Assembly: GCA_003605115.1 (NCBI GenBank)
Contig: QZKY01000011.1
Span: 62,001 to 126,000 of the forward strand
Direction: 5' to 3'
From: Oxalobacter sp.
GTDB taxonomy: Bacteria > Pseudomonadota > Gammaproteobacteria > Burkholderiales > Burkholderiaceae_D
DNA: 64,000 nucleotides
In this document: positions 1-64,000 of the stretch, piece by piece
Layout of the letters: each line of letters starts with the position of its first letter
Position numbering within the stretch: the stretch's first letter is position 1
Notes under the pieces: generated by a model
What the model was told of the DNA's origin: nothing
The model's input: only the letters and a program-made list of their open reading frames with translations
Database searches by the model: none
Position numbers and translations under genes: made by a program

Positions 1-711
1 GAAGCGATGCGACGCAGCTTTCATCAGGCCGTAGCGTATCAGGAAGGTCGGCGAGTAAAAAATAGCAGACAGGCGCGAGCCATGAATAAAGGCACTCGTT
101 ACGGTCGCAAGATGGCTGAAGAAGTTTGGCAAAACGCTGAAGTAGATGCCTTGTATCGATTGGCGGCTGCCGGCGTGCGCGTGCCCAAGCCTTATATCTG
201 CTTTGAGGGCGTATTGTTGATGGAACTGGTGACCGATGCCAGTGGCAACGCGGCGCCACGTTTGAACGATGTGGAATTGAATCACGAGCTGGCGTTGAAA
301 TTTCACGGAATGTTATTAAAGCAAGTGGTGTTGATGCTTTGTGCAGGCGTCATTCATGGCGACCTGTCCGAGTTCAACATTCTGATCGATAAACATGGCC
401 CCGTGATTATCGATTTGCCGCAGGCAATCGATGCGGCCAGCAGTAGCGTGGCAGCGTCCATGCTGGAACGAGACGTAACCAACTTGGCGAATTTCTTCGG
501 CACCTTTGCACATGAACTCCAAAACAGTGAGTATGGCAAGGAAATATGGGGCTTGTACGATGCGGGCTTGCTTACGCCCGACACGCCGCTTACAGGGAAA
601 GTTGCTGCGCCGACAGAACCAGTGGATGTCGATGCCGTGATATGGGAAATTGAGCTGGCGCGGCTGGAGGAAGAAAATCTGCAACGCATTCGAATGGAGC
701 GCTTGGATTGA
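1..711 (+). CDS. RIO-type serine/threonine protein kinase, 5' end outside the window
   Basis: This is the C-terminal part of a RIO1-like atypical protein kinase. The reading frame is open to the first base, so the true start and the glycine-poor ATP loop lie upstream; family members are usually around 280 residues and 236 are present here. The kinase core is clear: the catalytic loop HGDLSEFN and the metal-binding IIDLPQA replace the HRD and DFG motifs of ordinary kinases, as expected for RIO proteins. An acidic, glutamate-rich tail follows. Bacterial RIO kinases of this type are cytosolic and poorly characterised; the substrate cannot be read from sequence. The next gene on the same strand is 160 bases away and unrelated, so this gene probably ends its own transcript. 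Confidence 0.85.
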   Translation, partial: EAMRRSFHQAVAYQEGRRVKNSRQARAMNKGTRYGRKMAEEVWQNAEVDALYRLAAAGVRVPKPYICFEGVLLMELVTDASGNAAPRLNDVELNHELALKFHGMLLKQVVLMLCAGVIHGDLSEFNILIDKHGPVIIDLPQAIDAASSSVAASMLERDVTNLANFFGTFAHELQNSEYGKEIWGLYDAGLLTPDTPLTGKVAAPTEPVDVDAVIWEIELARLEEENLQRIRMERLD

Positions 712-872
712 TGTCGATCGACAACAGTTCACAGATCAGCATCAATTAATTTCCAGAAAAAGCAAAGCTGGCCTTGGTGCTGTAAAGCAAGTAGACATGC
801 GCATTCATGAAGGGTAGGCTTCCGGTGTTACTATGACCTGTCGAGATCTATATAGAACTCATGGGAGATAAC

Positions 873-1355
873 ATGTCATACATCGAAGAGTCACTTTCAA
901 CGGGAGAGAAGGTTGAGGGTATGTTCAAACCTCACTGGTTTGCCTGGGTGCCAACGTATATTTGGTTGCTCTTGGGTCTTGTAATCCTTGGGTTAACCTG
1001 GCTCATCAAGTCTGCATGGGGGCCGAAGTATGTTGGGCTGATCTTTGGCCTTGCAGGCTGGGGTGTGACCTGGTTCATCGCGCTCTATCAATTCTTGCGA
1101 CTGCGATCCATAGAGCAAGGCGTCACAAACAAACGCGTTATTTTGAAGAAGGGCATCATTAGTCGAAGGACTGATGAAATGAAGCTCACCTCGATAGAAA
1201 CGGTTGAGATCAACCAAGGCGTTTGGGGGAGAATCTTCGGCTTCGGCACGGTGAAGGTGACGGGGCGCGGCATCAGCGATGTCGTTTACACACGCATAGA
1301 TGACCCCATGTCTGTGAAGCGTCAGATTGAAAGCATCAGTAATCCCGCAGTCTGA
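873..1355 (+). CDS. PH-domain (bPH2) membrane protein
   Basis: A 160-residue protein with two hydrophobic segments (about residues 30-50 and 55-77) followed by a bacterial pleckstrin-homology domain of the YdbS/YdbT type. Typical signs are the stretch VTNKRVILKKGIISR and the later IETVEINQ, GRIFGFGTVKVTG pattern. Such proteins sit in the inner membrane with the PH fold in the cytosol; their role is generally unknown. The start at 873 is preferred over the ATG at 861 because GGGAG at 863-867 lies five bases before it and would be inside the gene otherwise. It stands alone, with no operon partner visible. Confidence 0.8.
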   Translation: MSYIEESLSTGEKVEGMFKPHWFAWVPTYIWLLLGLVILGLTWLIKSAWGPKYVGLIFGLAGWGVTWFIALYQFLRLRSIEQGVTNKRVILKKGIISRRTDEMKLTSIETVEINQGVWGRIFGFGTVKVTGRGISDVVYTRIDDPMSVKRQIESISNPAV

Positions 1356-1669
1356 GTTATATCCAATCGATTTACTCGATATCAATTCATTTTCAGAAAA
1401 AGCCGAGCTACGCCTCATCGTTCCCGTTTTGTGGTCTGCAAGGTGTTAAGGTTCGCGAATGAAGCTAAAGCATCGGGAAGCAGTTTGTCGCATAAATCCA
1501 CAAACCAGTTTTCGTACAATTATCAAAACCCCTCACTAGCGGTCAAGCGCGCTCCTTTCGGCCACTGAACGTTGCGCGATAAAGTTGCGCAGTGCCAACT
1601 TGTTTTACGTGCAAACTTATCCGTTATCTGCATTCGTTTCCTCAACCGAAGTACAACAGGAGAGTCACC
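1356..1669. other. intergenic region without a recognised gene
   Basis: No convincing coding sequence or RNA is visible. The only structure noticed is a short direct repeat GTTGCGC around 1572-1590. The last 20 bases hold the ribosome binding site of the next gene. Confidence 0.4.
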
Positions 1670-1855
1670 ATGCCAGGACCAACCAACAGCAATATCGCGA
1701 GTGATAAATGGGAATTTTACAAAGACGCTCAAGGTGAGTCGCGCTGGACCAGAACGGCTCTTAACGGAAATATTGTCGGCGCATCGACCCAAGGTTATGT
1801 TAATCGCGCTGATTGTGTTGCCAATGCACAGCGTAATGGTTATACGGGAGCTTGA
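1670..1855 (+). CDS. YegP/DUF1508-family small protein
   Basis: A 61-residue protein consisting of a single YegP-type module. The family pattern is complete: KWEFYKDAQGESRW near the start, then NGNIVGASTQGY and CVANAQRNGYTG at the end. E. coli YegP carries two such modules in tandem; single-module versions are common in betaproteobacteria. Function is unknown. The ATG at 1670 is chosen because AGGAGA at 1658-1663 stands at the right distance; an in-frame ATG at 1592 would add an N-terminus with no resemblance to the family. A hairpin follows the stop codon. Confidence 0.85.
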   Translation: MPGPTNSNIASDKWEFYKDAQGESRWTRTALNGNIVGASTQGYVNRADCVANAQRNGYTGA

Positions 1856-1874
1856 TACTGGACAACCTCAAGGT

Positions 1875-1916
1875 GGCCAACAAACGTCAGACGCGTCTCT
1901 CGGCATTTTGTTGGCC
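1875..1916 (+). terminator. possible hairpin terminator of the YegP-like gene
   Basis: Ten-base arms GGCCAACAAA (1875-1884) and TTTGTTGGCC (1907-1916) pair perfectly; the loop contains a further palindrome AGACGCGTCT. There is no run of T after the second arm, so it may be a structural element rather than a true intrinsic terminator. Confidence 0.4.
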
Positions 1917-1966
1917 GCTTCAACATTTTTGCTACATTATTCTTGTATACAGGCCTTGCAGGAAGT

Positions 1967-1991
1967 AAAAAAAGCCGCCGGTGATGGCGGC
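1967..1991 (-). terminator. intrinsic terminator of the nif operon
   Basis: Read on the minus strand: GCCGCC, a six-base loop, GGCGGC and then seven T residues. It lies 50 bases beyond the nifT stop codon and is correctly oriented to end the leftward nif transcript. Confidence 0.7.
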
Positions 1992-2040
1992 CGTAAGGCG
2001 CCACTTTCGCAGTGCTCTGGCATCGGAGGACTTTGCTACA

Positions 2041-2247
2041 TCAGGCAAGCTTTCTGGCTTCAACGGTGATCGGGAGAGCAGTGTCTTCTGTCATTGTCGG
2101 CAATTCCAGTTGCCAGCCGTTGGACAGTGTGACGACACCTCCCCACATGCCGGGTTTTTCCATCGAGACGATGGGTTCTTCCAAATCCTTTTTCGCCACA
2201 TATACAGAGAGTGCGCCCGCGCGGTTTTTTCTGATCATTACTTTCAT
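2041..2247 (-). CDS. nifT: NifT/FixU nitrogen-fixation protein
   Basis: A 68-residue protein matching the small NifT (FixU) family along its whole length: it begins MKVMIRKNRAG, contains LSVYVAKKDLEEPIV and WGG, and ends PITVEARKLA. NifT is found in many nif operons; loss has little effect in Klebsiella and its biochemical role is not established. A ribosome binding site GGAG lies six bases before the ATG. It is the last gene of the leftward nif segment, separated from the upstream 125-aa gene by about 195 bases in which no second sigma-54 promoter was found, so it probably depends on the nifB promoter or a weak internal one. Confidence 0.9.
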   Translation of the reverse strand: MKVMIRKNRAGALSVYVAKKDLEEPIVSMEKPGMWGGVVTLSNGWQLELPTMTEDTALPITVEARKLA

Positions 2248-2442
2248 ATTTTCTCCATGAGTCGCCGGAAACTCTGACTAACCTGCTGTGCGTTCGGATG
2301 GCTTCCGAGTTTGCAACCCCCGCGGTGTTGGCTCCGGCCGCTTCGTTTAACGTTCGTTTTACTCACGTTAGCCTTCACCGAAACTTCGTTTTCGGAATCC
2401 TAATTGCTTGCAACGGTTTTCAGAGTTTCCATAATGTTTACG

Positions 2443-2820
2443 TCATTGCCAAAAAACCTTGTGCGGATCGGTAATGAGATATTCCACCAAGGGTCGGAGC
2501 GCTTCTGCACAACGTTGTAGATGCCATTGTTTTGCCGAGTGGTTCATGCCATAAAGCTTCCAGGTCAATGAGGGTTCGTCGTATTCGATCAGGGCAATGT
2601 CAATGGCTTTCCCATCAGGCGATATGGAACGCGAGCAGCACGGGCTGGTAATGTGATAGCCGTTAGGCGTCGGTGTGATGCTGACGGTGACATAGCGATA
2701 GCGCTCTCGCTTTTCCAGCATGCGCTTCAAGCGCCGCAAGTCAAATTCATTGGGCTGCGCGCCTGTGATGTGAAGTGCAGGCGTGAGTGGCGTAAAAGTG
2801 ACAGGTGAAATCATTGCCAT
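2443..2820 (-). CDS. unknown 125-aa protein in the nif operon
   Basis: Not recognised. The protein has an N-terminal segment rich in Thr and Pro, a charged stretch LRRLKRMLEKRERYRYV (about residues 29-45) and a central ITSPCCSRSI with adjacent cysteines that could bind metal. The C-terminal half (IALIEYDEP, WKLYGMNHSAKQW, DPHKVFWQ) looks like a compact fold. It starts six bases after the nifZ stop, with no clear ribosome binding site of its own, so it is probably translated by coupling to nifZ. Its place inside fdxN-nifZ-X-nifT argues for a role in nitrogenase maturation or electron supply. Two Met codons at residues 1 and 3 are both possible starts. Confidence 0.75.
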   Translation of the reverse strand: MAMISPVTFTPLTPALHITGAQPNEFDLRRLKRMLEKRERYRYVTVSITPTPNGYHITSPCCSRSISPDGKAIDIALIEYDEPSLTWKLYGMNHSAKQWHLQRCAEALRPLVEYLITDPHKVFWQ

Positions 2821-2826
2821 GGTTTT

Positions 2827-3105
2827 CTAGTCGATATAGTCAAGCGATTCGAGCTCTCGTCGTTTCATGCCGACGCGATAGCCGTGTTCCACATATTCCA
2901 CGCCATAGATGTAAAACTGCTGCAAAAAAGTGCCAATGCTGGCGACGTAGCCAACAGCCCCTTTTTTGACCAGCACTTCGCCGATTTCTTTTCCGGGAAA
3001 TGTGCCGTCGTTTTTTATGTTGATTCGGCAGCGCACCTTTTCGCCATATTCAAAATGTGGCGGCCTGTCGATTTCGATGATGTCGCTGTCGCGTGCGATT
3101 TTCAT
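2827..3105 (-). CDS. nifZ: NifZ nitrogenase maturation protein
   Basis: A 92-residue member of the NifZ family. Diagnostic features are the FEYGEKVR motif near residue 20, NDGTFPGKEIGEVLVKKG in the middle, and GYVASIGTFLQQFYIYGVEYV. NifZ helps form the second P-cluster in each MoFe protein half together with NifW and the Fe protein (known from Azotobacter and Klebsiella). AGGAGG precedes the start at a good distance. The gene follows fdxN by 20 bases on the same strand, and the family member here has the usual short length without the long acidic tail seen in some species. Confidence 0.92.
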   Translation of the reverse strand: MKIARDSDIIEIDRPPHFEYGEKVRCRINIKNDGTFPGKEIGEVLVKKGAVGYVASIGTFLQQFYIYGVEYVEHGYRVGMKRRELESLDYID

Positions 3106-3125
3106 GGCAGTCCTCCTCTAATGAT

Positions 3126-3344
3126 TCAGGCCTGATAACGCGGGAGAGAGTCGTCGATGACGATGGTGTTTTTCCCGGGACAGGTTGCGACACATTGCGG
3201 CTCATCGAAGTGCCCGACGCATTCCGTGCATTTCTTCGGGTTGATCATGAAGATGCCGGCCTTTTCGCGAATGGCATTGTTTGGGCAGGCAAGTTCACAT
3301 GCCGAACAACCGGCACACAAGGCTTCGTTAATTTTGTATGGCAT
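3126..3344 (-). CDS. fdxN: 2[4Fe-4S] ferredoxin FdxN
   Basis: A 72-residue ferredoxin with two cluster motifs: CAGCSACELACP (residues 10-21) and CTECVGHFDEPQCVATCP in the second half. The longer gap between the second and third cysteine of motif two is typical of the nif-linked FdxN and FrxA type. These proteins feed low-potential electrons to nitrogenase or to NifB during FeMo-cofactor assembly. It sits directly between nifB and nifZ, with GGAGGA just before the ATG, and is surely co-transcribed with nifB. Confidence 0.93.
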   Translation of the reverse strand: MPYKINEALCAGCSACELACPNNAIREKAGIFMINPKKCTECVGHFDEPQCVATCPGKNTIVIDDSLPRYQA

Positions 3345-3361
3345 GATTCCTCCGCTTCGCT

Positions 3362-4891
3362 TTATGCCGCCGATACAAACGCACCTTGCCGTATTTGCGC
3401 ATCACCGCGAGGCGTATGCGCGATTTCGCCGCTGGCAATTTTGGCAAGGTAGGTTTTGAAATAGCCGAGCACGCCTGCCTCGATATATTCGAAAGCAAGG
3501 CTATCGACGGGATCAATGCCTGATGCTTTCAATTCATGTTGGGGGCAAGCGCCGATTTTCGCGGCCAGCACGGCGTGGCAGTCGTTGAGGGCGCGCAAGA
3601 TGTTGGGCAGCACTTCTTCATTATCGTAACCGCCTTGGCAATACAGATCCACACGGCGATGGCCGATGAATTTTGCACCTTTCGCGGAAGCTTCGAAAAT
3701 CTGGAATTCCTTGGCATGACCAAAGTGCTGGCTGATTTTTCCATCCCCTTTGCTGGTTACTGCAACCAAGATAGAGATGTCTTCATTTCCGGAAGTGATT
3801 TCCGAGAGCGCGGAAAGTGCTTGTGCGGCGCTGCCTTGACGGCGTGCTTCCACGCGCTTCAGGTAGTCCAGGTGAACAGATGCATCGTATGAGATTTCCA
3901 TCGTGTCGACCTTTTCCTGCGTGAATTCGGCATTGCGATCTTCGCCCAGCATGCCGACGGCATCGGCACGACATTGACGACAGTGACGCATCACTTTCAT
4001 GTTGCCTTCGCATTGATCTTGCAGGTTTTTGAGTGCTTGCGCGCTGGGGCTGGGGATGCCTTGCAGTCCAAAAACGGTGCCATGTTCTGGTGCGGAGATG
4101 AGCGGCATGATGTTGTGGATGAATGCGCCTCTGGCTTTCACGGCCTTGTTCACTTCAACGAGGTGTTCGTCGTTGATGCCGGGGATCATGACGGAATTGA
4201 CTTTGCAGAGCACGCCGCGCGCGGCCAGCATTTCCAATCCTTTCATTTGTTGTTCGTGCAGGATGCGTGATGCTTCAATCCCGGTCCAACGGCGGTTTTT
4301 GTAAAAGATCCACGGATAAATATGTTGGCCGATTTCAGGATCAACCATATTGATTGTGATGGTAACGTGCTCAATGTTGAGTGCTTGTATTCTGTCCACA
4401 TGCTCAGGCAGCAACAAGCCGTTGGTGGAAAGGCAAAGTTTGATGTGCGGCGCTGCGGCGGCAATCATCTCGAAGGTGTCAAAAGTCTTGTCACCATTGG
4501 CGAGTGCATCGCCGGGACCCGCAATGCCGACGACACTCATTTGCGGAATTTTGCTGGCCACGGCCAGTACTTTTTTGGCGGCTTGTTCAGGCGTGAGTTT
4601 TTCGCTCACCACGCCGGGACGTGATTCGTTGGAACAATCGAATTTGCGATTGCAGTAGTTGCATTGGATATTGCATGCCGGTGCAACGGCAACGTGCATG
4701 CGTGCAAAGTGTTGGTGCGCGCCTTCGTTGTAGCACGGGTGATTTTTGATCTTGTCCCAAATCTCTGGCGAGAAGTTTTCCTGGGCATTGTCGCTGCCGC
4801 CAGATGCGCAGGAACTTCTGAGTCCACCGGCGCAGCCGGACGCGGGGGTGGGCGATGCAGGTTGCAGGATGAAAGTTTTGTGTGTCTGCAT
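3362..4891 (-). CDS. nifB: NifB, FeMo-cofactor radical SAM synthase with C-terminal NifX-like domain
   Basis: NifB builds NifB-co, the [8Fe-9S-C] core of the FeMo cofactor, from paired [4Fe-4S] clusters using SAM. The radical SAM motif is CNIQCNYC (cysteines 73, 77 and 80), preceded by [16 protein letters not shown], a signature of NifB. Further conserved pieces are [11 protein letters not shown] and [13 protein letters not shown], which carries cluster-binding cysteines. From about residue 370 a NifX/NafY-like domain follows ([20 protein letters not shown]), as in most proteobacterial NifB. The length of 509 residues is normal. The start has AAGGGG upstream. A sigma-54 promoter and a NifA site lie in the 209-base gap to nifA. 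Confidence 0.97.
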
Positions 4892-4963
4892 GAATCATTC
4901 CCCTTATTGCAGTCTTTGCGCGGGTTAATGCAAAAATCATTGGTGTGTTTACACCGATGGATT

Positions 4964-4979
4964 AGCGAGATTCGTGCCA
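4964..4979 (-). promoter_or_regulatory. sigma-54 promoter of nifB
   Basis: On the minus strand the sequence is TGGCAC-N5-TCGCT, with GG and GC spaced by ten bases as required. The -24 half is perfect; the -12 half has TCGC instead of TTGC. It stands about 73 bases before the nifB ATG. Confidence 0.8.
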
Positions 4980-5063
4980 GATAAATTTTCTTTTGAAAAT
5001 CAGTCTGTTGTCGGCTTTGTGTGTCTGAAGCGTTCGGATGTTTTTGGCGGGTTATCGGCAAAT

Positions 5064-5079
5064 TGTCGGGAATACGACA
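5064..5079. promoter_or_regulatory. NifA upstream activating sequence
   Basis: A perfect TGT-N10-ACA site, the consensus for NifA binding, lies 85 bases upstream of the nifB -24 element, inside the usual enhancer distance. It sits just after the nifA stop codon region. Confidence 0.8.
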
Positions 5080-5100
5080 AAACCAGAGATCGATAACGCA

Positions 5101-6813
5101 TCAAAACTTTTTCACTTCAATATTGTGCTTCGTCAGCGCGTAAGCGATTTGTCGTGGCGTGAGATTCAGCAGGCGTGCAGCCTTCGCTTGCACCCAGCCG
5201 CATTGCTCCATTGCCCAGATGAGCTTGTCCCGCTCGTTCATGGTGGCGGGGGGGGCTGGCAAGGCAGCTGACGCGCTTGCCGGCACATTGCCGGGATTTT
5301 CTGCCGGTTTTTCCTGCGGGATTTCCTTGATGGGAATAATGGTTTCGTTTGCTGACGCAACATGTTCACTGCTTTCTTTATTAGGCAAGTGAAAGTGCAA
5401 AATCTTCCCCATACATCTGTTTTGCTGGCAGAGCACGTGTACATCCTGAATGACATCGCCGCTCGTCATGGTGGCGGAGCGTTCGATGCAATTTTCCAGT
5501 TCACGTACGTTGCCGGGCCAACTGCATTGCATGAATTGTTTCATCGCTTCTGGCGAAATGCGGAGCTGCTTGCGGTTTTCCCGATTGAAGACATCGAGGA
5601 AGTGCTCAACCAGGAAAGGAATGTCCTCTCTTCTATCACGTAGCGGCGGAATGAAAATGCTGAAGACGTTGATGCGGTAATACAGGTCGGCGCGGAAGCT
5701 GCCGTTCGTCACCGCCTCTTCCAAATTGCGGTTGGTGGCGGTAATCAGCCGCACATTCACCTTGATCGGCTTTGACCCGCCCACACGTTCGAATTCGCGT
5801 TCTTGCAGCACGCGCAGGAGTTTGACTTGAAAGGCGGGGGAAATGTCACCGATTTCATCGAGAAACAGGGTGCCGCCATTCGCGAGTTCGAAGCGTCCTT
5901 TGCGTTCGGCGTGCGCGCCGGTGAACGCCCCTTTTTCATGTCCGAAGAGTTCGGATTCCAGTAGGGTTTCCGAGAGCGCAGCGCAGTTGACCTTGATGAA
6001 GGGGCCATCCTTGCGCGGGCTGAGAAAGTGAATGGCGCGGGCAATCACTTCCTTGCCGGTGCCGCTTTCGCCCCGCAGCAGCACAGTGGATTTCCCCGGT
6101 GCAGATTGGTACACCTCCGCGAACACTTCCTGCATGGGTTTGGAGTAGCCAATGACGTTTTCGAGACTGTACTTGCGCTTGAGTGCCTTGACGAGAATTT
6201 GCTTTTCTTCAAGCAGTTGCGCTCGCTCTGCAATGATGCTTCTGTTAAAGCGCACGGTTTGTCCAATCAGGTTGGCGATCATTGTGAGCAGGCGCACATC
6301 TTTATCGAATGCATTTTTGGTGTGATCGGTGATGACGCGCATGATCGACAGTACACCGATGGTGGAGTGATTTGCCTTGATCGGTACGCCGATATAAGCA
6401 ACGTTTTTTCCGCCCGATTCTTCCACGGACCCCAGCTTGCTGATAAAAAGCGGTTCTCCGGAAATGTCCGGGATAACTGCGGGTGCACCTGTTTTAAAGA
6501 CTCTGCCGGTGATGCCTTCGCCGATTTCGTAACGCACGTCGCGCAAATGTTCTGCCGGAATGCCGGTACTGCCCATCAATCGCAATTGCCCATTCTCACC
6601 TTCCAGGCAAACCATGCCGCGCCAGATACCCAGGTTGACGCTCAGGAGATTTAAGAGCGCGCGGAATACTTTGTTGATGTCCAGGGACGCGCTCAATAAT
6701 TTGCTCACCTCATAGATAGTGCGCAACGCTTCATCTGTTCCCTGCGCGGGAGATTTCCCGATTTCGGATGATGAGGGTGATGTACCGAGGTTTTCATCGT
6801 CTTTGGGTGACAT
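5101..6813 (-). CDS. nifA: NifA, nitrogen-fixation transcriptional activator
   Basis: A 570-residue sigma-54-dependent activator of nif genes. The order is an N-terminal GAF domain (about residues 35-185), a central AAA+ domain with Walker A GESGTGKE (248-255) and the sigma-54 contact loop GAFTGA (295-300), then a linker and a Fis-type helix-turn-helix at the end. Cysteines 430, 442, 462 and 467 form C-X11-C-X19-C-X4-C, the pattern tied to direct oxygen sensitivity in alpha- and betaproteobacterial NifA, where NifL is absent. The start at 6813 is chosen because AGGAGCAGGA precedes it; an upstream in-frame ATG at 6957 would run through the promoter. It is transcribed toward nifB. Confidence 0.96.
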
Positions 6814-6875
6814 ATTCCTGCTCCTGCCTTGTTTGGCTGTGTCGTGGTATGAAACGCCGCTTTTGATTTTCTTTT

Positions 6876-6891
6876 TGCAATATTCGTGCCG
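6876..6891 (-). promoter_or_regulatory. sigma-54 promoter of nifA
   Basis: Minus-strand CGGCAC-N5-TTGCA, with correct GG-N10-GC spacing, about 63 bases upstream of the chosen nifA start. One base differs from the TGGCAC consensus. It suggests that nifA answers to NtrC or to itself. No TGT-N10-ACA site was found upstream before the island boundary at 6987. Confidence 0.7.
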
Positions 6892-6907
6892 CCCCAAATT
6901 GGTGAGG

Positions 6908-6929
6908 TGCAAGTGGCACAGCACTTGCA
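6908..6929 (+). promoter_or_regulatory. palindrome containing a near-perfect rightward sigma-54 promoter
   Basis: The plus strand holds TGGCAC (6914-6919), five bases, TTGCA (6925-6929), which is the full -24/-12 consensus. It lies inside a perfect inverted repeat with arms TGCAAGTG (6908-6915) and CACTTGCA (6922-6929). It points away from nifA toward the island and, beyond it, iscR. It may be a real divergent promoter or an activator site upstream of nifA that mimics one. Confidence 0.55.
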
Positions 6930-6986
6930 TAAAGGACAGTGGATGCGTGAGATACACGAAAACGCCCTATCTTTTAGGGAAGGGCG

Positions 6987-7114
6987 TGGTCACGCTTAAA
7001 TGAAAGCCGAGCTGGATTCCCTCTGTAGAGCCTGCCTCGCCATTTTTCTTTTCAATTGAAAGTTGAGCTAAAAGCTCAAAACGCATGCCTGAATTTTGTA
7101 AATTTAATTGAGCT
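6987..7114 (+). repeat. left-end repeat cluster of the island (three copies)
   Basis: Three copies of a TTAAAT(N)AAGTTGAGCT-type motif in the same direction: 6996-7013 (reads AAAGCCGAGCT), 7053-7069 (GAAAGTTGAGCT) and 7099-7114 (TTTAATTGAGCT). The outermost one is joined to TGGTCA at 6987, which is matched in inverted form at 27177-27182. Confidence 0.6.
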
Positions 7115-7247
7115 GGGATGTAAAGATTTGTCAGTGTGACAATGAAGCATGTAAAGACAAAACCAATCCATTGAGCGATGGGTGGGCATTTTGTTTGCCT
7201 CAGTCAGATTACGTTGTTGTCAGAGTGGAATTTTATTTTTCTTATGA

Positions 7248-7304
7248 AGTTTTATGGAATTTCCATAATTATGGAATTTCCATAATTATTGGATTTTCAT
7301 AAAA
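7248..7304 (+). repeat. left copy of an AT-rich direct repeat bracketing the HEPN cassette
   Basis: Begins AGTTTTATGGAATT and contains two tandem 21-base units made of ATGGAATTTCCATAATT. A shorter diverged copy in the same direction is at 9389-9427. Confidence 0.6.
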
Positions 7305-7471
7305 CGGCATAAAACTTGCGGACTGAGCTGCTCCACCACAGCAGAGCTGTCTACCTTACGGGGAGCCTCAACGGCCTAGGAAACTCGGTCCTTGCCAGTT
7401 TTGTGTTTCACCCTATCTACACGGCCTCCTCCTATTTACCGGACATATTGACCTGCTCCCCGAGATTAGTA

Positions 7472-7557
7472 CGGTGAGGATTTAGAATCTGCAATTAGCT
7501 GATAGCAGCCACACGCAATGAATCAACCGAGCGTCTGGTTTGGCCGAACTACAGCCA
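7472..7557 (+). repeat. diverged third copy of the cassette repeat
   Basis: Shares CGG(T/C)GAGGATT, AGA(A/G)TCTGC and TTTGGCCGAA with the copy at 9227-9314, in the same direction, but the middle has diverged. Together with 7581-7668 it forms a large imperfect inverted repeat. Confidence 0.5.
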
Positions 7558-7580
7558 GTGAAATCCAAATGGCAAATCCT

Positions 7581-7668
7581 CGGCCAAAGCGGAAGTTCAC
7601 GTGGCGAGTGGTAACAGTCGGGAATAATGCAAATAGCAGACTCTGAAGCCTCGCCGTATTAAACTTGG
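7581..7668 (-). repeat. 88-nt inverted repeat, left arm (HEPN cassette)
   Basis: Aligns without gaps to the reverse complement of 9227-9314 with seven mismatches in 88 positions (about 92 percent identity) by eye. The right arm begins 17 bases after the HEPN stop codon; the left arm ends 51 bases before its start. Confidence 0.8.
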
Positions 7669-7719
7669 ACGGCGGGTCAGTTACACATTAATTAGATTGC
7701 CGAGCCAAGGGTGAAATAC

Positions 7720-9210
7720 ATGAGTGCAGCACTATCCAATACTGCTTCTGTACGCAGAAAGGTTGTCGCTAAATCTTTTCGCGACTTTGAGGCCATAGGT
7801 AAACAAATTGTCCGCTTTGGAAAAATGACGCCGGAAAATTTTATGCGTCATTTTAGAGCGAATCCTAGTGACCATTTCTGTTCCCTTCCCCATCCAGAAG
7901 GAAAAGGTTCTATTTTTTGTGGGCATATCGCGTGGAAAAAATTCGATAATCTAGCAAACACACTTATTGAGTACGCGCCTGAACTTGATAAACGCGTTGA
8001 CCTCGATAACGTCAGGAAAATCATAAGAGAAACATATGTTCGCCGTATCTTGCATGACAAGATACTCTTGAATTCAAATTCAACAGAAGACATTCTTTCT
8101 GAAGTTACAGAAAAATTGAAGGGGTCACTCGGGACTACACAGCATCTCTATTCATGCGTGCTTTTCTATAATGGAAGCCCTGACGAATTCCAAGTTGGGC
8201 CAGTCATATTTACGCGCAGCCCAATATTTATTCGCAAAAATAGGCTCAAAATTCGTTCGAGCGTAGAAGAATCAATTGCATCACATATTGAAAAATCCAT
8301 AGAACACCAGGCAAGAAATCATAAATCTACAAATCCCCAAGAAATTGAAATTCACGCTAGAAAATATGTCAGGGGGCTTTATGCGCAAGCTTTAAAGACA
8401 TATCGTTCCTATCCATGGGTGGCGCAGGTGGAAATTAAAAAATGCGACAAAGTCACATCCGATGTATGTGCTGCCAGAACCATCGATGCCGCTTTACACG
8501 TTATTCGGATATTGCTTGGCGCAAGAAATGCTGAACGAATACGTTTAGCTCGTTCCAGAGGAGATGCGCTAAGAACGGCCGATATGTGGATTGATGAATC
8601 AGGAATATTGGGGGTACGTATTAGTTCAAGGAGTATCGGGCCGGTCGGATTCTCAAACTGGCATGATGGATTGATGCAAATCGATGGTTATGAGCTAAAC
8701 CTGCTTGGTTCAGCAATCTCCGTTTTAGCAAACCCGCAAACAGTTTTTCATTTACATCAGCGAGTGTTGGACGGAATTCATTGGTTCGGTGATGCGGCAA
8801 CAGAGCCTGAATTCACGTCCCAAATTATCAAATATACGTCTGGAATTGAACGCCTGATTTTTGGGAAGTTCAAGAAGGGCCAGAAAATGCGATTTGCCAA
8901 TCGACTGAAAGCGGTTTGTAAAGCCTTCGGCTGCGACACTGATGATAAAGTGCACGGCGATGCTTTAGAGGTTTATAAAACCCGCTCTGCCTTGCTTCAT
9001 GGAGATTATTCACCACGCCACGATAATGTTCGCCTAATCGCCAGTAAAGCTGAAAATCTATGCCGACTATGTATCTTATGCCTTATTCAACTGTATCCAG
9101 CAATCCTTGCGAAATTTAATGATGTCGATTCTGAACACCTTGAAAGTATCATGGATGACATTACCGAAGATGCGGATAAGGCACTAATGAAGTGCGGCGT
9201 ATTTGTTTAA
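7720..9210 (+). CDS. ApeA-like HEPN-domain protein, probable antiphage RNase
   Basis: A 496-residue protein. The C-terminal part (about residues 370-480) resembles the Apea-like HEPN domain: GIERLIFGKFKKGQKMRFANR, then YKTRSALLHGD, where R422 and H427 give the R-X4-H motif of HEPN ribonucleases. The long N-terminal part (1-360) has no motif I recognise and may sense the phage. Proteins of this shape abort infection by cutting RNA. The start at 7720 has AAGGG eight bases before it; a GTG at 7711 would overlap that site. The gene stands alone, enclosed by 88-nt inverted repeats and outer direct repeats, and looks more AT-rich than the genes around it. The family call rests on motif and length only. 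Confidence 0.65.
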   Translation: MSAALSNTASVRRKVVAKSFRDFEAIGKQIVRFGKMTPENFMRHFRANPSDHFCSLPHPEGKGSIFCGHIAWKKFDNLANTLIEYAPELDKRVDLDNVRKIIRETYVRRILHDKILLNSNSTEDILSEVTEKLKGSLGTTQHLYSCVLFYNGSPDEFQVGPVIFTRSPIFIRKNRLKIRSSVEESIASHIEKSIEHQARNHKSTNPQEIEIHARKYVRGLYAQALKTYRSYPWVAQVEIKKCDKVTSDVCAARTIDAALHVIRILLGARNAERIRLARSRGDALRTADMWIDESGILGVRISSRSIGPVGFSNWHDGLMQIDGYELNLLGSAISVLANPQTVFHLHQRVLDGIHWFGDAATEPEFTSQIIKYTSGIERLIFGKFKKGQKMRFANRLKAVCKAFGCDTDDKVHGDALEVYKTRSALLHGDYSPRHDNVRLIASKAENLCRLCILCLIQLYPAILAKFNDVDSEHLESIMDDITEDADKALMKCGVFV

Positions 9211-9226
9211 TACGACTGACTCACTC

Positions 9227-9314
9227 CCAAGTTTAATTCGGCGAGGATTCAGAGTCTGCTATTTGCTTTATTCCCGACTGTTATCGTTCGCTACGTGAAC
9301 TTCCGCTTTGGCCG
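9227..9314 (+). repeat. 88-nt inverted repeat, right arm (HEPN cassette)
   Basis: Partner of 7581-7668. It starts 17 bases after the HEPN stop codon, with CCAAGTTTAAT, and ends GCTTTGGCCG. Paired arms could terminate transcription or act as recombination substrates. Confidence 0.8.
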
Positions 9315-9388
9315 AATTGCAGTCAACCGTCGCACGAGGGCATGGCCGTTTTGCTGTGCAAAAGTGTGGGAGGTTTGAGAAATTATTG

Positions 9389-9427
9389 AGTTTTATGGAA
9401 TTCAATAATTATGGAAAATTCATAAAG
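9389..9427 (+). repeat. right copy of the AT-rich direct repeat
   Basis: AGTTTTATGGAATT followed by AATAATTATGG and TTCATAAA, in the same direction as 7248-7304 but lacking one internal 21-base unit. Confidence 0.55.
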
Positions 9428-9461
9428 CTCGATAAAGTGTCACTATTGCGGTAATGCTGCT

Positions 9462-10493
9462 TCAGCGTCTAGAAAGCATGGTTCTCGTGTCCGTTATCGC
9501 TTTAACCAAGGCACACCATCTTCCATCTTCGCGCATTTCTTTGTGGCACCAGATAACGTTTGGTTTTTTAACGTTGTCAAAATTCATGGCATTCCAAGGT
9601 GTGCCAGTGCCCAGTTTTATAAGGATGCAATCGATTATTTCCCGCAAGCTGTGCCGCATTTTGCCTTTTGAAACGATAGGCTCTACGGCAGACCATTCCG
9701 CATCAGACAAACTCCAGATGCCATCACGATGCGAGAGTTCATTTTCTTTTAGGGCGATGGGGGCGCCTCTTACCGTTTGTGCCGCTTTATGGTATTCGAT
9801 GAGACCAGTGTGGCTTGATGCAAAGTCATAGGGTGCCTCAATAGTTTCAACACAAGTGATGGTGATATCGACTACAAGATACTTGCCCTTGCGTAGAAGT
9901 GTTTGCATGACCATCGAGACAATGCCTTCGGGGAGACTCATGGACAGTTTCCCCCTACGTGCATTCTCAAGCACGCTGTTCCACATCCGGTGAGCTGATG
10001 GAAAAGAATACATCCACGATAAAGCGGCAAGCACGGAAGGTAAACGTTTGGTGTTAGTGCCAAGCTCGCGCATCGGATAACCAAAAAAACCGACGCCGCA
10101 TTCTCTGCCCTTAATGTTGGTGACCATAAGGTTATCAAGACCTTGCGGGCTGAATAAATGTTTCGCTAATCCATTGATGGGCTTGAAGACGGCTTTCATT
10201 AATACCGCAGCTGGCACAATGAATTGCTTTCCGAGAGTTTCAAAAGCATAGACGTCTTGCCCGCATACGGTCTGCTTGGGATAGCGCATCCCCGAAAGGT
10301 AAAAGTCGGCAGGTACCTTGGACCAAGAATTGAAGTTGGAGCAAACCTTGATGCGCTTGGCATCTGCGATGACCGATTTGGTGGCAAGCTCGTTTAGCGC
10401 GTTTACGTCGAGTTCTTCTCGGCAGCCTTTCGGCGTAATGGCTTTGATTTGATAACAGCTTCCATTCCATAACACTTTCTCTATCCAGCGCAT
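9462..10493 (-). CDS. protein with unknown N-terminus and IS5-type DUF4096 C-terminus, beside tniQ
   Basis: A 343-residue protein in two parts. Residues 1 to about 250 match nothing I know. From about 260 to 335 it resembles the helix-turn-helix DUF4096 domain of IS5/IS1182-type transposases: WSLSDAEWSAVEPIV, LREIIDCILIKLGTGTPWNA, then a tail in HKEMREDGRW. No DDE catalytic domain follows, so it is not a transposase in itself. The gene lies downstream of tniQ on the same strand, the place held by tnsE in Tn7, but a 457-base gap separates them and it has its own ribosome binding site (AAGGGA). It may be a target selector or regulator, or an IS end fused to another gene. Function not assigned. 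Confidence 0.6.
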   Translation of the reverse strand: MRWIEKVLWNGSCYQIKAITPKGCREELDVNALNELATKSVIADAKRIKVCSNFNSWSKVPADFYLSGMRYPKQTVCGQDVYAFETLGKQFIVPAAVLMKAVFKPINGLAKHLFSPQGLDNLMVTNIKGRECGVGFFGYPMRELGTNTKRLPSVLAALSWMYSFPSAHRMWNSVLENARRGKLSMSLPEGIVSMVMQTLLRKGKYLVVDITITCVETIEAPYDFASSHTGLIEYHKAAQTVRGAPIALKENELSHRDGIWSLSDAEWSAVEPIVSKGKMRHSLREIIDCILIKLGTGTPWNAMNFDNVKKPNVIWCHKEMREDGRWCALVKAITDTRTMLSRR

Positions 10494-10950
10494 TTATACA
10501 CGTCCCTTTGAGTAAACAAGGACGTATAGGAACCGCCGTTCCATTTTTTCGGAGGCAGAGCCTAAAGAGAAGGAAATTGCAAAGTATGGGTGCGTCAGCC
10601 ATCGGGAAACCGGTTAATGTTTGGAATCTTCAAGCTAGTAGTTAATGGCTTTAATCTTATTTGTCGAAAAACAGGCTTTTTACTGCCAAGTTTTCTTGCA
10701 AAATGTCGAATTTATGCCAAATACTCCGCTTTTTTGTCGAAAAGTAGAGCTATTCAATGGCATCTGGTTTCTTTAACACCAACAAAACTCCCTAAGCTGT
10801 AGGGGCTCTTTTAGGGCGGAGCACTCTTGTGTGAGTACTTTCAAGTGACATGATGCGTTTGGGGTCAACTGCGTAGTAACCTTGGCCAAGCAAAGCTTGA
10901 GGAAACAGGTATTCAAGTAATCAGAAATAATGGTCGAGAGAAGGGGCCAA
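10494..10950. other. gap between tniQ and the DUF4096 gene, with three TGTCGAA repeats
   Basis: No gene is visible. Between about 10660 and 10745 the motif TGTCGAA occurs three times in one direction, twice as TTTGTCGAAAA followed by AG(G/A)(C/G). The spacing is roughly 30-45 bases. They could be operator sites for the leftward gene or remains of a transposon end. Confidence 0.5.
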
Positions 10951-12108
10951 TCAAAATGGTAATGACCATTGGCGTTGCTGCATTGGGTTTCCCTGAAGTT
11001 GCTTTAGCGCCAAACAGGTTCTTGGCAGTTTTTCGCGATGTCGCAGAAATAAGTGCCAGACACCCAGTTGCTTTAGCAGTGTGGGGATGTCCATCGGCGA
11101 ATTTGAAATGCCCACGCTTCTGACGGCATCAAAAATTCTCTCCCGAAGTTCATCGTCTAACGAGGGGAACGGTTTGGCAATAGAAAGTTTTGCCAAGGGA
11201 TATGGTTGTTGGACCGCACCATTATTCACCGCTTCCATAAAAGCTTTGAGCATGATGTGCTTCGACGGCGAGAAAGAGGCGTCATTTGCATCTCGAACCA
11301 GTGCAGCGGGCCATGCCCGGGTGCTTGGCTCAAAATCCAGCTTGCCCATTCTCAGGAAATCAGCGCCAAGAGCTTCCCTTAATAACTCAGCAAACAGGTG
11401 CAGAGAAATTCGGGAGCCTTCGATGATTAGGCCGATATGCAAGGCTTTACGGCGGTGTTGCTGCAGCCATTCTCGTGGATGCGCCCTGAAGCGCCTCACA
11501 AGTGCTTTATGGCTGATTTCGGCGATGGCGGGGGCCAGTATATTGGCAGCGTGAGTATTCATGGATTGCCCGATGTCTTGCTTAGGCGGGTGTTTGGTGA
11601 TGCCCTGGCGCCTTGCAATCCTGCGGTCACTCAAGTAAATGACATGCAAGGGTAAGTTGTGGTGAGGGCATACAACGACAAATGGGAGATTGTGCTCCCG
11701 GTGCCAATATGTTTCCCCAAAATGCTGCTGGTCTTCGATTACGCATTGAACGCAATATCTGGGAGCAAGAGGGTCAAGCCATGTCGATGCCTTAAATGGC
11801 CGAATGTCATCAGAGTTATGTCCCAGAATGGCTTGAGCCATTCGTTGTGTATCAGCGCTGCTCATATAGGCGGTCACATAAGGAAAAGGCGTGTGGTCCC
11901 AAAGGAGTTGTAAGGCATCGATATCGCTGGCAAGGCTAATTTCACGCAACCCTGACATCGCCAACAATGGCAGGCGGGTTCGAATGTTTTGCGACAGACG
12001 GCGCGCCAGCTGATTAATTGATACGCCGTGATGGAGGCTCGCTCGCAGTAGCAGGCTGCCGACAAGCTCGTTTGGATACGGTCTTGGGAAATAGTAGTGC
12101 CGGGTCAC
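10951..12108 (-). CDS. tniQ: TniQ/TnsD-family target selection protein
   Basis: A 385-residue TniQ-family protein, which in Tn7-like elements directs the TnsABC machinery to a target site. The N-terminus PRPYPNELVGSLLLRAS is typical. A zinc-finger follows: YCVQC near residue 120, then WHREHNLPFVVVCPHH. At 385 residues it is longer than the TniQ of Tn5053 or CRISPR-linked systems, yet shorter than TnsD of Tn7 (about 508), so the DNA-reading C-terminal part is reduced or different. It starts with GTG, overlapping the tnsC stop by four bases (GTGA). It ends the tnsA-tnsB-tnsC-tniQ operon. Confidence 0.9.
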   Translation of the reverse strand: MTRHYYFPRPYPNELVGSLLLRASLHHGVSINQLARRLSQNIRTRLPLLAMSGLREISLASDIDALQLLWDHTPFPYVTAYMSSADTQRMAQAILGHNSDDIRPFKASTWLDPLAPRYCVQCVIEDQQHFGETYWHREHNLPFVVVCPHHNLPLHVIYLSDRRIARRQGITKHPPKQDIGQSMNTHAANILAPAIAEISHKALVRRFRAHPREWLQQHRRKALHIGLIIEGSRISLHLFAELLREALGADFLRMGKLDFEPSTRAWPAALVRDANDASFSPSKHIMLKAFMEAVNNGAVQQPYPLAKLSIAKPFPSLDDELRERIFDAVRSVGISNSPMDIPTLLKQLGVWHLFLRHREKLPRTCLALKQLQGNPMQQRQWSLPF

Positions 12109-13718
12109 ACAGGCAAAATCTTTTCAAGGTCTGGCAGCATCCCTAAGGATTTCATGCGCTCCAACGCGCTCTCCTGGTCAGACTTCAACAAACCGTTCCG
12201 GTAATCACCTGGGGGATATTCTTCTGGCGGTCTGGGTGCATTTTTGCCTTTAACGGATTTTGTCTTGGTGCCTGAAGTTGACTTGGTCAGTGCCTTTTTG
12301 ACGCCCTCAAGGGCATTTTTTGCGCCATCACGAGCGGCAATTTCAGCCATGTTTTCGGCGTCATCTGCTTTGAAGCCAAGGGTTTCCAGTGCTGAAGCAC
12401 ATGTCGGAACAAACAAGGCGTCCTCTGGCGTGATGTTGGCTCCCGGGACTTTGCGCCCGGCAAATCTTAATTCAATATTTTGTATGACTTCACTGAGATT
12501 TATTGGTGCGATATCGTCAAATCTCATCAGTGCATGTATATCATTTAAACGAAGTGCTTCAATCATGGGTTCGACCATTGCGAGTTCTGTTTTTGCCACT
12601 CGCGCAATGAGTTCTGCTGTGATGGTTTCAGAACCCCCCTCAAGTATGGCGCGGACTTGGGTAGCCGCGAACAGCTTGATGGCGATATCGACGATGCCTT
12701 GGGAGTGGTGGTATAGCATATCCGTAAGAAACGGCGACTTGTCAGCAGGTGTTCTTATCCACTGGAACCTCCACAACGCAGAGACGAAATATTCCCATTC
12801 GTCAGGTGCGTTATGGGTTCCCTTTTTTAAAGCCCCCCAGCTTTGGCCAATGGAACGACGAGCCTGGCGGAAATTTAAAGACAGGAGGTTAGAGGCTTTG
12901 TTTGTGCCGATAAAAAATATCGGGACACCCAGCTCGTTTGATGCGGACACAAGCAGGCTCATAAGTGCATCCCGATTTTTGCGAGAGTTTTCCAGGTTCT
13001 GGATTTCGTCTACAACTAGCAGCCCTACGCAATGTGCATGAAGTATTCGCGCCGCATGGTTCATCAATGTTTCAGCGCCAATGCGACTGTCAAGATAGCG
13101 CTCTGTGTAATTCGCGGCTGGCAAAAGCTGGTCTACTTTTCTGAAGATGGAATGAGCGATGCCTTTGACGCTGGCACCGTCATACGGCGTTTCGATGTGC
13201 AGATACGGGATTTGATAAATCCCATACCTTGGGTGGTATATAACTTCTGGCATGTAGGAAAGCGCACGCTTGACCGTCGTTGTTTTCCCCATGCCTGAAA
13301 GGCCAATGAGAGAACTGGAAAGCTGTGCTGTCGATGAAGATTTTTTGAAGGTCGTCCTGTTTTGGGACATCTCGTGCAGTTTTACAAAAACGCGGTGTGA
13401 TTGGGCTGAGCGCGGGATTCGTCCTACATACCCTTGGCGTATTAAAGCATCAAGTTTTTGTGCTAGTTCAAAGTGCCTGGAAAGAGGCACCATGAAATCT
13501 GACAATTGTGCAATGAGCTGAATGCGTTCATTTGCAGACCATTGCCTTTGTTCTTCGCGAAACGCTGGTACTGAGAAAAGTGTCTCAAGCCATTGCGTAT
13601 CCTCGAGGGAGGGCGGTAGCGCTTCGATGAGTGGATTGCCTTGATATTGCGGAATACGCTGTTCTTTGTATTCGGCTTCAAGGAATTCAGGGGCAAAATT
13701 CTCTAGGTTATTTTCCAT
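12105..13718 (-). CDS. tnsC: TnsC-like AAA+ transposition regulator
   Basis: A 537-residue AAA+ ATPase of the TnsC/TniB family. Walker A is GLSGMGKTT (139-147), Walker B LLVVDE (233-238), and the sensor region reads IFFIGTNKA. TnsC forms ATP-dependent filaments on target DNA and bridges the target selector and the TnsAB transposase. The length is close to Tn7 TnsC (555), so the C-terminal TnsA-interacting region is present. The ATG at 13718 is chosen: it overlaps the tnsB end by 11 bases, as is common in tns operons, and an AGGATATG lies just upstream. An ATG at 13772 would add an 18-residue stretch deep inside tnsB. The last four bases overlap tniQ. Confidence 0.93.
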   Translation of the reverse strand: MENNLENFAPEFLEAEYKEQRIPQYQGNPLIEALPPSLEDTQWLETLFSVPAFREEQRQWSANERIQLIAQLSDFMVPLSRHFELAQKLDALIRQGYVGRIPRSAQSHRVFVKLHEMSQNRTTFKKSSSTAQLSSSLIGLSGMGKTTTVKRALSYMPEVIYHPRYGIYQIPYLHIETPYDGASVKGIAHSIFRKVDQLLPAANYTERYLDSRIGAETLMNHAARILHAHCVGLLVVDEIQNLENSRKNRDALMSLLVSASNELGVPIFFIGTNKASNLLSLNFRQARRSIGQSWGALKKGTHNAPDEWEYFVSALWRFQWIRTPADKSPFLTDMLYHHSQGIVDIAIKLFAATQVRAILEGGSETITAELIARVAKTELAMVEPMIEALRLNDIHALMRFDDIAPINLSEVIQNIELRFAGRKVPGANITPEDALFVPTCASALETLGFKADDAENMAEIAARDGAKNALEGVKKALTKSTSGTKTKSVKGKNAPRPPEEYPPGDYRNGLLKSDQESALERMKSLGMLPDLEKILPV

Positions 13719-15867
13719 CCAGCATATCCTGAAGTTTTTTGCGGCGCGCTTTTTCATTTTCTGAGAGCGCACTGGTTTTTTGCTTTGCGTTGGGTTCAGA
13801 TGGCTGCGTTAACTTTTTGTTGCTTATGTCATATACTTCTGCTGATTGTCTGTGTGATGACTCATCAGAAAAATCTCTGGCTTTCTGTTGGCGTTCCCGG
13901 CGTTTTTCATCGTTACGATTTTTAACGACATTTTTCTTTGATGTTGTGCGAGGTTTCGTCTTGCCTCTTGCCGCGGCTTTTGCTTCTGCCTGGGCCTTTT
14001 TGACGATGGGACTAATAGCCTCGTGGAAATCCAGATTGTTTTGACGCTTGATGTGCATGCCTTCTAGCCTGAGGGATTCTCTGGTAAAGCTCAAAGCTTC
14101 AGCTTCAGCGAAAGATAGTCCACGATACTGTTCGCATGCATCAGTTAGCGTAGCTTCAAAAAAATTGCTTGGGTTTCTGTCATCCTCAATATAAATGTCG
14201 TTGACAAGATTGCGGTCATATCTAACCTCAATTTCGAAAAAATTACGCCTAGCTGCGATAAACCATTCGCGCTCGATGGCTTCTTTGCACGAGTAAAAAC
14301 ACGCCCCTATTCGGATTCCTCTCGGTGTGACCGTGGCGTTCATACGAGGTAAAAGTGCAAATCTGACTTGCTCAGAAGGAATGCGCGCCAATATGCCTGC
14401 ACGTTCGCGAATGCTGGTATTCCAGATGTTAATTGGGGTAGGTTGTATGCCATTTAAGATATGCTCGCCTTCCCAAATATAATCATTAAGTGGAGTTCGG
14501 TTGTGCTTGATGATTCCAAGCAAAATTATCCGCGTAAGTTCATCCAGGTTGTGTATGGCATCTTCTGAATAATCCTTACCTTGCCGTTTCTGCGCTTCAG
14601 CGGGCGGCTGGTAGCCTTTGACTTCGTTAGCCAGTGTTGCGTGTAGCAACTTGAAGCTGCATTCAACGAAAGGCTTATGCCTAGCACGGCCTGGTGACAA
14701 ATTGGTGATTTCTATGTTGAGATTCTCGGCGAGTTGGGTGCTGTTGTGCCCGGTAAACTCTGACCCACGGTCCGCATGGTAATTCTGCGGTTGTATACCA
14801 TCTGCTGGCCAGTCCGTAGGGTCATAGTCGACTCCGTATCGTCTGCAAAGTTTTTCCTTGCTTTCTGAGACAGACATAATGGCGAATTGTGCGGCTGGCC
14901 ACGATGGGTTTTCAAATCCCACGTAAAAGCCGACGATTAGCGTGCTCTTCCTGTCAACGATTAAGTATAGGGTTGCCTTGCCGATGATTGCGAGTCTGTT
15001 AAGAAGGGAAACAATCCAAAGGTCAGCAATGGTTGCATCTATTTCATACACTTCGCCAACAGCGTAAGTGCTATCTCTGAAGCTTCCAAGCTTCTCGGCA
15101 AAATTGAGCTCATATTCCTTGCTTCCTTTCTTGCTTCGGATAATGGCTTGCTTGGAGAGTAACTTACTTGCGTAATAGCGAAACTGTTGTTCGCTTGGAT
15201 ATTCTCCCAATGGTTTCAGAATTCGTTGACCTTCATTGTCGAAATAACTGTAATGCTCATTGAGTATGGTTTGGTAGCAATCACTCAGTTTCGTGACTCT
15301 GTCTTTTAAGTAATTCGACTTGATGTGTCGGGCGATGATGTCCCTGTCTTTCTCTGACATTTGGAAAATGACGCGCTGGAGATATTTTGGAGGCCGCCCT
15401 CTGCCGGCTGTATCACCAGCAACGCTACCGCGCTTACTGAAATCAGGCTTGAGTGCGTTGAGCGTCTGACCGTTTTTCCACCATTTGCGAAAGTCGCTGC
15501 GTATTGTTTGGGGTGAGCAGCCAATCTCTGCGGCTCTTTGTTTGATTAATTTTTCTCGTGTCTCGCGTTCAAGGATTGCTTCGTCGTTCAGAATCGGTTC
15601 GATTCTGGAAAATATCAATTTGCAATATGCCTGCTCGGTTTTGCTGAGCTTCAGGGCGAGAAATTTCCCTGTTCCAGACTTCCGCTTGATGTAGCCTTTA
15701 TGAAGACTTCCTTCAACCTCGCTATAGGAAAAGGCTTTAGGGAGTCCTTTTTCATCGAGAACGTTGAACAGCCATATTTTGTTTTTTCTAACGTCAATGC
15801 GTATTACTCGGAACAGCACATCGGCGTTGTCTGTTTCCAGGACATCGTTGAGAAGAATGGGTTGCAT
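13708..15867 (-). CDS. tnsB: TnsB-like DDE transposase
   Basis: The 719-residue transposase that cuts and joins the 3' ends of the element. It has N-terminal DNA-binding domains (helix-turn-helix near GCSPQTIRSDFRKWWK), an rve/DDE core with D277 (YEIDAT), D366 (HADRGSE) and E402 (KPFVECSF), then a Mu-type beta-barrel and a lysine-rich tail that would touch TnsC. Spacing of the three acids is close to Tn7 TnsB (D273, D361, E396). The start at 15867 follows GGAGGA and comes one base after the tnsA stop. All catalytic residues are intact, so the enzyme could be active. Confidence 0.94.
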   Translation of the reverse strand: MQPILLNDVLETDNADVLFRVIRIDVRKNKIWLFNVLDEKGLPKAFSYSEVEGSLHKGYIKRKSGTGKFLALKLSKTEQAYCKLIFSRIEPILNDEAILERETREKLIKQRAAEIGCSPQTIRSDFRKWWKNGQTLNALKPDFSKRGSVAGDTAGRGRPPKYLQRVIFQMSEKDRDIIARHIKSNYLKDRVTKLSDCYQTILNEHYSYFDNEGQRILKPLGEYPSEQQFRYYASKLLSKQAIIRSKKGSKEYELNFAEKLGSFRDSTYAVGEVYEIDATIADLWIVSLLNRLAIIGKATLYLIVDRKSTLIVGFYVGFENPSWPAAQFAIMSVSESKEKLCRRYGVDYDPTDWPADGIQPQNYHADRGSEFTGHNSTQLAENLNIEITNLSPGRARHKPFVECSFKLLHATLANEVKGYQPPAEAQKRQGKDYSEDAIHNLDELTRIILLGIIKHNRTPLNDYIWEGEHILNGIQPTPINIWNTSIRERAGILARIPSEQVRFALLPRMNATVTPRGIRIGACFYSCKEAIEREWFIAARRNFFEIEVRYDRNLVNDIYIEDDRNPSNFFEATLTDACEQYRGLSFAEAEALSFTRESLRLEGMHIKRQNNLDFHEAISPIVKKAQAEAKAAARGKTKPRTTSKKNVVKNRNDEKRRERQQKARDFSDESSHRQSAEVYDISNKKLTQPSEPNAKQKTSALSENEKARRKKLQDMLDGK

Positions 15868-15868
15868 T

Positions 15869-16711
15869 TCAATTTCCTCCAACTGAACGCAGTTCGTTCC
15901 TGCCTCTGCGGATGAAAATCCCGATAGGCGCGTTTGGCAGGTCAGGTTCAGTCATGTTGGTCACAATCTCCTGGCTTAATAAAAGCATGCGTATGACCCT
16001 TAGCCCGGTGCCTAGTTGTGCTCCAGTCCGTTCGTCGTAGTTTTGACAATACGCCGCTAGCGATAAAGATGAAGATGTTCGGGACAGTTCATACGAAAAT
16101 CTTGAGCAATGCTCTTTAAAATAGTTTGGGTAGGGCTCAATTTCGCCAGGCTTGATGACAGCGGAGCGTATCCATTTGATATTTTTGATTTTGTTTTCAG
16201 GAAGCATAGAGTGGAATACCAAATGGTGAGCAATTCCGCACCCATTAAAATAACGCCGCTGAATTTCCAGCTTTTCGATGGCCCTCAGGTCATTAGCGTC
16301 TTCAGCGCGTTTGCAATTGAAAGCCTCTATTGTTTCTTTGTCGTTTCGGAGGCGCGTAACCAGAAAATCACAGGTCATGACTGTCGGAATCTTTGTTTGT
16401 GGATAGGTTGGGTGTTTTATGCCCATTTCTGCTGCGAGCGAGACGGTGTCCTCGCGTGTTAATGGATATTGCTCCCGGATGTCGATGACGTCCGGCGTAA
16501 ACTCGAGAAGCATGAAGAGATTGCGTTCGACATTAGAGAACAGGTCATGGACCCGCCCTGTTTTATGGCCGAAGATTCGGTGAGTGTTGCCCTTCGATGA
16601 AAACTCATTCGCCAAAATCCAGGGAAGATACTGGTCGAGCGTACCTTTGCCGCGACCTTCTTTTTGAAGCTGCCGGATTTTTTCCTCCGTCATTACGCGT
16701 CGATTTGCCAT
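15869..16711 (-). CDS. tnsA: TnsA-like endonuclease
   Basis: A 280-residue restriction-like nuclease that cuts the 5' ends, allowing cut-and-paste rather than copy-in movement. Likely catalytic residues are E62 (NVERN), D115 (TCDF) and K134 (NCKR), which correspond to E63, D114 and K132 of Tn7 TnsA. The C-terminal winged-helix region is present by length. AAGGAG precedes the ATG. A 108-aa gene lies 27 bases upstream on the same strand and tnsB follows after one base, so these form one operon. The presence of TnsA separates this element from the Tn5053/Tn402 group, which lacks it. Confidence 0.93.
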   Translation of the reverse strand: MANRRVMTEEKIRQLQKEGRGKGTLDQYLPWILANEFSSKGNTHRIFGHKTGRVHDLFSNVERNLFMLLEFTPDVIDIREQYPLTREDTVSLAAEMGIKHPTYPQTKIPTVMTCDFLVTRLRNDKETIEAFNCKRAEDANDLRAIEKLEIQRRYFNGCGIAHHLVFHSMLPENKIKNIKWIRSAVIKPGEIEPYPNYFKEHCSRFSYELSRTSSSLSLAAYCQNYDERTGAQLGTGLRVIRMLLLSQEIVTNMTEPDLPNAPIGIFIRRGRNELRSVGGN

Positions 16712-16738
16712 CGTTGCTCCTTGATTGCAAATTGACTT

Positions 16739-17065
16739 CTACTCGTTAGTAGGTTCTGCAAGAGCCTGGGCGGTCACGTCGCTCCAGCTTTGAACATTGT
16801 TGATGGCGCGCCAAGTGTTCCACGTATGCATTGCGTCCGCATTTTGTCCTGGGTTGCCTTTCAGGTGGTAAACGCGCCCACTTTGGGTAATGCCCATTTT
16901 TTTGACATGGTCGAATTTCATGATGGCAGAGCTGACCCGACCCTCACCTGCGGTCAGGTTATAGCCGACAAAATGCCGCTCATTTTTATCGGTTTCCGCA
17001 ATAAGCCAGCTCGTTAATACGATTTCTGGTGTTTCGGTAATTGATGATACGGCCCATACAGTCAT
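16739..17065 (-). CDS. unknown 108-aa protein leading the tns operon
   Basis: Not recognised. A small soluble protein with the stretches SWLIAETDKNERHFVGYN, a charged FDHVKKMG and HTWNTWRAINN. No transmembrane segment or classic helix-turn-helix is obvious. It begins right after a GAGGTG ribosome site and ends 27 bases before tnsA, so it is the first gene of the transposition operon. Its position suggests a regulator or an accessory factor of transposition. It could also be an immunity or anti-silencing factor; nothing in the sequence decides. Confidence 0.65.
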   Translation of the reverse strand: MTVWAVSSITETPEIVLTSWLIAETDKNERHFVGYNLTAGEGRVSSAIMKFDHVKKMGITQSGRVYHLKGNPGQNADAMHTWNTWRAINNVQSWSDVTAQALAEPTNE

Positions 17066-17386
17066 AAACGCACCTCAATGGTTGTCAAAAGTATAAATAA
17101 ATTACTTTTTGGTAATGCTTAAATTTTGGGCTTTGTATTCTCGTTGAAAAATCAAGGTTTGTCAATAAACCCTTATAATTCAATATGTTACATTACACTT
17201 GCTATTATCGGAGCGCGATTTGATGTTGTCGCACGATTAATTAAAATGCACGCTTACACTTGCTGATTTGAGGGGGGTGAGAGGATGAATCAGACGGCTC
17301 AGATGCCCGCTATTCCGATTTAAATAATGCGGGGGAATTTAAAAACAGATGGGTTGGGAACTGCGGCATTGACCATCATGCCAAAT
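17066..17386 (-). promoter_or_regulatory. probable promoter region of the tns operon, with two direct repeats
   Basis: This AT-rich gap separates the tns operon from the Gabija-like pair. On the minus strand AGCAAGTGTAA occurs twice, followed in each case by CAT(N)TT(N)AATTA, about 60 bases apart (17253-17263 and 17194-17204). The repeats precede the 108-aa gene and could be operators or transposase sites. No gene is visible. Confidence 0.45.
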
Positions 17387-18805
17387 TTATCTAGGGGTAA
17401 GTATAGGAGTGGGTGAACAGACTACTACTCGACGAGCGCCTCTGGTAAGGGCAACGTATAAGTGTTTTGCATTCATTCTTTCTGGATGAAGCACTACTGC
17501 CACATCAGCCTCAAGTCCCTTCAATAAGAGAGTGCTACCAACAGAGCGGCGAGATAGCGGGCGACCCGCATGCCTGTGTTTTTCCCGTTCGTGGATTGCC
17601 GCAGCGTGAAATGTGCGCCCACCATCTGAAGCTGCCAGCATCGCAGCCATGCAACTACGCAGAATAGCAGGTCTATAAACGCGAACGCTTTGTTGTTCTG
17701 AAATTTGCCTTAGTACATTGAGAGCCGTGGCCAAGCTGGGATTGGCGGAAAAGGTAATTGCAGCAACCTCCGCTGAATTAGGCGGGTTTCTGGCAGTGCC
17801 TTGTCTAATGCTATTTATGCGACGAAGAAACTCTGGGGCTCCAACATTGGTCATCGTTTCACCTGCAAAATTCACAAGGCGAGTTAGAGCATCGTTTGCT
17901 ACAACATCGAAGCCCTGGCTAAAGTTGGTTAGGTCTTTTAAATCCACAGGTTCAACAGTAGCGGCCCCAGGGGTTTTGCTTGCCATAAAGTGACGTCCTT
18001 GAGCATTTACGCTGTCACCAATGACGAGTACTGTGCCGTCGCGATTAGGCGCCCTAGTGCGCGCTGCTTCAATGCGCTGTTTCTCTTCCGTGCCTGCCGC
18101 GAGCTCAACCCAGGTTACCTCATCAGGGCTTGTTCGCAAGTCAATCGCATTTCCTCCGGCTAGCTTTTGTCTGCAGTCAAGAAGCCAATGACCAAGTGTC
18201 TCCGTACCCGCGTTACGCCACCGCCACGGAGTTTGTAGTTCACCAATGGCAGGGAACTGAGTCAGAACATTGGTATCCCAATCTACAAGTTGATTGCCGC
18301 GAAAATTGAAGATGGCCTGCATGGGGTCCCCAAGTACGCAAGTTGGCAAAACCATCGCAGCCCAGTCAACGATAGCGTGTTGCTCAAGTGAGCAATCTTG
18401 GTACTCATCAACAATGAGACGAGAGTAGGTTGCTTGCAATATGTCACTTAGATGTCCTGCTTGAAGAAGACGCCAAGCCGCGCCTCGTATTGTGGGGTAA
18501 TCCCTTCCGGGGTTGTCGAGATTGAGGATGTTGGGTGGTAGTCCGCTTCGCATAGGGAAGGTGCCAGTGAGGCGCATAGCGAAGCCGTCAATGGTCATGA
18601 CACGGTAAGTTGAATTCGTAACATCAGCGCGCTGAAGCCGTGTACGTAATGCACCGGCTCCTGCATTTGTGTGCGTCAGAACCAAAACTGGTTTTTTAGC
18701 TGTATGGCGCTTGAGGGTGTCAGTAATGAGCTGCGTTTTTCCGCACCCAGCTGGTGCTGTGACCGTTCCACGTGAAGTAGCGAAGATGTCGAGCTCAAGT
18801 GGCAT
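17387..18805 (-). CDS. gajB: GajB-like UvrD-family helicase
   Basis: A 472-residue superfamily 1 helicase. Walker A is APAGCGKT (about 17-24), motif II reads LIVDEYQD, the Q-D pair GDPMQAIFNFRG is motif III, and motif VI is HLYVALTRGARR. Motif IV is weak. The protein is the second gene of a two-gene unit with the OLD nuclease, overlapping it by 11 bases. OLD nuclease plus UvrD-like helicase defines class 2 OLD proteins, which includes the Gabija phage-defence system; Bacillus GajB has a similar size. Its likely role is to sense or process phage DNA ends and activate the nuclease. The gene symbol is by analogy. Confidence 0.75.
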   Translation of the reverse strand: MPLELDIFATSRGTVTAPAGCGKTQLITDTLKRHTAKKPVLVLTHTNAGAGALRTRLQRADVTNSTYRVMTIDGFAMRLTGTFPMRSGLPPNILNLDNPGRDYPTIRGAAWRLLQAGHLSDILQATYSRLIVDEYQDCSLEQHAIVDWAAMVLPTCVLGDPMQAIFNFRGNQLVDWDTNVLTQFPAIGELQTPWRWRNAGTETLGHWLLDCRQKLAGGNAIDLRTSPDEVTWVELAAGTEEKQRIEAARTRAPNRDGTVLVIGDSVNAQGRHFMASKTPGAATVEPVDLKDLTNFSQGFDVVANDALTRLVNFAGETMTNVGAPEFLRRINSIRQGTARNPPNSAEVAAITFSANPSLATALNVLRQISEQQSVRVYRPAILRSCMAAMLAASDGGRTFHAAAIHEREKHRHAGRPLSRRSVGSTLLLKGLEADVAVVLHPERMNAKHLYVALTRGARRVVVCSPTPILTPR

Positions 18806-20531
18806 GGGCCCATCCCAAAAGGTCCATCACGAGTGCCTGAAATGCAGGGTCCGCGTTTTGTAAGTTGGGTCCGACAATATCGCGAGCAACACCTTCGAAT
18901 TTCCCAACAGATTTAAACCAACCACTATTTCCATTTTTGCCTACTCTGGATGCCTTCCCCAATAATGTACGGGCTTCATTGGTGAAGCCAACTAAGTTGG
19001 CTTCGGCGAACACAGATTCAAGAGTTGCCTCACCGGTAGACTTGCTGAGAATATGGTTGTTGACCAATTCCTCCCCGACCAATTCAATAGCGTACTGTAG
19101 GAGGGACTGAACTGATTTGTCATCCATACTTAAAAACAATTCGTCTTCAAGAGCTCTATTTTCACGCCATGTAATATGGTGACCACCGGCCCCCACATAG
19201 CGGTTAATGATTTCTTGAGTGGCAGGTTTATCATTATCGACTAGTACCATTACGCGATAACCTAAACTCAGAAGGGCGTTACCACGCGCATAGCATTTAT
19301 CAGGGTTTCCGCCTCCTACATTGACGTATGCTATGCCTTTTGCCCAGAGCGAGGGGTGTCCTTGCGTAACGTAATATTCATCCAAACCACGAACAAACCC
19401 AACTTCGCTAGCCCCTTCGCATACGATAACTGTTCGTGCCAGAAAGGCCTCGGGGTCAAGGCGAATCGTGCTTTGAACATCATCTTCCGTACCGACTCGC
19501 AGGACTTGATGGCCTTCTGCTATGGTTCGGACAACAAAAACTTGTTTGCCGTTGAGTTCTCGCACTGCTACAGGCGAATGAGTTGTCATGAAAACTTGGA
19601 GCGGAGAGGTGGTTTCTTTTGCGCCCAAAGAACCCAAGAGACGTATCAGCCGATGCGGTTCGAGTCCATGCTCCAACTCATCCACAAGAATAATCGATGC
19701 ACTATTAGCAGCAGCCCGCTGAAGTCCTGCAACCAAGAGCTTGGTTGACCCTGTTCCCAAGGAGCGCAAAGGAATACCGTTTTCGCTGTGAAGCGTAATT
19801 GCTCCATCGCCGATTGATACTGAGTGTGCATCAAGAAGGGCCTTGGCGTTTCCGCCAATTGGAATCCCCAATGAAGCGGCAGTATTAGTAACGGTTTGCA
19901 ATGCGTCAGTAAATTGGGCGTCAGCTTGGTTGCCAAAGTTTGCACGTGCTTCGCGTGCTGCGCGTGCTAATTCTGGCCCCAAATTTGCGCGTTCGTCCGA
20001 GAGGCGATTAAGTACGGACCCTCTTGTCCAGGATAGGTGTGAATGCGTATAGTTGCCAAGCCGGGCTGGGGAGATGCTTATCCGGTCTTTCCAGTTGATA
20101 CTGCGTTCTATCCCTTGTTGCTGCGCTCGCCGAGATACCAGAGACCAAGTTGGCTCCAAATCACCTGACACAGTCAAATTGAGAACGAGGACGGTTTCAA
20201 AGCCGTGACGAGGCTCTTCCTCAACGCTGCCTGTCGTGGCATCAAAAGCGCACAGGAAATCCCCATAGCTCTCCAAGTTTTTTAATTGGTCTGGAAGTGC
20301 GCCGAGTGTCAGCGTGATGCCAATAGGGCGAGTGACATCAAGGTTGAAAAAATCTGTATCACCAAATGAGATGTTGCGGCGAGCACCAAGGCATAAGTCG
20401 ATGGCATCTAGAATGGTGGTTTTACCGCTATCACCAGGCCCTATTAGGCAATTAATGCCTTCAGATGGAATCCAGTTTAGCACTTGAATTGAACGGAAAT
20501 TGCGGATTTCTATTTTTCTAATACGAGCCAC
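18795..20531 (-). CDS. gajA: GajA-like OLD-family ATPase/TOPRIM nuclease
   Basis: A 578-residue protein with an N-terminal ABC-type ATPase: Walker A GPGDSGKT (31-38), Walker B ILVDELEHGLEP (about 281-292), H-loop TTHSP (316-320). A TOPRIM nuclease domain follows with CEGASE (E372) and VLVDNDK (D432, D434). This order and length fit GajA of Gabija, a nuclease that nicks DNA when nucleotide pools fall during infection. The start is GTG with AGGAGA in front; the first residues ARIRKIEIRNFRS are typical for the family. The overlap with the helicase gene implies coupled translation. An alternative is another class 2 OLD system with the same layout. Confidence 0.8.
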   Translation of the reverse strand: MARIRKIEIRNFRSIQVLNWIPSEGINCLIGPGDSGKTTILDAIDLCLGARRNISFGDTDFFNLDVTRPIGITLTLGALPDQLKNLESYGDFLCAFDATTGSVEEEPRHGFETVLVLNLTVSGDLEPTWSLVSRRAQQQGIERSINWKDRISISPARLGNYTHSHLSWTRGSVLNRLSDERANLGPELARAAREARANFGNQADAQFTDALQTVTNTAASLGIPIGGNAKALLDAHSVSIGDGAITLHSENGIPLRSLGTGSTKLLVAGLQRAAANSASIILVDELEHGLEPHRLIRLLGSLGAKETTSPLQVFMTTHSPVAVRELNGKQVFVVRTIAEGHQVLRVGTEDDVQSTIRLDPEAFLARTVIVCEGASEVGFVRGLDEYYVTQGHPSLWAKGIAYVNVGGGNPDKCYARGNALLSLGYRVMVLVDNDKPATQEIINRYVGAGGHHITWRENRALEDELFLSMDDKSVQSLLQYAIELVGEELVNNHILSKSTGEATLESVFAEANLVGFTNEARTLLGKASRVGKNGNSGWFKSVGKFEGVARDIVGPNLQNADPAFQALVMDLLGWAHAT

Positions 20532-20608
20532 AAACTCTCCTTCATATTTTTAGGGAGGGAATAAATTTCCTTTCTTACCCTGACTTATTAGACGCTGTAT
20601 TCAAACCA

Positions 20609-23600
20609 TTAAGCTATCGCCCTCTGCCAAATCTCTTCAAGCACCCGCACCAACTGGTCTACTTTCGCTGACGGGAACAAACCTTCCGGCCCTTGTGAAT
20701 TGAGGTCGGTGAAGGGCGATTCGTAAAGTCGCGTCGGTTCCATCACGCCGTTTTCCATCAGGTGCTGCACGATAAGTTCGATGAACTCAATCTGGTTCGG
20801 TGTGGCAGTGGTGCCGCTGATGAATTCGCTGAGTGCCTGCATGGCTGCTTCGCGCTCCAGGCCAACCAGCGAGCGGATGAACAAGCCCAGCCCTTTGCTT
20901 TGCTCTTTGGCCTGCTGTATCAACTCCGACGAGCCACCCGCGTCCTTCAGCATCTTCTCCAGTTCTTCCAGGTCGGCAGGGGTGAGCGGCTGATTGCGGC
21001 GCAAGCGTTGCAGCGAGAGGTGCGACTCACGCCCTCTCAAGAATGCACGTGCTTTTTCCTTGAACTTCACCATGTTCAACCCCGCCGTAATTTGCGGTAG
21101 GTCGATGGTTACGCCTTCGCCGAGTTCATCTTCAAAATTGGTATAAACAATTATTTTTTTGCCTTTGGGAATCAGCTTCACGAGTGCGCGTAGTCTGCGC
21201 CGAACATTTTCCAGCATCGGCACGGTAACGCCTTCCCACCATTCCTCACTACCAATAGACTGGATGAGCACGATTTCCGCCTTAATGGCGGGAATGGCCG
21301 TTTGTTCTTCCAGTGCGCTAGCAATCGCCTGAATTCTTTCCTTGAGTCCGCTCCAATCCGGTTTGGCTTGCAGAATCGCCAGTTGCGTGCGCAAGGCCAG
21401 CATGTCGAAGCGCTTGGCTTCTTCGTCATCGTCCGTCAATGCGCTGGGCAGGTCGGCAACATGATGTGCCAGTTCTTCGGCATCTCCCTTGCTCAGGTTT
21501 TTCCAGGCATCGGCCTTCATGAATTTTTCAACGTGCTTGCGCTGCGGACGCACGACGAAATTATCCAGCTTCATGGCCGCAACAATCTGATGCAGCAACC
21601 CGGCGGTATCCTCGCGCACCTGCGCCACCGTCAGATGGTCGGCATATCCCTCATGCGCCTGTTCGACTTTAGTACCCGTTTGCTGTTCGGTATTCAGTAC
21701 GGCATCCAGCCCCGCGATGAGTTGCAGTCTGCCCTTGAACAAGCGCGTGCCCAGCGGCTCGGTGCCCCCTCCTTCTTTGAAATCCGGGTTCTGGTTGAAG
21801 AATTCCAGGTTCTGGCAGAAGTCGAAGATGTAGAAATTTTGCTTGTCCTGGCCCGGCGCAAACAAATCCTTGCACAGTCGCGTGCCACGCCCCACCATTT
21901 GCCAGAACTTGGTGCGCGAACGCACTACCTTGAAGAACACCAGGTTGACGACTTCCGGCACGTCAATGCCGGTATCCAGCATGTCCACCGAAATGGCGAT
22001 GTGGGGCGCCGACCCCTTCTTTGAAAAATCGTCGATAAGGCTTTGTGCGTATTCCGTTTTATACGTCACCACACGGGCAAAATGGCCTTTGTAGTGCGGG
22101 TAATTGGCATCGAAGCGTTTTGCGATGTAATCAGCATGGTCATTGTTCTTCGCAAAGATGATGGTCTTGCCCAGCCGGTCACCGCCTGCCACTTTCTGGC
22201 CCTTGGTCATCAGAGTTTCCAGTGCCTGGTCCACCGTACTTTCATTGAACAGCCACTTGTTGACGGCTTCGGCATTGACTTCATCGGGTACATTGCCGTC
22301 TTCATCCCACTCCAGTGCATCCCATTCTTCCTTTTCTGCTTCCGAAAGCTGGTCGTATTGGATGCCTTCGCGCAGGAATTTCAGCGGTACGGAAACCGGA
22401 ACCGCTGGAACCAGATGACCATCCGCCACCGCCTGCGCCAAATCATAGGCATCGGTCGGAACGCCGGTTTCCAAATCGAAGAGGCCGTAAGTATTGTGGT
22501 CGATTTCATCCTTGGGCGTGGCGGTCAGCCCCACCAGCAGTGAATCGAAATAATCAAAAATGGCGCGGTACTTCTGATACACGGAACGATGCGCTTCATC
22601 AATTACGATGAGGTCGAAATGCCCCACACCAAAGCGGCGTGTGTCATTGCACACGTCGTCTATCAAGTTCATCATTGTCGGGTAGGTGGAGACATACACG
22701 CGCCCTTCCGTTGCCTTGTCCGTCACCAGATTGACAGGTGCTGCATCCGGCAAATGCGTCTTGAAGGCATTCACGGCCTGATTCACCAGCGCCACGCGGT
22801 CAGCGAGGAAAAGGATGCGTTTCGCCCAGTTGCAGCGCATCAACACATCAGCCAGTGCAATGACCGTGCGCGTCTTGCCGGCACCCGTGGCCATCACCAG
22901 CAAAGATTTGCGCAGGTTGTCATTCTCGAAGCTGGCACCCACACGGCGTATGGCGCGGGTCTGGTAATAACGCTCGACGATGTTTTCATTGATGATGGCG
23001 TCGGCAAGCTTGCGGCGGCTGGTGCGGCGCTGCACCAGCAATTCCAGTTCATCTTTCTTGTAAAAGCCTTGCACCTGGCGCGGCGGGTAAGCCGCATCGT
23101 CCCACATCCAGTGTTCGTAGCCGTTGGAATAAAAGATGACCGGACGGCGGCCCGACATTTTTTCCAGGCAATCCGCATAAAGCTTTGCCTGCTGCTGACC
23201 TTCCATCGGGCTGCGTGTGGTGCGTTTGGCTTCAATCAGCGCCAGCGGTTTGCCATCTTCTCCCCAGAGCACATAATCCACAAAGCCCTTGCCTTCAGCA
23301 TTCGGCATGCCGGTGACTTCCACCTCAAAGTCTCGCTTCGAGTCAAGTTGCCAGCCCGCTTCCTTGAGCAACAGGTCGATGAAGGCTGTGCGGGTTTGCG
23401 CTTCGGAATAATCATGCGTGTCAGGAATGGCAATGTTGGCCTGCTTTGCTGCTGCCACTTGTTCGCGAAGCTGTTTGAGCTCTTCATCCAGCAAGGCTTT
23501 GCTGGAGAGCACCGCAGAAAGCTGTTCATCTTTCGCGTGCAGGTCAGCTTCAAGCTTTTGCAGCTGCGCCTGCGTTTGCGCGCTGCTGATAGGAATCTTG

Positions 23601-24022
23601 ACAAGCTTGTTCGGGTCGAAGGCCAGACTTGGCGCGGGGCGGGAGCTGCGGCCATAAGTGCGCGCCATCCAGTAACAGAAGTGGAAGAGTTCGCGCGTGG
23701 CATTGAGTGCATCGTACTGCGACATCGCGCGCGTGCCATGCACAGCCATATTGCCCAGTTCGCGGATGAGTCGCGCCTTGGTGAACAGCGCATCGCCAAC
23801 GGTTTTCTTGAAGCTGGGGTCGTGAATCAGCGCGCTCAGATTATCCTGATACGGCAAGCGCAGTGCCGGGTCATGTTTGTACAGCCAGGAGACAGCGAGT
23901 TCTAAAGTGCGACGGGCGTAAAAACAGGCTGCGCGCGCATCGCTATTGACCGCGCCTTCCGCCTTCATCGCGGCATCATGAAGTAATGACCACTCAGACT
24001 GGAGGAAGGCGAAGTTGCTCAT
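20609..24022 (-). CDS. hsdR: type I restriction enzyme R subunit with DUF4145 N-terminus
   Basis: A 1137-residue HsdR, the motor and nuclease of a type I system. Order: DUF4145 domain (about 15-130, ARAACFYARRTLELAVSW to RELGNMAVHG), a coiled segment, the HsdR nuclease domain (about 205-275, with D in FVDYVLWGEDG and LIEAKRT), the helicase with VMATGAGKT and IDEAHRS, then the C-terminal region that docks onto the methylase. The N-terminal DUF4145 and the residue pattern resemble EcoEI-type R subunits. The start is immediately after the hsdS stop (TAG then ATG). It is the last gene of hsdM-hsdS-hsdR. No frameshift is seen, so the enzyme looks intact. Confidence 0.93.
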   Translation of the reverse strand: MSNFAFLQSEWSLLHDAAMKAEGAVNSDARAACFYARRTLELAVSWLYKHDPALRLPYQDNLSALIHDPSFKKTVGDALFTKARLIRELGNMAVHGTRAMSQYDALNATRELFHFCYWMARTYGRSSRPAPSLAFDPNKLVKIPISSAQTQAQLQKLEADLHAKDEQLSAVLSSKALLDEELKQLREQVAAAKQANIAIPDTHDYSEAQTRTAFIDLLLKEAGWQLDSKRDFEVEVTGMPNAEGKGFVDYVLWGEDGKPLALIEAKRTTRSPMEGQQQAKLYADCLEKMSGRRPVIFYSNGYEHWMWDDAAYPPRQVQGFYKKDELELLVQRRTSRRKLADAIINENIVERYYQTRAIRRVGASFENDNLRKSLLVMATGAGKTRTVIALADVLMRCNWAKRILFLADRVALVNQAVNAFKTHLPDAAPVNLVTDKATEGRVYVSTYPTMMNLIDDVCNDTRRFGVGHFDLIVIDEAHRSVYQKYRAIFDYFDSLLVGLTATPKDEIDHNTYGLFDLETGVPTDAYDLAQAVADGHLVPAVPVSVPLKFLREGIQYDQLSEAEKEEWDALEWDEDGNVPDEVNAEAVNKWLFNESTVDQALETLMTKGQKVAGGDRLGKTIIFAKNNDHADYIAKRFDANYPHYKGHFARVVTYKTEYAQSLIDDFSKKGSAPHIAISVDMLDTGIDVPEVVNLVFFKVVRSRTKFWQMVGRGTRLCKDLFAPGQDKQNFYIFDFCQNLEFFNQNPDFKEGGGTEPLGTRLFKGRLQLIAGLDAVLNTEQQTGTKVEQAHEGYADHLTVAQVREDTAGLLHQIVAAMKLDNFVVRPQRKHVEKFMKADAWKNLSKGDAEELAHHVADLPSALTDDDEEAKRFDMLALRTQLAILQAKPDWSGLKERIQAIASALEEQTAIPAIKAEIVLIQSIGSEEWWEGVTVPMLENVRRRLRALVKLIPKGKKIIVYTNFEDELGEGVTIDLPQITAGLNMVKFKEKARAFLRGRESHLSLQRLRRNQPLTPADLEELEKMLKDAGGSSELIQQAKEQSKGLGLFIRSLVGLEREAAMQALSEFISGTTATPNQIEFIELIVQHLMENGVMEPTRLYESPFTDLNSQGPEGLFPSAKVDQLVRVLEEIWQRAIA

Positions 24023-25165
24023 CTAGAGTTCCCCGTTGAAGGCGCGGTGTTGTAATGACTTAAAAAGCGAGTCTAATTCAGTAGCAGACTCCGAAGTGGA
24101 GTGTCTATGTCTATCTAGAGTTTGCAATCGTGCTTCAAAAGCTTTTTGCGTTTTTACGTCAGGCAATGGGATTTTTAAGCTTCTAACTTCACTCATCGGA
24201 GGAAAATTTTGGAGGCCTGTCCCACGTGATAATCCCGCAAGTTTAGTTTGGATTTCACGCGATTCAATAACATGTTTAAGAAAAACTGGAGATGCAAGAT
24301 TTGTGTCAACGCGAACTCTTAGCAAAGCCTGATTGATGATACCTTTGGGTGCGTTGTACGGAACTATTGCAGCCTTACCCAGCGTGCCTGAGCAACTGAT
24401 AATAATATCGTTTGGCAACACTGAAAAATCAGACATTTCTTGAAATTTTTCTTCACTAATAAAGTAACGCCCTGTGAGGCAATCATCTTGAATAGCATTT
24501 CTCTGCTCGTAGACCATCGGACCTTCATCTACAAAAATTTCCTTTTTTAGAGCTCCGCCGAAAGGGCCTCGTTTCATAGAGGACACTTCGCCAAGCTCAA
24601 TTGTGGGAATTGCCTTTTGGGGGCCCAACATCTCAATGAAAATCGACTGCTGCAATTCCTCCAGCTGTGCCAAGGCTTCTCGACGCTTGGCGCGAAGTGC
24701 ATCTGCCTGGTCGAGAATGGCGGCAATGCGGCGTTGTTCTGAGATAGGTGGAAGATATAACTTTGTAGATAAAAACTCGCCTCTGTTCACGTGAAGCATT
24801 GTGGCGCCATGCAAATGCTTTCGCATATCTTGCAGTGCTAGCTCTAGGGAATGCCGAAGATAACGTTTATCAACTTTATCTGCTTTTGGCAAAACTCTGA
24901 AAATATGCTGATTCAGCAATGCCACGTCTGGCCCTTGCCATTCAAAAACACCTAAGGTTGCAGACCAAGAAACTAACAAATCTCCAGGATGGACATGAAG
25001 CTTCTCGCTGATTTTTTTAGTGGTTCTATTAAATGGCTTAGATTTATCAGTTAGGTTCTGAATCCGAATAATCTGTGTGCCAGCGTCTCCCCAGTCTTCG
25101 GGTTTAAAAGCTGCGCCATTAATAAATTCAGCCACTTCCCCCAGTTGTGAATAAATTGGTTTCAC
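24023..25165 (-). CDS. hsdS: type I restriction-modification specificity subunit
   Basis: A 380-residue HsdS with two target recognition domains, each followed by a conserved helix. The first domain covers about residues 1-145 and ends in EQRRIAAILDQADALRAKRREAL, the central coiled spacer. The second spans roughly 185-340 and ends in TQKAFEARLQTLDRHRHS. The DNA target is bipartite and cannot be read from sequence. It overlaps hsdM by four bases (ATGA) and abuts hsdR. The length is on the short side of normal (380-460), but both halves are present. Its base composition appears more AT-rich than hsdM and hsdR, as is common for fast-evolving specificity genes. Confidence 0.92.
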   Translation of the reverse strand: MKPIYSQLGEVAEFINGAAFKPEDWGDAGTQIIRIQNLTDKSKPFNRTTKKISEKLHVHPGDLLVSWSATLGVFEWQGPDVALLNQHIFRVLPKADKVDKRYLRHSLELALQDMRKHLHGATMLHVNRGEFLSTKLYLPPISEQRRIAAILDQADALRAKRREALAQLEELQQSIFIEMLGPQKAIPTIELGEVSSMKRGPFGGALKKEIFVDEGPMVYEQRNAIQDDCLTGRYFISEEKFQEMSDFSVLPNDIIISCSGTLGKAAIVPYNAPKGIINQALLRVRVDTNLASPVFLKHVIESREIQTKLAGLSRGTGLQNFPPMSEVRSLKIPLPDVKTQKAFEARLQTLDRHRHSTSESATELDSLFKSLQHRAFNGEL

Positions 25166-26700
25166 TTGAGCATCCTCTCAAGCTCTTTCATCCCCGCCTG
25201 AATCTCCGCTTCCAACTTCGCCAGCTTCGCCAGAATTTCCTTTGGTGGCAGGTGCTCGACGACTTCATGCACCACTTCCTTGTAGCGGTTGATGGAGAGG
25301 TCGTAGTTGTTCGCCACAATATCCGTCTTCGGCACGCAAAAGCTTTGCTCGGTGCGGGCGCGCTTGCGTTCGGATTTGTCGCGCTTGACCCAGCGGGCCA
25401 GCACATCGGGCAGGTTGTTCCTGGCGTGTTCGGCTTCCGTCAGTTTTTTCTTCGGGTTCACGCCGAGCAGGTCTTCATCCAGTTGCGGCTGACGTTTGTC
25501 ATCCAGACCCCAGCCATCAGCTTGCATGTCGTAAAACCAGACATGGTCGGTGCCGCCAGAATTGGTTTTTGTGAAAAGCAGAATCGCGGTGGAAACGCCT
25601 GCGTAGGGTTTGAACACGCCGGATGGTAGCGAGATGACGGCATCGAGCTTCTGGTCTTCCACCAGAATTTGCCGCAGTTCGCGGTGCGCTTTGGAGGAAC
25701 CGAAGAGCACGCCATCTGGCACGATGACGGCGGCGCGTCCGCCCGGTTTGAGCAGGCGCAGGAAGAGTGTGAGGAAAAGCAGTTCCGTCTTTTTGGTTTT
25801 GACGACGGCGAGCAAATCCTTGGCCGTGTTTTCGTAATCCAGCGACCCGGCAAAGGGTGGATTGGCAAGGATGAGGGAATACTTTTCTTCATCGCCGGCG
25901 TGGTCTTGCGCGAGCGAATCCTTGTAGCGGATGTCGGGGTTGGCGATGCCGTGCAACATCATGTTCATGCTGCCGATGCGCAGCATGGTGTTGTCGAAGT
26001 CGTAGCCGTGGAACATGCCTTGATGGAAGTGTGCCCACGCGGTTTTGTCGTGCATCATTTCTGGATGCTTTTCGCGCAGGTATTCGCCTGCCGCAACCAG
26101 GAAGCCGCAAGTGCCGCTGGCCGGGTCGCAAATCACGTCTTTGGCGGTGGGCGCAGTCAACTCAACCATCAGGCGGATGATGTGGCGCGGCGTGCGGAAT
26201 TGGCCATTTTGTCCGGCGCTCGCAATCTTGGCGAGCATGTATTCATAGAGGTCGCCCGTGGTGTCGCGGTTGTCCATTGGGAGCTTGTCAATCAGGTCCA
26301 CCACACGTGCGAGCAGGGCAGGCGTGGGGATGGTGAAGCGCGCATCCTTCATGTGCGTGGCGTAGGTGGAGCCGTTGCCATTCATGGTGCGCATGAAGGG
26401 AAAGACGTGCTCACTGACGATGGTGAACATTTCTGCTGGCACGTCGTTCTTGAATTTCGACCAGCGCAGGTCTTCGTAGGGGCGCTTCTTGGGGTCTTTG
26501 CCTTCCGGAAAAACGCGCTGCGTCATTGGCTTTTTCAGGCGGTTGGCTTCTTTTTCTTTCAGCGTGTGGAGGCCATCCAGTCGACGGATGAAAAGCAGGT
26601 AGGTAATCTGTTCAATGACTTCGATGGGGTTGGAGATTCCCCCAGTGAAAAAGGCCATCCAGATAGTGTCAATCTTGTTGCGTAATTCGCCAGTGAGCAT
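25162..26700 (-). CDS. hsdM: type I restriction-modification methyltransferase subunit
   Basis: A 512-residue N6-adenine methylase. The N-terminal HsdM domain (1-130) is followed by the SAM-binding motif CDPASGTCGFL (near residue 190) and the catalytic motif IV ILANPPF. With HsdS it protects host sites and it guides HsdR. It begins the hsdMSR operon, with an AAGGA about a dozen bases before the ATG. Upstream lies only the right-end repeat region of the island, so this operon is the outermost cargo. Confidence 0.94.
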   Translation of the reverse strand: MLTGELRNKIDTIWMAFFTGGISNPIEVIEQITYLLFIRRLDGLHTLKEKEANRLKKPMTQRVFPEGKDPKKRPYEDLRWSKFKNDVPAEMFTIVSEHVFPFMRTMNGNGSTYATHMKDARFTIPTPALLARVVDLIDKLPMDNRDTTGDLYEYMLAKIASAGQNGQFRTPRHIIRLMVELTAPTAKDVICDPASGTCGFLVAAGEYLREKHPEMMHDKTAWAHFHQGMFHGYDFDNTMLRIGSMNMMLHGIANPDIRYKDSLAQDHAGDEEKYSLILANPPFAGSLDYENTAKDLLAVVKTKKTELLFLTLFLRLLKPGGRAAVIVPDGVLFGSSKAHRELRQILVEDQKLDAVISLPSGVFKPYAGVSTAILLFTKTNSGGTDHVWFYDMQADGWGLDDKRQPQLDEDLLGVNPKKKLTEAEHARNNLPDVLARWVKRDKSERKRARTEQSFCVPKTDIVANNYDLSINRYKEVVHEVVEHLPPKEILAKLAKLEAEIQAGMKELERMLK

Positions 26701-26862
26701 TGCGTGGTTCCATCCTTATTTGCATGGCGAGCGCCATGGTGTGTTGCATAAAGATGGTATTGCATTAGTGAAACAAATGCAACTTTTTTGGGCGTGTGGC
26801 TCGCAGTAAAGACCGGGCGTTTTACGCGCTTAGCCTCATGGGTTTTTGCTGGAAAGCGGCGC

Positions 26863-27182
26863 AGCTCAATTAAATTTAATAATTCCGTGTGGAGCTCAAC
26901 TTAATTTAATAATTGTGCCGTTTTTGCCTATTTGATGTGCAATTTTCGTCAGACGCGGCGTGCTCGTGGCTAAAAAATTGCTTTTTGGAAAGCCTCGCGC
27001 AGTCCGGAAATTTTTATTAAATGAAAGTTGAGCTGTGCGTAAAGCTAGTGTTGGCGCGGAATTTGCGTGTATTGAGGTTGTGGTTAATTTCATGTCTGAA
27101 ACACGACAACAGGTGTTAGCTCAACTTTATTTAACAGCTCAACTTAATTTATTTCTGCACAACTTTCATTTAGTAATGACCA
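26863..27182 (-). repeat. right-end repeat cluster of the island (six copies)
   Basis: Copies of AGCTCAACTT(N)ATTTAAT occur at 26863-26884, 26893-26914, 27118-27135, 27136-27152 and, diverged, 27158-27182. They are inverted relative to those at the left end. One further copy at 27016-27034 faces the other way. Copies at 27118 and 27136 are directly adjacent, like the packed TnsB sites at the right end of Tn7. The last copy runs into TAGTAATGACCA, the inverted partner of the left limit. Confidence 0.65.
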
Positions 27183-27215
27183 GGCGGCCGAAAGCGAAAA
27201 AGGAAAAGCCTTGAT

Positions 27216-27240
27216 ATACTTGACCGAAATGTTCAACTAT
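27216..27240. promoter_or_regulatory. IscR type 1 operator of the isc operon
   Basis: A 25-base imperfect palindrome with arms ATACTTGA and TCAACTAT around nine bases, matching the type 1 site bound by [2Fe-2S]-IscR. It overlaps TTGACC, a likely -35 element at 27220-27225. It predicts feedback repression of iscRSUA-hscBA-fdx when Fe-S clusters are plentiful. Confidence 0.75.
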
Positions 27241-27276
27241 TAGGGTTATTCTTACTGACACGCGCTGGAGGGGATG

Positions 27277-27765
27277 ATGAAACTGACAACAAAAGGGCGT
27301 TTTGCCGTTACTGCCATGCTGGATTTAGCCACGCGCAACACCAAAGGGCCGGTGACACTCGCAGGTATCAGCGAACGGCAGGGTATTTCACTGTCGTATC
27401 TGGAGCAGTTATTTGGTAAACTGCGCCGCCATCAAATTGTCTCTTCAGTGCGCGGCCCTGGCGGTGGGTACAAGCTGGCGCGCAAGGGAGCGGATATTAC
27501 GGTGGCTGACATCATTTTTGCAGTGAACGAACCGATGGATACGACGATGTGTGGCGGCGTTGGCAATTGTCATCACAAGAGCCCAGACGATCCGGAAAAG
27601 CGTTGTATCACGCACGATTTGTGGTCAGCCTTGAATGTGCGGGTTGTGGATTATCTGGATTCGGTGACTTTGCAGGATCTCGTCGATCAGCATCAGCAAA
27701 AAGAACGTGAACAAACCATAAAGGAAGTCAAAAAGGCGGCACCGCGAGCAATGGCGCTGGCCTGA
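27277..27765 (+). CDS. iscR: Fe-S cluster regulator IscR
   Basis: A 162-residue Rrf2-family repressor of the isc operon. The winged helix covers residues 2-60. Cluster ligands are likely C92, C98, C110 and H113; in E. coli the third cysteine is at 104, so this protein carries six extra residues in the loop (HHKSPDDPEKRC). That spacing is common in betaproteobacteria as far as I recall. The second of two tandem ATG codons is chosen because GGAGG then sits at a normal distance and the protein begins MKLTTKGRFAV as usual. It leads a seven-gene operon. Confidence 0.95.
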   Translation: MKLTTKGRFAVTAMLDLATRNTKGPVTLAGISERQGISLSYLEQLFGKLRRHQIVSSVRGPGGGYKLARKGADITVADIIFAVNEPMDTTMCGGVGNCHHKSPDDPEKRCITHDLWSALNVRVVDYLDSVTLQDLVDQHQQKEREQTIKEVKKAAPRAMALA

Positions 27766-27780
27766 TGATGGAGTCATATC

Positions 27781-29046
27781 ATGAATCCGCAGACGATAAT
27801 AAAAAGTGAACCCTGCCTGATGGATGCCATCAAGGCGCCGCACTTCCCCATTTATATGGATTACTCGGCGACGACGCCGGTCGATCCACGTGTGGTAGAC
27901 AAGATGATTCCTTATCTGCGGGAGCATTTCGGCAATCCGGCTTCGCGCAGTCACATGTACGGCTGGGATGCGGAAAAGGCGGTCGAAGAAGCGCGCGCGC
28001 ATGTCGCTGCGCTCGTGAACGCCGATCCGCGCGAAATTGTGTGGACATCTGGCGCGACAGAAAGCAATAACCTTGCGCTGAAAGGTGCGGCGCATTTCTA
28101 CAGCAAGAAGGGCAAACACATCATCACGGTGGCGACAGAACACAAATCCGTTCTGGACACGGTGCGCGAACTGGAGCGTCAGGGTTTTGAGGCGACGTAT
28201 CTTGACCCGCAGCCGGATGGCTTGATCACAGTTGATCAAATGGAAGCAGCCATGCGACCGGATACGATTCTGGTTTCCGTCATGCTGGTGAACAATGAAA
28301 TCGGTGTGATCCAGCCGATCGATGAAATTGGCGAACTGTGCCGCAAGAAGGGCGTCGTCTTTCATTGTGATGCGGCGCAAGCGACTGGCAAAATCGACAT
28401 TGATTTGCAAAAGTCAAAAGTTGATTTGATGACCTTTACCGCGCACAAGACGTACGGGCCGAAGGGCATTGGTGCGCTGTATGTGCGCCGTCGTCCGCGT
28501 GTGCGCATCGAAGCGCAAATGCATGGTGGCGGGCACGAACAGGGCATGCGCTCTGGTACGCTGCCAACGCATCAGATTGTCGGCATGGGCGAAGCTTTCC
28601 GCATTGCGAAAGAGGAAATGGTCGTCGAAGTGACGCGCATCAAAGCCTTGCGCGATCGTCTATTGAAAGGACTGACGGAAATTGAGGAAGTCTATGTGAA
28701 TGGCGATCTCGAACATCGTGTGCCGCACAATTTGAACGTGAGCTTCAATTATGTGGAAGGCGAATCGCTGATGATGGCAATCAGCGGTCTGGCAGTGTCG
28801 TCTGGTTCGGCTTGCACCTCGGCCAGTCTGGAACCTTCTTTCGTCTTGCGCGCACTCGGACGCAGCGACGAACTGGCGCACAGTTCGATTCGGTTTACGA
28901 TTGGTCGTTTTACCACGGAAGAAGAAATCGATTTCACGATTGCGCTGTTCAAGGAAAAAGTAGCGAAGTTGCGCGAGATGTCGCCGCTGTGGGAAATGTA
29001 CAAAGATGGCGTGGATATGTCCAAAATTCAGTGGGCTGCGCATTAG
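27781..29046 (+). CDS. iscS: cysteine desulfurase IscS
   Basis: The PLP enzyme that takes sulfur from cysteine for Fe-S assembly. The PLP lysine lies in [15 protein letters not shown], and the mobile loop [14 protein letters not shown] carries the catalytic cysteine. The protein ends near [21 protein letters not shown], the C-terminal tail that contacts IscU. The 421-residue form has about 17 extra residues before the conserved [12 protein letters not shown]; the start at 27781 has a GGAG eight bases before it, whereas the internal Met at residue 14 has none. It follows iscR by 15 bases. Confidence 0.96.
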
Positions 29047-29056
29047 TATATAAATC

Positions 29057-29078
29057 CCCTCTCCTTTGAGGGAGAGGG
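29057..29078. repeat. hairpin element between iscS and iscU
   Basis: Arms CCCTCTCC (29057-29064) and GGAGAGGG (29071-29078) with a six-base loop, followed by TTAGGGTGAGGG. A related element occurs at 58124-58146. It looks like a dispersed palindromic repeat and might also shape mRNA stability inside the operon. Confidence 0.7.
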
Positions 29079-29138
29079 TTAGGGTGAGGGTGGGCAGTAC
29101 GCGCTGTGTTGTCGACCAAGAAAAAACAGGAGCAAAAA

Positions 29139-29537
29139 ATGTCTTATTCCGACAAACTCATGGATCACTACGAACATCCGCGTAATGTGGGGGCGTTCGA
29201 CAAAAGTGACGAAACTGTTGGCACCGGCATGGTCGGCGCGCCGGCATGCGGCGACGTGATGAAGCTGCAAATCAAGGTTGATGCGAGTGGCGTCATTGAA
29301 GATGCGCGATTCAAGACATATGGTTGCGGCTCAGCCATTGCCTCCAGTTCGCTTGTGACGGAGTGGGTCAAGGGCAAGACGCTGGAGCAGGCTTTGGCGA
29401 TCAAGAATACCGAGATTGCCGAGGAGTTGGCTTTGCCACCAGTGAAGATTCATTGTTCGATTCTGGCGGAAGACGCCATCAAGGCCGCGGTAAAGGATTA
29501 TCGCGAGCGTCATGAAACTCTGACTGAAAAGGCATGA
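29139..29537 (+). CDS. iscU: Fe-S scaffold protein IscU
   Basis: A 132-residue scaffold on which [2Fe-2S] and [4Fe-4S] clusters form. The three ligand cysteines lie in [18 protein letters not shown] and [11 protein letters not shown]. The peptide LPPVK just before the last cysteine is the HscA recognition motif. The start at 29139 is set by AGGAG and by the family N-terminus [18 protein letters not shown]; in-frame upstream codons have no homology. It is separated from iscS by about 92 bases containing a hairpin repeat. Confidence 0.97.
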
Positions 29538-29538
29538 T

Positions 29539-29862
29539 ATGGCAGTGATCTTGACAGAAAAAGCAGCACAACACGTGGCGCGCTTTATTCAAAAGCGAGG
29601 CAAGGGCTTGGGACTGCGCTTTGGCGTGCGCACGACGGGTTGTTCCGGCATGGCATACAAACTGGAATATGTGGATGCAGCGGATCCGGATGATCAGGTT
29701 TTCGAGTCGCATGGGGTCAAGGTGTTTGTTGATTCGAAAAGCTTGCCTTATATCGATGGCACGGAACTGGATTACGCGCGTGAAGGCTTGAACGAAGGCT
29801 TCAAGTTCTTTAACCCGAACGTCAAGGATGCATGCGGGTGCGGCGAGAGCTTTAAGGTCTGA
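29539..29862 (+). CDS. iscA: A-type Fe-S carrier IscA
   Basis: A 107-residue A-type carrier that passes clusters from IscU to target enzymes. The three conserved cysteines are present: [15 protein letters not shown] and the C-terminal ACGCGESF. The start lies one base after the iscU stop. The length and order fit IscA rather than ErpA, and operon position confirms it. Confidence 0.95.
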
Positions 29863-29881
29863 CAGACAAGATAGGCGCGTG

Positions 29882-30397
29882 ATGCAAAACCATTTTGACC
29901 TCTTTCATTTGCCGCAACGCTTTGCGCTTGACGTGACGGCACTGGATGCGGCCTACCGTAGTGTGCAAGGTCAAGTACACCCGGATCGTTTCGCGCAGGC
30001 GAGCGACGCAGAGAAGCGGGTGGCAATGCAATGGGCGACGCAAGCCAATGAAGCGTATCAGACCTTGAAACATCCTTTGAAGCGTGCAGCCTATCTGTGT
30101 GAACTGAATGGGATTGATTTGAAAGTAGAGTCAAATACCGCTATGCCCCCTGCTTTCTTGATGCAGCAAATGGCGTGGCGCGAGGCTTTGCAGGAAATAC
30201 AGGGCACAAAAGATCTGTCTGCGCTGGAGACGCTAAGCCAGGACTGGCGCGGTGTGCGCAAGGAACTGATGCAGCAGATGGAGTCGTTCCTGGAGGTACA
30301 ATCTTTTGAGAAAGCAGCAGAAAGTGTCCGCCAGTGGATATTTCTGGAAAAGTTCGGTGAAGACTTGCGCAACACAGCCGACAGGATAGAGAACTGA
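29882..30397 (+). CDS. hscB: J-domain cochaperone HscB
   Basis: A 171-residue cochaperone that delivers IscU to HscA. The N-terminal J domain carries VHPDRFA, the HPD tripeptide that stimulates the ATPase; the C-terminal three-helix bundle starts near [16 protein letters not shown]. The Met at 29882 is chosen because [11 protein letters not shown] is the family start, while an upstream in-frame codon at 29828 lies in iscA. It precedes hscA by 13 bases. Confidence 0.94.
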
Positions 30398-30410
30398 GTC
30401 GAGAATTAAA

Positions 30411-32276
30411 ATGTCACTTCTTCAAATCGCCGAACCAGGCATGTCTACTTTGCCGCATCAGCGCAGGCTGGCGGTCGGCATCGATCTGGGCACCACGAAC
30501 TCGCTGGTTGCAACAGTCCGCCACGGCATTCCTGAAGTGCTGAATGATGATCACGGAAGACCACTGTTGCCATCTGTAGTGCGCTATCTTCCGGATGGGT
30601 CGGCGAAAATTGGTTACGATGCACAAGCTGCGCAAATGACTGATCCGCGCAATACGATTGTTTCGGTCAAGCGATTCATGGGGCGCGGTCTGAAAGACAT
30701 TCCCTATATTGAAAACATGCCCTACAGTTTTGTCGATGCGCCGGGCATGATTCAACTGAAAACAGCAGCGGGCGTAAAGAGTCCGGTGGAAGTTTCAGCA
30801 GAAATTTTGGCGACATTAAGGCAGCGCGCCGAAGATGCGCTTGGTGATGATCTGGTTGGTGCGGTGATTACGGTGCCTGCTTACTTCGATGATGCGCAAC
30901 GACAAGCGACCAAAGATGCAGCACAACTGGCAGGGTTAAACGTATTGCGCCTGCTGAGTGAACCCACGGCTGCGGCAATTGCGTACGGATTGGATAATGC
31001 GGCCGAAGGTATTTACGCCGTCTACGATTTGGGCGGCGGCACGTTTGATATTTCTATTCTTAGAATGACAAAAGGTGTGTTTGAGGTACTGGCCACAGGA
31101 GGCGATTCCGCCTTGGGTGGTGATGATTTTGATCATCGCCTTTTTTGCTGGGTTGTAGAGCAGGCGAGTTTGCCGCCGTTAAGCAGAAAGGATTCTCGCA
31201 CCCTGATGGTCAAGGCGCGCGAGGCGAAGGAATTTTTGTCTTCAGGGGTCAAGGCGCGAATAGAGTCAACGCTGGATTCAGGTCTGCAAGTCAATATGCC
31301 GATTACCAGTCGCGAATTTGAAACGATTACGCATCACCTGGTTTGCCGCACCACCAATCTGGTTAAGCGCGCGTTGCGTGATGCAGCGGTTGACGTTGAA
31401 GATGTCAAAGGGGTGGTGCTGGTCGGTGGCGCCACGCGCATGCCGCACGTTCGCAAGCTGGTGAGCGAATTGTTTCGCCGCCCCCCGCTCGCGAATATCG
31501 ATCCGGAAAAGGTGGTGGCGATTGGTGCAGCCATGCAGGCCAATCTGCTGGCGGGCAATCGTGGGCCAGGAGAAGACTGGTTATTGCTCGATGTGATCCC
31601 ATTGTCGCTCGGCGTGGAGACTATGGGGGGATTGGTTGAGCGCATCATCCCGCGTAATTCAACGATTCCCTGCGCCCGTGCGCAGGAATTCACAACCTTC
31701 AAGGATGGGCAGACGGCGCTGGCCGTGCATGTGCTGCAAGGAGAGCGCGATCTGGTGAGTGACTGCCGCTCGCTGGCGCGTTTCGAGTTGCGCGGCATTC
31801 CGCCGATGGTTGCCGGTGCTGCACGCATTCGCATCACCTATCAAGTCGATGCGGATGGCTTGTTGTCTGTTTCTGCGCGAGAAATGCAATCAGGTGTCGA
31901 ATCTTCGATTACGGTGAAACCTTCATATGGCCTCACGGACGATCAGGTTGCGCGCATGCTGCTCGATTCCGTGCAGTTGGCAGATTACGACAAGGAGCAG
32001 CGCGCCTTGCGTGAAGAGCAGGTAGAAGCTGATCGCAGCATTTTGGCAACGGAGTCGGCGCTCGCATCTGATGGGGATTTGTTGTCCGATTGGGAGCGCG
32101 ATGAAATCATTGCGTTGATGAATGCTGTCCGTGCCAGGAAGGAAGCGAATGATCATCAAGCCATACGTGCAGCGATTGACGCACTTTCGACGGGAACCGA
32201 AACATTCGCTGCGCGACGCATGGATCGCAGCGTCAGAACTGCGTTAACGGGTAAGGCACTCGATGAAGTTGCGTAA
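30411..32276 (+). CDS. hscA: Hsp70-type chaperone HscA
   Basis: A 621-residue specialised Hsp70 that binds the LPPVK motif of IscU and drives cluster release. The ATPase domain begins [15 protein letters not shown] and includes [13 protein letters not shown] and [15 protein letters not shown]; a substrate-binding domain follows from about residue 390. The C-terminus lacks the long EEVD-type tail of DnaK, as usual for HscA. The gene lies between hscB and fdx in the same direction. Confidence 0.95.
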
Positions 32277-32320
32277 AATAATTTGACTCTGACCCTATTT
32301 AATTTGAGTGAGGAAGCCCC

Positions 32321-32665
32321 ATGCCGCAAATCATCGTTCTCCCGCACGCTGTGCTTTGCCCGGAAGGAACCGTGATCGAAGCAGAGGTTGGTCAGTCGTT
32401 GTGTGACGTGCTGCTCGAAAATGATATTGAAATTGAACACGCGTGTGAAAAATCGTGCGCTTGTGCTACTTGTCATGTAGTGATTCGCGAAGGCTTTTTA
32501 TCGCTCGAAGAACCGAGTGAGCGTGAAGAAGATATGCTGAGCCGTGCGTGGGGGCTGGAGCCTGAATCCCGTTTATCTTGTCAGGTGACGTTGGGAGAAA
32601 CTGATTTGGTGGTTGAAATTCCGCGCTATACCGTGAATCAGGTCGGCGAAAAGAAGTCGAAATAA
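32321..32665 (+). CDS. fdx: [2Fe-2S] ferredoxin of the isc system
   Basis: A 114-residue adrenodoxin-type ferredoxin that supplies electrons for cluster assembly on IscU. Ligands follow C-X5-C-X2-C and a distant cysteine: CEKSCACATC and later SRLSCQV. The gene closes the isc operon; no iscX gene follows. Just before it, at about 32281-32300, the sequence TGACTCTGACCC looks like part of a dispersed palindrome seen also between ilvH and ilvC. It converges on smpB with only 27 bases between. Confidence 0.95.
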   Translation: MPQIIVLPHAVLCPEGTVIEAEVGQSLCDVLLENDIEIEHACEKSCACATCHVVIREGFLSLEEPSEREEDMLSRAWGLEPESRLSCQVTLGETDLVVEIPRYTVNQVGEKKSK

Positions 32666-32692
32666 ACTATTTTTACCCGCTGCGAGATCGAT

Positions 32693-33142
32693 TTAGCGGC
32701 GGTTTTGTTTCAGCAGTCTTTGCTGCTCACGTTGCCAGTCCTTGTTTTTTTCGGTATCTCGTTTGTCATATTGCTTCTTGCCTTTTGCCAGACCAATTTC
32801 ACACTTAATCCGGCCTTTGCTGAAATGCAGGTTCAGCGGCACCAGTGTGAATCCTGCGCGCTCCACTTTCCCGATCAGCTTGTTGATTTCACTTGCATTA
32901 AGCAATAACTTTCGTGTGCGAACCGGGTCAGGCTGGATGTGCGTCGAAGCTGTCGGGAGAGGACTGATGTGGGCGCCAAAGAGGAAAATTTCGCCACTGC
33001 GCACGATGACGTAAGCTTCCTTCAATTGGGCGCGGCCAGCGCGGATCGACTTGACTTCCCAGCCTTCCAGGACCAGACCGGCCTCGAAACGTTCTTCGAT
33101 GAAGTAGTCGTGAAACGCCTTTTTGTTGTCGACGATGCTCAT
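32693..33142 (-). CDS. smpB: tmRNA-binding protein SmpB
   Basis: A 149-residue partner of tmRNA in ribosome rescue by trans-translation. Conserved pieces are [31 protein letters not shown] and LTLVPL-type strands, ending in the basic tail [18 protein letters not shown] that reaches into the mRNA channel. The start at 33142 fits the family; an in-frame extension to 33220 would cross the divergent promoter. It is transcribed away from ratA. No ssrA gene was seen nearby. Confidence 0.95.
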
Positions 33143-33234
33143 GAGTGGGGGATATGCAAAGCGGGGGCGCGCTTTGTTTAAAAATACCGTATAAACGAAT
33201 AGAATACGCGATTCTATCAAATGACTGGTGCAAG

Positions 33235-33669
33235 ATGGCGTTCGTGAATAAATCAGTGCTTCTGGAGTACAGTGCAGAACAAATGTTTGCGCTGGTGGAC
33301 AACATAGAAGCGTATCCGACTTTCCTGCCGTGGTGCGGCGATGTAGAAGTGAAGCGAAGCGACGATAATGGTGAGGTGCTTGCCAGGATTACGATTGATT
33401 TCAATGGCTTTCGCAAAAGTTTCACGACCAAAAACGCCAATCGATATCCTGAAGCGATTTCTATGTCTTTGGTCGAGGGGCCTTTCAATAAATTGCAAGG
33501 GGGGTGGACGTTCAAGCCCTTGCGCGACAATGCCTGCAAGGTGGAGTTAAATCTGGAATACGATATGCAGGGGCATGTTCTGGCCGCTTTGATTGAGCAG
33601 GTGTTTGGCGCAATTGCGGTGAGCATGATCGATGCTTTTTGCCGACGTGCGAAAGAAATATATGGCTGA
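33235..33669 (+). CDS. ratA: RatA/COQ10-family START-domain protein
   Basis: A 144-residue single-domain protein of the polyketide cyclase/START fold. It begins [21 protein letters not shown] with the typical YPTFLPWC following, and ends in [15 protein letters not shown]. Homologues bind ubiquinone (COQ10) and E. coli RatA was described as an inhibitor of 70S formation; which role holds here is unknown. Its genomic place, divergent to smpB and followed by the rnfH-like gene, is the conserved arrangement in proteobacteria. It has no strong ribosome binding site. Confidence 0.9.
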
Positions 33670-33943
33670 CCTGATTGGCGTCCTGGTTGCTTACGCGACA
33701 CCGGAAACGCAATGCTTGCGTGAGGTGCGTGTGCCAAACGGGACGACGTTGCGGCAGGCGCTGATGCACAGCAGCTTATTGCAGGAATTTCCCGAGATTG
33801 ATCTTCAGCAAAATCGTGTTGGCGTCTATGGCAAGTTGAGAGATTTGGATGCGATGGTATGTGAGCATGACCGCATTGAAATTTACCGTTCGCTGATGGC
33901 CGACCCGCGTGAGGCGCGGCGCAGGCGTGCTGCAAAAAAATGA
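33662..33943 (+). CDS. RnfH/UPF0125-family ubiquitin-like protein
   Basis: A 93-residue small protein of the RnfH family with a ubiquitin-like beta-grasp. Recognised from VLVAYATPETQ, VPNGTTLRQAL, VGVYGKLRDLD and DRIEIYRSLMADPREARRRRA. It is translationally coupled to ratA, overlapping its last eight bases, and such pairs behave like a toxin-antitoxin layout although the function of RnfH is not established. The start at 33662 is the first Met consistent with the family. Confidence 0.88.
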   Translation: MADLIGVLVAYATPETQCLREVRVPNGTTLRQALMHSSLLQEFPEIDLQQNRVGVYGKLRDLDAMVCEHDRIEIYRSLMADPREARRRRAAKK

Positions 33944-34054
33944 AACGCCGCACTTTATGCAGGGCTGAATGCTCGCTTGGCTGTCATGACAGGATACGCG
34001 CACGCACCCGCTTAACCGTCAATGTCACAGTGAATACCGCTACGGGGTGAAATT

Positions 34055-34729
34055 TTAAACGGGAGCGGCTTCCTGCGTTGCAGGGGTTGGCGCAGTTGCA
34101 GGAGGGGGTTGCTCAATACTTGCAGGCGGAGCCGATTTTTGTGGCGCATCATTTGACGACGGGTCAACCGAGTGCGCGACCTTTTCTTCCTTTACGGATG
34201 GCGCAGCCGTTACCGCAGCCTGATTTTTGGCTGGCGCAGTTGCAGCAAGTTCCTTGCGCTGTTCGTCGGTTAATTGCTGGTAGTTTTGCCATTGCGCCAT
34301 TTTTTCGTTTGGCGGGAGTTTCTTTTTGGCGAGCGCGTAGTTTGCGCGCACCAGCTTGCGTTGCTCAGGCGTCAGCTTGACCCAGTCTCGCAAACGTTGT
34401 TGCGCGCGCTCTTTTTCATCTGGTGACATCAGTGCGATGCGGTCACCAATGACGAGCCAGGTTTTCTTCCCTGATGAACTGATGCGATTCCATTCGCCCG
34501 CCAAGGGTGCCAAGGCCTCGCGTTGGGTAGCAGAGAGTTCAGCCCAGCGTGGTTTGGTGCCTTTTTTGGCGCGGGCTTTGCGTGCGAGCGCTTCGGGACT
34601 CCAGTACATGTTCCATGCAAGGTACGAACACGTACTCATGACGACCATCGTGAGCGCCGCCAGTAAAGCCAGCAAACTGGTCTTTTGAGACCAGCGCTGA
34701 GGAGTAGGAGATGCCGTTTTTTCCGTCAC
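34055..34729 (-). CDS. DUF3106 membrane protein of a sigma-factor operon
   Basis: A 224-residue protein with one membrane helix (about residues 18-40), then a DUF3106 region rich in Trp and Arg (WAELSATQREALAPLAGEWN, LRDWVKLTPEQR) and a proline/alanine-rich tail. Repeated LTPEQR-like units resemble periplasmic stress proteins of the CpxP/Spy kind, which is an inference. It is the third gene of the operon with the sigma factor and DUF3619 gene, starting directly at the end of the latter. The set is widely conserved in Burkholderiales. Confidence 0.8.
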   Translation of the reverse strand: MTEKTASPTPQRWSQKTSLLALLAALTMVVMSTCSYLAWNMYWSPEALARKARAKKGTKPRWAELSATQREALAPLAGEWNRISSSGKKTWLVIGDRIALMSPDEKERAQQRLRDWVKLTPEQRKLVRANYALAKKKLPPNEKMAQWQNYQQLTDEQRKELAATAPAKNQAAVTAAPSVKEEKVAHSVDPSSNDAPQKSAPPASIEQPPPATAPTPATQEAAPV

Positions 34730-35137
34730 CTAGAACCCCTTTCGGTGGAGGTAGTTCTTGAACCCGGGGTCGAGATAGGCGTCCGGGGGGAGTTCGTCCG
34801 ATAGAACCGCAGCGTCCATTCTTGCGGTTTCTTGCAGTTGACGCTGTTCTTCTGCGTGGTAAACGCCCATTACGCCAGTAATGAGGACGGCCATCACAAT
34901 CGCCGCGCTGAAACGGCTGAGCCAGTAAGTGGCTGGATTGGTAAAAAAGTTGCCAATATAACCAGCAAAGACGTTTTGACGAGCGAATACCCGCAAAGGA
35001 GCTTCTTCCTTTTTGCGCGATATTGCCATTTCGCGTGCAGATGCCAAGCGTTCGACCACTTTTTCTGGAAGTTGGTCGAGTCTTTCATTTAAGGCATGCC
35101 GCACTTTGTAGGCGAAATCGATTTCTCGGTCGTTCAT
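34730..35137 (-). CDS. DUF3619 membrane protein, possible anti-sigma factor
   Basis: A 135-residue protein with a cytosolic N-terminus (DFAYKVRHALNERLDQLP), a single membrane helix near residues 75-95 and a short outer part ending YLDPGFKNYLHRKGF. It overlaps the sigma-factor gene by four bases, a layout typical of sigma/anti-sigma pairs; the anti-sigma role is inferred from position and topology, as no zinc-binding motif is present. Confidence 0.82.
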   Translation of the reverse strand: MNDREIDFAYKVRHALNERLDQLPEKVVERLASAREMAISRKKEEAPLRVFARQNVFAGYIGNFFTNPATYWLSRFSAAIVMAVLITGVMGVYHAEEQRQLQETARMDAAVLSDELPPDAYLDPGFKNYLHRKGF

Positions 35138-35703
35138 AACTTGATCCCTTTGGCTTTGAGTGCTTCAGCGAGGGCGCCTATTGCCCTGGAGCAATGAGTT
35201 TTGACGCTACCTTCTGTGCACCCCATAGCCTTGGCTGTCTCTGCCACATCCATGTCATGCCAGTAACGCATGAGAAAGGCTTCCCGTTGACGCGGCGACA
35301 GTTTTTCTACCTCATTTTCAATAATTTGCAGTGTCTGAGACCTTTCGAGTTGATCTTCGCCGGACTCGGATGTCTGGTTTCCGGATTCGGAGGCGTAGGA
35401 TTCAAGCAGGTCGAAGTTTTCATCTTCCTCTCCCGGGCGGCCAAAGCTGGAAAAGAGGCTGATCCAGGTATTTCTGAGCTTGTTACGTCGGAAAGTGTCG
35501 TTGAGGGTATTTTGCAAAATACGCTGAAAAAGGGGCGCGAGCTCTGGAGCGGGGCGGTCGCCATAGCTTTCTGCCAACTTGATCATGGCATCCTGGACAA
35601 CATCCAGGGCGGTTTCGTCGTTGCGGAGGGCGTAAACGGCTTGTTTAAAGGCGCGCTTTTCGACGCTTTTGAGAAAGTCGGAAAGTTCCTTGTCGGTAGC
35701 CAT
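35134..35703 (-). CDS. ECF-type RNA polymerase sigma factor
   Basis: A 189-residue sigma-70 family factor of the ECF group. Region 2 covers about residues 10-80 (ALDVVQDAMIKLAESYGD), region 4 about 125-180 (LSPRQREAFLMRYWHDMDVAETAKAMGCTEGSVKTHCSRA). A long acidic linker separates them (GRPGEEDENFDLLES). The gene starts its own operon with DUF3619 and DUF3106 genes. It resembles the RpoE-like factors called SigZ or RpoE1 in Burkholderiales annotations; its regulon is unknown. Confidence 0.9.
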   Translation of the reverse strand: MATDKELSDFLKSVEKRAFKQAVYALRNDETALDVVQDAMIKLAESYGDRPAPELAPLFQRILQNTLNDTFRRNKLRNTWISLFSSFGRPGEEDENFDLLESYASESGNQTSESGEDQLERSQTLQIIENEVEKLSPRQREAFLMRYWHDMDVAETAKAMGCTEGSVKTHCSRAIGALAEALKAKGIKL

Positions 35704-36265
35704 CAGGCGTGCCGTCCTGTAAGCGGGAGCGTAGTGGACGTGAACGTGGTTTGCATGGATGCGCGGGAGGTTTCTTTCGTACGCCCAGGGAAAGGAAAGC
35801 TGAAATGTCTCAATTGTTCATTCGGGGAAACTGAGGGCATGCTAGCAAATAACCGACAGTTTGTGCGGGTTTGCTGTAGAAAATCCCTTGTTTTTTCACG
35901 CTAATTCATGAAATGAGCTTTACCAAAATGAGCCTTCCGATTAACATTGTCGTCTTGTTCGCAATCCGCGGATTAATGGTTTGACGCTTGCAGTACATAA
36001 TGCTGCCGAGAGTACATAGCCGGCTTTCAGATAAAGCAGTTTGTTCTAACCCGTGTCACAAGCGCGAGAAATTGGCATTAGTGCTACAGAAATTCTGGCT
36101 GTAACTGTTGTGTTTTGCGGTATGCGGGTCTGTTCTTACCGGGGCAGGCGAGGTATCGGGAGCACATGTTCAAGTGAGGCCTTCGATCTGTTTCCCAATT
36201 CCGTTTCGTCAGGAGAGAACATCCGATCAATTTCCAATGGACCTTGAAAGGACTGGGTAATTTTT
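35704..36265. other. divergent intergenic region between the sigma operon and ilvI
   Basis: No gene or leader peptide with an isoleucine, leucine or valine run was found in front of ilvI. A direct repeat AAATGAGC(T/C)TT appears near 35912-35935. The promoters of both flanking operons must lie here but cannot be named with confidence. Confidence 0.4.
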
Positions 36266-37981
36266 ATGAGTTTAGAAATGATCGGCGCCGATGTTCTCGT
36301 GCGCTGTCTTGCAGAAGAGGGCGTCGAACACGTGTTCGGCTATCCCGGTGGTGCCGTGCTATACATCTACGATGCCATTTACAAGCAAGACAAATTTAAG
36401 CATATCCTCGTCAGACACGAGCAGGCGGCGGTTCACGCCGCAGACGCGTACGCGCGCAGCACCGGCAAGGTGGGCGTTGCAATCGTTACCTCGGGTCCCG
36501 GCGTGACCAATGCGGTCACCGGACTGGCGACCGCATACATGGATTCCACGCCGATGGTGGTGATTTCCGGCCAGGTGCCGAGCAGTGTCATTGGACAGGA
36601 CGCATTCCAGGAGTGCGATGCCGTTGGCATTACGCGTCCATGCGTCAAACACAATTTTCTTGTCAAAGATGTTCGCGACTTGGCGGCGACAGTCAAGAAG
36701 GCGTTTTATATCGCCGCGACAGGCCGTCCGGGTCCTGTGCTGATCGACGTTCCAAAAGATATCAGCATGCACCCCTGTGCTTACGCCTATCCAAAAGAAA
36801 TTGACATGCGTTCGTACAAGCCGATCGAAAAGGGTCATGCAGGCCAAATTCGCAAGGCAGTACAAATGTTGCTGCAAGCCGAACGTCCGATGATTTATGC
36901 AGGCGGCGGCATTGTGCTCGCAGATGCAGCGGAAGAGTTGAACAAGCTCGTGGATCGGCTCGGGTTCCCTTGCACGAATACCTTAATGGGGCTGGGGGGG
37001 TATCGCGCGTCGAGCGACAAGTATGTCGGCATGCTGGGCATGCACGGTACTTACGAAGCCAACATGGCCATGCAGAATTGCGACGTGTTGCTGGCGATTG
37101 GCGCGCGCTTTGATGATCGCGTGATCGGCAACATCCAGCACTTTGCTGCGCATCCGCGCAAGATTATTCACATCGATATTGATCCGTCATCGATTTCCAA
37201 GCGCGTCAAGGTGGAAGTGCCGATTGTCGGAGGGGTCAAAGAAGCGCTGCAAGAAGTGCATGCGCAGCTTGATGCCGCCAACATCAAACCCAACCCGCAC
37301 GCTTTATCGAATTGGTGGAAGCAGATTAACGAGTGGCGTCAGCTTGATTGCTTGAGCTATGAAACGTCGGACAAAATCATCAAGCCGCAGTATGTCGTTC
37401 AGAAGTTGTGGGATATCACCAAAGGCGATGCTTTCGTTTGTTCCGATGTGGGGCAGCATCAAATGTGGGCTGCACAATACTATCCGTTCGACAAGCCGCG
37501 TCGCTGGTTCAATTCGGGCGGTTTGGGCACGATGGGTGTTGGCCTGCCGTATGCGATGGGTGTGCAAACGGCATTCCCGGATGCAACCGTTGCATGCATC
37601 ACCGGTGAAGGTTCATTCCAGATGAACATTCAAGAACTCGCCACCTGCAAGCAATACAACCTCACCCCGAAGATCATTATGCTCAACAATGGTGTGCTGG
37701 GCATGGTGCGGCAGTGGCAACGCCTGGACTACGAATCGCGTTATTCGGAATCCTATGTTGACTCTCTCCCGGATTTCGAGAAGCTTGCCGAGTCGTATGG
37801 CCATGTCGGCATGAGAATCGAAAAGCCGTCTGATGTGGAAAGCGCGCTGAAAGAAGCGTTCGCCATGAAAGACAAGCTCGTGCTGATGAACTTCCTCACC
37901 GATCCGGAAGAAAATGTCTGGCCGATGGTGAAGCCTGGCAAGGGACTATCGCAAATGCTATTGGGCTCGGAGGAACTGTAA
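36266..37981 (+). CDS. ilvI: acetolactate synthase large subunit
   Basis: The 571-residue catalytic subunit of acetohydroxyacid synthase, first common step of isoleucine and valine synthesis. The ThDP-dependent order is complete: N-terminal pyrimidine-binding domain (EEGVEHVFGYPGGAVLYIYD, with the catalytic glutamate in VRHEQAAVHAADAYAR), FAD-binding middle domain, and ThDP motif GEGSFQMNIQEL ending in NNGVLGM. It is followed one base later by ilvH. The ribosome site AAGGA lies rather far (13 bases) from the ATG. Confidence 0.96.
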   Translation: MSLEMIGADVLVRCLAEEGVEHVFGYPGGAVLYIYDAIYKQDKFKHILVRHEQAAVHAADAYARSTGKVGVAIVTSGPGVTNAVTGLATAYMDSTPMVVISGQVPSSVIGQDAFQECDAVGITRPCVKHNFLVKDVRDLAATVKKAFYIAATGRPGPVLIDVPKDISMHPCAYAYPKEIDMRSYKPIEKGHAGQIRKAVQMLLQAERPMIYAGGGIVLADAAEELNKLVDRLGFPCTNTLMGLGGYRASSDKYVGMLGMHGTYEANMAMQNCDVLLAIGARFDDRVIGNIQHFAAHPRKIIHIDIDPSSISKRVKVEVPIVGGVKEALQEVHAQLDAANIKPNPHALSNWWKQINEWRQLDCLSYETSDKIIKPQYVVQKLWDITKGDAFVCSDVGQHQMWAAQYYPFDKPRRWFNSGGLGTMGVGLPYAMGVQTAFPDATVACITGEGSFQMNIQELATCKQYNLTPKIIMLNNGVLGMVRQWQRLDYESRYSESYVDSLPDFEKLAESYGHVGMRIEKPSDVESALKEAFAMKDKLVLMNFLTDPEENVWPMVKPGKGLSQMLLGSEEL

Positions 37982-37982
37982 C

Positions 37983-38474
37983 ATGCGTCACATTATTGCT
38001 GCATTGGTAGAAAACGAAGCGGGTGCACTCTCCCGCGTGGTCAGTCTGTTTGCCGCGCGCGGCTACAACATTGAAACGCTGACTGTGGCACCTACTGAGG
38101 ACGCGACCTTGTCACGGCTCACGGTGGTGACGAGCGGTTCCGACGACATCATCGAGCAGATTACAAAGCATCTGAATCGACTGATTGAAGTTGTGAAAGT
38201 GGTCGATCTTACCGACGGTTCGCACATTGAGCGAGAGCTCATGCTCATCAAGGTGCGCGCTGTTGGCAAGGAACGCGAGGAAATCAAACGTACCGTTGAC
38301 ATCTTTCGCGGCCATGTTATCGACGTGACGGAAAAGTCATACACGATTGAACTGACCGGCGACAAGACCAAGCTTGACGCGTTCATTGACGCAATTGACC
38401 GCGCATCGATTCTGGAAACCGTTCGCACGGGTGGCTCTGGCATTGGTCGTGGTGAACGGATTTTAAAAGTTTGA
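37983..38474 (+). CDS. ilvH: acetolactate synthase small (regulatory) subunit
   Basis: A 163-residue regulatory subunit. The N-terminal ACT domain (MRHIIAALVENEAGALSRVVSLFAARGYNIETLTV) binds valine for feedback control; the C-terminal domain ends in RTGGSGIGRGERILKV. It is coupled to ilvI with one base between stop and start. An extended palindromic element follows before ilvC. Confidence 0.96.
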   Translation: MRHIIAALVENEAGALSRVVSLFAARGYNIETLTVAPTEDATLSRLTVVTSGSDDIIEQITKHLNRLIEVVKVVDLTDGSHIERELMLIKVRAVGKEREEIKRTVDIFRGHVIDVTEKSYTIELTGDKTKLDAFIDAIDRASILETVRTGGSGIGRGERILKV

Positions 38475-38481
38475 TTAGTCA

Positions 38482-39616
<1,135 letters not shown>

Positions 39617-39634
39617 TTAACGTACGCGTTCAGA

Positions 39635-39666
39635 AAAAGGACGACCCAGTGGTCGTCCTTTTTTAA
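39635..39666 (+). terminator. intrinsic terminator after ilvC
   Basis: A perfect 12-base stem (AAAAGGACGACC paired with GGTCGTCCTTTT), loop CAGT, then further T residues. It begins 18 bases after the ilvC stop. Confidence 0.9.
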
Positions 39667-39716
39667 CGTAATCAGGAAAAACCGATATGTGTGTCGCGCA
39701 ATAAAAGGAAAAGACA

Positions 39717-40070
39717 ATGAAACAAAAACTGACTTACATACAAAAAATCAGGCTGGCGCTCTTTTTTGACATTGGCCAAGTAATTACCTTTTTGATCGTT
39801 GGGTGTGGTACAGCGGTGCTTATCGCGCCAATTATCTTCAAGGATACCTCTTTGCGTGTTGCTGCAGCGATCTTTGGTGGTGCGCTCGCGCTATTGATTG
39901 GCTTACCAATAGCATGCAATCGGCGTTTGCAGTCATTTGACAGGGATTTCGGCGAAGGGGTGTCCGATGGCGTGATCGAGTGGTTTCGCACCGCTTCAAA
40001 GGGGGATGCGCTGGATGTTCAATCGATTATAGACAAGCTTGAAGCTGAGAAAAGTAAGACCAAGGCGTGA
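39717..40070 (+). CDS. unknown 117-aa protein with two membrane helices
   Basis: Not recognised. Two hydrophobic segments (about 18-40 and 46-67) are followed by a soluble tail with DGVIEWFRTASKGDALDVQSIIDKLEAEK. A ribosome site AAAGGAAAAG precedes the ATG. It lies after the ilvC terminator and has no operon partner. Likely a small inner-membrane protein. Confidence 0.6.
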   Translation: MKQKLTYIQKIRLALFFDIGQVITFLIVGCGTAVLIAPIIFKDTSLRVAAAIFGGALALLIGLPIACNRRLQSFDRDFGEGVSDGVIEWFRTASKGDALDVQSIIDKLEAEKSKTKA

Positions 40071-40153
40071 TGGTGTGTGTTGGTGACGCAACGCTCTTCT
40101 GCAAGACACAGTATCTGCTAGCAACGCACCCCGAAATTAATTGGTGAACGTGC

Positions 40154-42796
40154 TCACGCGGCAGGCTGTGCGCGTTTCAAAAAATCACTGAATTCATCTT
40201 CTGGAATGGGGCGGGAAAACAGGTAGCCTTGTGCAAAGTCGCACCCAGCGCCAGAGAGCAAATCCAGATGTAATTCGGTCTCTACACCTTCAGCCACCAC
40301 TTGAATTCCAAGTTTGTGTGCCATGACAATGATGGCTTCACACAGTGCCATGTCATCTGTGTCGGAGTTCAGGTTGCGGACGAAGGATTGATCGATCTTC
40401 AGATAATCGAGGTCAAACTTTTTCAGATATGAAAGAGACGAGTAGCCAGTGCCGAAGTCGTCAAGGGAAATCTGCAAGCCAGCTTCTCGATAGCGCTCAA
40501 GCTGTTTAGTGGTGTTGACATTATTGTCCATCAAAAGGTTTTCCGTGATTTCAATGACGATGGCATCGCCAGCGACACCCTGTTCCTGCATGTATGCCAT
40601 CCATGCCGCAAACATGCCTTCATTCTTACGGAACTGCGCAGGCGATTTATTGACGCTGATCTGGAATTGTGGGTCGTACCATAGCCGCAGGCGCTTCGCG
40701 TGCTGAACGGCTTCCCGAAAAACGAAATCGCCGATTTCAATTATCAAACCAGTTTCTTCAGCCAGCGGAATAAATTCTGCCGGGCTGACCATGCCGCGAG
40801 CCGGATGGCGCCAACGAACCAACGCCTCTGCTTTGTTGATGCGTCCGGTTTTGAGGTCGAAGATTGGTTGGTAGTAAACGCTGATCTGGTTATTGCTCAG
40901 TGCGTTGCGTAGATCGCTGATGAGTTTTCTTCTTGCTTGTGCGGCGTCTTGCATGGATGGCGTGAAATAATGGAAAGTGTTCTTGCCATCGTATTTCGCT
41001 GCGTACATGGCCTGATCCGCGTTTTTCAGCAAGTCTTCCGGTTTGGAGGCATCATGCGGATAGAGGGTGATGCCAATGCTGGCCGATATATAAATGAGTT
41101 CATCACCATGCTGGAAGGGCTCGGCAAAAGTGTCCATGATCTTGGCAGCTACGCGCTCCACATTTTTGACATGCGAGAGTTCGCTCAAGAGGATGGTGAA
41201 TTCGTCCCCTCCCAATCGGGCAACAGTGTCAATTTTCCGCACACAATTGGTGAGCCGTATGGAGACTTCCTTTAGCAGCGCGTCGCCTACATCGTGCCCC
41301 AGGGTGTCGTTAATGTCTTTGAAGGCGTCCAGATCGAGAAAGAGTAGCGCCATCAGCGTCTGATGGCGATCGGCCTTGTTCATTTCCTGTTGCAGTCGGT
41401 CGAAAAGCATGCGCCGGTTGGGCAAGCCTGTCAGCAAGTCGATGTTAGCCTGTTGCCAGAGCAGTTCTTCCAGTTGTTTTTTCTTGGTGATGTCAGAAAA
41501 CAATGCAACACGTCGATGAACCGTACCATCTTCATGGTACGTCGTGTTGATGCGCAGCCACTCTGGAAACAACTCGCCATTTTTGCGGCGATTCCAGATT
41601 TCACCTTCCCATCGTCCGGCCGTGTTCAATGCGTGCCACATGGCGTCGTAAAACTCCTTGCCGTGATGACCGGACTGAAGCATGCGCGGGTTTTTTCCGA
41701 TGACCTCCTCCGCGCTGTAACCGGTCGTTTCGGTGAAGGCTGGATTGATGGCAAGGATGGTGGCGTTGGCGTCGGTAACGGTCATCCCCTCGCTGCTGGT
41801 TTGATAGACCAGCGAGGCCAATTCCAGTGCTTCTTCTGCGGCTTTGCGTTCCGTGATATCCGTGTGGGTGCCGGACATGATCAACGGGCTGCCATCCGCG
41901 TCCCACTTCACGATTTTGCCGCGGGTCAGTACCCACTTCCAGTCTCCGGATTTTGTGCGGCATCGAAAGGCCAATTCATGATAGGGAATAAGCCCCTTGC
42001 AGTGCCGGTCAAGGGATTCCCAGGCGCGAGAATAATCGGTCGGGTGAACATGTTGCAGCCAATTTTCCGGCTTCTTTTGCATTTCACCAGGCTGGTAGCC
42101 CAGCATGGATTCAAAGCGCGGGCTGACGATAAGTTCCTGCGTTTTGAGATTCCAGTCCCAGAATCCTTGATCGGAACCCTCTATGACGCGCGCAAAGCGG
42201 GCTTCGCTGTCGTGTAGTGCCGCTTCGGTCTTGAAGCGATTTTCAATGTATTGCAACAGCATTCCAAAACAGGCCGTCGCCGGGGTAAATATAAGCAAGA
42301 AAGGCAGCGCCACACTGTGCATGACCTCTTTCAGGGTGGCTGAAAGGAAAAGATGAAACAGTACGATTGATGTGATGTGGACGATAAAACCGAAGATGAG
42401 GAACTGAATAACCCCGAGCCTGACCCATCCTTTGACATGGAGATAATGGAAGGCGAGACCCAGTAGTGAGCTGAGGATGATGACGGAGAGGCCGACGTTT
42501 GCGCCAATGCCGCCCAGCCACAGGCGATAGCTTCCGGCGATGAAGGCAGCGATGAGCGTCGCCCAGGAGCCACCAAAGAGCGCTGTCATGCCTAAGACCA
42601 CCGAGCGTGGGTCGAAAATGGCACCGGGCGCGAGCGTGACGGGAAACATCATGCCGACGACGCAAATAACACCAAACAAAATACCCGTGGCAATTTGTTT
42701 GAGCATTTTGCGATCATGCAGAAGGTGGACGTTGATGGCTTGCAGCATGCACAAGGCCAACAAAAGCGCCACAGCGTTTACGAGATCAAGAAACAT
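40154..42796 (-). CDS. membrane-bound PAS-GGDEF-EAL protein (cyclic di-GMP turnover)
   Basis: An 880-residue signalling protein. The N-terminus holds six or so helices of the 5TM-LYT type (1-190), then two PAS domains (about 195-310 and 320-440), a GGDEF domain with intact ARLGGDEF and an EAL domain with AEALVRW and the DDFGTGYSSL loop. Both catalytic motifs are intact, so it could make or break cyclic di-GMP, or do one under control of the PAS input. It is divergent from mutS and stands alone. Confidence 0.92.
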   Translation of the reverse strand: MFLDLVNAVALLLALCMLQAINVHLLHDRKMLKQIATGILFGVICVVGMMFPVTLAPGAIFDPRSVVLGMTALFGGSWATLIAAFIAGSYRLWLGGIGANVGLSVIILSSLLGLAFHYLHVKGWVRLGVIQFLIFGFIVHITSIVLFHLFLSATLKEVMHSVALPFLLIFTPATACFGMLLQYIENRFKTEAALHDSEARFARVIEGSDQGFWDWNLKTQELIVSPRFESMLGYQPGEMQKKPENWLQHVHPTDYSRAWESLDRHCKGLIPYHELAFRCRTKSGDWKWVLTRGKIVKWDADGSPLIMSGTHTDITERKAAEEALELASLVYQTSSEGMTVTDANATILAINPAFTETTGYSAEEVIGKNPRMLQSGHHGKEFYDAMWHALNTAGRWEGEIWNRRKNGELFPEWLRINTTYHEDGTVHRRVALFSDITKKKQLEELLWQQANIDLLTGLPNRRMLFDRLQQEMNKADRHQTLMALLFLDLDAFKDINDTLGHDVGDALLKEVSIRLTNCVRKIDTVARLGGDEFTILLSELSHVKNVERVAAKIMDTFAEPFQHGDELIYISASIGITLYPHDASKPEDLLKNADQAMYAAKYDGKNTFHYFTPSMQDAAQARRKLISDLRNALSNNQISVYYQPIFDLKTGRINKAEALVRWRHPARGMVSPAEFIPLAEETGLIIEIGDFVFREAVQHAKRLRLWYDPQFQISVNKSPAQFRKNEGMFAAWMAYMQEQGVAGDAIVIEITENLLMDNNVNTTKQLERYREAGLQISLDDFGTGYSSLSYLKKFDLDYLKIDQSFVRNLNSDTDDMALCEAIIVMAHKLGIQVVAEGVETELHLDLLSGAGCDFAQGYLFSRPIPEDEFSDFLKRAQPAA

Positions 42797-43140
42797 GCTT
42801 TTTGCTCAAACAAGATAGGTTTGATGAATGTGTGTTGCACATCAGCGCATCAGAGGGGAAAAATCCCCGTAGGGACATGGCATCGAAGAAGCGCAGAACC
42901 CCAGCCGGTGTGCCGGTATTCTAATTCAAGGACGGGGTTTTTAAGCGTGTCGTAACTGCGATTCGTCAGACTTTTCCGTGTTATTTTGAAGCTGGGCAAA
43001 TGTTGGCTGTAACTGATTTTTTTACAGTCGCACGCGTTTTTGCCTCGGGAATTTTCTACAATAGCGTTTTCCTTATGGCGAACTTGTTTTTCACGCAAGT
43101 ACGACGAGGAACGCCACAGCCTTCGAGAGCACCCTGATTT
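42797..43140. other. divergent gap between the GGDEF/EAL gene and mutS
   Basis: No gene or RNA is seen. It contains AT-rich stretches suitable for the two divergent promoters, none clear enough to name. Confidence 0.4.
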
Positions 43141-45804
43141 ATGCCCAATACGCCGGACGACCTGCATCTTGCCAAGCACACACCGATGATGCAGCAATAC
43201 CTGTCCATCAAGGCGGAATACCCGGAAACTCTGGTGTTCTATCGGATGGGCGACTTCTACGAGCTGTTTTTCGATGATGCGGTCAAGGCAGCGCGGATGC
43301 TCGGCATCACGCTCACGCAGCGTGGCGCCAGCAATGGTGTGCCGATCAAGATGGCTGGGGTGCCTTTCCATGCGGTTGAACAATACCTGGCAAAACTGAT
43401 TAAACAGGGGGAATCCGTCGCACTGTGCGAGCAGATCGGCAACCCCGCGACCAGCAAGGGGCCTGTCGAGCGCAAGGTGGTGCGCGTGATCACGCCAGGC
43501 ACACTGTCGGATGCCGATTTGTTGCCGGAAAAGGCAGAACGTCCGCTGCTGGCGATTGCTTGTGTCATGCAACGCAAAACCGTGACGATCGGTTTGGCCT
43601 GGTTGTCGATGGCCAGTGGCGCACTGAGATTGATGGAATGTGTCGTAGAGGAAAAATTCGTCGCTATGCGACTGAAGCAGGAACTGGAGCGCATTGCGCC
43701 AGCCGAAATCCTGATTGCAGATGGCGCAGCCGTTGTGCTGGCAGAAGCGCTCTCGGGCAAAGTGGTGACAGTACCGGATTGGCATTTTGATGCAGGCAGT
43801 GGCGAAAAAGCCTTGTTGAACCAGTTGCATGTCGCCACATTGGCTGGCTTCGGCGCTGATGGCTTGACGGCTGCTCCAGGCGCAGCGGGAGCATTGCTGC
43901 GTTACGCGCAGTCCACGCAGGGCGGAGGATTGCAACATGTGCGCGGGCTGACGGTGGAATCTGAAAACGATGCCATTGGCATGGATGCTGCGACGCGACG
44001 CAATCTGGAATTGACCGAGAATTTGCGCGGGCAAGAAGCGTCGGCGTCGTCGCCAACCCTGTTTTCCATACTCGATCACTGCCACACCGCGATGGGCTCG
44101 CGTTTCTTGCGCCATTGCCTGCACCATCCTGTGCGCGATCAAGCCGTGCCGCGCGCGCGGCAGATTGCGATTGGCGCATTGACGAATGCAGACGCGACAG
44201 ATGGCTTGGCGAATGCCTTGGCCAATGTGCCGGATATCGAGCGGATCACGACGCGCATTGCATTGCTCTCGGCGCGTCCGCGCGACCTGGCAGGCTTGCG
44301 GAATGGATTGCAGCAATTGCCGTCGATTCGCTCTTACGTGGTGATGGCTGCGGACGATGCCGTGTTGCTGAAGCGTTTGCATGATGCGATTGCAACGCCT
44401 GCGGAATGTCTGGAGTTGCTTGAGCGTGCGATTGCACTGGAACCGGCAGCGATGGTGCGTGACGGTGGCGTGATCGCACGGGGATACGATGCGGAACTGG
44501 ACGAGCTGCGTAGCCTGTCCGAAAACGCAGGGCAGTTCCTGATTGATCTGGAAACGCGCGAGCGCGCGCGAACGGGCATTGCCAACTTGCGTGTGGAATA
44601 CAACAAGGTGCACGGCTTTTACATCGAAGTGACGCATGGCCAGACGAGCAAGGTGCCCGATGACTATCGTCGTCGCCAAACCTTGAAAAATGCAGAGCGT
44701 TACATCACGCCGGAATTGAAAGCCTTTGAAGACAAGGCGCTTTCTGCGCAAGAACGGGCGCTGGCGCGAGAAAAATTGCTCTACGATGCGCTGTTGCAGA
44801 ATCTCGCGCCGCATATCTCCGTGCTGCAAACGATTGCCCAATCCCTCGCGCAACTCGACGTGCTGGCAACGTTGGCCGAACATGCCGCCCGCAACAACTG
44901 GTGTGCGCCGCAATGGGTGAGCGAACCGTCGATTGCGATTGTGCAGGGGCGTCATCCTGTTGTTGAAGGGCACATCGAACGTTTCATTGCCAACGATTGC
45001 GATTTGTCCGAAGCGCGCAAATTCCTCCTGGTGACGGGGCCGAATATGGGCGGCAAATCGACGTACATGCGGCAGACCGCGCTGATTGTGCTGCTGGCGT
45101 ATATCGGCAGTTACGTCCCGGCGGCGAACGCGACGATTGGCTCCATTGATCGCATCTTCACGCGCATTGGTGCGGCAGATGATTTGGCGGGAGGGCGTTC
45201 GACTTTCATGGTGGAGATGACTGAGTCTGCGGCGATTTTGAATGGCGCGAGTGAGCATTCGCTGGTGTTGATGGATGAAGTGGGGCGGGGCACATCCACC
45301 TTCGACGGTTTGGCCTTGGCCTGGGCGATTGCGCGCCATTTGATTGAGACCACGAAAAGTTTCACCTTGTTTGCCACGCACTATTTTGAGCTGACGCAAT
45401 TGCCTGATGCACATCCGACAGCGGCGAATGTCCATTTGTCGGCGGTCGAACACAAGGACAGCATTGTCTTCTTGCATGCAGTGCAACCAGGGCCCGCGTC
45501 GCAAAGTTACGGCTTGCAGGTGGCGCAATTGGCGGGTGTGCCGCAAGCGGTGATCCGCGCCGCACGCAAACACCTGGCCTTGCTGGAATCCCAGTCGATG
45601 CAATCTTCGGCGCAGTTCGATTTGTTTTCGGTCGCGCAAACGCACGTCGAGCCAGTTCCTATAGAAATGGAAAGTGTGGCGCCACCGAGTGATCCTGTGG
45701 CGACGGCATTGTTGCAAGCTTTGACGCATGTCGATCCGGATGCTCTGTCTCCGCGCGATGCCTTGGAAACCTTGTATCACTTGAAAAAACTGATTCAGCC
45801 ATGA
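43141..45804 (+). CDS. mutS: DNA mismatch repair protein MutS
   Basis: An 887-residue mismatch sensor. The mismatch-reading N-terminus carries [12 protein letters not shown], where Phe and Glu contact the mispaired base. The core clamp and lever follow, and the ATPase has [14 protein letters not shown] and [19 protein letters not shown]. The C-terminal helix for tetramer formation lies after residue 800. The last four bases overlap the start of the next gene (ATGA). Confidence 0.97.
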
Positions 45805-46811
45805 GACCACGGTTCGTTTTCATTTTTCTTTTCCTGCTGTCGATGTTCGGCGCATCGGCTTTGCAACATGCTACTGCCATGGAAGTTTTCCATTTCACCG
45901 TGATTGGTCAGCACGGTGCTGAAGACGATACAAGCTTGATTGAGTCCCTTAAACATGCCGACGCGGTCAAGGCTTCCTTCACGGTGCTGAATGGCGTGCG
46001 CCCCACTCAGGAATCCTGTCAGGACGCGGTATACCAGCGGCGCAGCCAGTTGATTGCGCAGGCGATTACGCCGGTTATTGTTTCGCTGACGGCGGGTGAT
46101 TGGTCACTTTGTCGTAATTCGGCAAAACGATCGATGGCGCAAAATCGACTGGGATTTGTGCGAGAGCTGTTTTTCGAAAAAAATCTCGCGCAGCATGTCA
46201 GACATCTGCCTGTGGTGCAGCAATCTTCCGCCGCCATGTTCAGACCCTATTCAGAAAATATGCGATGGGAAGTGAATGGCATATTGTTCGCCACGATGAA
46301 TTTGCCATCGAATAACAATCATTATCTGTCTGCGGCGGGGCGAAACAATGAATTTGAAGATCGGTTGATTGCCAATCGCCACTGGTTGCGTCGTATTGCA
46401 AGCCATGCGCGATCCCGCAAGATGAAAGCAATAGTGCTTTTTGTGGATGCCAATCCGATGATTGCGCCAGCACGAGGGAAACAAAAAACGCCGCGTGACG
46501 GATATCGTGAAATGCGTAGGCAGTTGTCCTTGCTGACCACCCAATTCTCAGGCAGGGTTTTGATCGTGCATGGGCAGCGCTCGGCGTCTGGGATCGTCTG
46601 GCGGCGCAATGTCGGGATGCTGGGTGTGGGTGGAAAAAAGGGATTGGATGTGACGGTAAAACCGGGCAAGACGGTTCAGTTTTCTTTGGTGCGTTTGAAA
46701 CCGGTTGACGTGGCCGAGGCACCACGCGAGACGCAAGCTGAGGCAGCAGGGCGGGATGCAGCAGGGCAGGATGCAACGGGAACGACTTCCGACATTCCCG
46801 TGAAGCCGTGA
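45801..46811 (+). CDS. exported unknown protein coupled to mutS
   Basis: A 336-residue protein with an N-terminal signal peptide ([18 protein letters not shown]). The mature part has [28 protein letters not shown]-like and FVDANPMIA stretches, which resemble a degenerate calcineurin-like phosphoesterase fold, but the metal ligands are not clear. The C-terminus is rich in Ala, Gly and Gln ([16 protein letters not shown]). It overlaps the mutS stop codon, so it is translated with mutS, although a periplasmic role seems unrelated to repair. Confidence 0.7.
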
Positions 46812-46830
46812 TTTTGCCGCGATGGCGGCA

Positions 46831-47811
46831 TCATATGACTTTCAGGATGATTTTCCCAATATGGACGCTGGATTCCATCAGTGCGTGCGCTTCCGAAGCG
46901 TGCTCCAAGGGATAGGTTTGATAGATAACGGGTTTGACCTTTCCTGACTCCAGCAGCGGCCAGACTTCGCGGCGCAGGTTTTCCGCAATGGCACCCTTGA
47001 ATTCGACAGAGCGCGGGCGCAGGGTCGACCCGGTAATGGTCAGACGACGATGCAATACCTGCCCCATGTCCAGCGTGCCGCGACGACCATCCAGCAGGGC
47101 AATGATGACAAGTCGGCCATCGTCAGCCAGGCAATTGATTTCACGCGGGAGATAGGTGCCGCCCATGATGTCGAGGATCACGTCGACACCTTTGCCATTC
47201 GTGAGCGACATGACGATGTCGCTAAAATCTTCAGCGGTATATCGAATGCCCCGTACAGCTCCCAATCCTTCGCAGGCACGGCATTTTTCTTCTGTGCGCG
47301 CCGTAGCAAATACGCGATGACCGCGAGCCGTTGCAATCTGAATGGCGGCGACGCCAATCCCGGACGTGCCACCTTGCACAAGCAGCGATTCGCCTTGTGT
47401 GAGACCGCCACGATCAAAGACATTGCTCCAGACCGTGAAGTAGGTTTCAGGCAATGAAGCCGCTTCAAGGGCGTTCAAACCCTTCGGTATGGGAAGACAT
47501 TGTGCGATGGATGCGGTGCAATATTCAGCATAGCCGCCGCCTTGCAGCAGGGCGCAGACCATATCGCCTTTTTTGAACTCGCTGCCGGCAAGATCCCCCT
47601 CAATGATTTCCCCCGCCACTTCCAACCCCGGAATGTCGGTGACGCCTTGAGGTACGCGGTAGCTGCCGATGCGTTGCAAAACGTCAGGACGGTTCACGCC
47701 AGCGGCATGCACTTTGATGAGGACTTCTCCTGCGCCGGCTTGCGGCATGGGACGTTCGCAAACCCGGAGGACTTCGGGTCCGCCGCTTTGGGTGATTTCG
47801 ATGGCTCGCAT
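46831..47811 (-). CDS. NAD(P)H quinone oxidoreductase, PIG3-like
   Basis: A 326-residue zinc-free member of the medium-chain dehydrogenase family. N-terminal GroES fold (MRAIEITQSGGPEVL, HAAGVNRPDVLQRIG) then a Rossmann fold with LLVQGGTSGIGVAAIQIA for NADPH. It resembles quinone oxidoreductases of the TP53I3/PIG3 type, which reduce quinones. It lies downstream of pnp on the same strand, as in other Burkholderiales where tpiA follows; here mutS lies next instead. Confidence 0.88.
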   Translation of the reverse strand: MRAIEITQSGGPEVLRVCERPMPQAGAGEVLIKVHAAGVNRPDVLQRIGSYRVPQGVTDIPGLEVAGEIIEGDLAGSEFKKGDMVCALLQGGGYAEYCTASIAQCLPIPKGLNALEAASLPETYFTVWSNVFDRGGLTQGESLLVQGGTSGIGVAAIQIATARGHRVFATARTEEKCRACEGLGAVRGIRYTAEDFSDIVMSLTNGKGVDVILDIMGGTYLPREINCLADDGRLVIIALLDGRRGTLDMGQVLHRRLTITGSTLRPRSVEFKGAIAENLRREVWPLLESGKVKPVIYQTYPLEHASEAHALMESSVHIGKIILKVI

Positions 47812-47972
47812 GTGCGAATTCTTTTTGAGGGGGCTGGCAGCATCTTGCTGTCAGCTAATTTAAGGAAGGAAATCCCTGTCTGTACTGTACCCAGACAGGG
47901 ATTTTATAGGGAATGCGCTTAGCTGAAATTGACGGAAAGCATTAAACGCTAAAAACCATTACTTCTATGCGG

Positions 47973-50102
47973 TTATTGAGGTTTTGCGGCTTCCGGGTTC
48001 TCTTCTGCAGCCGCAGCCTTCATTGACAGTTTCATGCGGCCACGGTCGTCTGTTTCCAGTACTTTGACGCGCACTTTTTGTCCTTCCTGCAACTTGTCGG
48101 CCACTGCAGCGACGCGTTCGTTGGAAATCTGGCTGATGTGCAACAAGCCATCCTTGCCTGGCAGCACTTGCACAATGGCGCCGAAATCCAGCAACTTCAA
48201 CACTTCGCCATCATAGATTTTGCCAACCTCGACTGTGGCCGTCAGTTCTTCGATGCGACGTTTGGCTTCTTGTCCGGCTGCGCCATCTACGGAAGCAATG
48301 GTGACCACGCCTTCGTCAGTGATGTCGATTTGCGTACCGGTTTCTTCAGTCAGCGCGCGAATGACGGCACCGCCTTTGCCGATGACGTCACGGATTTTCT
48401 CTGGATTGATCTTGATGGTGATCAGACGTGGTGCAAAATCAGAGAGTTCGGTTTTGGACGTTGGCATGGCTTCTTGCATCTTGCCGAGGATATGGATGCG
48501 GCCTTCTTGCGCTTGCGCGAGAGCGACTTGCATGATTTCCTTGGTGATGCCCTGGATTTTGATATCCATTTGCAGTGCGGTGATGCCCTTGGCGGTGCCG
48601 GCCACTTTGAAATCCATGTCGCCAAGATGATCTTCATCGCCGAGGATGTCAGTCAGCACGGCGAACTTGCCGCCTTCCTTGATCAAGCCCATCGCAATAC
48701 CCGCAACGTGCGATTTGATTGGTACGCCAGCATCCATCAATGCGAGACTGCCGCCACAGACAGACGCCATCGAAGAGGAGCCGTTGGATTCGGTGATTTC
48801 GGAAACGAGGCGCATCGAGTAGCTGAATTCTTCAGCCGAAGGCAGTACACACGCCAGCGCGCGTTTGGCGAGACGGCCATGACCGACTTCGCGACGCTTC
48901 GGTGAACCGACGCGGCCGGTTTCGCCGGTCGCGAACGGGGGCATGTTGTAGTGCAGCATGAAGCTGTCGGTGAATTCGCCCATCAGTGCATCGATCTTTT
49001 GACTGTCGCGTGCCGTGCCAAGCGTGGCGACGACCAGTGCTTGCGTTTCACCACGGGTGAACAATGCAGAACCGTGGGTGCGTGGCAGCACGCTCGTGCG
49101 AATCGCAATTGGACGGACGGTGCGGGTATCGCGACCATCGATGCGGGGTTCGCCATCGAGGATTTGTGAACGCACGATTTTTGATTCGAGGTTGAACAGG
49201 ATATCGCCGACGTCGCCAGAATCCGGTACAGCAGTGCCAGCGGCAGCCGCTTGTTCGGCCAGTTGCGCCATGACGGCGGCGCTCGCTTCACGTAGCTTTT
49301 GTGTGCGCGCTTGCTTTTGACGGGTTTGGTAGGCGTCACGGAGCAGCGGCTCGGCGACGGCGGTAATCGAAGTAATCAGCGCTTCATTCTTCGCAGCCGG
49401 TTGCCAATCCCACTCGGGTTGACCCGCTTCTGCGACCAGGTCGTGAATGCTGTTGATGACCGTTTGCATTTGTTCGTGACCGAAAACGACACCGCCCAGC
49501 ATGATTTCTTCCGACAATTCCTGTGCTTCGGATTCGACCATCAGCACGGCAAGCTCGGTGCCAGCAACAACCAGATCCATTTTCGAAGTCTTCAGTTGCG
49601 TCGTGCTCGGGTTCAGGATGTACTGGCCGTTGTCGTAACCGACGCGCGCTGCACCCAGCGGGCCATTGAACGGCATGCCGGAAATGGAGAGGGCAGCAGA
49701 AGTCGCGATCATTGACGGGATATCCGGATCAATTTCAGGATTCACGGACAACACGTGGATGATGACTTGCACTTCGTTGAAAAAGTTTTCAGGGAAGAGC
49801 GGACGAATGGGGCGGTCAATAAGGCGGGAGGTCAGCACTTCTTTTTCTGACGGGCGGCCTTCACGCTTGAAAAAGCCGCCGGGAATGCGTCCGGCTGCAT
49901 AGGTTTTTTCGACGTAGTCAACGGTCAGGGGGAAAAAGTCTTGGCCTGGACGCGAATTTTTTTGCGCGACAACGGTGGCCAATACGACAGTGTCATCCAT
50001 CGAGACGAGAACCGCACCTGAGGATTGGCGAGCAATCTCGCCGGTTTCGAGCGTGACTTGGTGCTGGCCGTACTGGAAGGTTTTTGTGACTTTGTTAAAC
50101 AT
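47973..50102 (-). CDS. pnp: polyribonucleotide nucleotidyltransferase (PNPase)
   Basis: A 709-residue phosphorolytic 3'-5' exonuclease of the RNA degradosome. Two RNase PH domains ([36 protein letters not shown]), an alpha-helical linker, a KH domain ([17 protein letters not shown]) and an S1 domain ([33 protein letters not shown]) are all present. AAAGGAA precedes the ATG. The gene follows rpsO across a terminator, the conserved pair in which PNPase autoregulates its own mRNA. Confidence 0.97.
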
Positions 50103-50290
50103 GGTATTCCTTTCTTGTTAGCCGACAGATTTTCAGGCGCTGTCGTTCACCTCATTACGAGCGGGGTCATATCATTGCCCGCCATACGACAAGTTTTACT
50201 GCTTTTTCAGAGGACTTCTTTCTTGCAGGTGCTGCCTTGTTATGCTGCCCGGTTGTACGCGACGATGGGCTGATTGAAAACGCAAATAAC

Positions 50291-50321
50291 AAAAAGCCTG
50301 CGTCAGCGTTCTGGCGCAGGC
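50291..50321 (-). terminator. intrinsic terminator after rpsO
   Basis: On the minus strand an 11-base stem with one mismatch (GCCTGCGCCAG, loop, CTGACGCAGGC) followed by five T residues. It lies about 30 bases beyond the rpsO stop and before pnp, allowing partial readthrough. Confidence 0.85.
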
Positions 50322-50353
50322 ATCTTGCTGAGAATGCGTTGACCGTGTTCCAA

Positions 50354-50623
50354 TTATTTGCGCAAACCAAGTTTTGCGATCAGATCGCGGTAACGGTTCA
50401 CATCTTTCTTTCTGAGATAGGTCAGCAAGCTTCTGCGACGGTTTACCATCATGATCAAACCACGGCGGGAGTGGTGATCCTTTGAATGCGCTTGAAAATG
50501 GGTATTCAAATCGTTGATGCGAGCCGTCAACAGCGCGACTTGCACTTCCGGGGAACCGGTGTCGTTCTGGCCACGAGCGTTGTCTGCAACGATGGCCGCT
50601 TTGCTTTCTTTTGCAATAGTCAT
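50354..50623 (-). CDS. rpsO: 30S ribosomal protein S15
   Basis: An 89-residue ribosomal protein that binds the central domain of 16S rRNA. The family sequence is complete from [26 protein letters not shown] to [10 protein letters not shown]-type region and [17 protein letters not shown]. It precedes pnp, with a terminator between them. Confidence 0.97.
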
Positions 50624-50795
50624 TTAAGATTACCTTTCACATGCGGTGCGCGGAGTCGTAACCCCTTTAAAATCAAGTTGCACCGTGATTATTCATACAA
50701 ACGGATGGACTTAGCCAAATAGCTAAGTCCGCGATTATATCCGAAAAATCGACGTGCTTCAAACGCCCTTTGCGGGCAGGGAGAGGAGAACATCC

Positions 50796-51290
50796 ATGAA
50801 AAATTGCTTGTTTGCACTGGTATGGGCGATGCTGATACTGCTTGGGGGGTGCAAAACCCTGAATGCTCCGCCTCCCGCCATAGGGATGTCTGAGCAGGCA
50901 GTGATTGAAAAATCGGGGGAGCCCAGTAAAAGATATCAGGATGGCAATGACCGCTTGTTGGAGTATTCGGGGTATTGGGGGCAGCAAACCTATATGGCGC
51001 GTTTTGGTTCGGATGGACGGCTGAAATCCTGGGAGCAGGTGCTCACCAGTCCAAAATTTGCGACGGTAAAGCTGGGTGAGACGACCAAACAGCAAGTCTT
51101 GCTGACCTTTGGCACACCAGCAGAAACCATGGTGATGCCATTCATGAAGTACGAAGTGTGGTCGTATCGCTTCAAGGAAAACGATGTCTGGAATTCCTTG
51201 ATGCACATTCATTTTGATCAGGCTGGCGTGGTGCGCATGATGTACACGGGTCCCGATCCGCAATTTGATGACACGCGCCGCGGCAGATAA
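50796..51290 (+). CDS. small outer-membrane lipoprotein, BamE/SmpA-like fold
   Basis: A 164-residue protein with a lipoprotein signal peptide (CLFALVWAMLILLGGC, cysteine near residue 18). The mature part begins GMSEQAVIEKSGEPS, and shows a second copy of the same type of unit (LGETTKQQVLLTFGTPAE), both resembling the SmpA/BamE motif in which a short helix is followed by GxP. The start has GGAGAGGAGA upstream. It converges on leuA across a shared terminator. Function unknown. Confidence 0.8.
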   Translation: MKNCLFALVWAMLILLGGCKTLNAPPPAIGMSEQAVIEKSGEPSKRYQDGNDRLLEYSGYWGQQTYMARFGSDGRLKSWEQVLTSPKFATVKLGETTKQQVLLTFGTPAETMVMPFMKYEVWSYRFKENDVWNSLMHIHFDQAGVVRMMYTGPDPQFDDTRRGR

Positions 51291-51309
51291 TGAAAGTGGC
51301 AGGCAATAA

Positions 51310-51344
51310 AAAACCCTTCCCGCCTTTTGAGCCGGAAGGGTTTT
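51310..51344. terminator. bidirectional terminator between the lipoprotein gene and leuA
   Basis: Arms AAAACCCTTCC (51310-51320) and GGAAGGGTTTT (51334-51344) pair perfectly, with A and T runs on both sides, so it can end transcripts from both convergent genes. Confidence 0.85.
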
Positions 51345-51357
51345 GCAGATGCGGTAA

Positions 51358-52869
51358 TCAGGACGGGATTTTCGAAACGGCGTCGATGTATGCTTCAACC
51401 GACGCAGTGATGATGTCGGTGTTGGCAGAGAAGCCGTAGAAAACATTGCCCTTGTTTTCGATCTGGATGTGCACTTTGCCCACGTCGTCGGTGCCGCGAT
51501 TGAATGCCTGGATCAGGAATTCTTCGAGGTTGACTTGTGTCGTGAGAATCTGGCGCACGGCATTGAGCGATGCATCGATGGGGCCATTGCCAGCGGCGGT
51601 CGCGGTATGCGGCTCACCGTCAACGATCAGGCGCACCGTTGCCATCGGGATGGCGCTCTTGCCGCAAACGACTTGCAAATGATCAAGCCGGATGCGATTG
51701 GCGTTCACATCACTGTTGGCGCCAGCAATCATGCGCAGGTCTTCGTCGGAAACGGATTTTTGCGCATCGGCGACCACCAGGAATTTCGTGTAGGCAGCGT
51801 CGAGATCGTCACCCTTGAGTTCGTAGCCGAGGCGACGCAAGTGGTGATCAAGCGCAGCGCGGCCACTGCGTGCCGTCAAGACGATGGAAGAGTCAGTGAC
51901 ACCCACATCCACCGGGTCGATGATTTCGTAATTTTCGCGATGTTTCAACATGCCATCCTGATGGATCCCGGAGGAATGTGCGAAGGCATTGCGGCCGACG
52001 ATGGCCTTGTTCGGCTGTACGGGCATGCGCATCATGTTGGATACCATGCGTGACAGCTTCATGAAACGCTTGGTATCGATGTCGGTATAGACCGGCATGT
52101 CATGGTGGCTCTTGATGATCATGACGATTTCTTCCATCGACGTGTTACCAGCGCGTTCGCCGATGCCGTTGATCGTACATTCCACCTGACGTACACCGTT
52201 CAATACGCCAGCCAGTGCATTTGCCGTCGCCATGCCGAGATCGTTATGGCAGTGCGCCGACAGGATCGCTTTGTCCACGTTCTTGACGTTGTTCTTCAAG
52301 TACTTGATTTTTTCGCCGTATTCAAATGGGGTGCAGTAGCCGGTGGTGTCCGGGAGGTTGATGGTGGTTGCTCCGGCGGCGATGACGGCTTCAACGACTT
52401 GCGCGAGGTATTCATTAGGCGTGCGACCCGCATCTTCCGCGAAGAATTCCACGTCATCAATGAAGCGACGTGCGTAAGAAACTGCCTTGACCGCGCGTTC
52501 AATGATTTGTTCAGGCGTTGAGTTGAACTTGTACTTGATGTGCAGCGGAGAGGTGCCAATGCCGGTATGGACACGGCCGCGCTTGGCAAATTTCAGCGCC
52601 TCAATCGCAACGTCGATGTCGCGCTCCTGTGCACGGGTCAAGGCACTGATGATCGGCTTGGTCACGGCCTTGGAAATTTCCGTCACCGATTTGAAGTCAC
52701 CGGGACTGGACAGGGGATAACCCGCTTCAAGCACATCCACACCCAGCAACTCCAGTTCCTTTGCGATTTCGATTTTTTCAATCGTGTTCAGCTGGCTGCC
52801 CGGGACTTGTTCCCCATCGCGCAAGGTGGTATCGAAAATGACGAGTTTCTCTTTTGCTGCCGAAGTCAT
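51358..52869 (-). CDS. leuA: 2-isopropylmalate synthase
   Basis: A 503-residue enzyme that makes 2-isopropylmalate from 2-oxoisovalerate and acetyl-CoA, the first step of leucine synthesis. The HMGL-like TIM barrel begins [15 protein letters not shown], with metal ligands in [14 protein letters not shown]; the C-terminal LeuA dimer domain (about 390-500) gives leucine feedback. AAAGGAGC precedes the ATG. It uses the product chain of ilvI-ilvH-ilvC, which lie 12 kb away. Confidence 0.96.
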
Positions 52870-53016
52870 GATGTTGCTCCTTTTGGTATCTAATCTATCT
52901 GGTCATTATGTATGATGTTTGCATGTTCTTGCTGCACCCTGACAATACGCGTCAGGGTCAAAATACGGTTTGGTTAAAACGAGTAGCGAGCGCAGGTTCC
53001 TGGCTCAGCTTCTGGA

Positions 53017-53187
53017 TCAATGGCATAGCTCGTTCTCTAGCATGGCCATTATCTCTTCTAGATGTAGCCTCTCCCTTTCCCTCATGAGCGCCTGTTCTTC
53101 TGTCGTTTGAGGCTGACTATCGGGAGTGAGTTTCTCATCTTGCTTGCCTGCATCGATGATCGGTTTTTCTTTAGGTTCCGAAGACAT
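53017..53187 (-). CDS. possible 56-aa charged protein upstream of leuA
   Basis: A short open frame, read by hand: it starts MSSEPKEKPIIDAGKQDEK and has a C-terminal helix rich in Glu, Arg and Leu (ALMREREELHLEE-type) ending MLENELCH. Codon use looks like that of a real gene and no stop interrupts it. No strong ribosome site stands before the ATG, and I know no relative. It is preceded and followed by about 150-300 bases without a gene. Confidence 0.4.
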   Translation of the reverse strand: MSSEPKEKPIIDAGKQDEKLTPDSQPQTTEEQALMRERERLHLEEIMAMLENELCH

Positions 53188-53486
53188 GATGTACTCGCTT
53201 TATCTGGATCTGGTCATTGTGATATCAAAATGTTTTTCAAGCTGCCCTTGCCAACAATCGGCATGAGCCATAAATTCGCGGATTGTGGAAAGGGGGGATT
53301 TTAGCGCGCGTTAGCGAGCTAGTAGCAGAGATAGCAACAGACCGTGAACCGGCATGCTGCTCTTGGCGTTTGGAGAAGTGTTGGTTGCTTTAAACATATG
53401 GCGACACTATATGCCTATTCCGGAAAACCTGCAACCGGGGGGCTGTTCTCCCCCCGCAATGCTTGTGTTTGAGGAACAGTTCGGGG

Positions 53487-54308
53487 TTATTCGGCTTCCT
53501 TGACCTCAAGGTCTTCCGGCTCGGTTTGAACAATACTGACAGGCTTGCCTTTGGCCAAGCGCCAGAAGTAAACCACATACCCAGAGATTCCATATACGAC
53601 AAACAACCCAAATATCACTTTATGCGGGTCACTCATGATGAGAACGATGGCCAGGGCGATCAGAAAAGCTACGATGAACGGCACGGATTTCCGGAAATTA
53701 ATGTCTTTAAAACTGTAATAAGGGATGTTTGTGACCATCGTCAGCCCCGCAAACAGCGTAATGCTCCAGGAAAGCCAGCAAAATTTGGCGCCAAGGTAAT
53801 GCAAGTCATCCATCATGAATACGAAACCCGCCACGATGGCGGCGGCTGCCGGGCTGGGCAAACCCTGAAAGTAGCGCTTGTCCACAACGGTGATGTTTGT
53901 GTTGAAACGTGCCAGACGCAAGGCCGCAGCGGCACAGTAGATAAAGGCTGCCATCCAGCCCAGATTACCCATACCTTTGAGCGACCATTCGTAGATGACC
54001 AATGCTGGCGCGGCACCGAAGGTCACCATGTCGGAGAGACTGTCGTACTGCGCGCCGAACTCGCTTTGTGTGCGTGTTAAGCGCGCAACGCGGCCATCCA
54101 GGCTGTCCAGTACCATTCCGACAAAAATAGCGAGGGTCGCATGGTGAAAACGATGGTTCATGGCCATGACGATGGCGAAAAACCCGCAGAACAGTGCCGC
54201 AGTCGTGAAGGCGTTAGGCAGCAGATAAATGCCGCGTCTGCGCAAGAGCGCACGCTGACGCGGTGCTGGGGATGTCGAGGTGCTGCTTTTCTGTTCTGGC
54301 ACGGCCAT
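53487..54308 (-). CDS. pssA: CDP-diacylglycerol-serine O-phosphatidyltransferase
   Basis: A 273-residue integral membrane enzyme making phosphatidylserine. The CDP-alcohol phosphotransferase signature D-G-x2-A-R-x8-G-x3-D-x3-D is seen as DSLDGRVARLTRTQSEFGAQYDSLSD within residues 60-100. Seven or so membrane helices follow. The start at 54308 lies one base after the psd stop and fits the family; an in-frame codon at 54356 is inside psd. It works with psd to make phosphatidylethanolamine. Confidence 0.94.
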   Translation of the reverse strand: MAVPEQKSSTSTSPAPRQRALLRRRGIYLLPNAFTTAALFCGFFAIVMAMNHRFHHATLAIFVGMVLDSLDGRVARLTRTQSEFGAQYDSLSDMVTFGAAPALVIYEWSLKGMGNLGWMAAFIYCAAAALRLARFNTNITVVDKRYFQGLPSPAAAAIVAGFVFMMDDLHYLGAKFCWLSWSITLFAGLTMVTNIPYYSFKDINFRKSVPFIVAFLIALAIVLIMSDPHKVIFGLFVVYGISGYVVYFWRLAKGKPVSIVQTEPEDLEVKEAE

Positions 54309-54309
54309 G

Positions 54310-54948
54310 TCAGAGTTCCGCCAAAATGGTTTCCGTAGCCGACACCTTGTCGCCAACCGTCACTTTGGGCGTAGCGGTGACTGGCATATACACATCAACC
54401 CGCGAGCCGAAACGGATGAAGCCGTAACGCTGACCACGGTGCAGCACATCGCCTGATTTGACGTAGCAGAGAATGCGACGCGCAATCAGTCCGGCCACCT
54501 GAACACAGGTAAGTTCAACACCATTGGGTGTGGTAATCGCCACGGCGTTGCGCTCGTTTTCAGTTGAGGCCTTGTCCAGATCCGCGTTGACGAATTTCCC
54601 CGGAGAGTACAAGACTTCCTTGATGGTGCCATCTACCGGCATACGGTTGGAATGCACATTAAAGACGTTCATGAAGACGCTGATTTTGAGCGTTTCATTG
54701 CCGGAAAAGGGGTCAGGCGCTTTTTCGATGACCACGATTCTTCCGTCAGCAGGCGAGAGCACCGCCTTGGGATTGAAAGGGATGATGCGGGGTGGGTCGC
54801 GGAAGAATTGCAGGACGAAAAGGACGATCACCCAAAGCGGAATAGACCACCACCCGCAAAAATAATGGACGACTGCAGCCAGTACAACAGTAATAAATAG
54901 GAATGGCCAGCCTTCGCGGGCGATGATGGGGTGCGGATAGTTGTTCAA
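54310..54948 (-). CDS. psd: phosphatidylserine decarboxylase (short form)
   Basis: A 212-residue proenzyme that removes CO2 from phosphatidylserine. Self-cleavage occurs at the Gly-Ser in [11 protein letters not shown] near the C-terminus, forming the pyruvoyl group. Two membrane helices lie at the N-terminus. This is the short archaeal-like form common in alpha- and betaproteobacteria. It starts with TTG; GGAG stands six bases upstream. It is coupled to pssA. Confidence 0.93.
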
Positions 54949-55068
54949 GAGTGCTCCGGGCGCAAGAAATCTGTAAGGGACGAAACAGCATTATATGTGT
55001 TCTTTATGGCGAGTATTCTGCCATACCTTGTGGGGGTTCCATGAAACAACAGTTTATTCCGGCAGCTT

Positions 55069-55560
55069 TTATCGTTGCGGCGGTGCTTGCGTCAATTTGT
55101 ACAGTCCGATCACCTCAGAATAGGCCAGTACATGGCCTTCGATGCGGGCGAGTACGTCGACCTTGGTGGGCGCGCGCATGTCGGGCAGGACAATGTCGAC
55201 GGCATAGAGCTTGTGGAAATAACGGTGCGTGCCGACGGGCGGGCAGGGGCCGTTGTAGCCGAGGTTTTTGCGGTCATTGATGCCGACGAGTGTGCCGTGC
55301 GGCAGTTCCACATCCGTCACGCCCGCAGACAAGCTTCCTGCGCTGGGCGGGAGATTGTAGAGCACCCAATGTACCCAGGTCATCTTGGGTGCGGCTGGAT
55401 CGGGGGCGTCCGGGTCATCCACGATCAAGACCAGACTTTTGGTGCCAGCGGGTGGCGCGCTCCAGATCAGCGGCGGCGAGATATTTTTGCCCTCGCAGGT
55501 GTACTCTGCGGGCATGGTGGCGTTGTGCGTGAAAGACGGAGAGCGAATGGCGAATGACAT
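55069..55560 (-). CDS. YbhB/YbcL-family PEBP protein
   Basis: A 163-residue phosphatidylethanolamine-binding-like protein. Family marks are the anion-binding DDPDAP, the CPPVGTHRYFHKLYAVD stretch and the N-terminal ISPPLIWSAPPAGTKSL. Bacterial members are often called Raf kinase inhibitor-like; the ligand is unknown. AAAGGA precedes the ATG. It stands alone between psd and a divergent nucleotidase gene. Confidence 0.92.
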   Translation of the reverse strand: MSFAIRSPSFTHNATMPAEYTCEGKNISPPLIWSAPPAGTKSLVLIVDDPDAPDPAAPKMTWVHWVLYNLPPSAGSLSAGVTDVELPHGTLVGINDRKNLGYNGPCPPVGTHRYFHKLYAVDIVLPDMRAPTKVDVLARIEGHVLAYSEVIGLYKLTQAPPQR

Positions 55561-55673
55561 GATAAGTGTCCTTTCAAGAAAGGGCGTTTCGGCATCGAGG
55601 CATCATAGCGAAAAAATGGCAGCTTGAGCGATAATAGCCGACACTAACCATTATCGGACGATCAGGAGAAGCC

Positions 55674-57470
55674 ATGTCAACATTCAGGCGGTGGGGCGCA
55701 AGCGTTTTGGTACTGCTGGCCAGTGCGCTGCTGGCGTCATGCGTTACGACGCACAGGTCAACTGATACCGTGACGGTGTCCCTCATCAGTTTTAATGACT
55801 TTCATGGCAACCTGTTGCCGCCCAAAACCCACGTCATGGTGGAAGACCCGGTGACCGAGCGCGGTGTGCGAGTGCCAGCTGGCGGCGCATCTTACTTATC
55901 TACGCTGGTCAAACAACTCCAGGCACAAAACCCAGGCAAGACGATCATCGTCGCTGCGGGTGATGTGATCAATGGCTCGCCGCAAGTCTCGGGCATGTTC
56001 CATGATGAGCCGACCATCGAAGCCATGAACCTGTTGGGTTTGTCGGTATCAAGCGTTGGCAACCACGAATTTGATCGCGGCAAGGAAGAATTGTTGCGTA
56101 TGCAGCGTGGTGGTTGTTCTCCCAAGTCGCCTGACGGCACACGTGGCATCGTTGGAGTGGACACGTGCATGAACAAGGGAAAATTTATTGGTGCGAAATT
56201 TCAGTACCTTGCAGCGAATGTGATCGACCAGGCGACGGGGAAAACGCTGTTGCCGTCGTATGTCGTTCGCACGGTGGGCGGCGTCAAAATGGGTTTCATT
56301 GGCGTGACATTAAAAGAGACGCCTGCTGCCGTCATGCCCTCCGGCGTTGTCGGATTGCGTTTCGAAGATGAAGTCGAAACCGTCAACAAGCTGGTGCCGG
56401 TGCTGGAGCAGCAAGGTGTGGAAGTGGTGGTGGTGTTGCTGCATCAAGGCGCCGCGATTGCAGCGGACGTTATCAATGACAAGTCTTGCCCAGGCTTTAA
56501 CGGGGATGCCATCAAGATTGTGGATCGACTGGATCCGGCAGTGAAAGTCGTCGTCACAGGACACACGCACGAAGAGTTTGTTTGCAGGCGTTACGGCAAG
56601 TTGATCACGCAAGCGGGGCACTATGGACGAATGGTGACCAAGATTGATCTTGTGCTCAACACCAAAACGCGCGAATTGGTGGAAATGGAAGCCAGCAATC
56701 ATGTGGCCGTGAACGACATGATGGCCAAGGATGCCAGCGGCAAGCCAGTGCCTTTACCGGAAGGTTTGAAAAAGCTGGAAAAAGATCCGGCGATGGAAAA
56801 ATTGGTGCAGCGTTATGCGAAGTTGACAGCCAAGCGCGCCAAGGTGGTGGTTGCAAACATTGCAGGGTATCTGGATCGCAAGCAAAGTGCGTCCGGCGAA
56901 AGCACACTGGCGAATGTGATAGCGGATGCGTATCTGGCCGCGACAGCCAACGCTTCTTATGGAGCGGGCGCAGCACAAATCGCTTTCGTCAATCCGGGCG
57001 GCATTCGCAGTGATTGGAATGCAAGCCTGAAAGTCACGGCAGGAGATTTATACAGCGTTCACCCATTCAACAACAACATGGTCACAATGCGTTTGACGGG
57101 GGAACAGATCCGGCGCGTGCTGGAGCAGCAGTGGGAACAACCGCAACCTGCGGGCGGTCGCGTGCTGGGCGTGTCCTCCGGTTTCACTTACACCTGGGAT
57201 GCCAGCCAACCGGAAGGCGCTGCACCCGGCCAAGGCCGGCGCGTAGTGGCCGATTCACTGAAATTGCATGGGCAGCCGATTGATACCTTCAAAACATACC
57301 GAGTAACGGTCAACAGTTTTCTCGCTGAAGGCGGAGATAATTTCACCGTGTTTGAGAGCGGCAGCGGGGAGCAGGACGGCATGGTGGATCGGGAAGCCTT
57401 GGCAGCGTATCTGCGAGCGCACCAGCCTTTATCGCCGCCGGTTTTGGCGCGTATCAAACGGCTGAATTAA
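55674..57470 (+). CDS. UshA-like 5'-nucleotidase lipoprotein
   Basis: A 598-residue periplasmic or surface enzyme. A lipoprotein signal ends in LLASC (cysteine near residue 23). The metallophosphoesterase domain has FNDFHGNLLP, GDVINGSP, VGNHEFDRG and VTGHTHEEF, the dinuclear metal site; the C-terminal 5'-nucleotidase domain (about 390-560) has NPGGIRSDW and FNNNMVTMRLTG for substrate. It likely hydrolyses extracellular nucleotides or UDP-sugars. A good ribosome site AGGAG is present. Confidence 0.93.
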   Translation: MSTFRRWGASVLVLLASALLASCVTTHRSTDTVTVSLISFNDFHGNLLPPKTHVMVEDPVTERGVRVPAGGASYLSTLVKQLQAQNPGKTIIVAAGDVINGSPQVSGMFHDEPTIEAMNLLGLSVSSVGNHEFDRGKEELLRMQRGGCSPKSPDGTRGIVGVDTCMNKGKFIGAKFQYLAANVIDQATGKTLLPSYVVRTVGGVKMGFIGVTLKETPAAVMPSGVVGLRFEDEVETVNKLVPVLEQQGVEVVVVLLHQGAAIAADVINDKSCPGFNGDAIKIVDRLDPAVKVVVTGHTHEEFVCRRYGKLITQAGHYGRMVTKIDLVLNTKTRELVEMEASNHVAVNDMMAKDASGKPVPLPEGLKKLEKDPAMEKLVQRYAKLTAKRAKVVVANIAGYLDRKQSASGESTLANVIADAYLAATANASYGAGAAQIAFVNPGGIRSDWNASLKVTAGDLYSVHPFNNNMVTMRLTGEQIRRVLEQQWEQPQPAGGRVLGVSSGFTYTWDASQPEGAAPGQGRRVVADSLKLHGQPIDTFKTYRVTVNSFLAEGGDNFTVFESGSGEQDGMVDREALAAYLRAHQPLSPPVLARIKRLN

Positions 57471-57538
57471 GACAAATTTTGTATTAAAATCCCGCACCTG
57501 CTGGCGACGGCCAGTGTTTTTTTTCGAGGAGAAAACGT

Positions 57539-58108
57539 ATGTCAGGGCATGGGTTTCATGTACACGGGCCGCACGACCACGAGGTAGAACATGCGGCGCA
57601 TGGCGGTGACGCCTTTTCCAGCCGAATTGCGGTGATGACCGCCATTTTGGCGACGATAGGCGCGATATTTGGTTATATGGGCGGCTTGACGCAAGCCGAT
57701 GCGGCGATGTTCAAGAACAATGCCGCCATCAAAAAGACGGAAGCGTCCAACCAGTGGAATTATTATCAGGCCAAGTCGAACAAGCAAAACCTCGCCGAGC
57801 TGGCGATGGTGCTGCCGGGCGTAAACAAGGCCAAGTACAAGGCTGAAGTTCAGCGTTACAAGGACGAAAAAGCTGAAATCATGGTGGTGGCGAAAAAGCT
57901 CGAAACCGTTTCCCATGAATGGGATCTCAAGTCAGACAAGCGCATGCATGAGCATCACCGTTGGGCGCAAGCTACTACGGCGATTCAGGTGGCGATTGCA
58001 CTGGCGGCGATCACCTTGCTGACCCGCAAGAAGTGGATGAACTATGGTTCCTACGGTGTGGGCGCGGTGGGCATCATTCTCGGCATATTGGCTGCGCTGC
58101 ATATATAG
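57539..58108 (+). CDS. DUF4337-family membrane protein
   Basis: A 189-residue protein with a His-rich N-terminus (GHGFHVHGPHDHEVEHAAHGG), three membrane helices (about 30-52, 140-158, 165-185) and a charged middle part KAEVQRYKDEKAEIM. The family is conserved in proteobacteria and of unknown function. The histidine-rich tail could bind metal. GAGGAGA precedes the ATG. Confidence 0.88.
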   Translation: MSGHGFHVHGPHDHEVEHAAHGGDAFSSRIAVMTAILATIGAIFGYMGGLTQADAAMFKNNAAIKKTEASNQWNYYQAKSNKQNLAELAMVLPGVNKAKYKAEVQRYKDEKAEIMVVAKKLETVSHEWDLKSDKRMHEHHRWAQATTAIQVAIALAAITLLTRKKWMNYGSYGVGAVGIILGILAALHI

Positions 58109-58123
58109 GGCCGTTTGCTTACC

Positions 58124-58146
58124 CCCTCTCCCCTTGCGGGAGAGGG
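58124..58146. repeat. dispersed palindromic repeat
   Basis: Arms CCCTCTCCC and GGGAGAGGG around a short loop, followed by TTGGGGAGAGGGGG. It lies just after the DUF4337 gene and before the convergent nitroreductase gene. A relative is at 29057-29078. Confidence 0.75.
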
Positions 58147-58162
58147 TTGGGGAGAGGGGGCG

Positions 58163-58903
58163 TTACTTCTCAACCGTAAACCCCTGCTTGATCGCGACAG
58201 GCTTGGTCGTCGGGTTGTAAATGACTTTATATCGTCTTGCCGTATTCTCCGTCCAGGATTGACCGTCCGTGCGACCCAGCGATTTCCAGTAATCCATCAG
58301 TTCTGTGTTGTAGGCCGTGATGGTCGCTTTGTCCGGCACGCCATGCCATTGTTCATCATGGCGGAAAGTTTTCACGGGTAGACGCGGTTTGAGCGGCGGT
58401 TCGGAAGCGAAGTGACCGATGCAGCAGCCGATGAAGGGGAAAGTCAGCGGCGGCAGGCCGAGCAAATCGATCATCCCTTGCAGGTTATTGCGGATGCCGC
58501 CAATCATGACGGTGCCCAGCCCAAGCGCACGTGCTGCTGTAGAAATGGTCGTGACCACGATGCCCGCATCGAGCGCACCGACAGCAAACCCTTCCAAGCT
58601 TTCCTGGATGATTTGTTTTTCGCCCGCAAATTCAACGGCAGCCTGGGTTTTGGCAAAATCCGCTACTACGCAAATGAACACCGGCGCTTTGGCGACCCAT
58701 TCCTGATTGCCAGCGAACTCAGCAATCTTGGCGCGCTTGGCCGGGTCACGCACCACGATGAGCGAACTTACCTGTGCGTGAATGGAGGAGGGTGCCCGTT
58801 GTGCGGCGGTGATGATGGCATCCAGATCTTCGTCGCTGACGGGTTGATTCGTGAAATCACGATAGCTGCGGTGATTTAGCAAGAGATTCAGGGCGGGGTT
58901 CAT
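58163..58903 (-). CDS. NfsA-like oxygen-insensitive nitroreductase
   Basis: A 246-residue FMN-dependent nitroreductase. The FMN-binding NHRSYRDFTNQPV near the start, SSIHAQVSS and LGLGTVMIGGIRN in the middle and PRLPVKTFRHDEQW at the end fit the NfsA/FRP group. The Met at 58903 is preferred over 58933 since MNPALNLLLNHRS is the family start. It converges on the DUF4337 gene and is divergent from arfB. Confidence 0.9.
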   Translation of the reverse strand: MNPALNLLLNHRSYRDFTNQPVSDEDLDAIITAAQRAPSSIHAQVSSLIVVRDPAKRAKIAEFAGNQEWVAKAPVFICVVADFAKTQAAVEFAGEKQIIQESLEGFAVGALDAGIVVTTISTAARALGLGTVMIGGIRNNLQGMIDLLGLPPLTFPFIGCCIGHFASEPPLKPRLPVKTFRHDEQWHGVPDKATITAYNTELMDYWKSLGRTDGQSWTENTARRYKVIYNPTTKPVAIKQGFTVEK

Positions 58904-59018
58904 TCGCGTGCTCCATTCGGAAAAAATCGACAAGCTTGCATTTTATATCGTGGAAAGTATTTTGGCAGAACGTTTCCTCTCATCGGCGATAATGCCCATA
59001 TCGTTCAAAAGTCTATTT

Positions 59019-59429
59019 ATGGATACCGCCACACCCTACGCCATTCCAGAAGCAGAAATCGAACTCACCGCCGTTCGAGCCCAGGGTGCGGGCGGACAAA
59101 ACGTGAACAAGGTGTCGAGCGCGATCCATTTGCGCTTCGACATTCAAGCCTCTTCCTTGCCGGAGGCGATCAAACAGCGTCTGCTATCCCTGCATGATCA
59201 TCGGATTACCAAGGAGGGGGTGGTGATCATCAAGGCGCAGACGTTTCGTTCGCAGGACAAAAACCGTGAAGCGGCGCTACGTCGCTTGCAGGATCTGGTG
59301 GCCAGTGTGGCAGTGGTGCCACCGGCGCGGAAGCCCACCAAACCGACACGCAGTTCGCAAAAAAAGCGTCTGGAGAAAAAGGCGCAACGTGGGCAGGTCA
59401 AGGCGATGCGAGGGAAAATCGAAGCGTAG
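59019..59429 (+). CDS. arfB: ribosome rescue hydrolase ArfB (YaeJ)
   Basis: A 136-residue peptidyl-tRNA hydrolase that frees stalled ribosomes. The GGQ catalytic motif lies in RAQGAGGQNVNKVSSAIHLRF, and the basic C-terminal tail (KKRLEKKAQRGQVKAMRGK) enters the mRNA channel. The start at 59019 gives the usual N-terminus (AIPEAEIELTAVRAQ) and normal length; longer in-frame starts at 58908 and 58992 have no homology. With smpB it gives the cell two rescue routes. Confidence 0.92.
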   Translation: MDTATPYAIPEAEIELTAVRAQGAGGQNVNKVSSAIHLRFDIQASSLPEAIKQRLLSLHDHRITKEGVVIIKAQTFRSQDKNREAALRRLQDLVASVAVVPPARKPTKPTRSSQKKRLEKKAQRGQVKAMRGKIEA

Positions 59430-59431
59430 TT

Positions 59432-60070
59432 TTACGCACGCTTCAATATGTTTTCGACTTCATCGTCTTCCACTTGTGTGAAGCTTTGATAGAACTGTCC
59501 TACAGCACGGAAATGCGGTGGGGCATAAAGACAGACGACTTCGTCAGCCAGTGCCCGAACTTTTTCCAGGCTGTCCGGTGCGGCGACAGGCACTGCGCAA
59601 ATCAATTTTTCCGGATGGCGGGTGCGTAGTGCGTGAAGCGCCGCAATCATGGTGGCGCCGGTGGCCAAGCCATCGTCAACGATGATCACGATGCGACCTT
59701 TCGGATCGACGGGCTGTTTCAGCGGAGTGTATTGCGTTCGCCGTTTGCGAATGGCTGCCATTTGTTTGCGTTTTTCTTCTTCAATGTGGGCAGCGTCGAT
59801 CCTGAGGAGCGCGATGTCCGGTGACAGATATGCCCAGCCGCTCTCGTCAATCGCACCAATGGCGTATTCCGGATTGTCAGGGGCACCCAACTTGCGTGAC
59901 AGCACAATATCCAGTTCGCCGCCTAATCGATCTGCAATAATTTTCCCCATCGGGACAGCGCCGCGGGGAATGGCAAGCACCAGTGGGTGACGGCCTTGAT
60001 AAGGAAGTAACTGTTCTGCAAGTTGCCGCGCCGCATCGTCGCGATCCTGGAAAATGAGACGGGTAAACAT
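59432..60070 (-). CDS. phosphoribosyltransferase-family protein
   Basis: A 212-residue PRTase-fold protein. The PRPP loop is RIVIIVDDGLATGATM; the N-terminus has LVLAIPRGAVPMGKIIADRLGGELDIVLSRKLGAP, typical of the dienelactone/PRTase-like group found in many bacteria. Substrate unknown. The second of two Met codons is chosen because AAGG then lies six bases before it. It converges on arfB. Confidence 0.88.
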   Translation of the reverse strand: MFTRLIFQDRDDAARQLAEQLLPYQGRHPLVLAIPRGAVPMGKIIADRLGGELDIVLSRKLGAPDNPEYAIGAIDESGWAYLSPDIALLRIDAAHIEEEKRKQMAAIRKRRTQYTPLKQPVDPKGRIVIIVDDGLATGATMIAALHALRTRHPEKLICAVPVAAPDSLEKVRALADEVVCLYAPPHFRAVGQFYQSFTQVEDDEVENILKRA

Positions 60071-60200
60071 CATTAGCCTTCATGGGTGACGATATTAAGG
60101 ATTCTATTGGGCAAGCCTGCGTATCGCTTGATGACGGTCAAAATATGATGCCAATTTCTGGAGAATATGGTATTTCTCATCGTATTCACATCGGAATGCC

Positions 60201-61217
60201 ATGCCAGAAACCTTGCAAGAAAAAATTGCCTTTCTTTCTCAGCCATCAAGTTACCCCGACAAGACGAGCTCGGTCGAGGCGATTGAGACGCACATGTCGT
60301 GGGTGTTCCTGACAGATCAATTCGCGTACAAGCTGAAAAAGCCGGTGGCATACGATTATCTCGACTTCAGCAGCTTGGCGGCGCGGCGGCATTTTTGCGA
60401 AGAAGAAGTGCGCCTCAATCGTCGGCTTGCCGCAAATGTTTACCTTGGTACGGTGTCGCTTGTCAGGACGCATCGTGGTGGCATGGAACTGGGGGGGCGT
60501 GGTCAGGAGGTGGAATGCTTGATTCGAATGCGTCGCCTTCCTTCGGAATTATCGCTGGCGCAGTGCATACGGAAGGGTGTCATTCCGCAACGTCCTTTTG
60601 ATCGGCTGGCAGAAAAGTTAGGACTGTTTTTTATCACAAGCCGGACAGAGTCGATTTCACCCGAGCAGTATCGGGAGCTATGCACGAATCGTGTCGTGGA
60701 AGTCATCGGCGCGCTCGCGCCGAAAGAGTATGCGATGCCGCGTGGCGTCATCAGAGATGTCTATCGCAAACTCAACACGTATCTCTTCGTGCGAGGCGAA
60801 GTGCTGGATGAGCGCGCCACTGCCGGCAAAATTGTTGAAGGACATGGCGATTTGCGAGCAGAGCACGTTTATCTTGAAGACGATCCTGTTGTGGTCGATT
60901 GTCTTGAGTTTTCCCGCGATTTGCGGACGGTGGATGCGGCGGCGGATTTGGCATTTCTTGCCCTGGAGTGCGAACGCCTGGGAGCGGCGAGCGACGGCGT
61001 GAGACTGCTGAATCGTTGCTTTTCGATTATCGGCGACAAACCGCCAGCACATCTGATTCATTTTTACCAAACTTGCCATGCCTGTTCGCGCGCGAGACTG
61101 GCGCTATGGCATCTCAATGAAGCGCAATACAAAAATGATCCGCAATGGCGTGAGCAGGCACTGGAGTGGTTGCGGCTTGCGCAGATTCATTCAAGGTTGA
61201 TGGGGCAGGTGAGTTAG
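60201..61217 (+). CDS. aminoglycoside phosphotransferase-like kinase (COG2187)
   Basis: A 338-residue protein-kinase-fold protein. An N-terminal segment shows LTDQFAYKLKKPVAYDYLDFSS with the ATP lysine, and the catalytic loop is EGHGDLRAEHVYL. Full-length COG2187 proteins often have an added P-loop kinase domain at the C-terminus, which is absent here. Substrate unknown. Confidence 0.8.
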   Translation: MPETLQEKIAFLSQPSSYPDKTSSVEAIETHMSWVFLTDQFAYKLKKPVAYDYLDFSSLAARRHFCEEEVRLNRRLAANVYLGTVSLVRTHRGGMELGGRGQEVECLIRMRRLPSELSLAQCIRKGVIPQRPFDRLAEKLGLFFITSRTESISPEQYRELCTNRVVEVIGALAPKEYAMPRGVIRDVYRKLNTYLFVRGEVLDERATAGKIVEGHGDLRAEHVYLEDDPVVVDCLEFSRDLRTVDAAADLAFLALECERLGAASDGVRLLNRCFSIIGDKPPAHLIHFYQTCHACSRARLALWHLNEAQYKNDPQWREQALEWLRLAQIHSRLMGQVS

Positions 61218-61249
61218 CCGTGAGTGTCGACCTTGGTGTCGGCGCTGAA

Positions 61250-62206
61250 CTAAACCCCGGTATGCATTTGTTTGATCGCCGCTGCAAATAATGGCGCGCA
61301 ATCCAATATGCGCAATTTCTTTTTTGCACGTTCATCCGTCACGCGGAAAGCCGGTACGGTGTTGGTGACAACCGTCCCATCCAGTGCTTCACTCGCCAGC
61401 ACCGCATTGGCACCGCCGACGAACAAGCCATGCGTGGCAACGGCATAAATTTGCTTTGCACCGCGTTCGCGACAGACTTTCGCCACGCGCGCAATCGTGC
61501 CGCCGGTACTGATCAAATCGTCGATGATGATCGCGATTTTTCCTTCGATGTCGCCCACCACCATCTCGCCGGTGACGATGCCTTTGGCACGATATTTCTC
61601 CGCAAAGCCGGAATGAATCGGTTTCTGGATCGCGGCTCCCAGTACTTGCCGAAAACGTTCTGCGCGCTTGATGCCGCCCGCATCAGGTGAGACGACGATG
61701 ATGTCATCCTTCTCCAGCAACGGCATGAAGTGCTGGACGAACAGGGGGTTGGCTTCCAGATGTTCTGTGCGACAGCGAAAGGCATTCTGGTAGGCGGCGA
61801 GGTTGTGCACATCCATCGTCACGACGCGATCCGTGCCGACCGATTCAAATAGTCGCGCGACGTATTGTGTGGTCACCGGATCGTCCGGCTGCGTTTTGCG
61901 ATCTTTTCTCGCGTAGCTCAGGTAGGGGGTGATAGCCGTCACCTGTGCTGCACCTGCATCCTTGAGCGTGCCGATGAAAAAAAGCAGTCGCATCAGCTTG
62001 TCGCTGGCGCTTTGCGCAGCATCGGCATGGAGCGACTGGATCACAAAAACATCCATTCCGCGGACGTTGATGATGGGTCTGGCCTTGTGTTCGCCATCTT
62101 CGAACTCGCGTTCTTCGTGTTCGCACAAGGGCAGCCCAAGTTGCTGGCCAACGGCCAGACCAAATTCCCGGCTTGTATTCAGTGCAAAGAGGCGCAAGGT
62201 ATTCAT
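61250..62206 (-). CDS. ribose-phosphate pyrophosphokinase paralogue
   Basis: A 318-residue PRPP synthetase-like enzyme. PRPP-binding [13 protein letters not shown] and the flexible loop region [20 protein letters not shown] are present; the N-terminal [27 protein letters not shown] is close to archaeal-type and plant class II enzymes more than to the standard Prs. It is probably a second copy beside a canonical prs elsewhere. The Met at 62206 starts the family region. A neighbour of the PRTase-fold gene, which may hint at a shared nucleotide salvage role. Confidence 0.85.
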
Positions 62207-62375
62207 GGATGCAGTGCTTAAATGTTCAAGGTGGCGACACGGTGCAATAACCATATCACCCACGCGGCTTTTGCCTTTGCGCAAAGTCATATCAGGGCGC
62301 CCTGCACGATTCCTGGAACCGCTTTACAATTCCCTTGCCTATAAAACGAATAACCAACAAAGGAAAGGAAGCACC

Positions 62376-62954
62376 ATGGAGCACACTCTTCCCCCGCTGC
62401 CCTATGCAATGGATGCACTGCAACCCCAAATTTCCAAAGAAACCCTGGAGTTCCACTACGGCAAGCACCATCAAGCCTACGTGACTAATTTGAACAATCT
62501 CATCAAAGGCACGCCGTTTGAAAATGCTTCACTCGAAGACATCATCAAGAAATCATCAGGCGGCGTGTTCAATAATGCGGCGCAAGTCTGGAACCACACT
62601 TTTTTCTGGAACGGACTGAAACCAAAAGGTGGTGGTGCACCGACCGGCGCGCTGGCAACAGCAATCAATGCCAAATGGGGTTCCTTCGATAACTTCAAGG
62701 CAGAGTTCACCAAATCCTGCGTCGGTAACTTCGGTTCCGGCTGGACGTGGCTGGTGAAAAAACCGGATGGCACTGTCGATATCGTCAACACTTCCAACGC
62801 CGCGACGCCGCTGACGGGCACGGACAAACCGTTGCTGACCTGCGATGTGTGGGAGCATGCCTACTACATCGACTACCGCAACCTGCGCGCGAAGTTTGTT
62901 GAGAATTTCTGGCAAATCGTGAACTGGGATTTTGTGGCGAAGAATTTTGCGTAA
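62376..62954 (+). CDS. sodB: iron superoxide dismutase
   Basis: A 192-residue Fe-type SOD. The ligands lie in [24 protein letters not shown] and [14 protein letters not shown] (two histidines, then Asp and His). The sequence GGGAPTG and FGSGWTWLV support Fe rather than Mn. AAGGAAAGGAA stands before the ATG. An intrinsic terminator follows some 75 bases downstream. Confidence 0.96.
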
Positions 62955-63007
62955 CTATGAAAGTAAACAATAAAGTCTGTTGAAGGACAATAAAGTCCGT
63001 TGATTTT

Positions 63008-63358
63008 TTATTGCAACTTGAGCACTAGAGAGCGATTCATTTGAATCGCTCTTTTTGTTTCTGTTGTGAATTCAATGTCTAGAGCTTCTTTATGGGGCTG
63101 AAGCATTACTGATGGTTGGAACAATGGGGTTGGAGACCATCTTGTTATCGGATGAAGCGGCCATTGTGCATCTAGGTGATGGATAGTTAGTTTGAAGCCT
63201 GAACCAGTTATTCGACGCCCTGCACTGGACTCCCAAATGAAAATGGAGGAACGTCGGATCCTATTTACATCTCGGTGAATATCGCCAATAGTTCTTTGCT
63301 CAAACTTCGGAATAAATCTAATATGTCTTGGAAGATGTTCTAGACTTATCGGCGGCAA
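63008..63358 (-). CDS. doubtful 116-aa open frame after the EAL gene
   Basis: An open frame that begins 19 bases after the EAL gene stop on the same strand. It resembles no family I know and its 3' end overlaps the sodB terminator stem, which argues against a real gene. The stretch HIRFIPKFEQRTIGD could be part of a small regulatory protein. Kept as a low-confidence call. Confidence 0.25.
   Translation of the reverse strand: MPPISLEHLPRHIRFIPKFEQRTIGDIHRDVNRIRRSSIFIWESSAGRRITGSGFKLTIHHLDAQWPLHPITRWSPTPLFQPSVMLQPHKEALDIEFTTETKRAIQMNRSLVLKLQ
63029..63055 (+). terminator. intrinsic terminator after sodB
   Basis: A perfect ten-base stem (AGAGCGATTC and GAATCGCTCT, loop ATTT) followed by T residues. 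Confidence 0.88.
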
Positions 63359-63376
63359 TCAAAGAATATCCATGGC

Positions 63377-64000
63377 TTACATCTCATCGGCAGATATCTT
63401 CACGGGTTTGAAAGAAGACAGGAAATGGGTCATTTCCTCAACCGGCAACGGACGGCTGACCAAATACCCTTGCATCAGGTCGCATTGTAGTAAGTGTAAA
63501 TGGCGCAGTTGCTCCGGGGTTTCAACACCTTCTGCGATGACTTCAAGACCGAGACTATGCCCTAGCGCGATCACCGCTTTGACAATCGACGCGTTGCCGC
63601 TGTTAGTGGTCATGTCACGCACGAAGGACATATCCACCTTCAGGCTGTCTACATCCAGCTGCTGCAGATAGGCGAGAGAAGAATAGCCGGTACCGAAATC
63701 ATCGATCGACAGGCGCACACCGAGGGCTTTCAAATCAGCGAGCACTTTGACTGACCAATCTCGATCCAGCATAACAAAACTTTCAGTGATTTCCAGTTCC
63801 AGCATCTCGGCGGAAATACCTGTTTCCCTTAGAGAATTACTGACTGATTCGAGCAAATTACCTCTGCCGAACTGAACAGCAGAAACGTTTACGGCCGTAC
63901 GACGCGGCGACAAACCAGCGTCTGACCACTGCTTGATCTGGCGACAGGCTGTTTTCAGTACCCAATCTCCCAAATCGACTATGAGACCACATTCCTCTGC
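63377..64000 (-). CDS. EAL-domain cyclic di-GMP phosphodiesterase, 5' part outside the window
   Basis: The C-terminal 207 residues of an EAL protein; the frame is open to the window edge. Present are AEECGLIVDLGDWVL, VNVSAVQF, LEITESFVM, the catalytic loop DDFGTGYSSLAYLQQL with both metal-binding aspartates, SFVRDM and the terminal AEGVETPEQL, LMQGYLVSRPL. The EAL motif itself, and any GGDEF or sensor domains, lie upstream. Likely active, degrading cyclic di-GMP. Confidence 0.93.
   Translation of the reverse strand, partial: AEECGLIVDLGDWVLKTACRQIKQWSDAGLSPRRTAVNVSAVQFGRGNLLESVSNSLRETGISAEMLELEITESFVMLDRDWSVKVLADLKALGVRLSIDDFGTGYSSLAYLQQLDVDSLKVDMSFVRDMTTNSGNASIVKAVIALGHSLGLEVIAEGVETPEQLRHLHLLQCDLMQGYLVSRPLPVEEMTHFLSSFKPVKISADEM

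Follow-up and report, generated by a model that had tools for sequence, protein, structure and literature searches.

A probable HEPN gene between inverted copies of a dispersed repeat: a likely non-autonomous module in a Tn7-like defence island of Oxalobacter sp.

In dif modules, the sites that bound the enclosed genes are inversely oriented. Modules of this kind on Acinetobacter plasmids, bounded by pdif sites, contain accessory genes bracketed by short sites and no mobility gene, according to the accessible part of their description. Integron cassettes and integrase-less attC clusters hold single accessory genes beside palindromic recombination sites that can form arrays, with one site per gene and all sites in one direction. 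Non-autonomous short elements that flank a gene and are moved in trans have been reported as TIME-COMPs, IMU and MITEAba12, inverse orientation being common for one of them; in the accessible portion of that source they are complete miniature elements on both sides of the gene, with Tn3-type ends and often with direct repeats (PMC13367494). Finally, the commonest insertion sequences (IS) in Tn7-like transposons are reported to be of the IS3 family, sometimes paired around genes (PMC8649781, accessible portion).

The locus described here lies in a window of 64,000 nucleotides from Oxalobacter sp. (the window being the whole stretch of DNA analysed). Its function recalls that of dif modules and of MITE- or TIME-bounded composites, but the tests do not establish membership in any of these kinds. 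The best explanation is that the enclosed probable HEPN gene and its two arms form a gene module that is not autonomous and sits within a Tn7-like defence island, a reading that we consider probable. The features are listed below by window position; R1 and R2 denote two profiles of the repeat, R1 built from arms A and B and copy C, and R2 solely from 21 copies outside the window.

7252-7302, no strand: three tandem 17-nt palindromes of the TTATGGAATTTCCATAA type, on the outer side of the left arm
7449-7562, plus strand: copy C, a diverged third copy facing arm A; its far-left 44 bp (7449-7492) correspond to an IS3-family end, and 7484-7556 is the R2-type repeat
7449-7679, no strand: copy C and arm A jointly, a 231-nt imperfect palindrome
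7580-7668, minus strand: arm A, inverted copy of arm B, with its gapped tip at 7679
7578-7644: R2-type dispersed repeat of arm A
7580-7598, reverse strand: outward terminal motif of arm A, GAACTTCCGCTTTGGCCGA
7720-9210, plus strand: probable HEPN (ApeA-like) gene, the cargo, with ATG 7720 as likely start
9227-9315, plus strand: arm B, a 92% inverted match of arm A, with its tip at 9217
9251-9324: R2-type repeat of arm B
9297-9315: outward terminal motif of arm B, GAACTTCCGCTTTGGCCGA, then ATTGCAGTC
9409-9425, no strand: related 17-nt palindrome on the outer side of the right arm, one clear copy
9462-10493, minus strand: gene with an IS5-like DUF4096 C-terminal part, following TniQ
10951-16711, minus strand: Tn7-like core, the setting of the module
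10951-12108: TniQ, above the Pfam cut-off
12105-13772: TnsC-like ATPase, TniB/AAA above the Pfam cut-off
13708-15882: TnsB-like, assigned by gene order together with rve and Mu-transpos_C matches below threshold
15869-16711: TnsA, above the Pfam cut-off

The first-pass annotation of this DNA had described 88-nt inverted arms of about 92% ungapped identity, set close around the gene and with no transposase between them, and these points were confirmed. In its alignment frame, 81 of 88 positions are identical (longest exact run, 22), compared with 44-50 of 88 when positions 6500-10500 were dinucleotide-shuffled 20 times and the best inverted match of each shuffle was taken. Over 89 nt (7580-7668 against 9227-9315), the inverted match is 92%. 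It ends outward at the terminal motif (7580 and 9315), and gapped similarity extends geneward to 7679 and 9217. The ATG at 7720 lies 51 bases past arm A, the open reading frame (ORF) ends about 16-17 bases before arm B, and inspection of the ORFs between the arms gave no transposase-like frame.

The third copy previously placed at 7472-7557 is also real (blastn, 78.6% in a 42-nt match and 84% in a 19-nt match). Together with arm A it forms a palindrome whose DNA fold stands out (z -6.5; 0 of 200 shuffles as good), and which is taken for either a miniature element or a pair of back-to-back module ends. Arm B is a half-copy. Folds of single arms were not clearly better than those of shuffles (z 0.06, 1.35, 0.31, -1.66 and 0.56), and a search of 6000-11000 for RNA families gave one chance-level match only (a plant microRNA model, E 0.27). 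The earlier suggestion of repeated insertion at the same place holds in part: copy C does stand back to back with arm A, but no partner end was found for it, and its far tip is that of an IS3-family element.

Following the proposal of the first-pass annotation, the repeat was sought elsewhere and was found on another contig of the same genome (C4) and in relatives, around other accessory genes. At E<=0.1, R1 matched 25 of 176 genomes. Two parts of R1 are separable, positions 1-50 matching IS3 ends and positions ~34-113 matching the dispersed repeat, which shows that the gene-distal part of the arms is a rare dispersed repeat. The sequences for R2 were found through R1, so R2 is a consistency test and not an independent discovery. 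It recovered copy C at E 1.9e-14, arm B at 8.4e-14 and arm A at 3e-11. Within the genome itself, R1 at E<=0.1 matched A, B and C and two further places, both on C4 (five matches in all), and R2 gave only A, B, C and the C4 pair at E<=1 in 455 kb. Three of 12 loci with weak R1 matches (L099, L103 and L107) gave an R2 match at E<=2e-3. The Tn7-like, HEPN-relative and other context controls (L006, L008, L039-L041 and L048) gave none at E<=1.

Searches in other collections yielded little. DNA of arm B had no match in phages (query 9200-9480) or, at E<=1, in plasmids (9205-9340); four plasmid matches of its outer part at E 3-9 were taken for chance. The left flank (7100-7710) had no match in E. coli genomes, the repeat of locus L074 none in plasmids, and an exact pattern of the inner arm part none in the genome contigs or viral contigs sets. 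Patterns of the terminal motif were met in 3 of 148 relatives alongside 1 control match, and in 0 and 1 stretches of viral contigs.

The two C4 copies, 1.3 kb apart, bracket a single SEC-C gene divergently, as in the window; its neighbours are presumably hslU and gpsA, as read from ORFs. Further pairs were as follows:

L065, divergent R2 pair: ABC-3/ZnuA zinc-transport operon and a third frame
L066, divergent R2 pair: gene pair weakly matching the PADLOC candidates PDC-M65A and B
L067, divergent R2 pair: 230-codon frame
L074, divergent R2 pair: 224-codon frame, related to the 230-codon frame of L067
L070, divergent R2 pair: three short frames
L107, divergent R2 pair: five frames
L067, same-direction pair: HipBA
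L046, same-direction pair: phosphoesterase gene
L071, same-direction pair: 143-codon frame

The cargo varies between loci and the repeat brackets persist. Single R2 copies were seen at L068, L069, L075 and L076. The first-pass annotation had held that ordinary dispersed intergenic repeats with no link to cargo genes would speak against its idea of a cassette; the repeat is indeed dispersed, yet it is linked to cargo in the loci seen. Beside plasmid relatives of the SEC-C and PDC-M65B genes, R2 was absent at E<=1 (0 of 4 loci checked, of 32 matching records). Cargo and repeat are therefore separable, and such genes also move otherwise.

Neighbouring R2 matches separated by 0.3-6 kb were compared for orientation. 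Of the 11 such pairs at E<=2e-3, 8 are divergent, 3 share a direction and none is convergent; with the window left out, 7 of 10 are divergent (P 0.0035 for p 0.25). The excess varies with the cut-off: at E<=1e-4, 5 of 8 pairs are divergent, and 4 of 7 (P 0.07) once the window is excluded. Matches with E >2e-3 were omitted (L070 7026-, L072 16434-, L073 970-, L067 6816-, L065 4118+, L066 7530+, L116 and L096), some of which overlap a stronger match on the opposite strand. Convergent neighbours occur solely back to back with no gene between them, as with C and A and in L066, which is what stacked modules would give.

The best evidence that the repeat-gene-repeat arrangement is a unit that moves or is copied comes from L067 and L074, two loci of one genome (G002) of the same genus as the window. 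When these loci of 12-13 kb were compared, a single common stretch was obtained at E<=1e-3, of 1,052 bp and 82.7% identity, which holds one gene and both its repeats. The match begins and ends in TTCGGCC...GGCCGAA, the terminal motif of the repeats, and conservation of the terminal palindrome's outer arm continues in part past the match boundary. One copy adjoins HipBA; from the ORFs, we take the other to lie between tig and radC. This duplication, one case only, suggests transfer or copying as a unit, and no relative of the protein was found in plasmids.

For the terminal motif, 29 of 31 ends were aligned, two without GGCCGA being dropped. The outward ends form an imperfect palindrome, roughly GNCNGCTTTGGCCGAANTNCAGYC. 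Covariation did not single it out (z 2.0 at the palindrome register against 2.7 at another register), and no target duplication was evident by eye beside 8 pairs, for which the exact ends are uncertain. Neither an empty site nor an enzyme was found.

With these data, the described systems can be set apart. Genes between inversely oriented sites are found here as in dif modules, 8 of 11 pairs being divergent, but the repeats are unlike dif (mean 10.6 mismatches of 22 to the consensus, in 30 repeats, against 10.9 in random stretches), their context is chromosomal and of Burkholderiales type, and the brackets are ~75 nt or longer. The attC boxes, RYYYAAC...GTTRRRY, were present in 0 of 30 repeats; random stretches have them at 0.4%, so what counts is that genuine attC sites would carry the boxes. 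Unlike the sites of integron cassettes, the brackets are also inverted. MITE and TIME composites differ from this locus, which has a half-copy as its right-hand bracket B, ends of another type and no evident target duplication. As for IS pairs in Tn7-like transposons, which likewise place a gene between two related mobile-element sequences, the brackets here lack a transposase, and a clear IS end is found solely at the far tip of C.

Taken together, we observed the inverted arms, other genes and operons bracketed alike, and one module at two loci of a single genome of the same genus, where the match ends in the terminal motif. The divergent bracketing elsewhere and the duplicated module lend support to the first-pass reading of a non-autonomous mobile cassette. 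In the module proposed, an accessory gene would lie between two divergent copies of the dispersed repeat, whose outward ends would carry the imperfect palindrome. Such modules would move or be copied as units, at or near the terminal motif, and the recombinase or transposase that acts on this motif would be supplied in trans. The HEPN module of the window may itself have moved by this route. More broadly, and tentatively, there could well be a family of transposase-less modules, with one or a few genes apiece, that occurs across the order and is unrecorded in searchable papers: each module would have a divergent repeat pair ending in a GGCC-centred palindrome and be moved in trans by a recombinase, with back-to-back stacking and with defence, toxin-antitoxin and other accessory genes as cargo. 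Six spellings of the terminal motif had no match in the open-licence literature searched, and among the titles listed there none fitted such modules. Many defence and toxin-antitoxin genes are scattered singly with no visible vehicle. If the repeat pair marks a vehicle, single-gene acquisitions could be defined edge to edge, accessory genes could be found by their brackets rather than by their neighbours, and the identity of the enzyme working on the terminal motif becomes a concrete question.

Because the far-left 44 bp of copy C are an IS3-family end, the main alternative sees in the arms remnants of IS3-family elements, or of miniature elements derived from IS3, that flank cargo, so that the locus would be a decayed composite element in the Tn7-like island. 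We consider this unlikely. Against a profile of IS3-family ends, built from 22 distinct pattern-picked strings (at least three of them apparently matched by chance), copy C scored E 6.4e-12 and arm B 0.032, and C and A form a palindrome tipped by TG...CA; the abundance and pairing of IS3 elements in Tn7-like transposons, as reported in the portion of PMC8649781 cited above, would fit as well. Arm A, however, reached merely E 0.58, no better than an unrelated place (0.56), and clear IS3-type ends are thus seen in C alone and not on both sides. The dispersed part (model positions ~34-113) occurs elsewhere without an IS tip, and R2 gave no match at E<=1 in five plasmid loci with IS ends of this kind. 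The left flank (7100-7710) matched 8 plasmid records, from Burkholderia, Mycetohabitans, Caballeronia and Cupriavidus, over the IS3 end alone. A single query, run with no positive control, gave no relative of IS3 OrfA in the genome itself, and the tips face the gene, so that the gene would lie between elements. Arms as IS3-derived miniature elements were dropped as the main reading after the R1 results and the G002 duplication; the faint likeness in B and the tip on C mean that IS3-derived pieces may still be involved. At another locus, L010 (G028:C1 near 563065-563107), the frame behind an IS3-family-type end is short and unlike the usual OrfA start.

It is improbable that the repeats are ordinary REP-like dispersed palindromes, placed by chance or by a preference for gene ends. 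Short tagged palindromic repeats with no dedicated transposase do exist (PMC3733652, accessible portion), and the several single copies and three same-direction pairs would suit them, but the repeat is rare in its own genome, where both clusters surround one gene each, the duplicated module of G002 ends at the repeats, and A and B match each other at 92%.

That the arms act on the gene, by pairing at transcript ends (the structured transcript controlling a toxic RNase of the first-pass annotation, not supported here) or by inversion of the segment as a switch of the RNase, is very improbable: they do lie tight against the gene and could form an 88-nt pairing, but a relative of the gene in genome G086 has no such arms, the repeats also stand around unrelated genes, single arms are not clearly structured, and the longest exact run of 22 nt is short for efficient homologous recombination.

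Returning to the module, its gene is probably a HEPN RNase of defence type, judging from its translated sequence. The listed ORF has 499 codons and opens at GTG 7711. As to the first-pass label of a HEPN defence gene, the Pfam match to HEPN_Apea (PF18739; E 0.021, 15.7 bits) stays below the cut-off of 24.4; an R-x4-H motif (RSALLHGD) is present in the protein and conserved in one relative of 45-46% identity. We take R-x4-6-H, present in both proteins, to be the catalytic motif of HEPN_Apea. This sole close relative found, in G086, adjoins type I restriction-modification genes and is surrounded by no inverted pair >20 nt. PADLOC and NCBIfam gave no match, a PDB profile search had a best E of 0.76, and an AlphaFold model of the single protein was unusable (pLDDT 35.6). 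HEPN relatives were absent from the genome contigs set, plasmids and viral contigs. In whole genomes, the own one included, they were found in 2 of 100 and in 2 of 399 (the same G086 relative); in a further set 2 of 398 matched, the other one at a marginal 26%.

The arms and gene are cargo near one end of a Tn7-like transposon, and we infer that the gene encodes an antiphage RNase riding in its defence island. TnsA, TnsB, TnsC and TniQ are all present, TnsB by sub-threshold matches and gene order, and arrays resembling TnsB sites are found near 6995-7115 and 26863-27176. Deeper in the same island are Gabija genes and a type I restriction-modification system. As additional observations, the Gabija pair (GajA, GajB; 17387-20531) is complete, and the restriction-modification system spans 20609-26700. 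By eye, the element could extend from TGGTCA (6987) to TGACCA (27182), with GGCG on both outer sides; this possible element (~6987-27182) reads as lying between nifA-like and iscR-like genes. The 17-nt palindromes outside the arms recur, with 7 matches in the window at <=3 mismatches against 0.14 expected.

The gene at 9462-10493 joins an unrecognised N-terminal part to an IS5-type DUF4096 end, and its product is a candidate target-selector or accessory transposition protein. Genes of this type were matched in 4 of 250 genomes, the own one included, and in G258 the core has the same order with such a gene likewise behind TniQ (translations read by eye). No inverted pair >=26 nt was found in the stretches beside three relatives, and the bracketed gene therefore looks like variable cargo. 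The terms IS5 and DUF4096 are absent from the accessible text of a survey of Tn7 target selectors (PMC10293859). Another Tn7-like region of the same genus was recognised by eye from its ORFs (L046 and L047; G002:C20:25001-58000), in which partial copies of an intergenic repeat (143 bp at 87%, 57 bp at 96%) occur in three places and in one direction.
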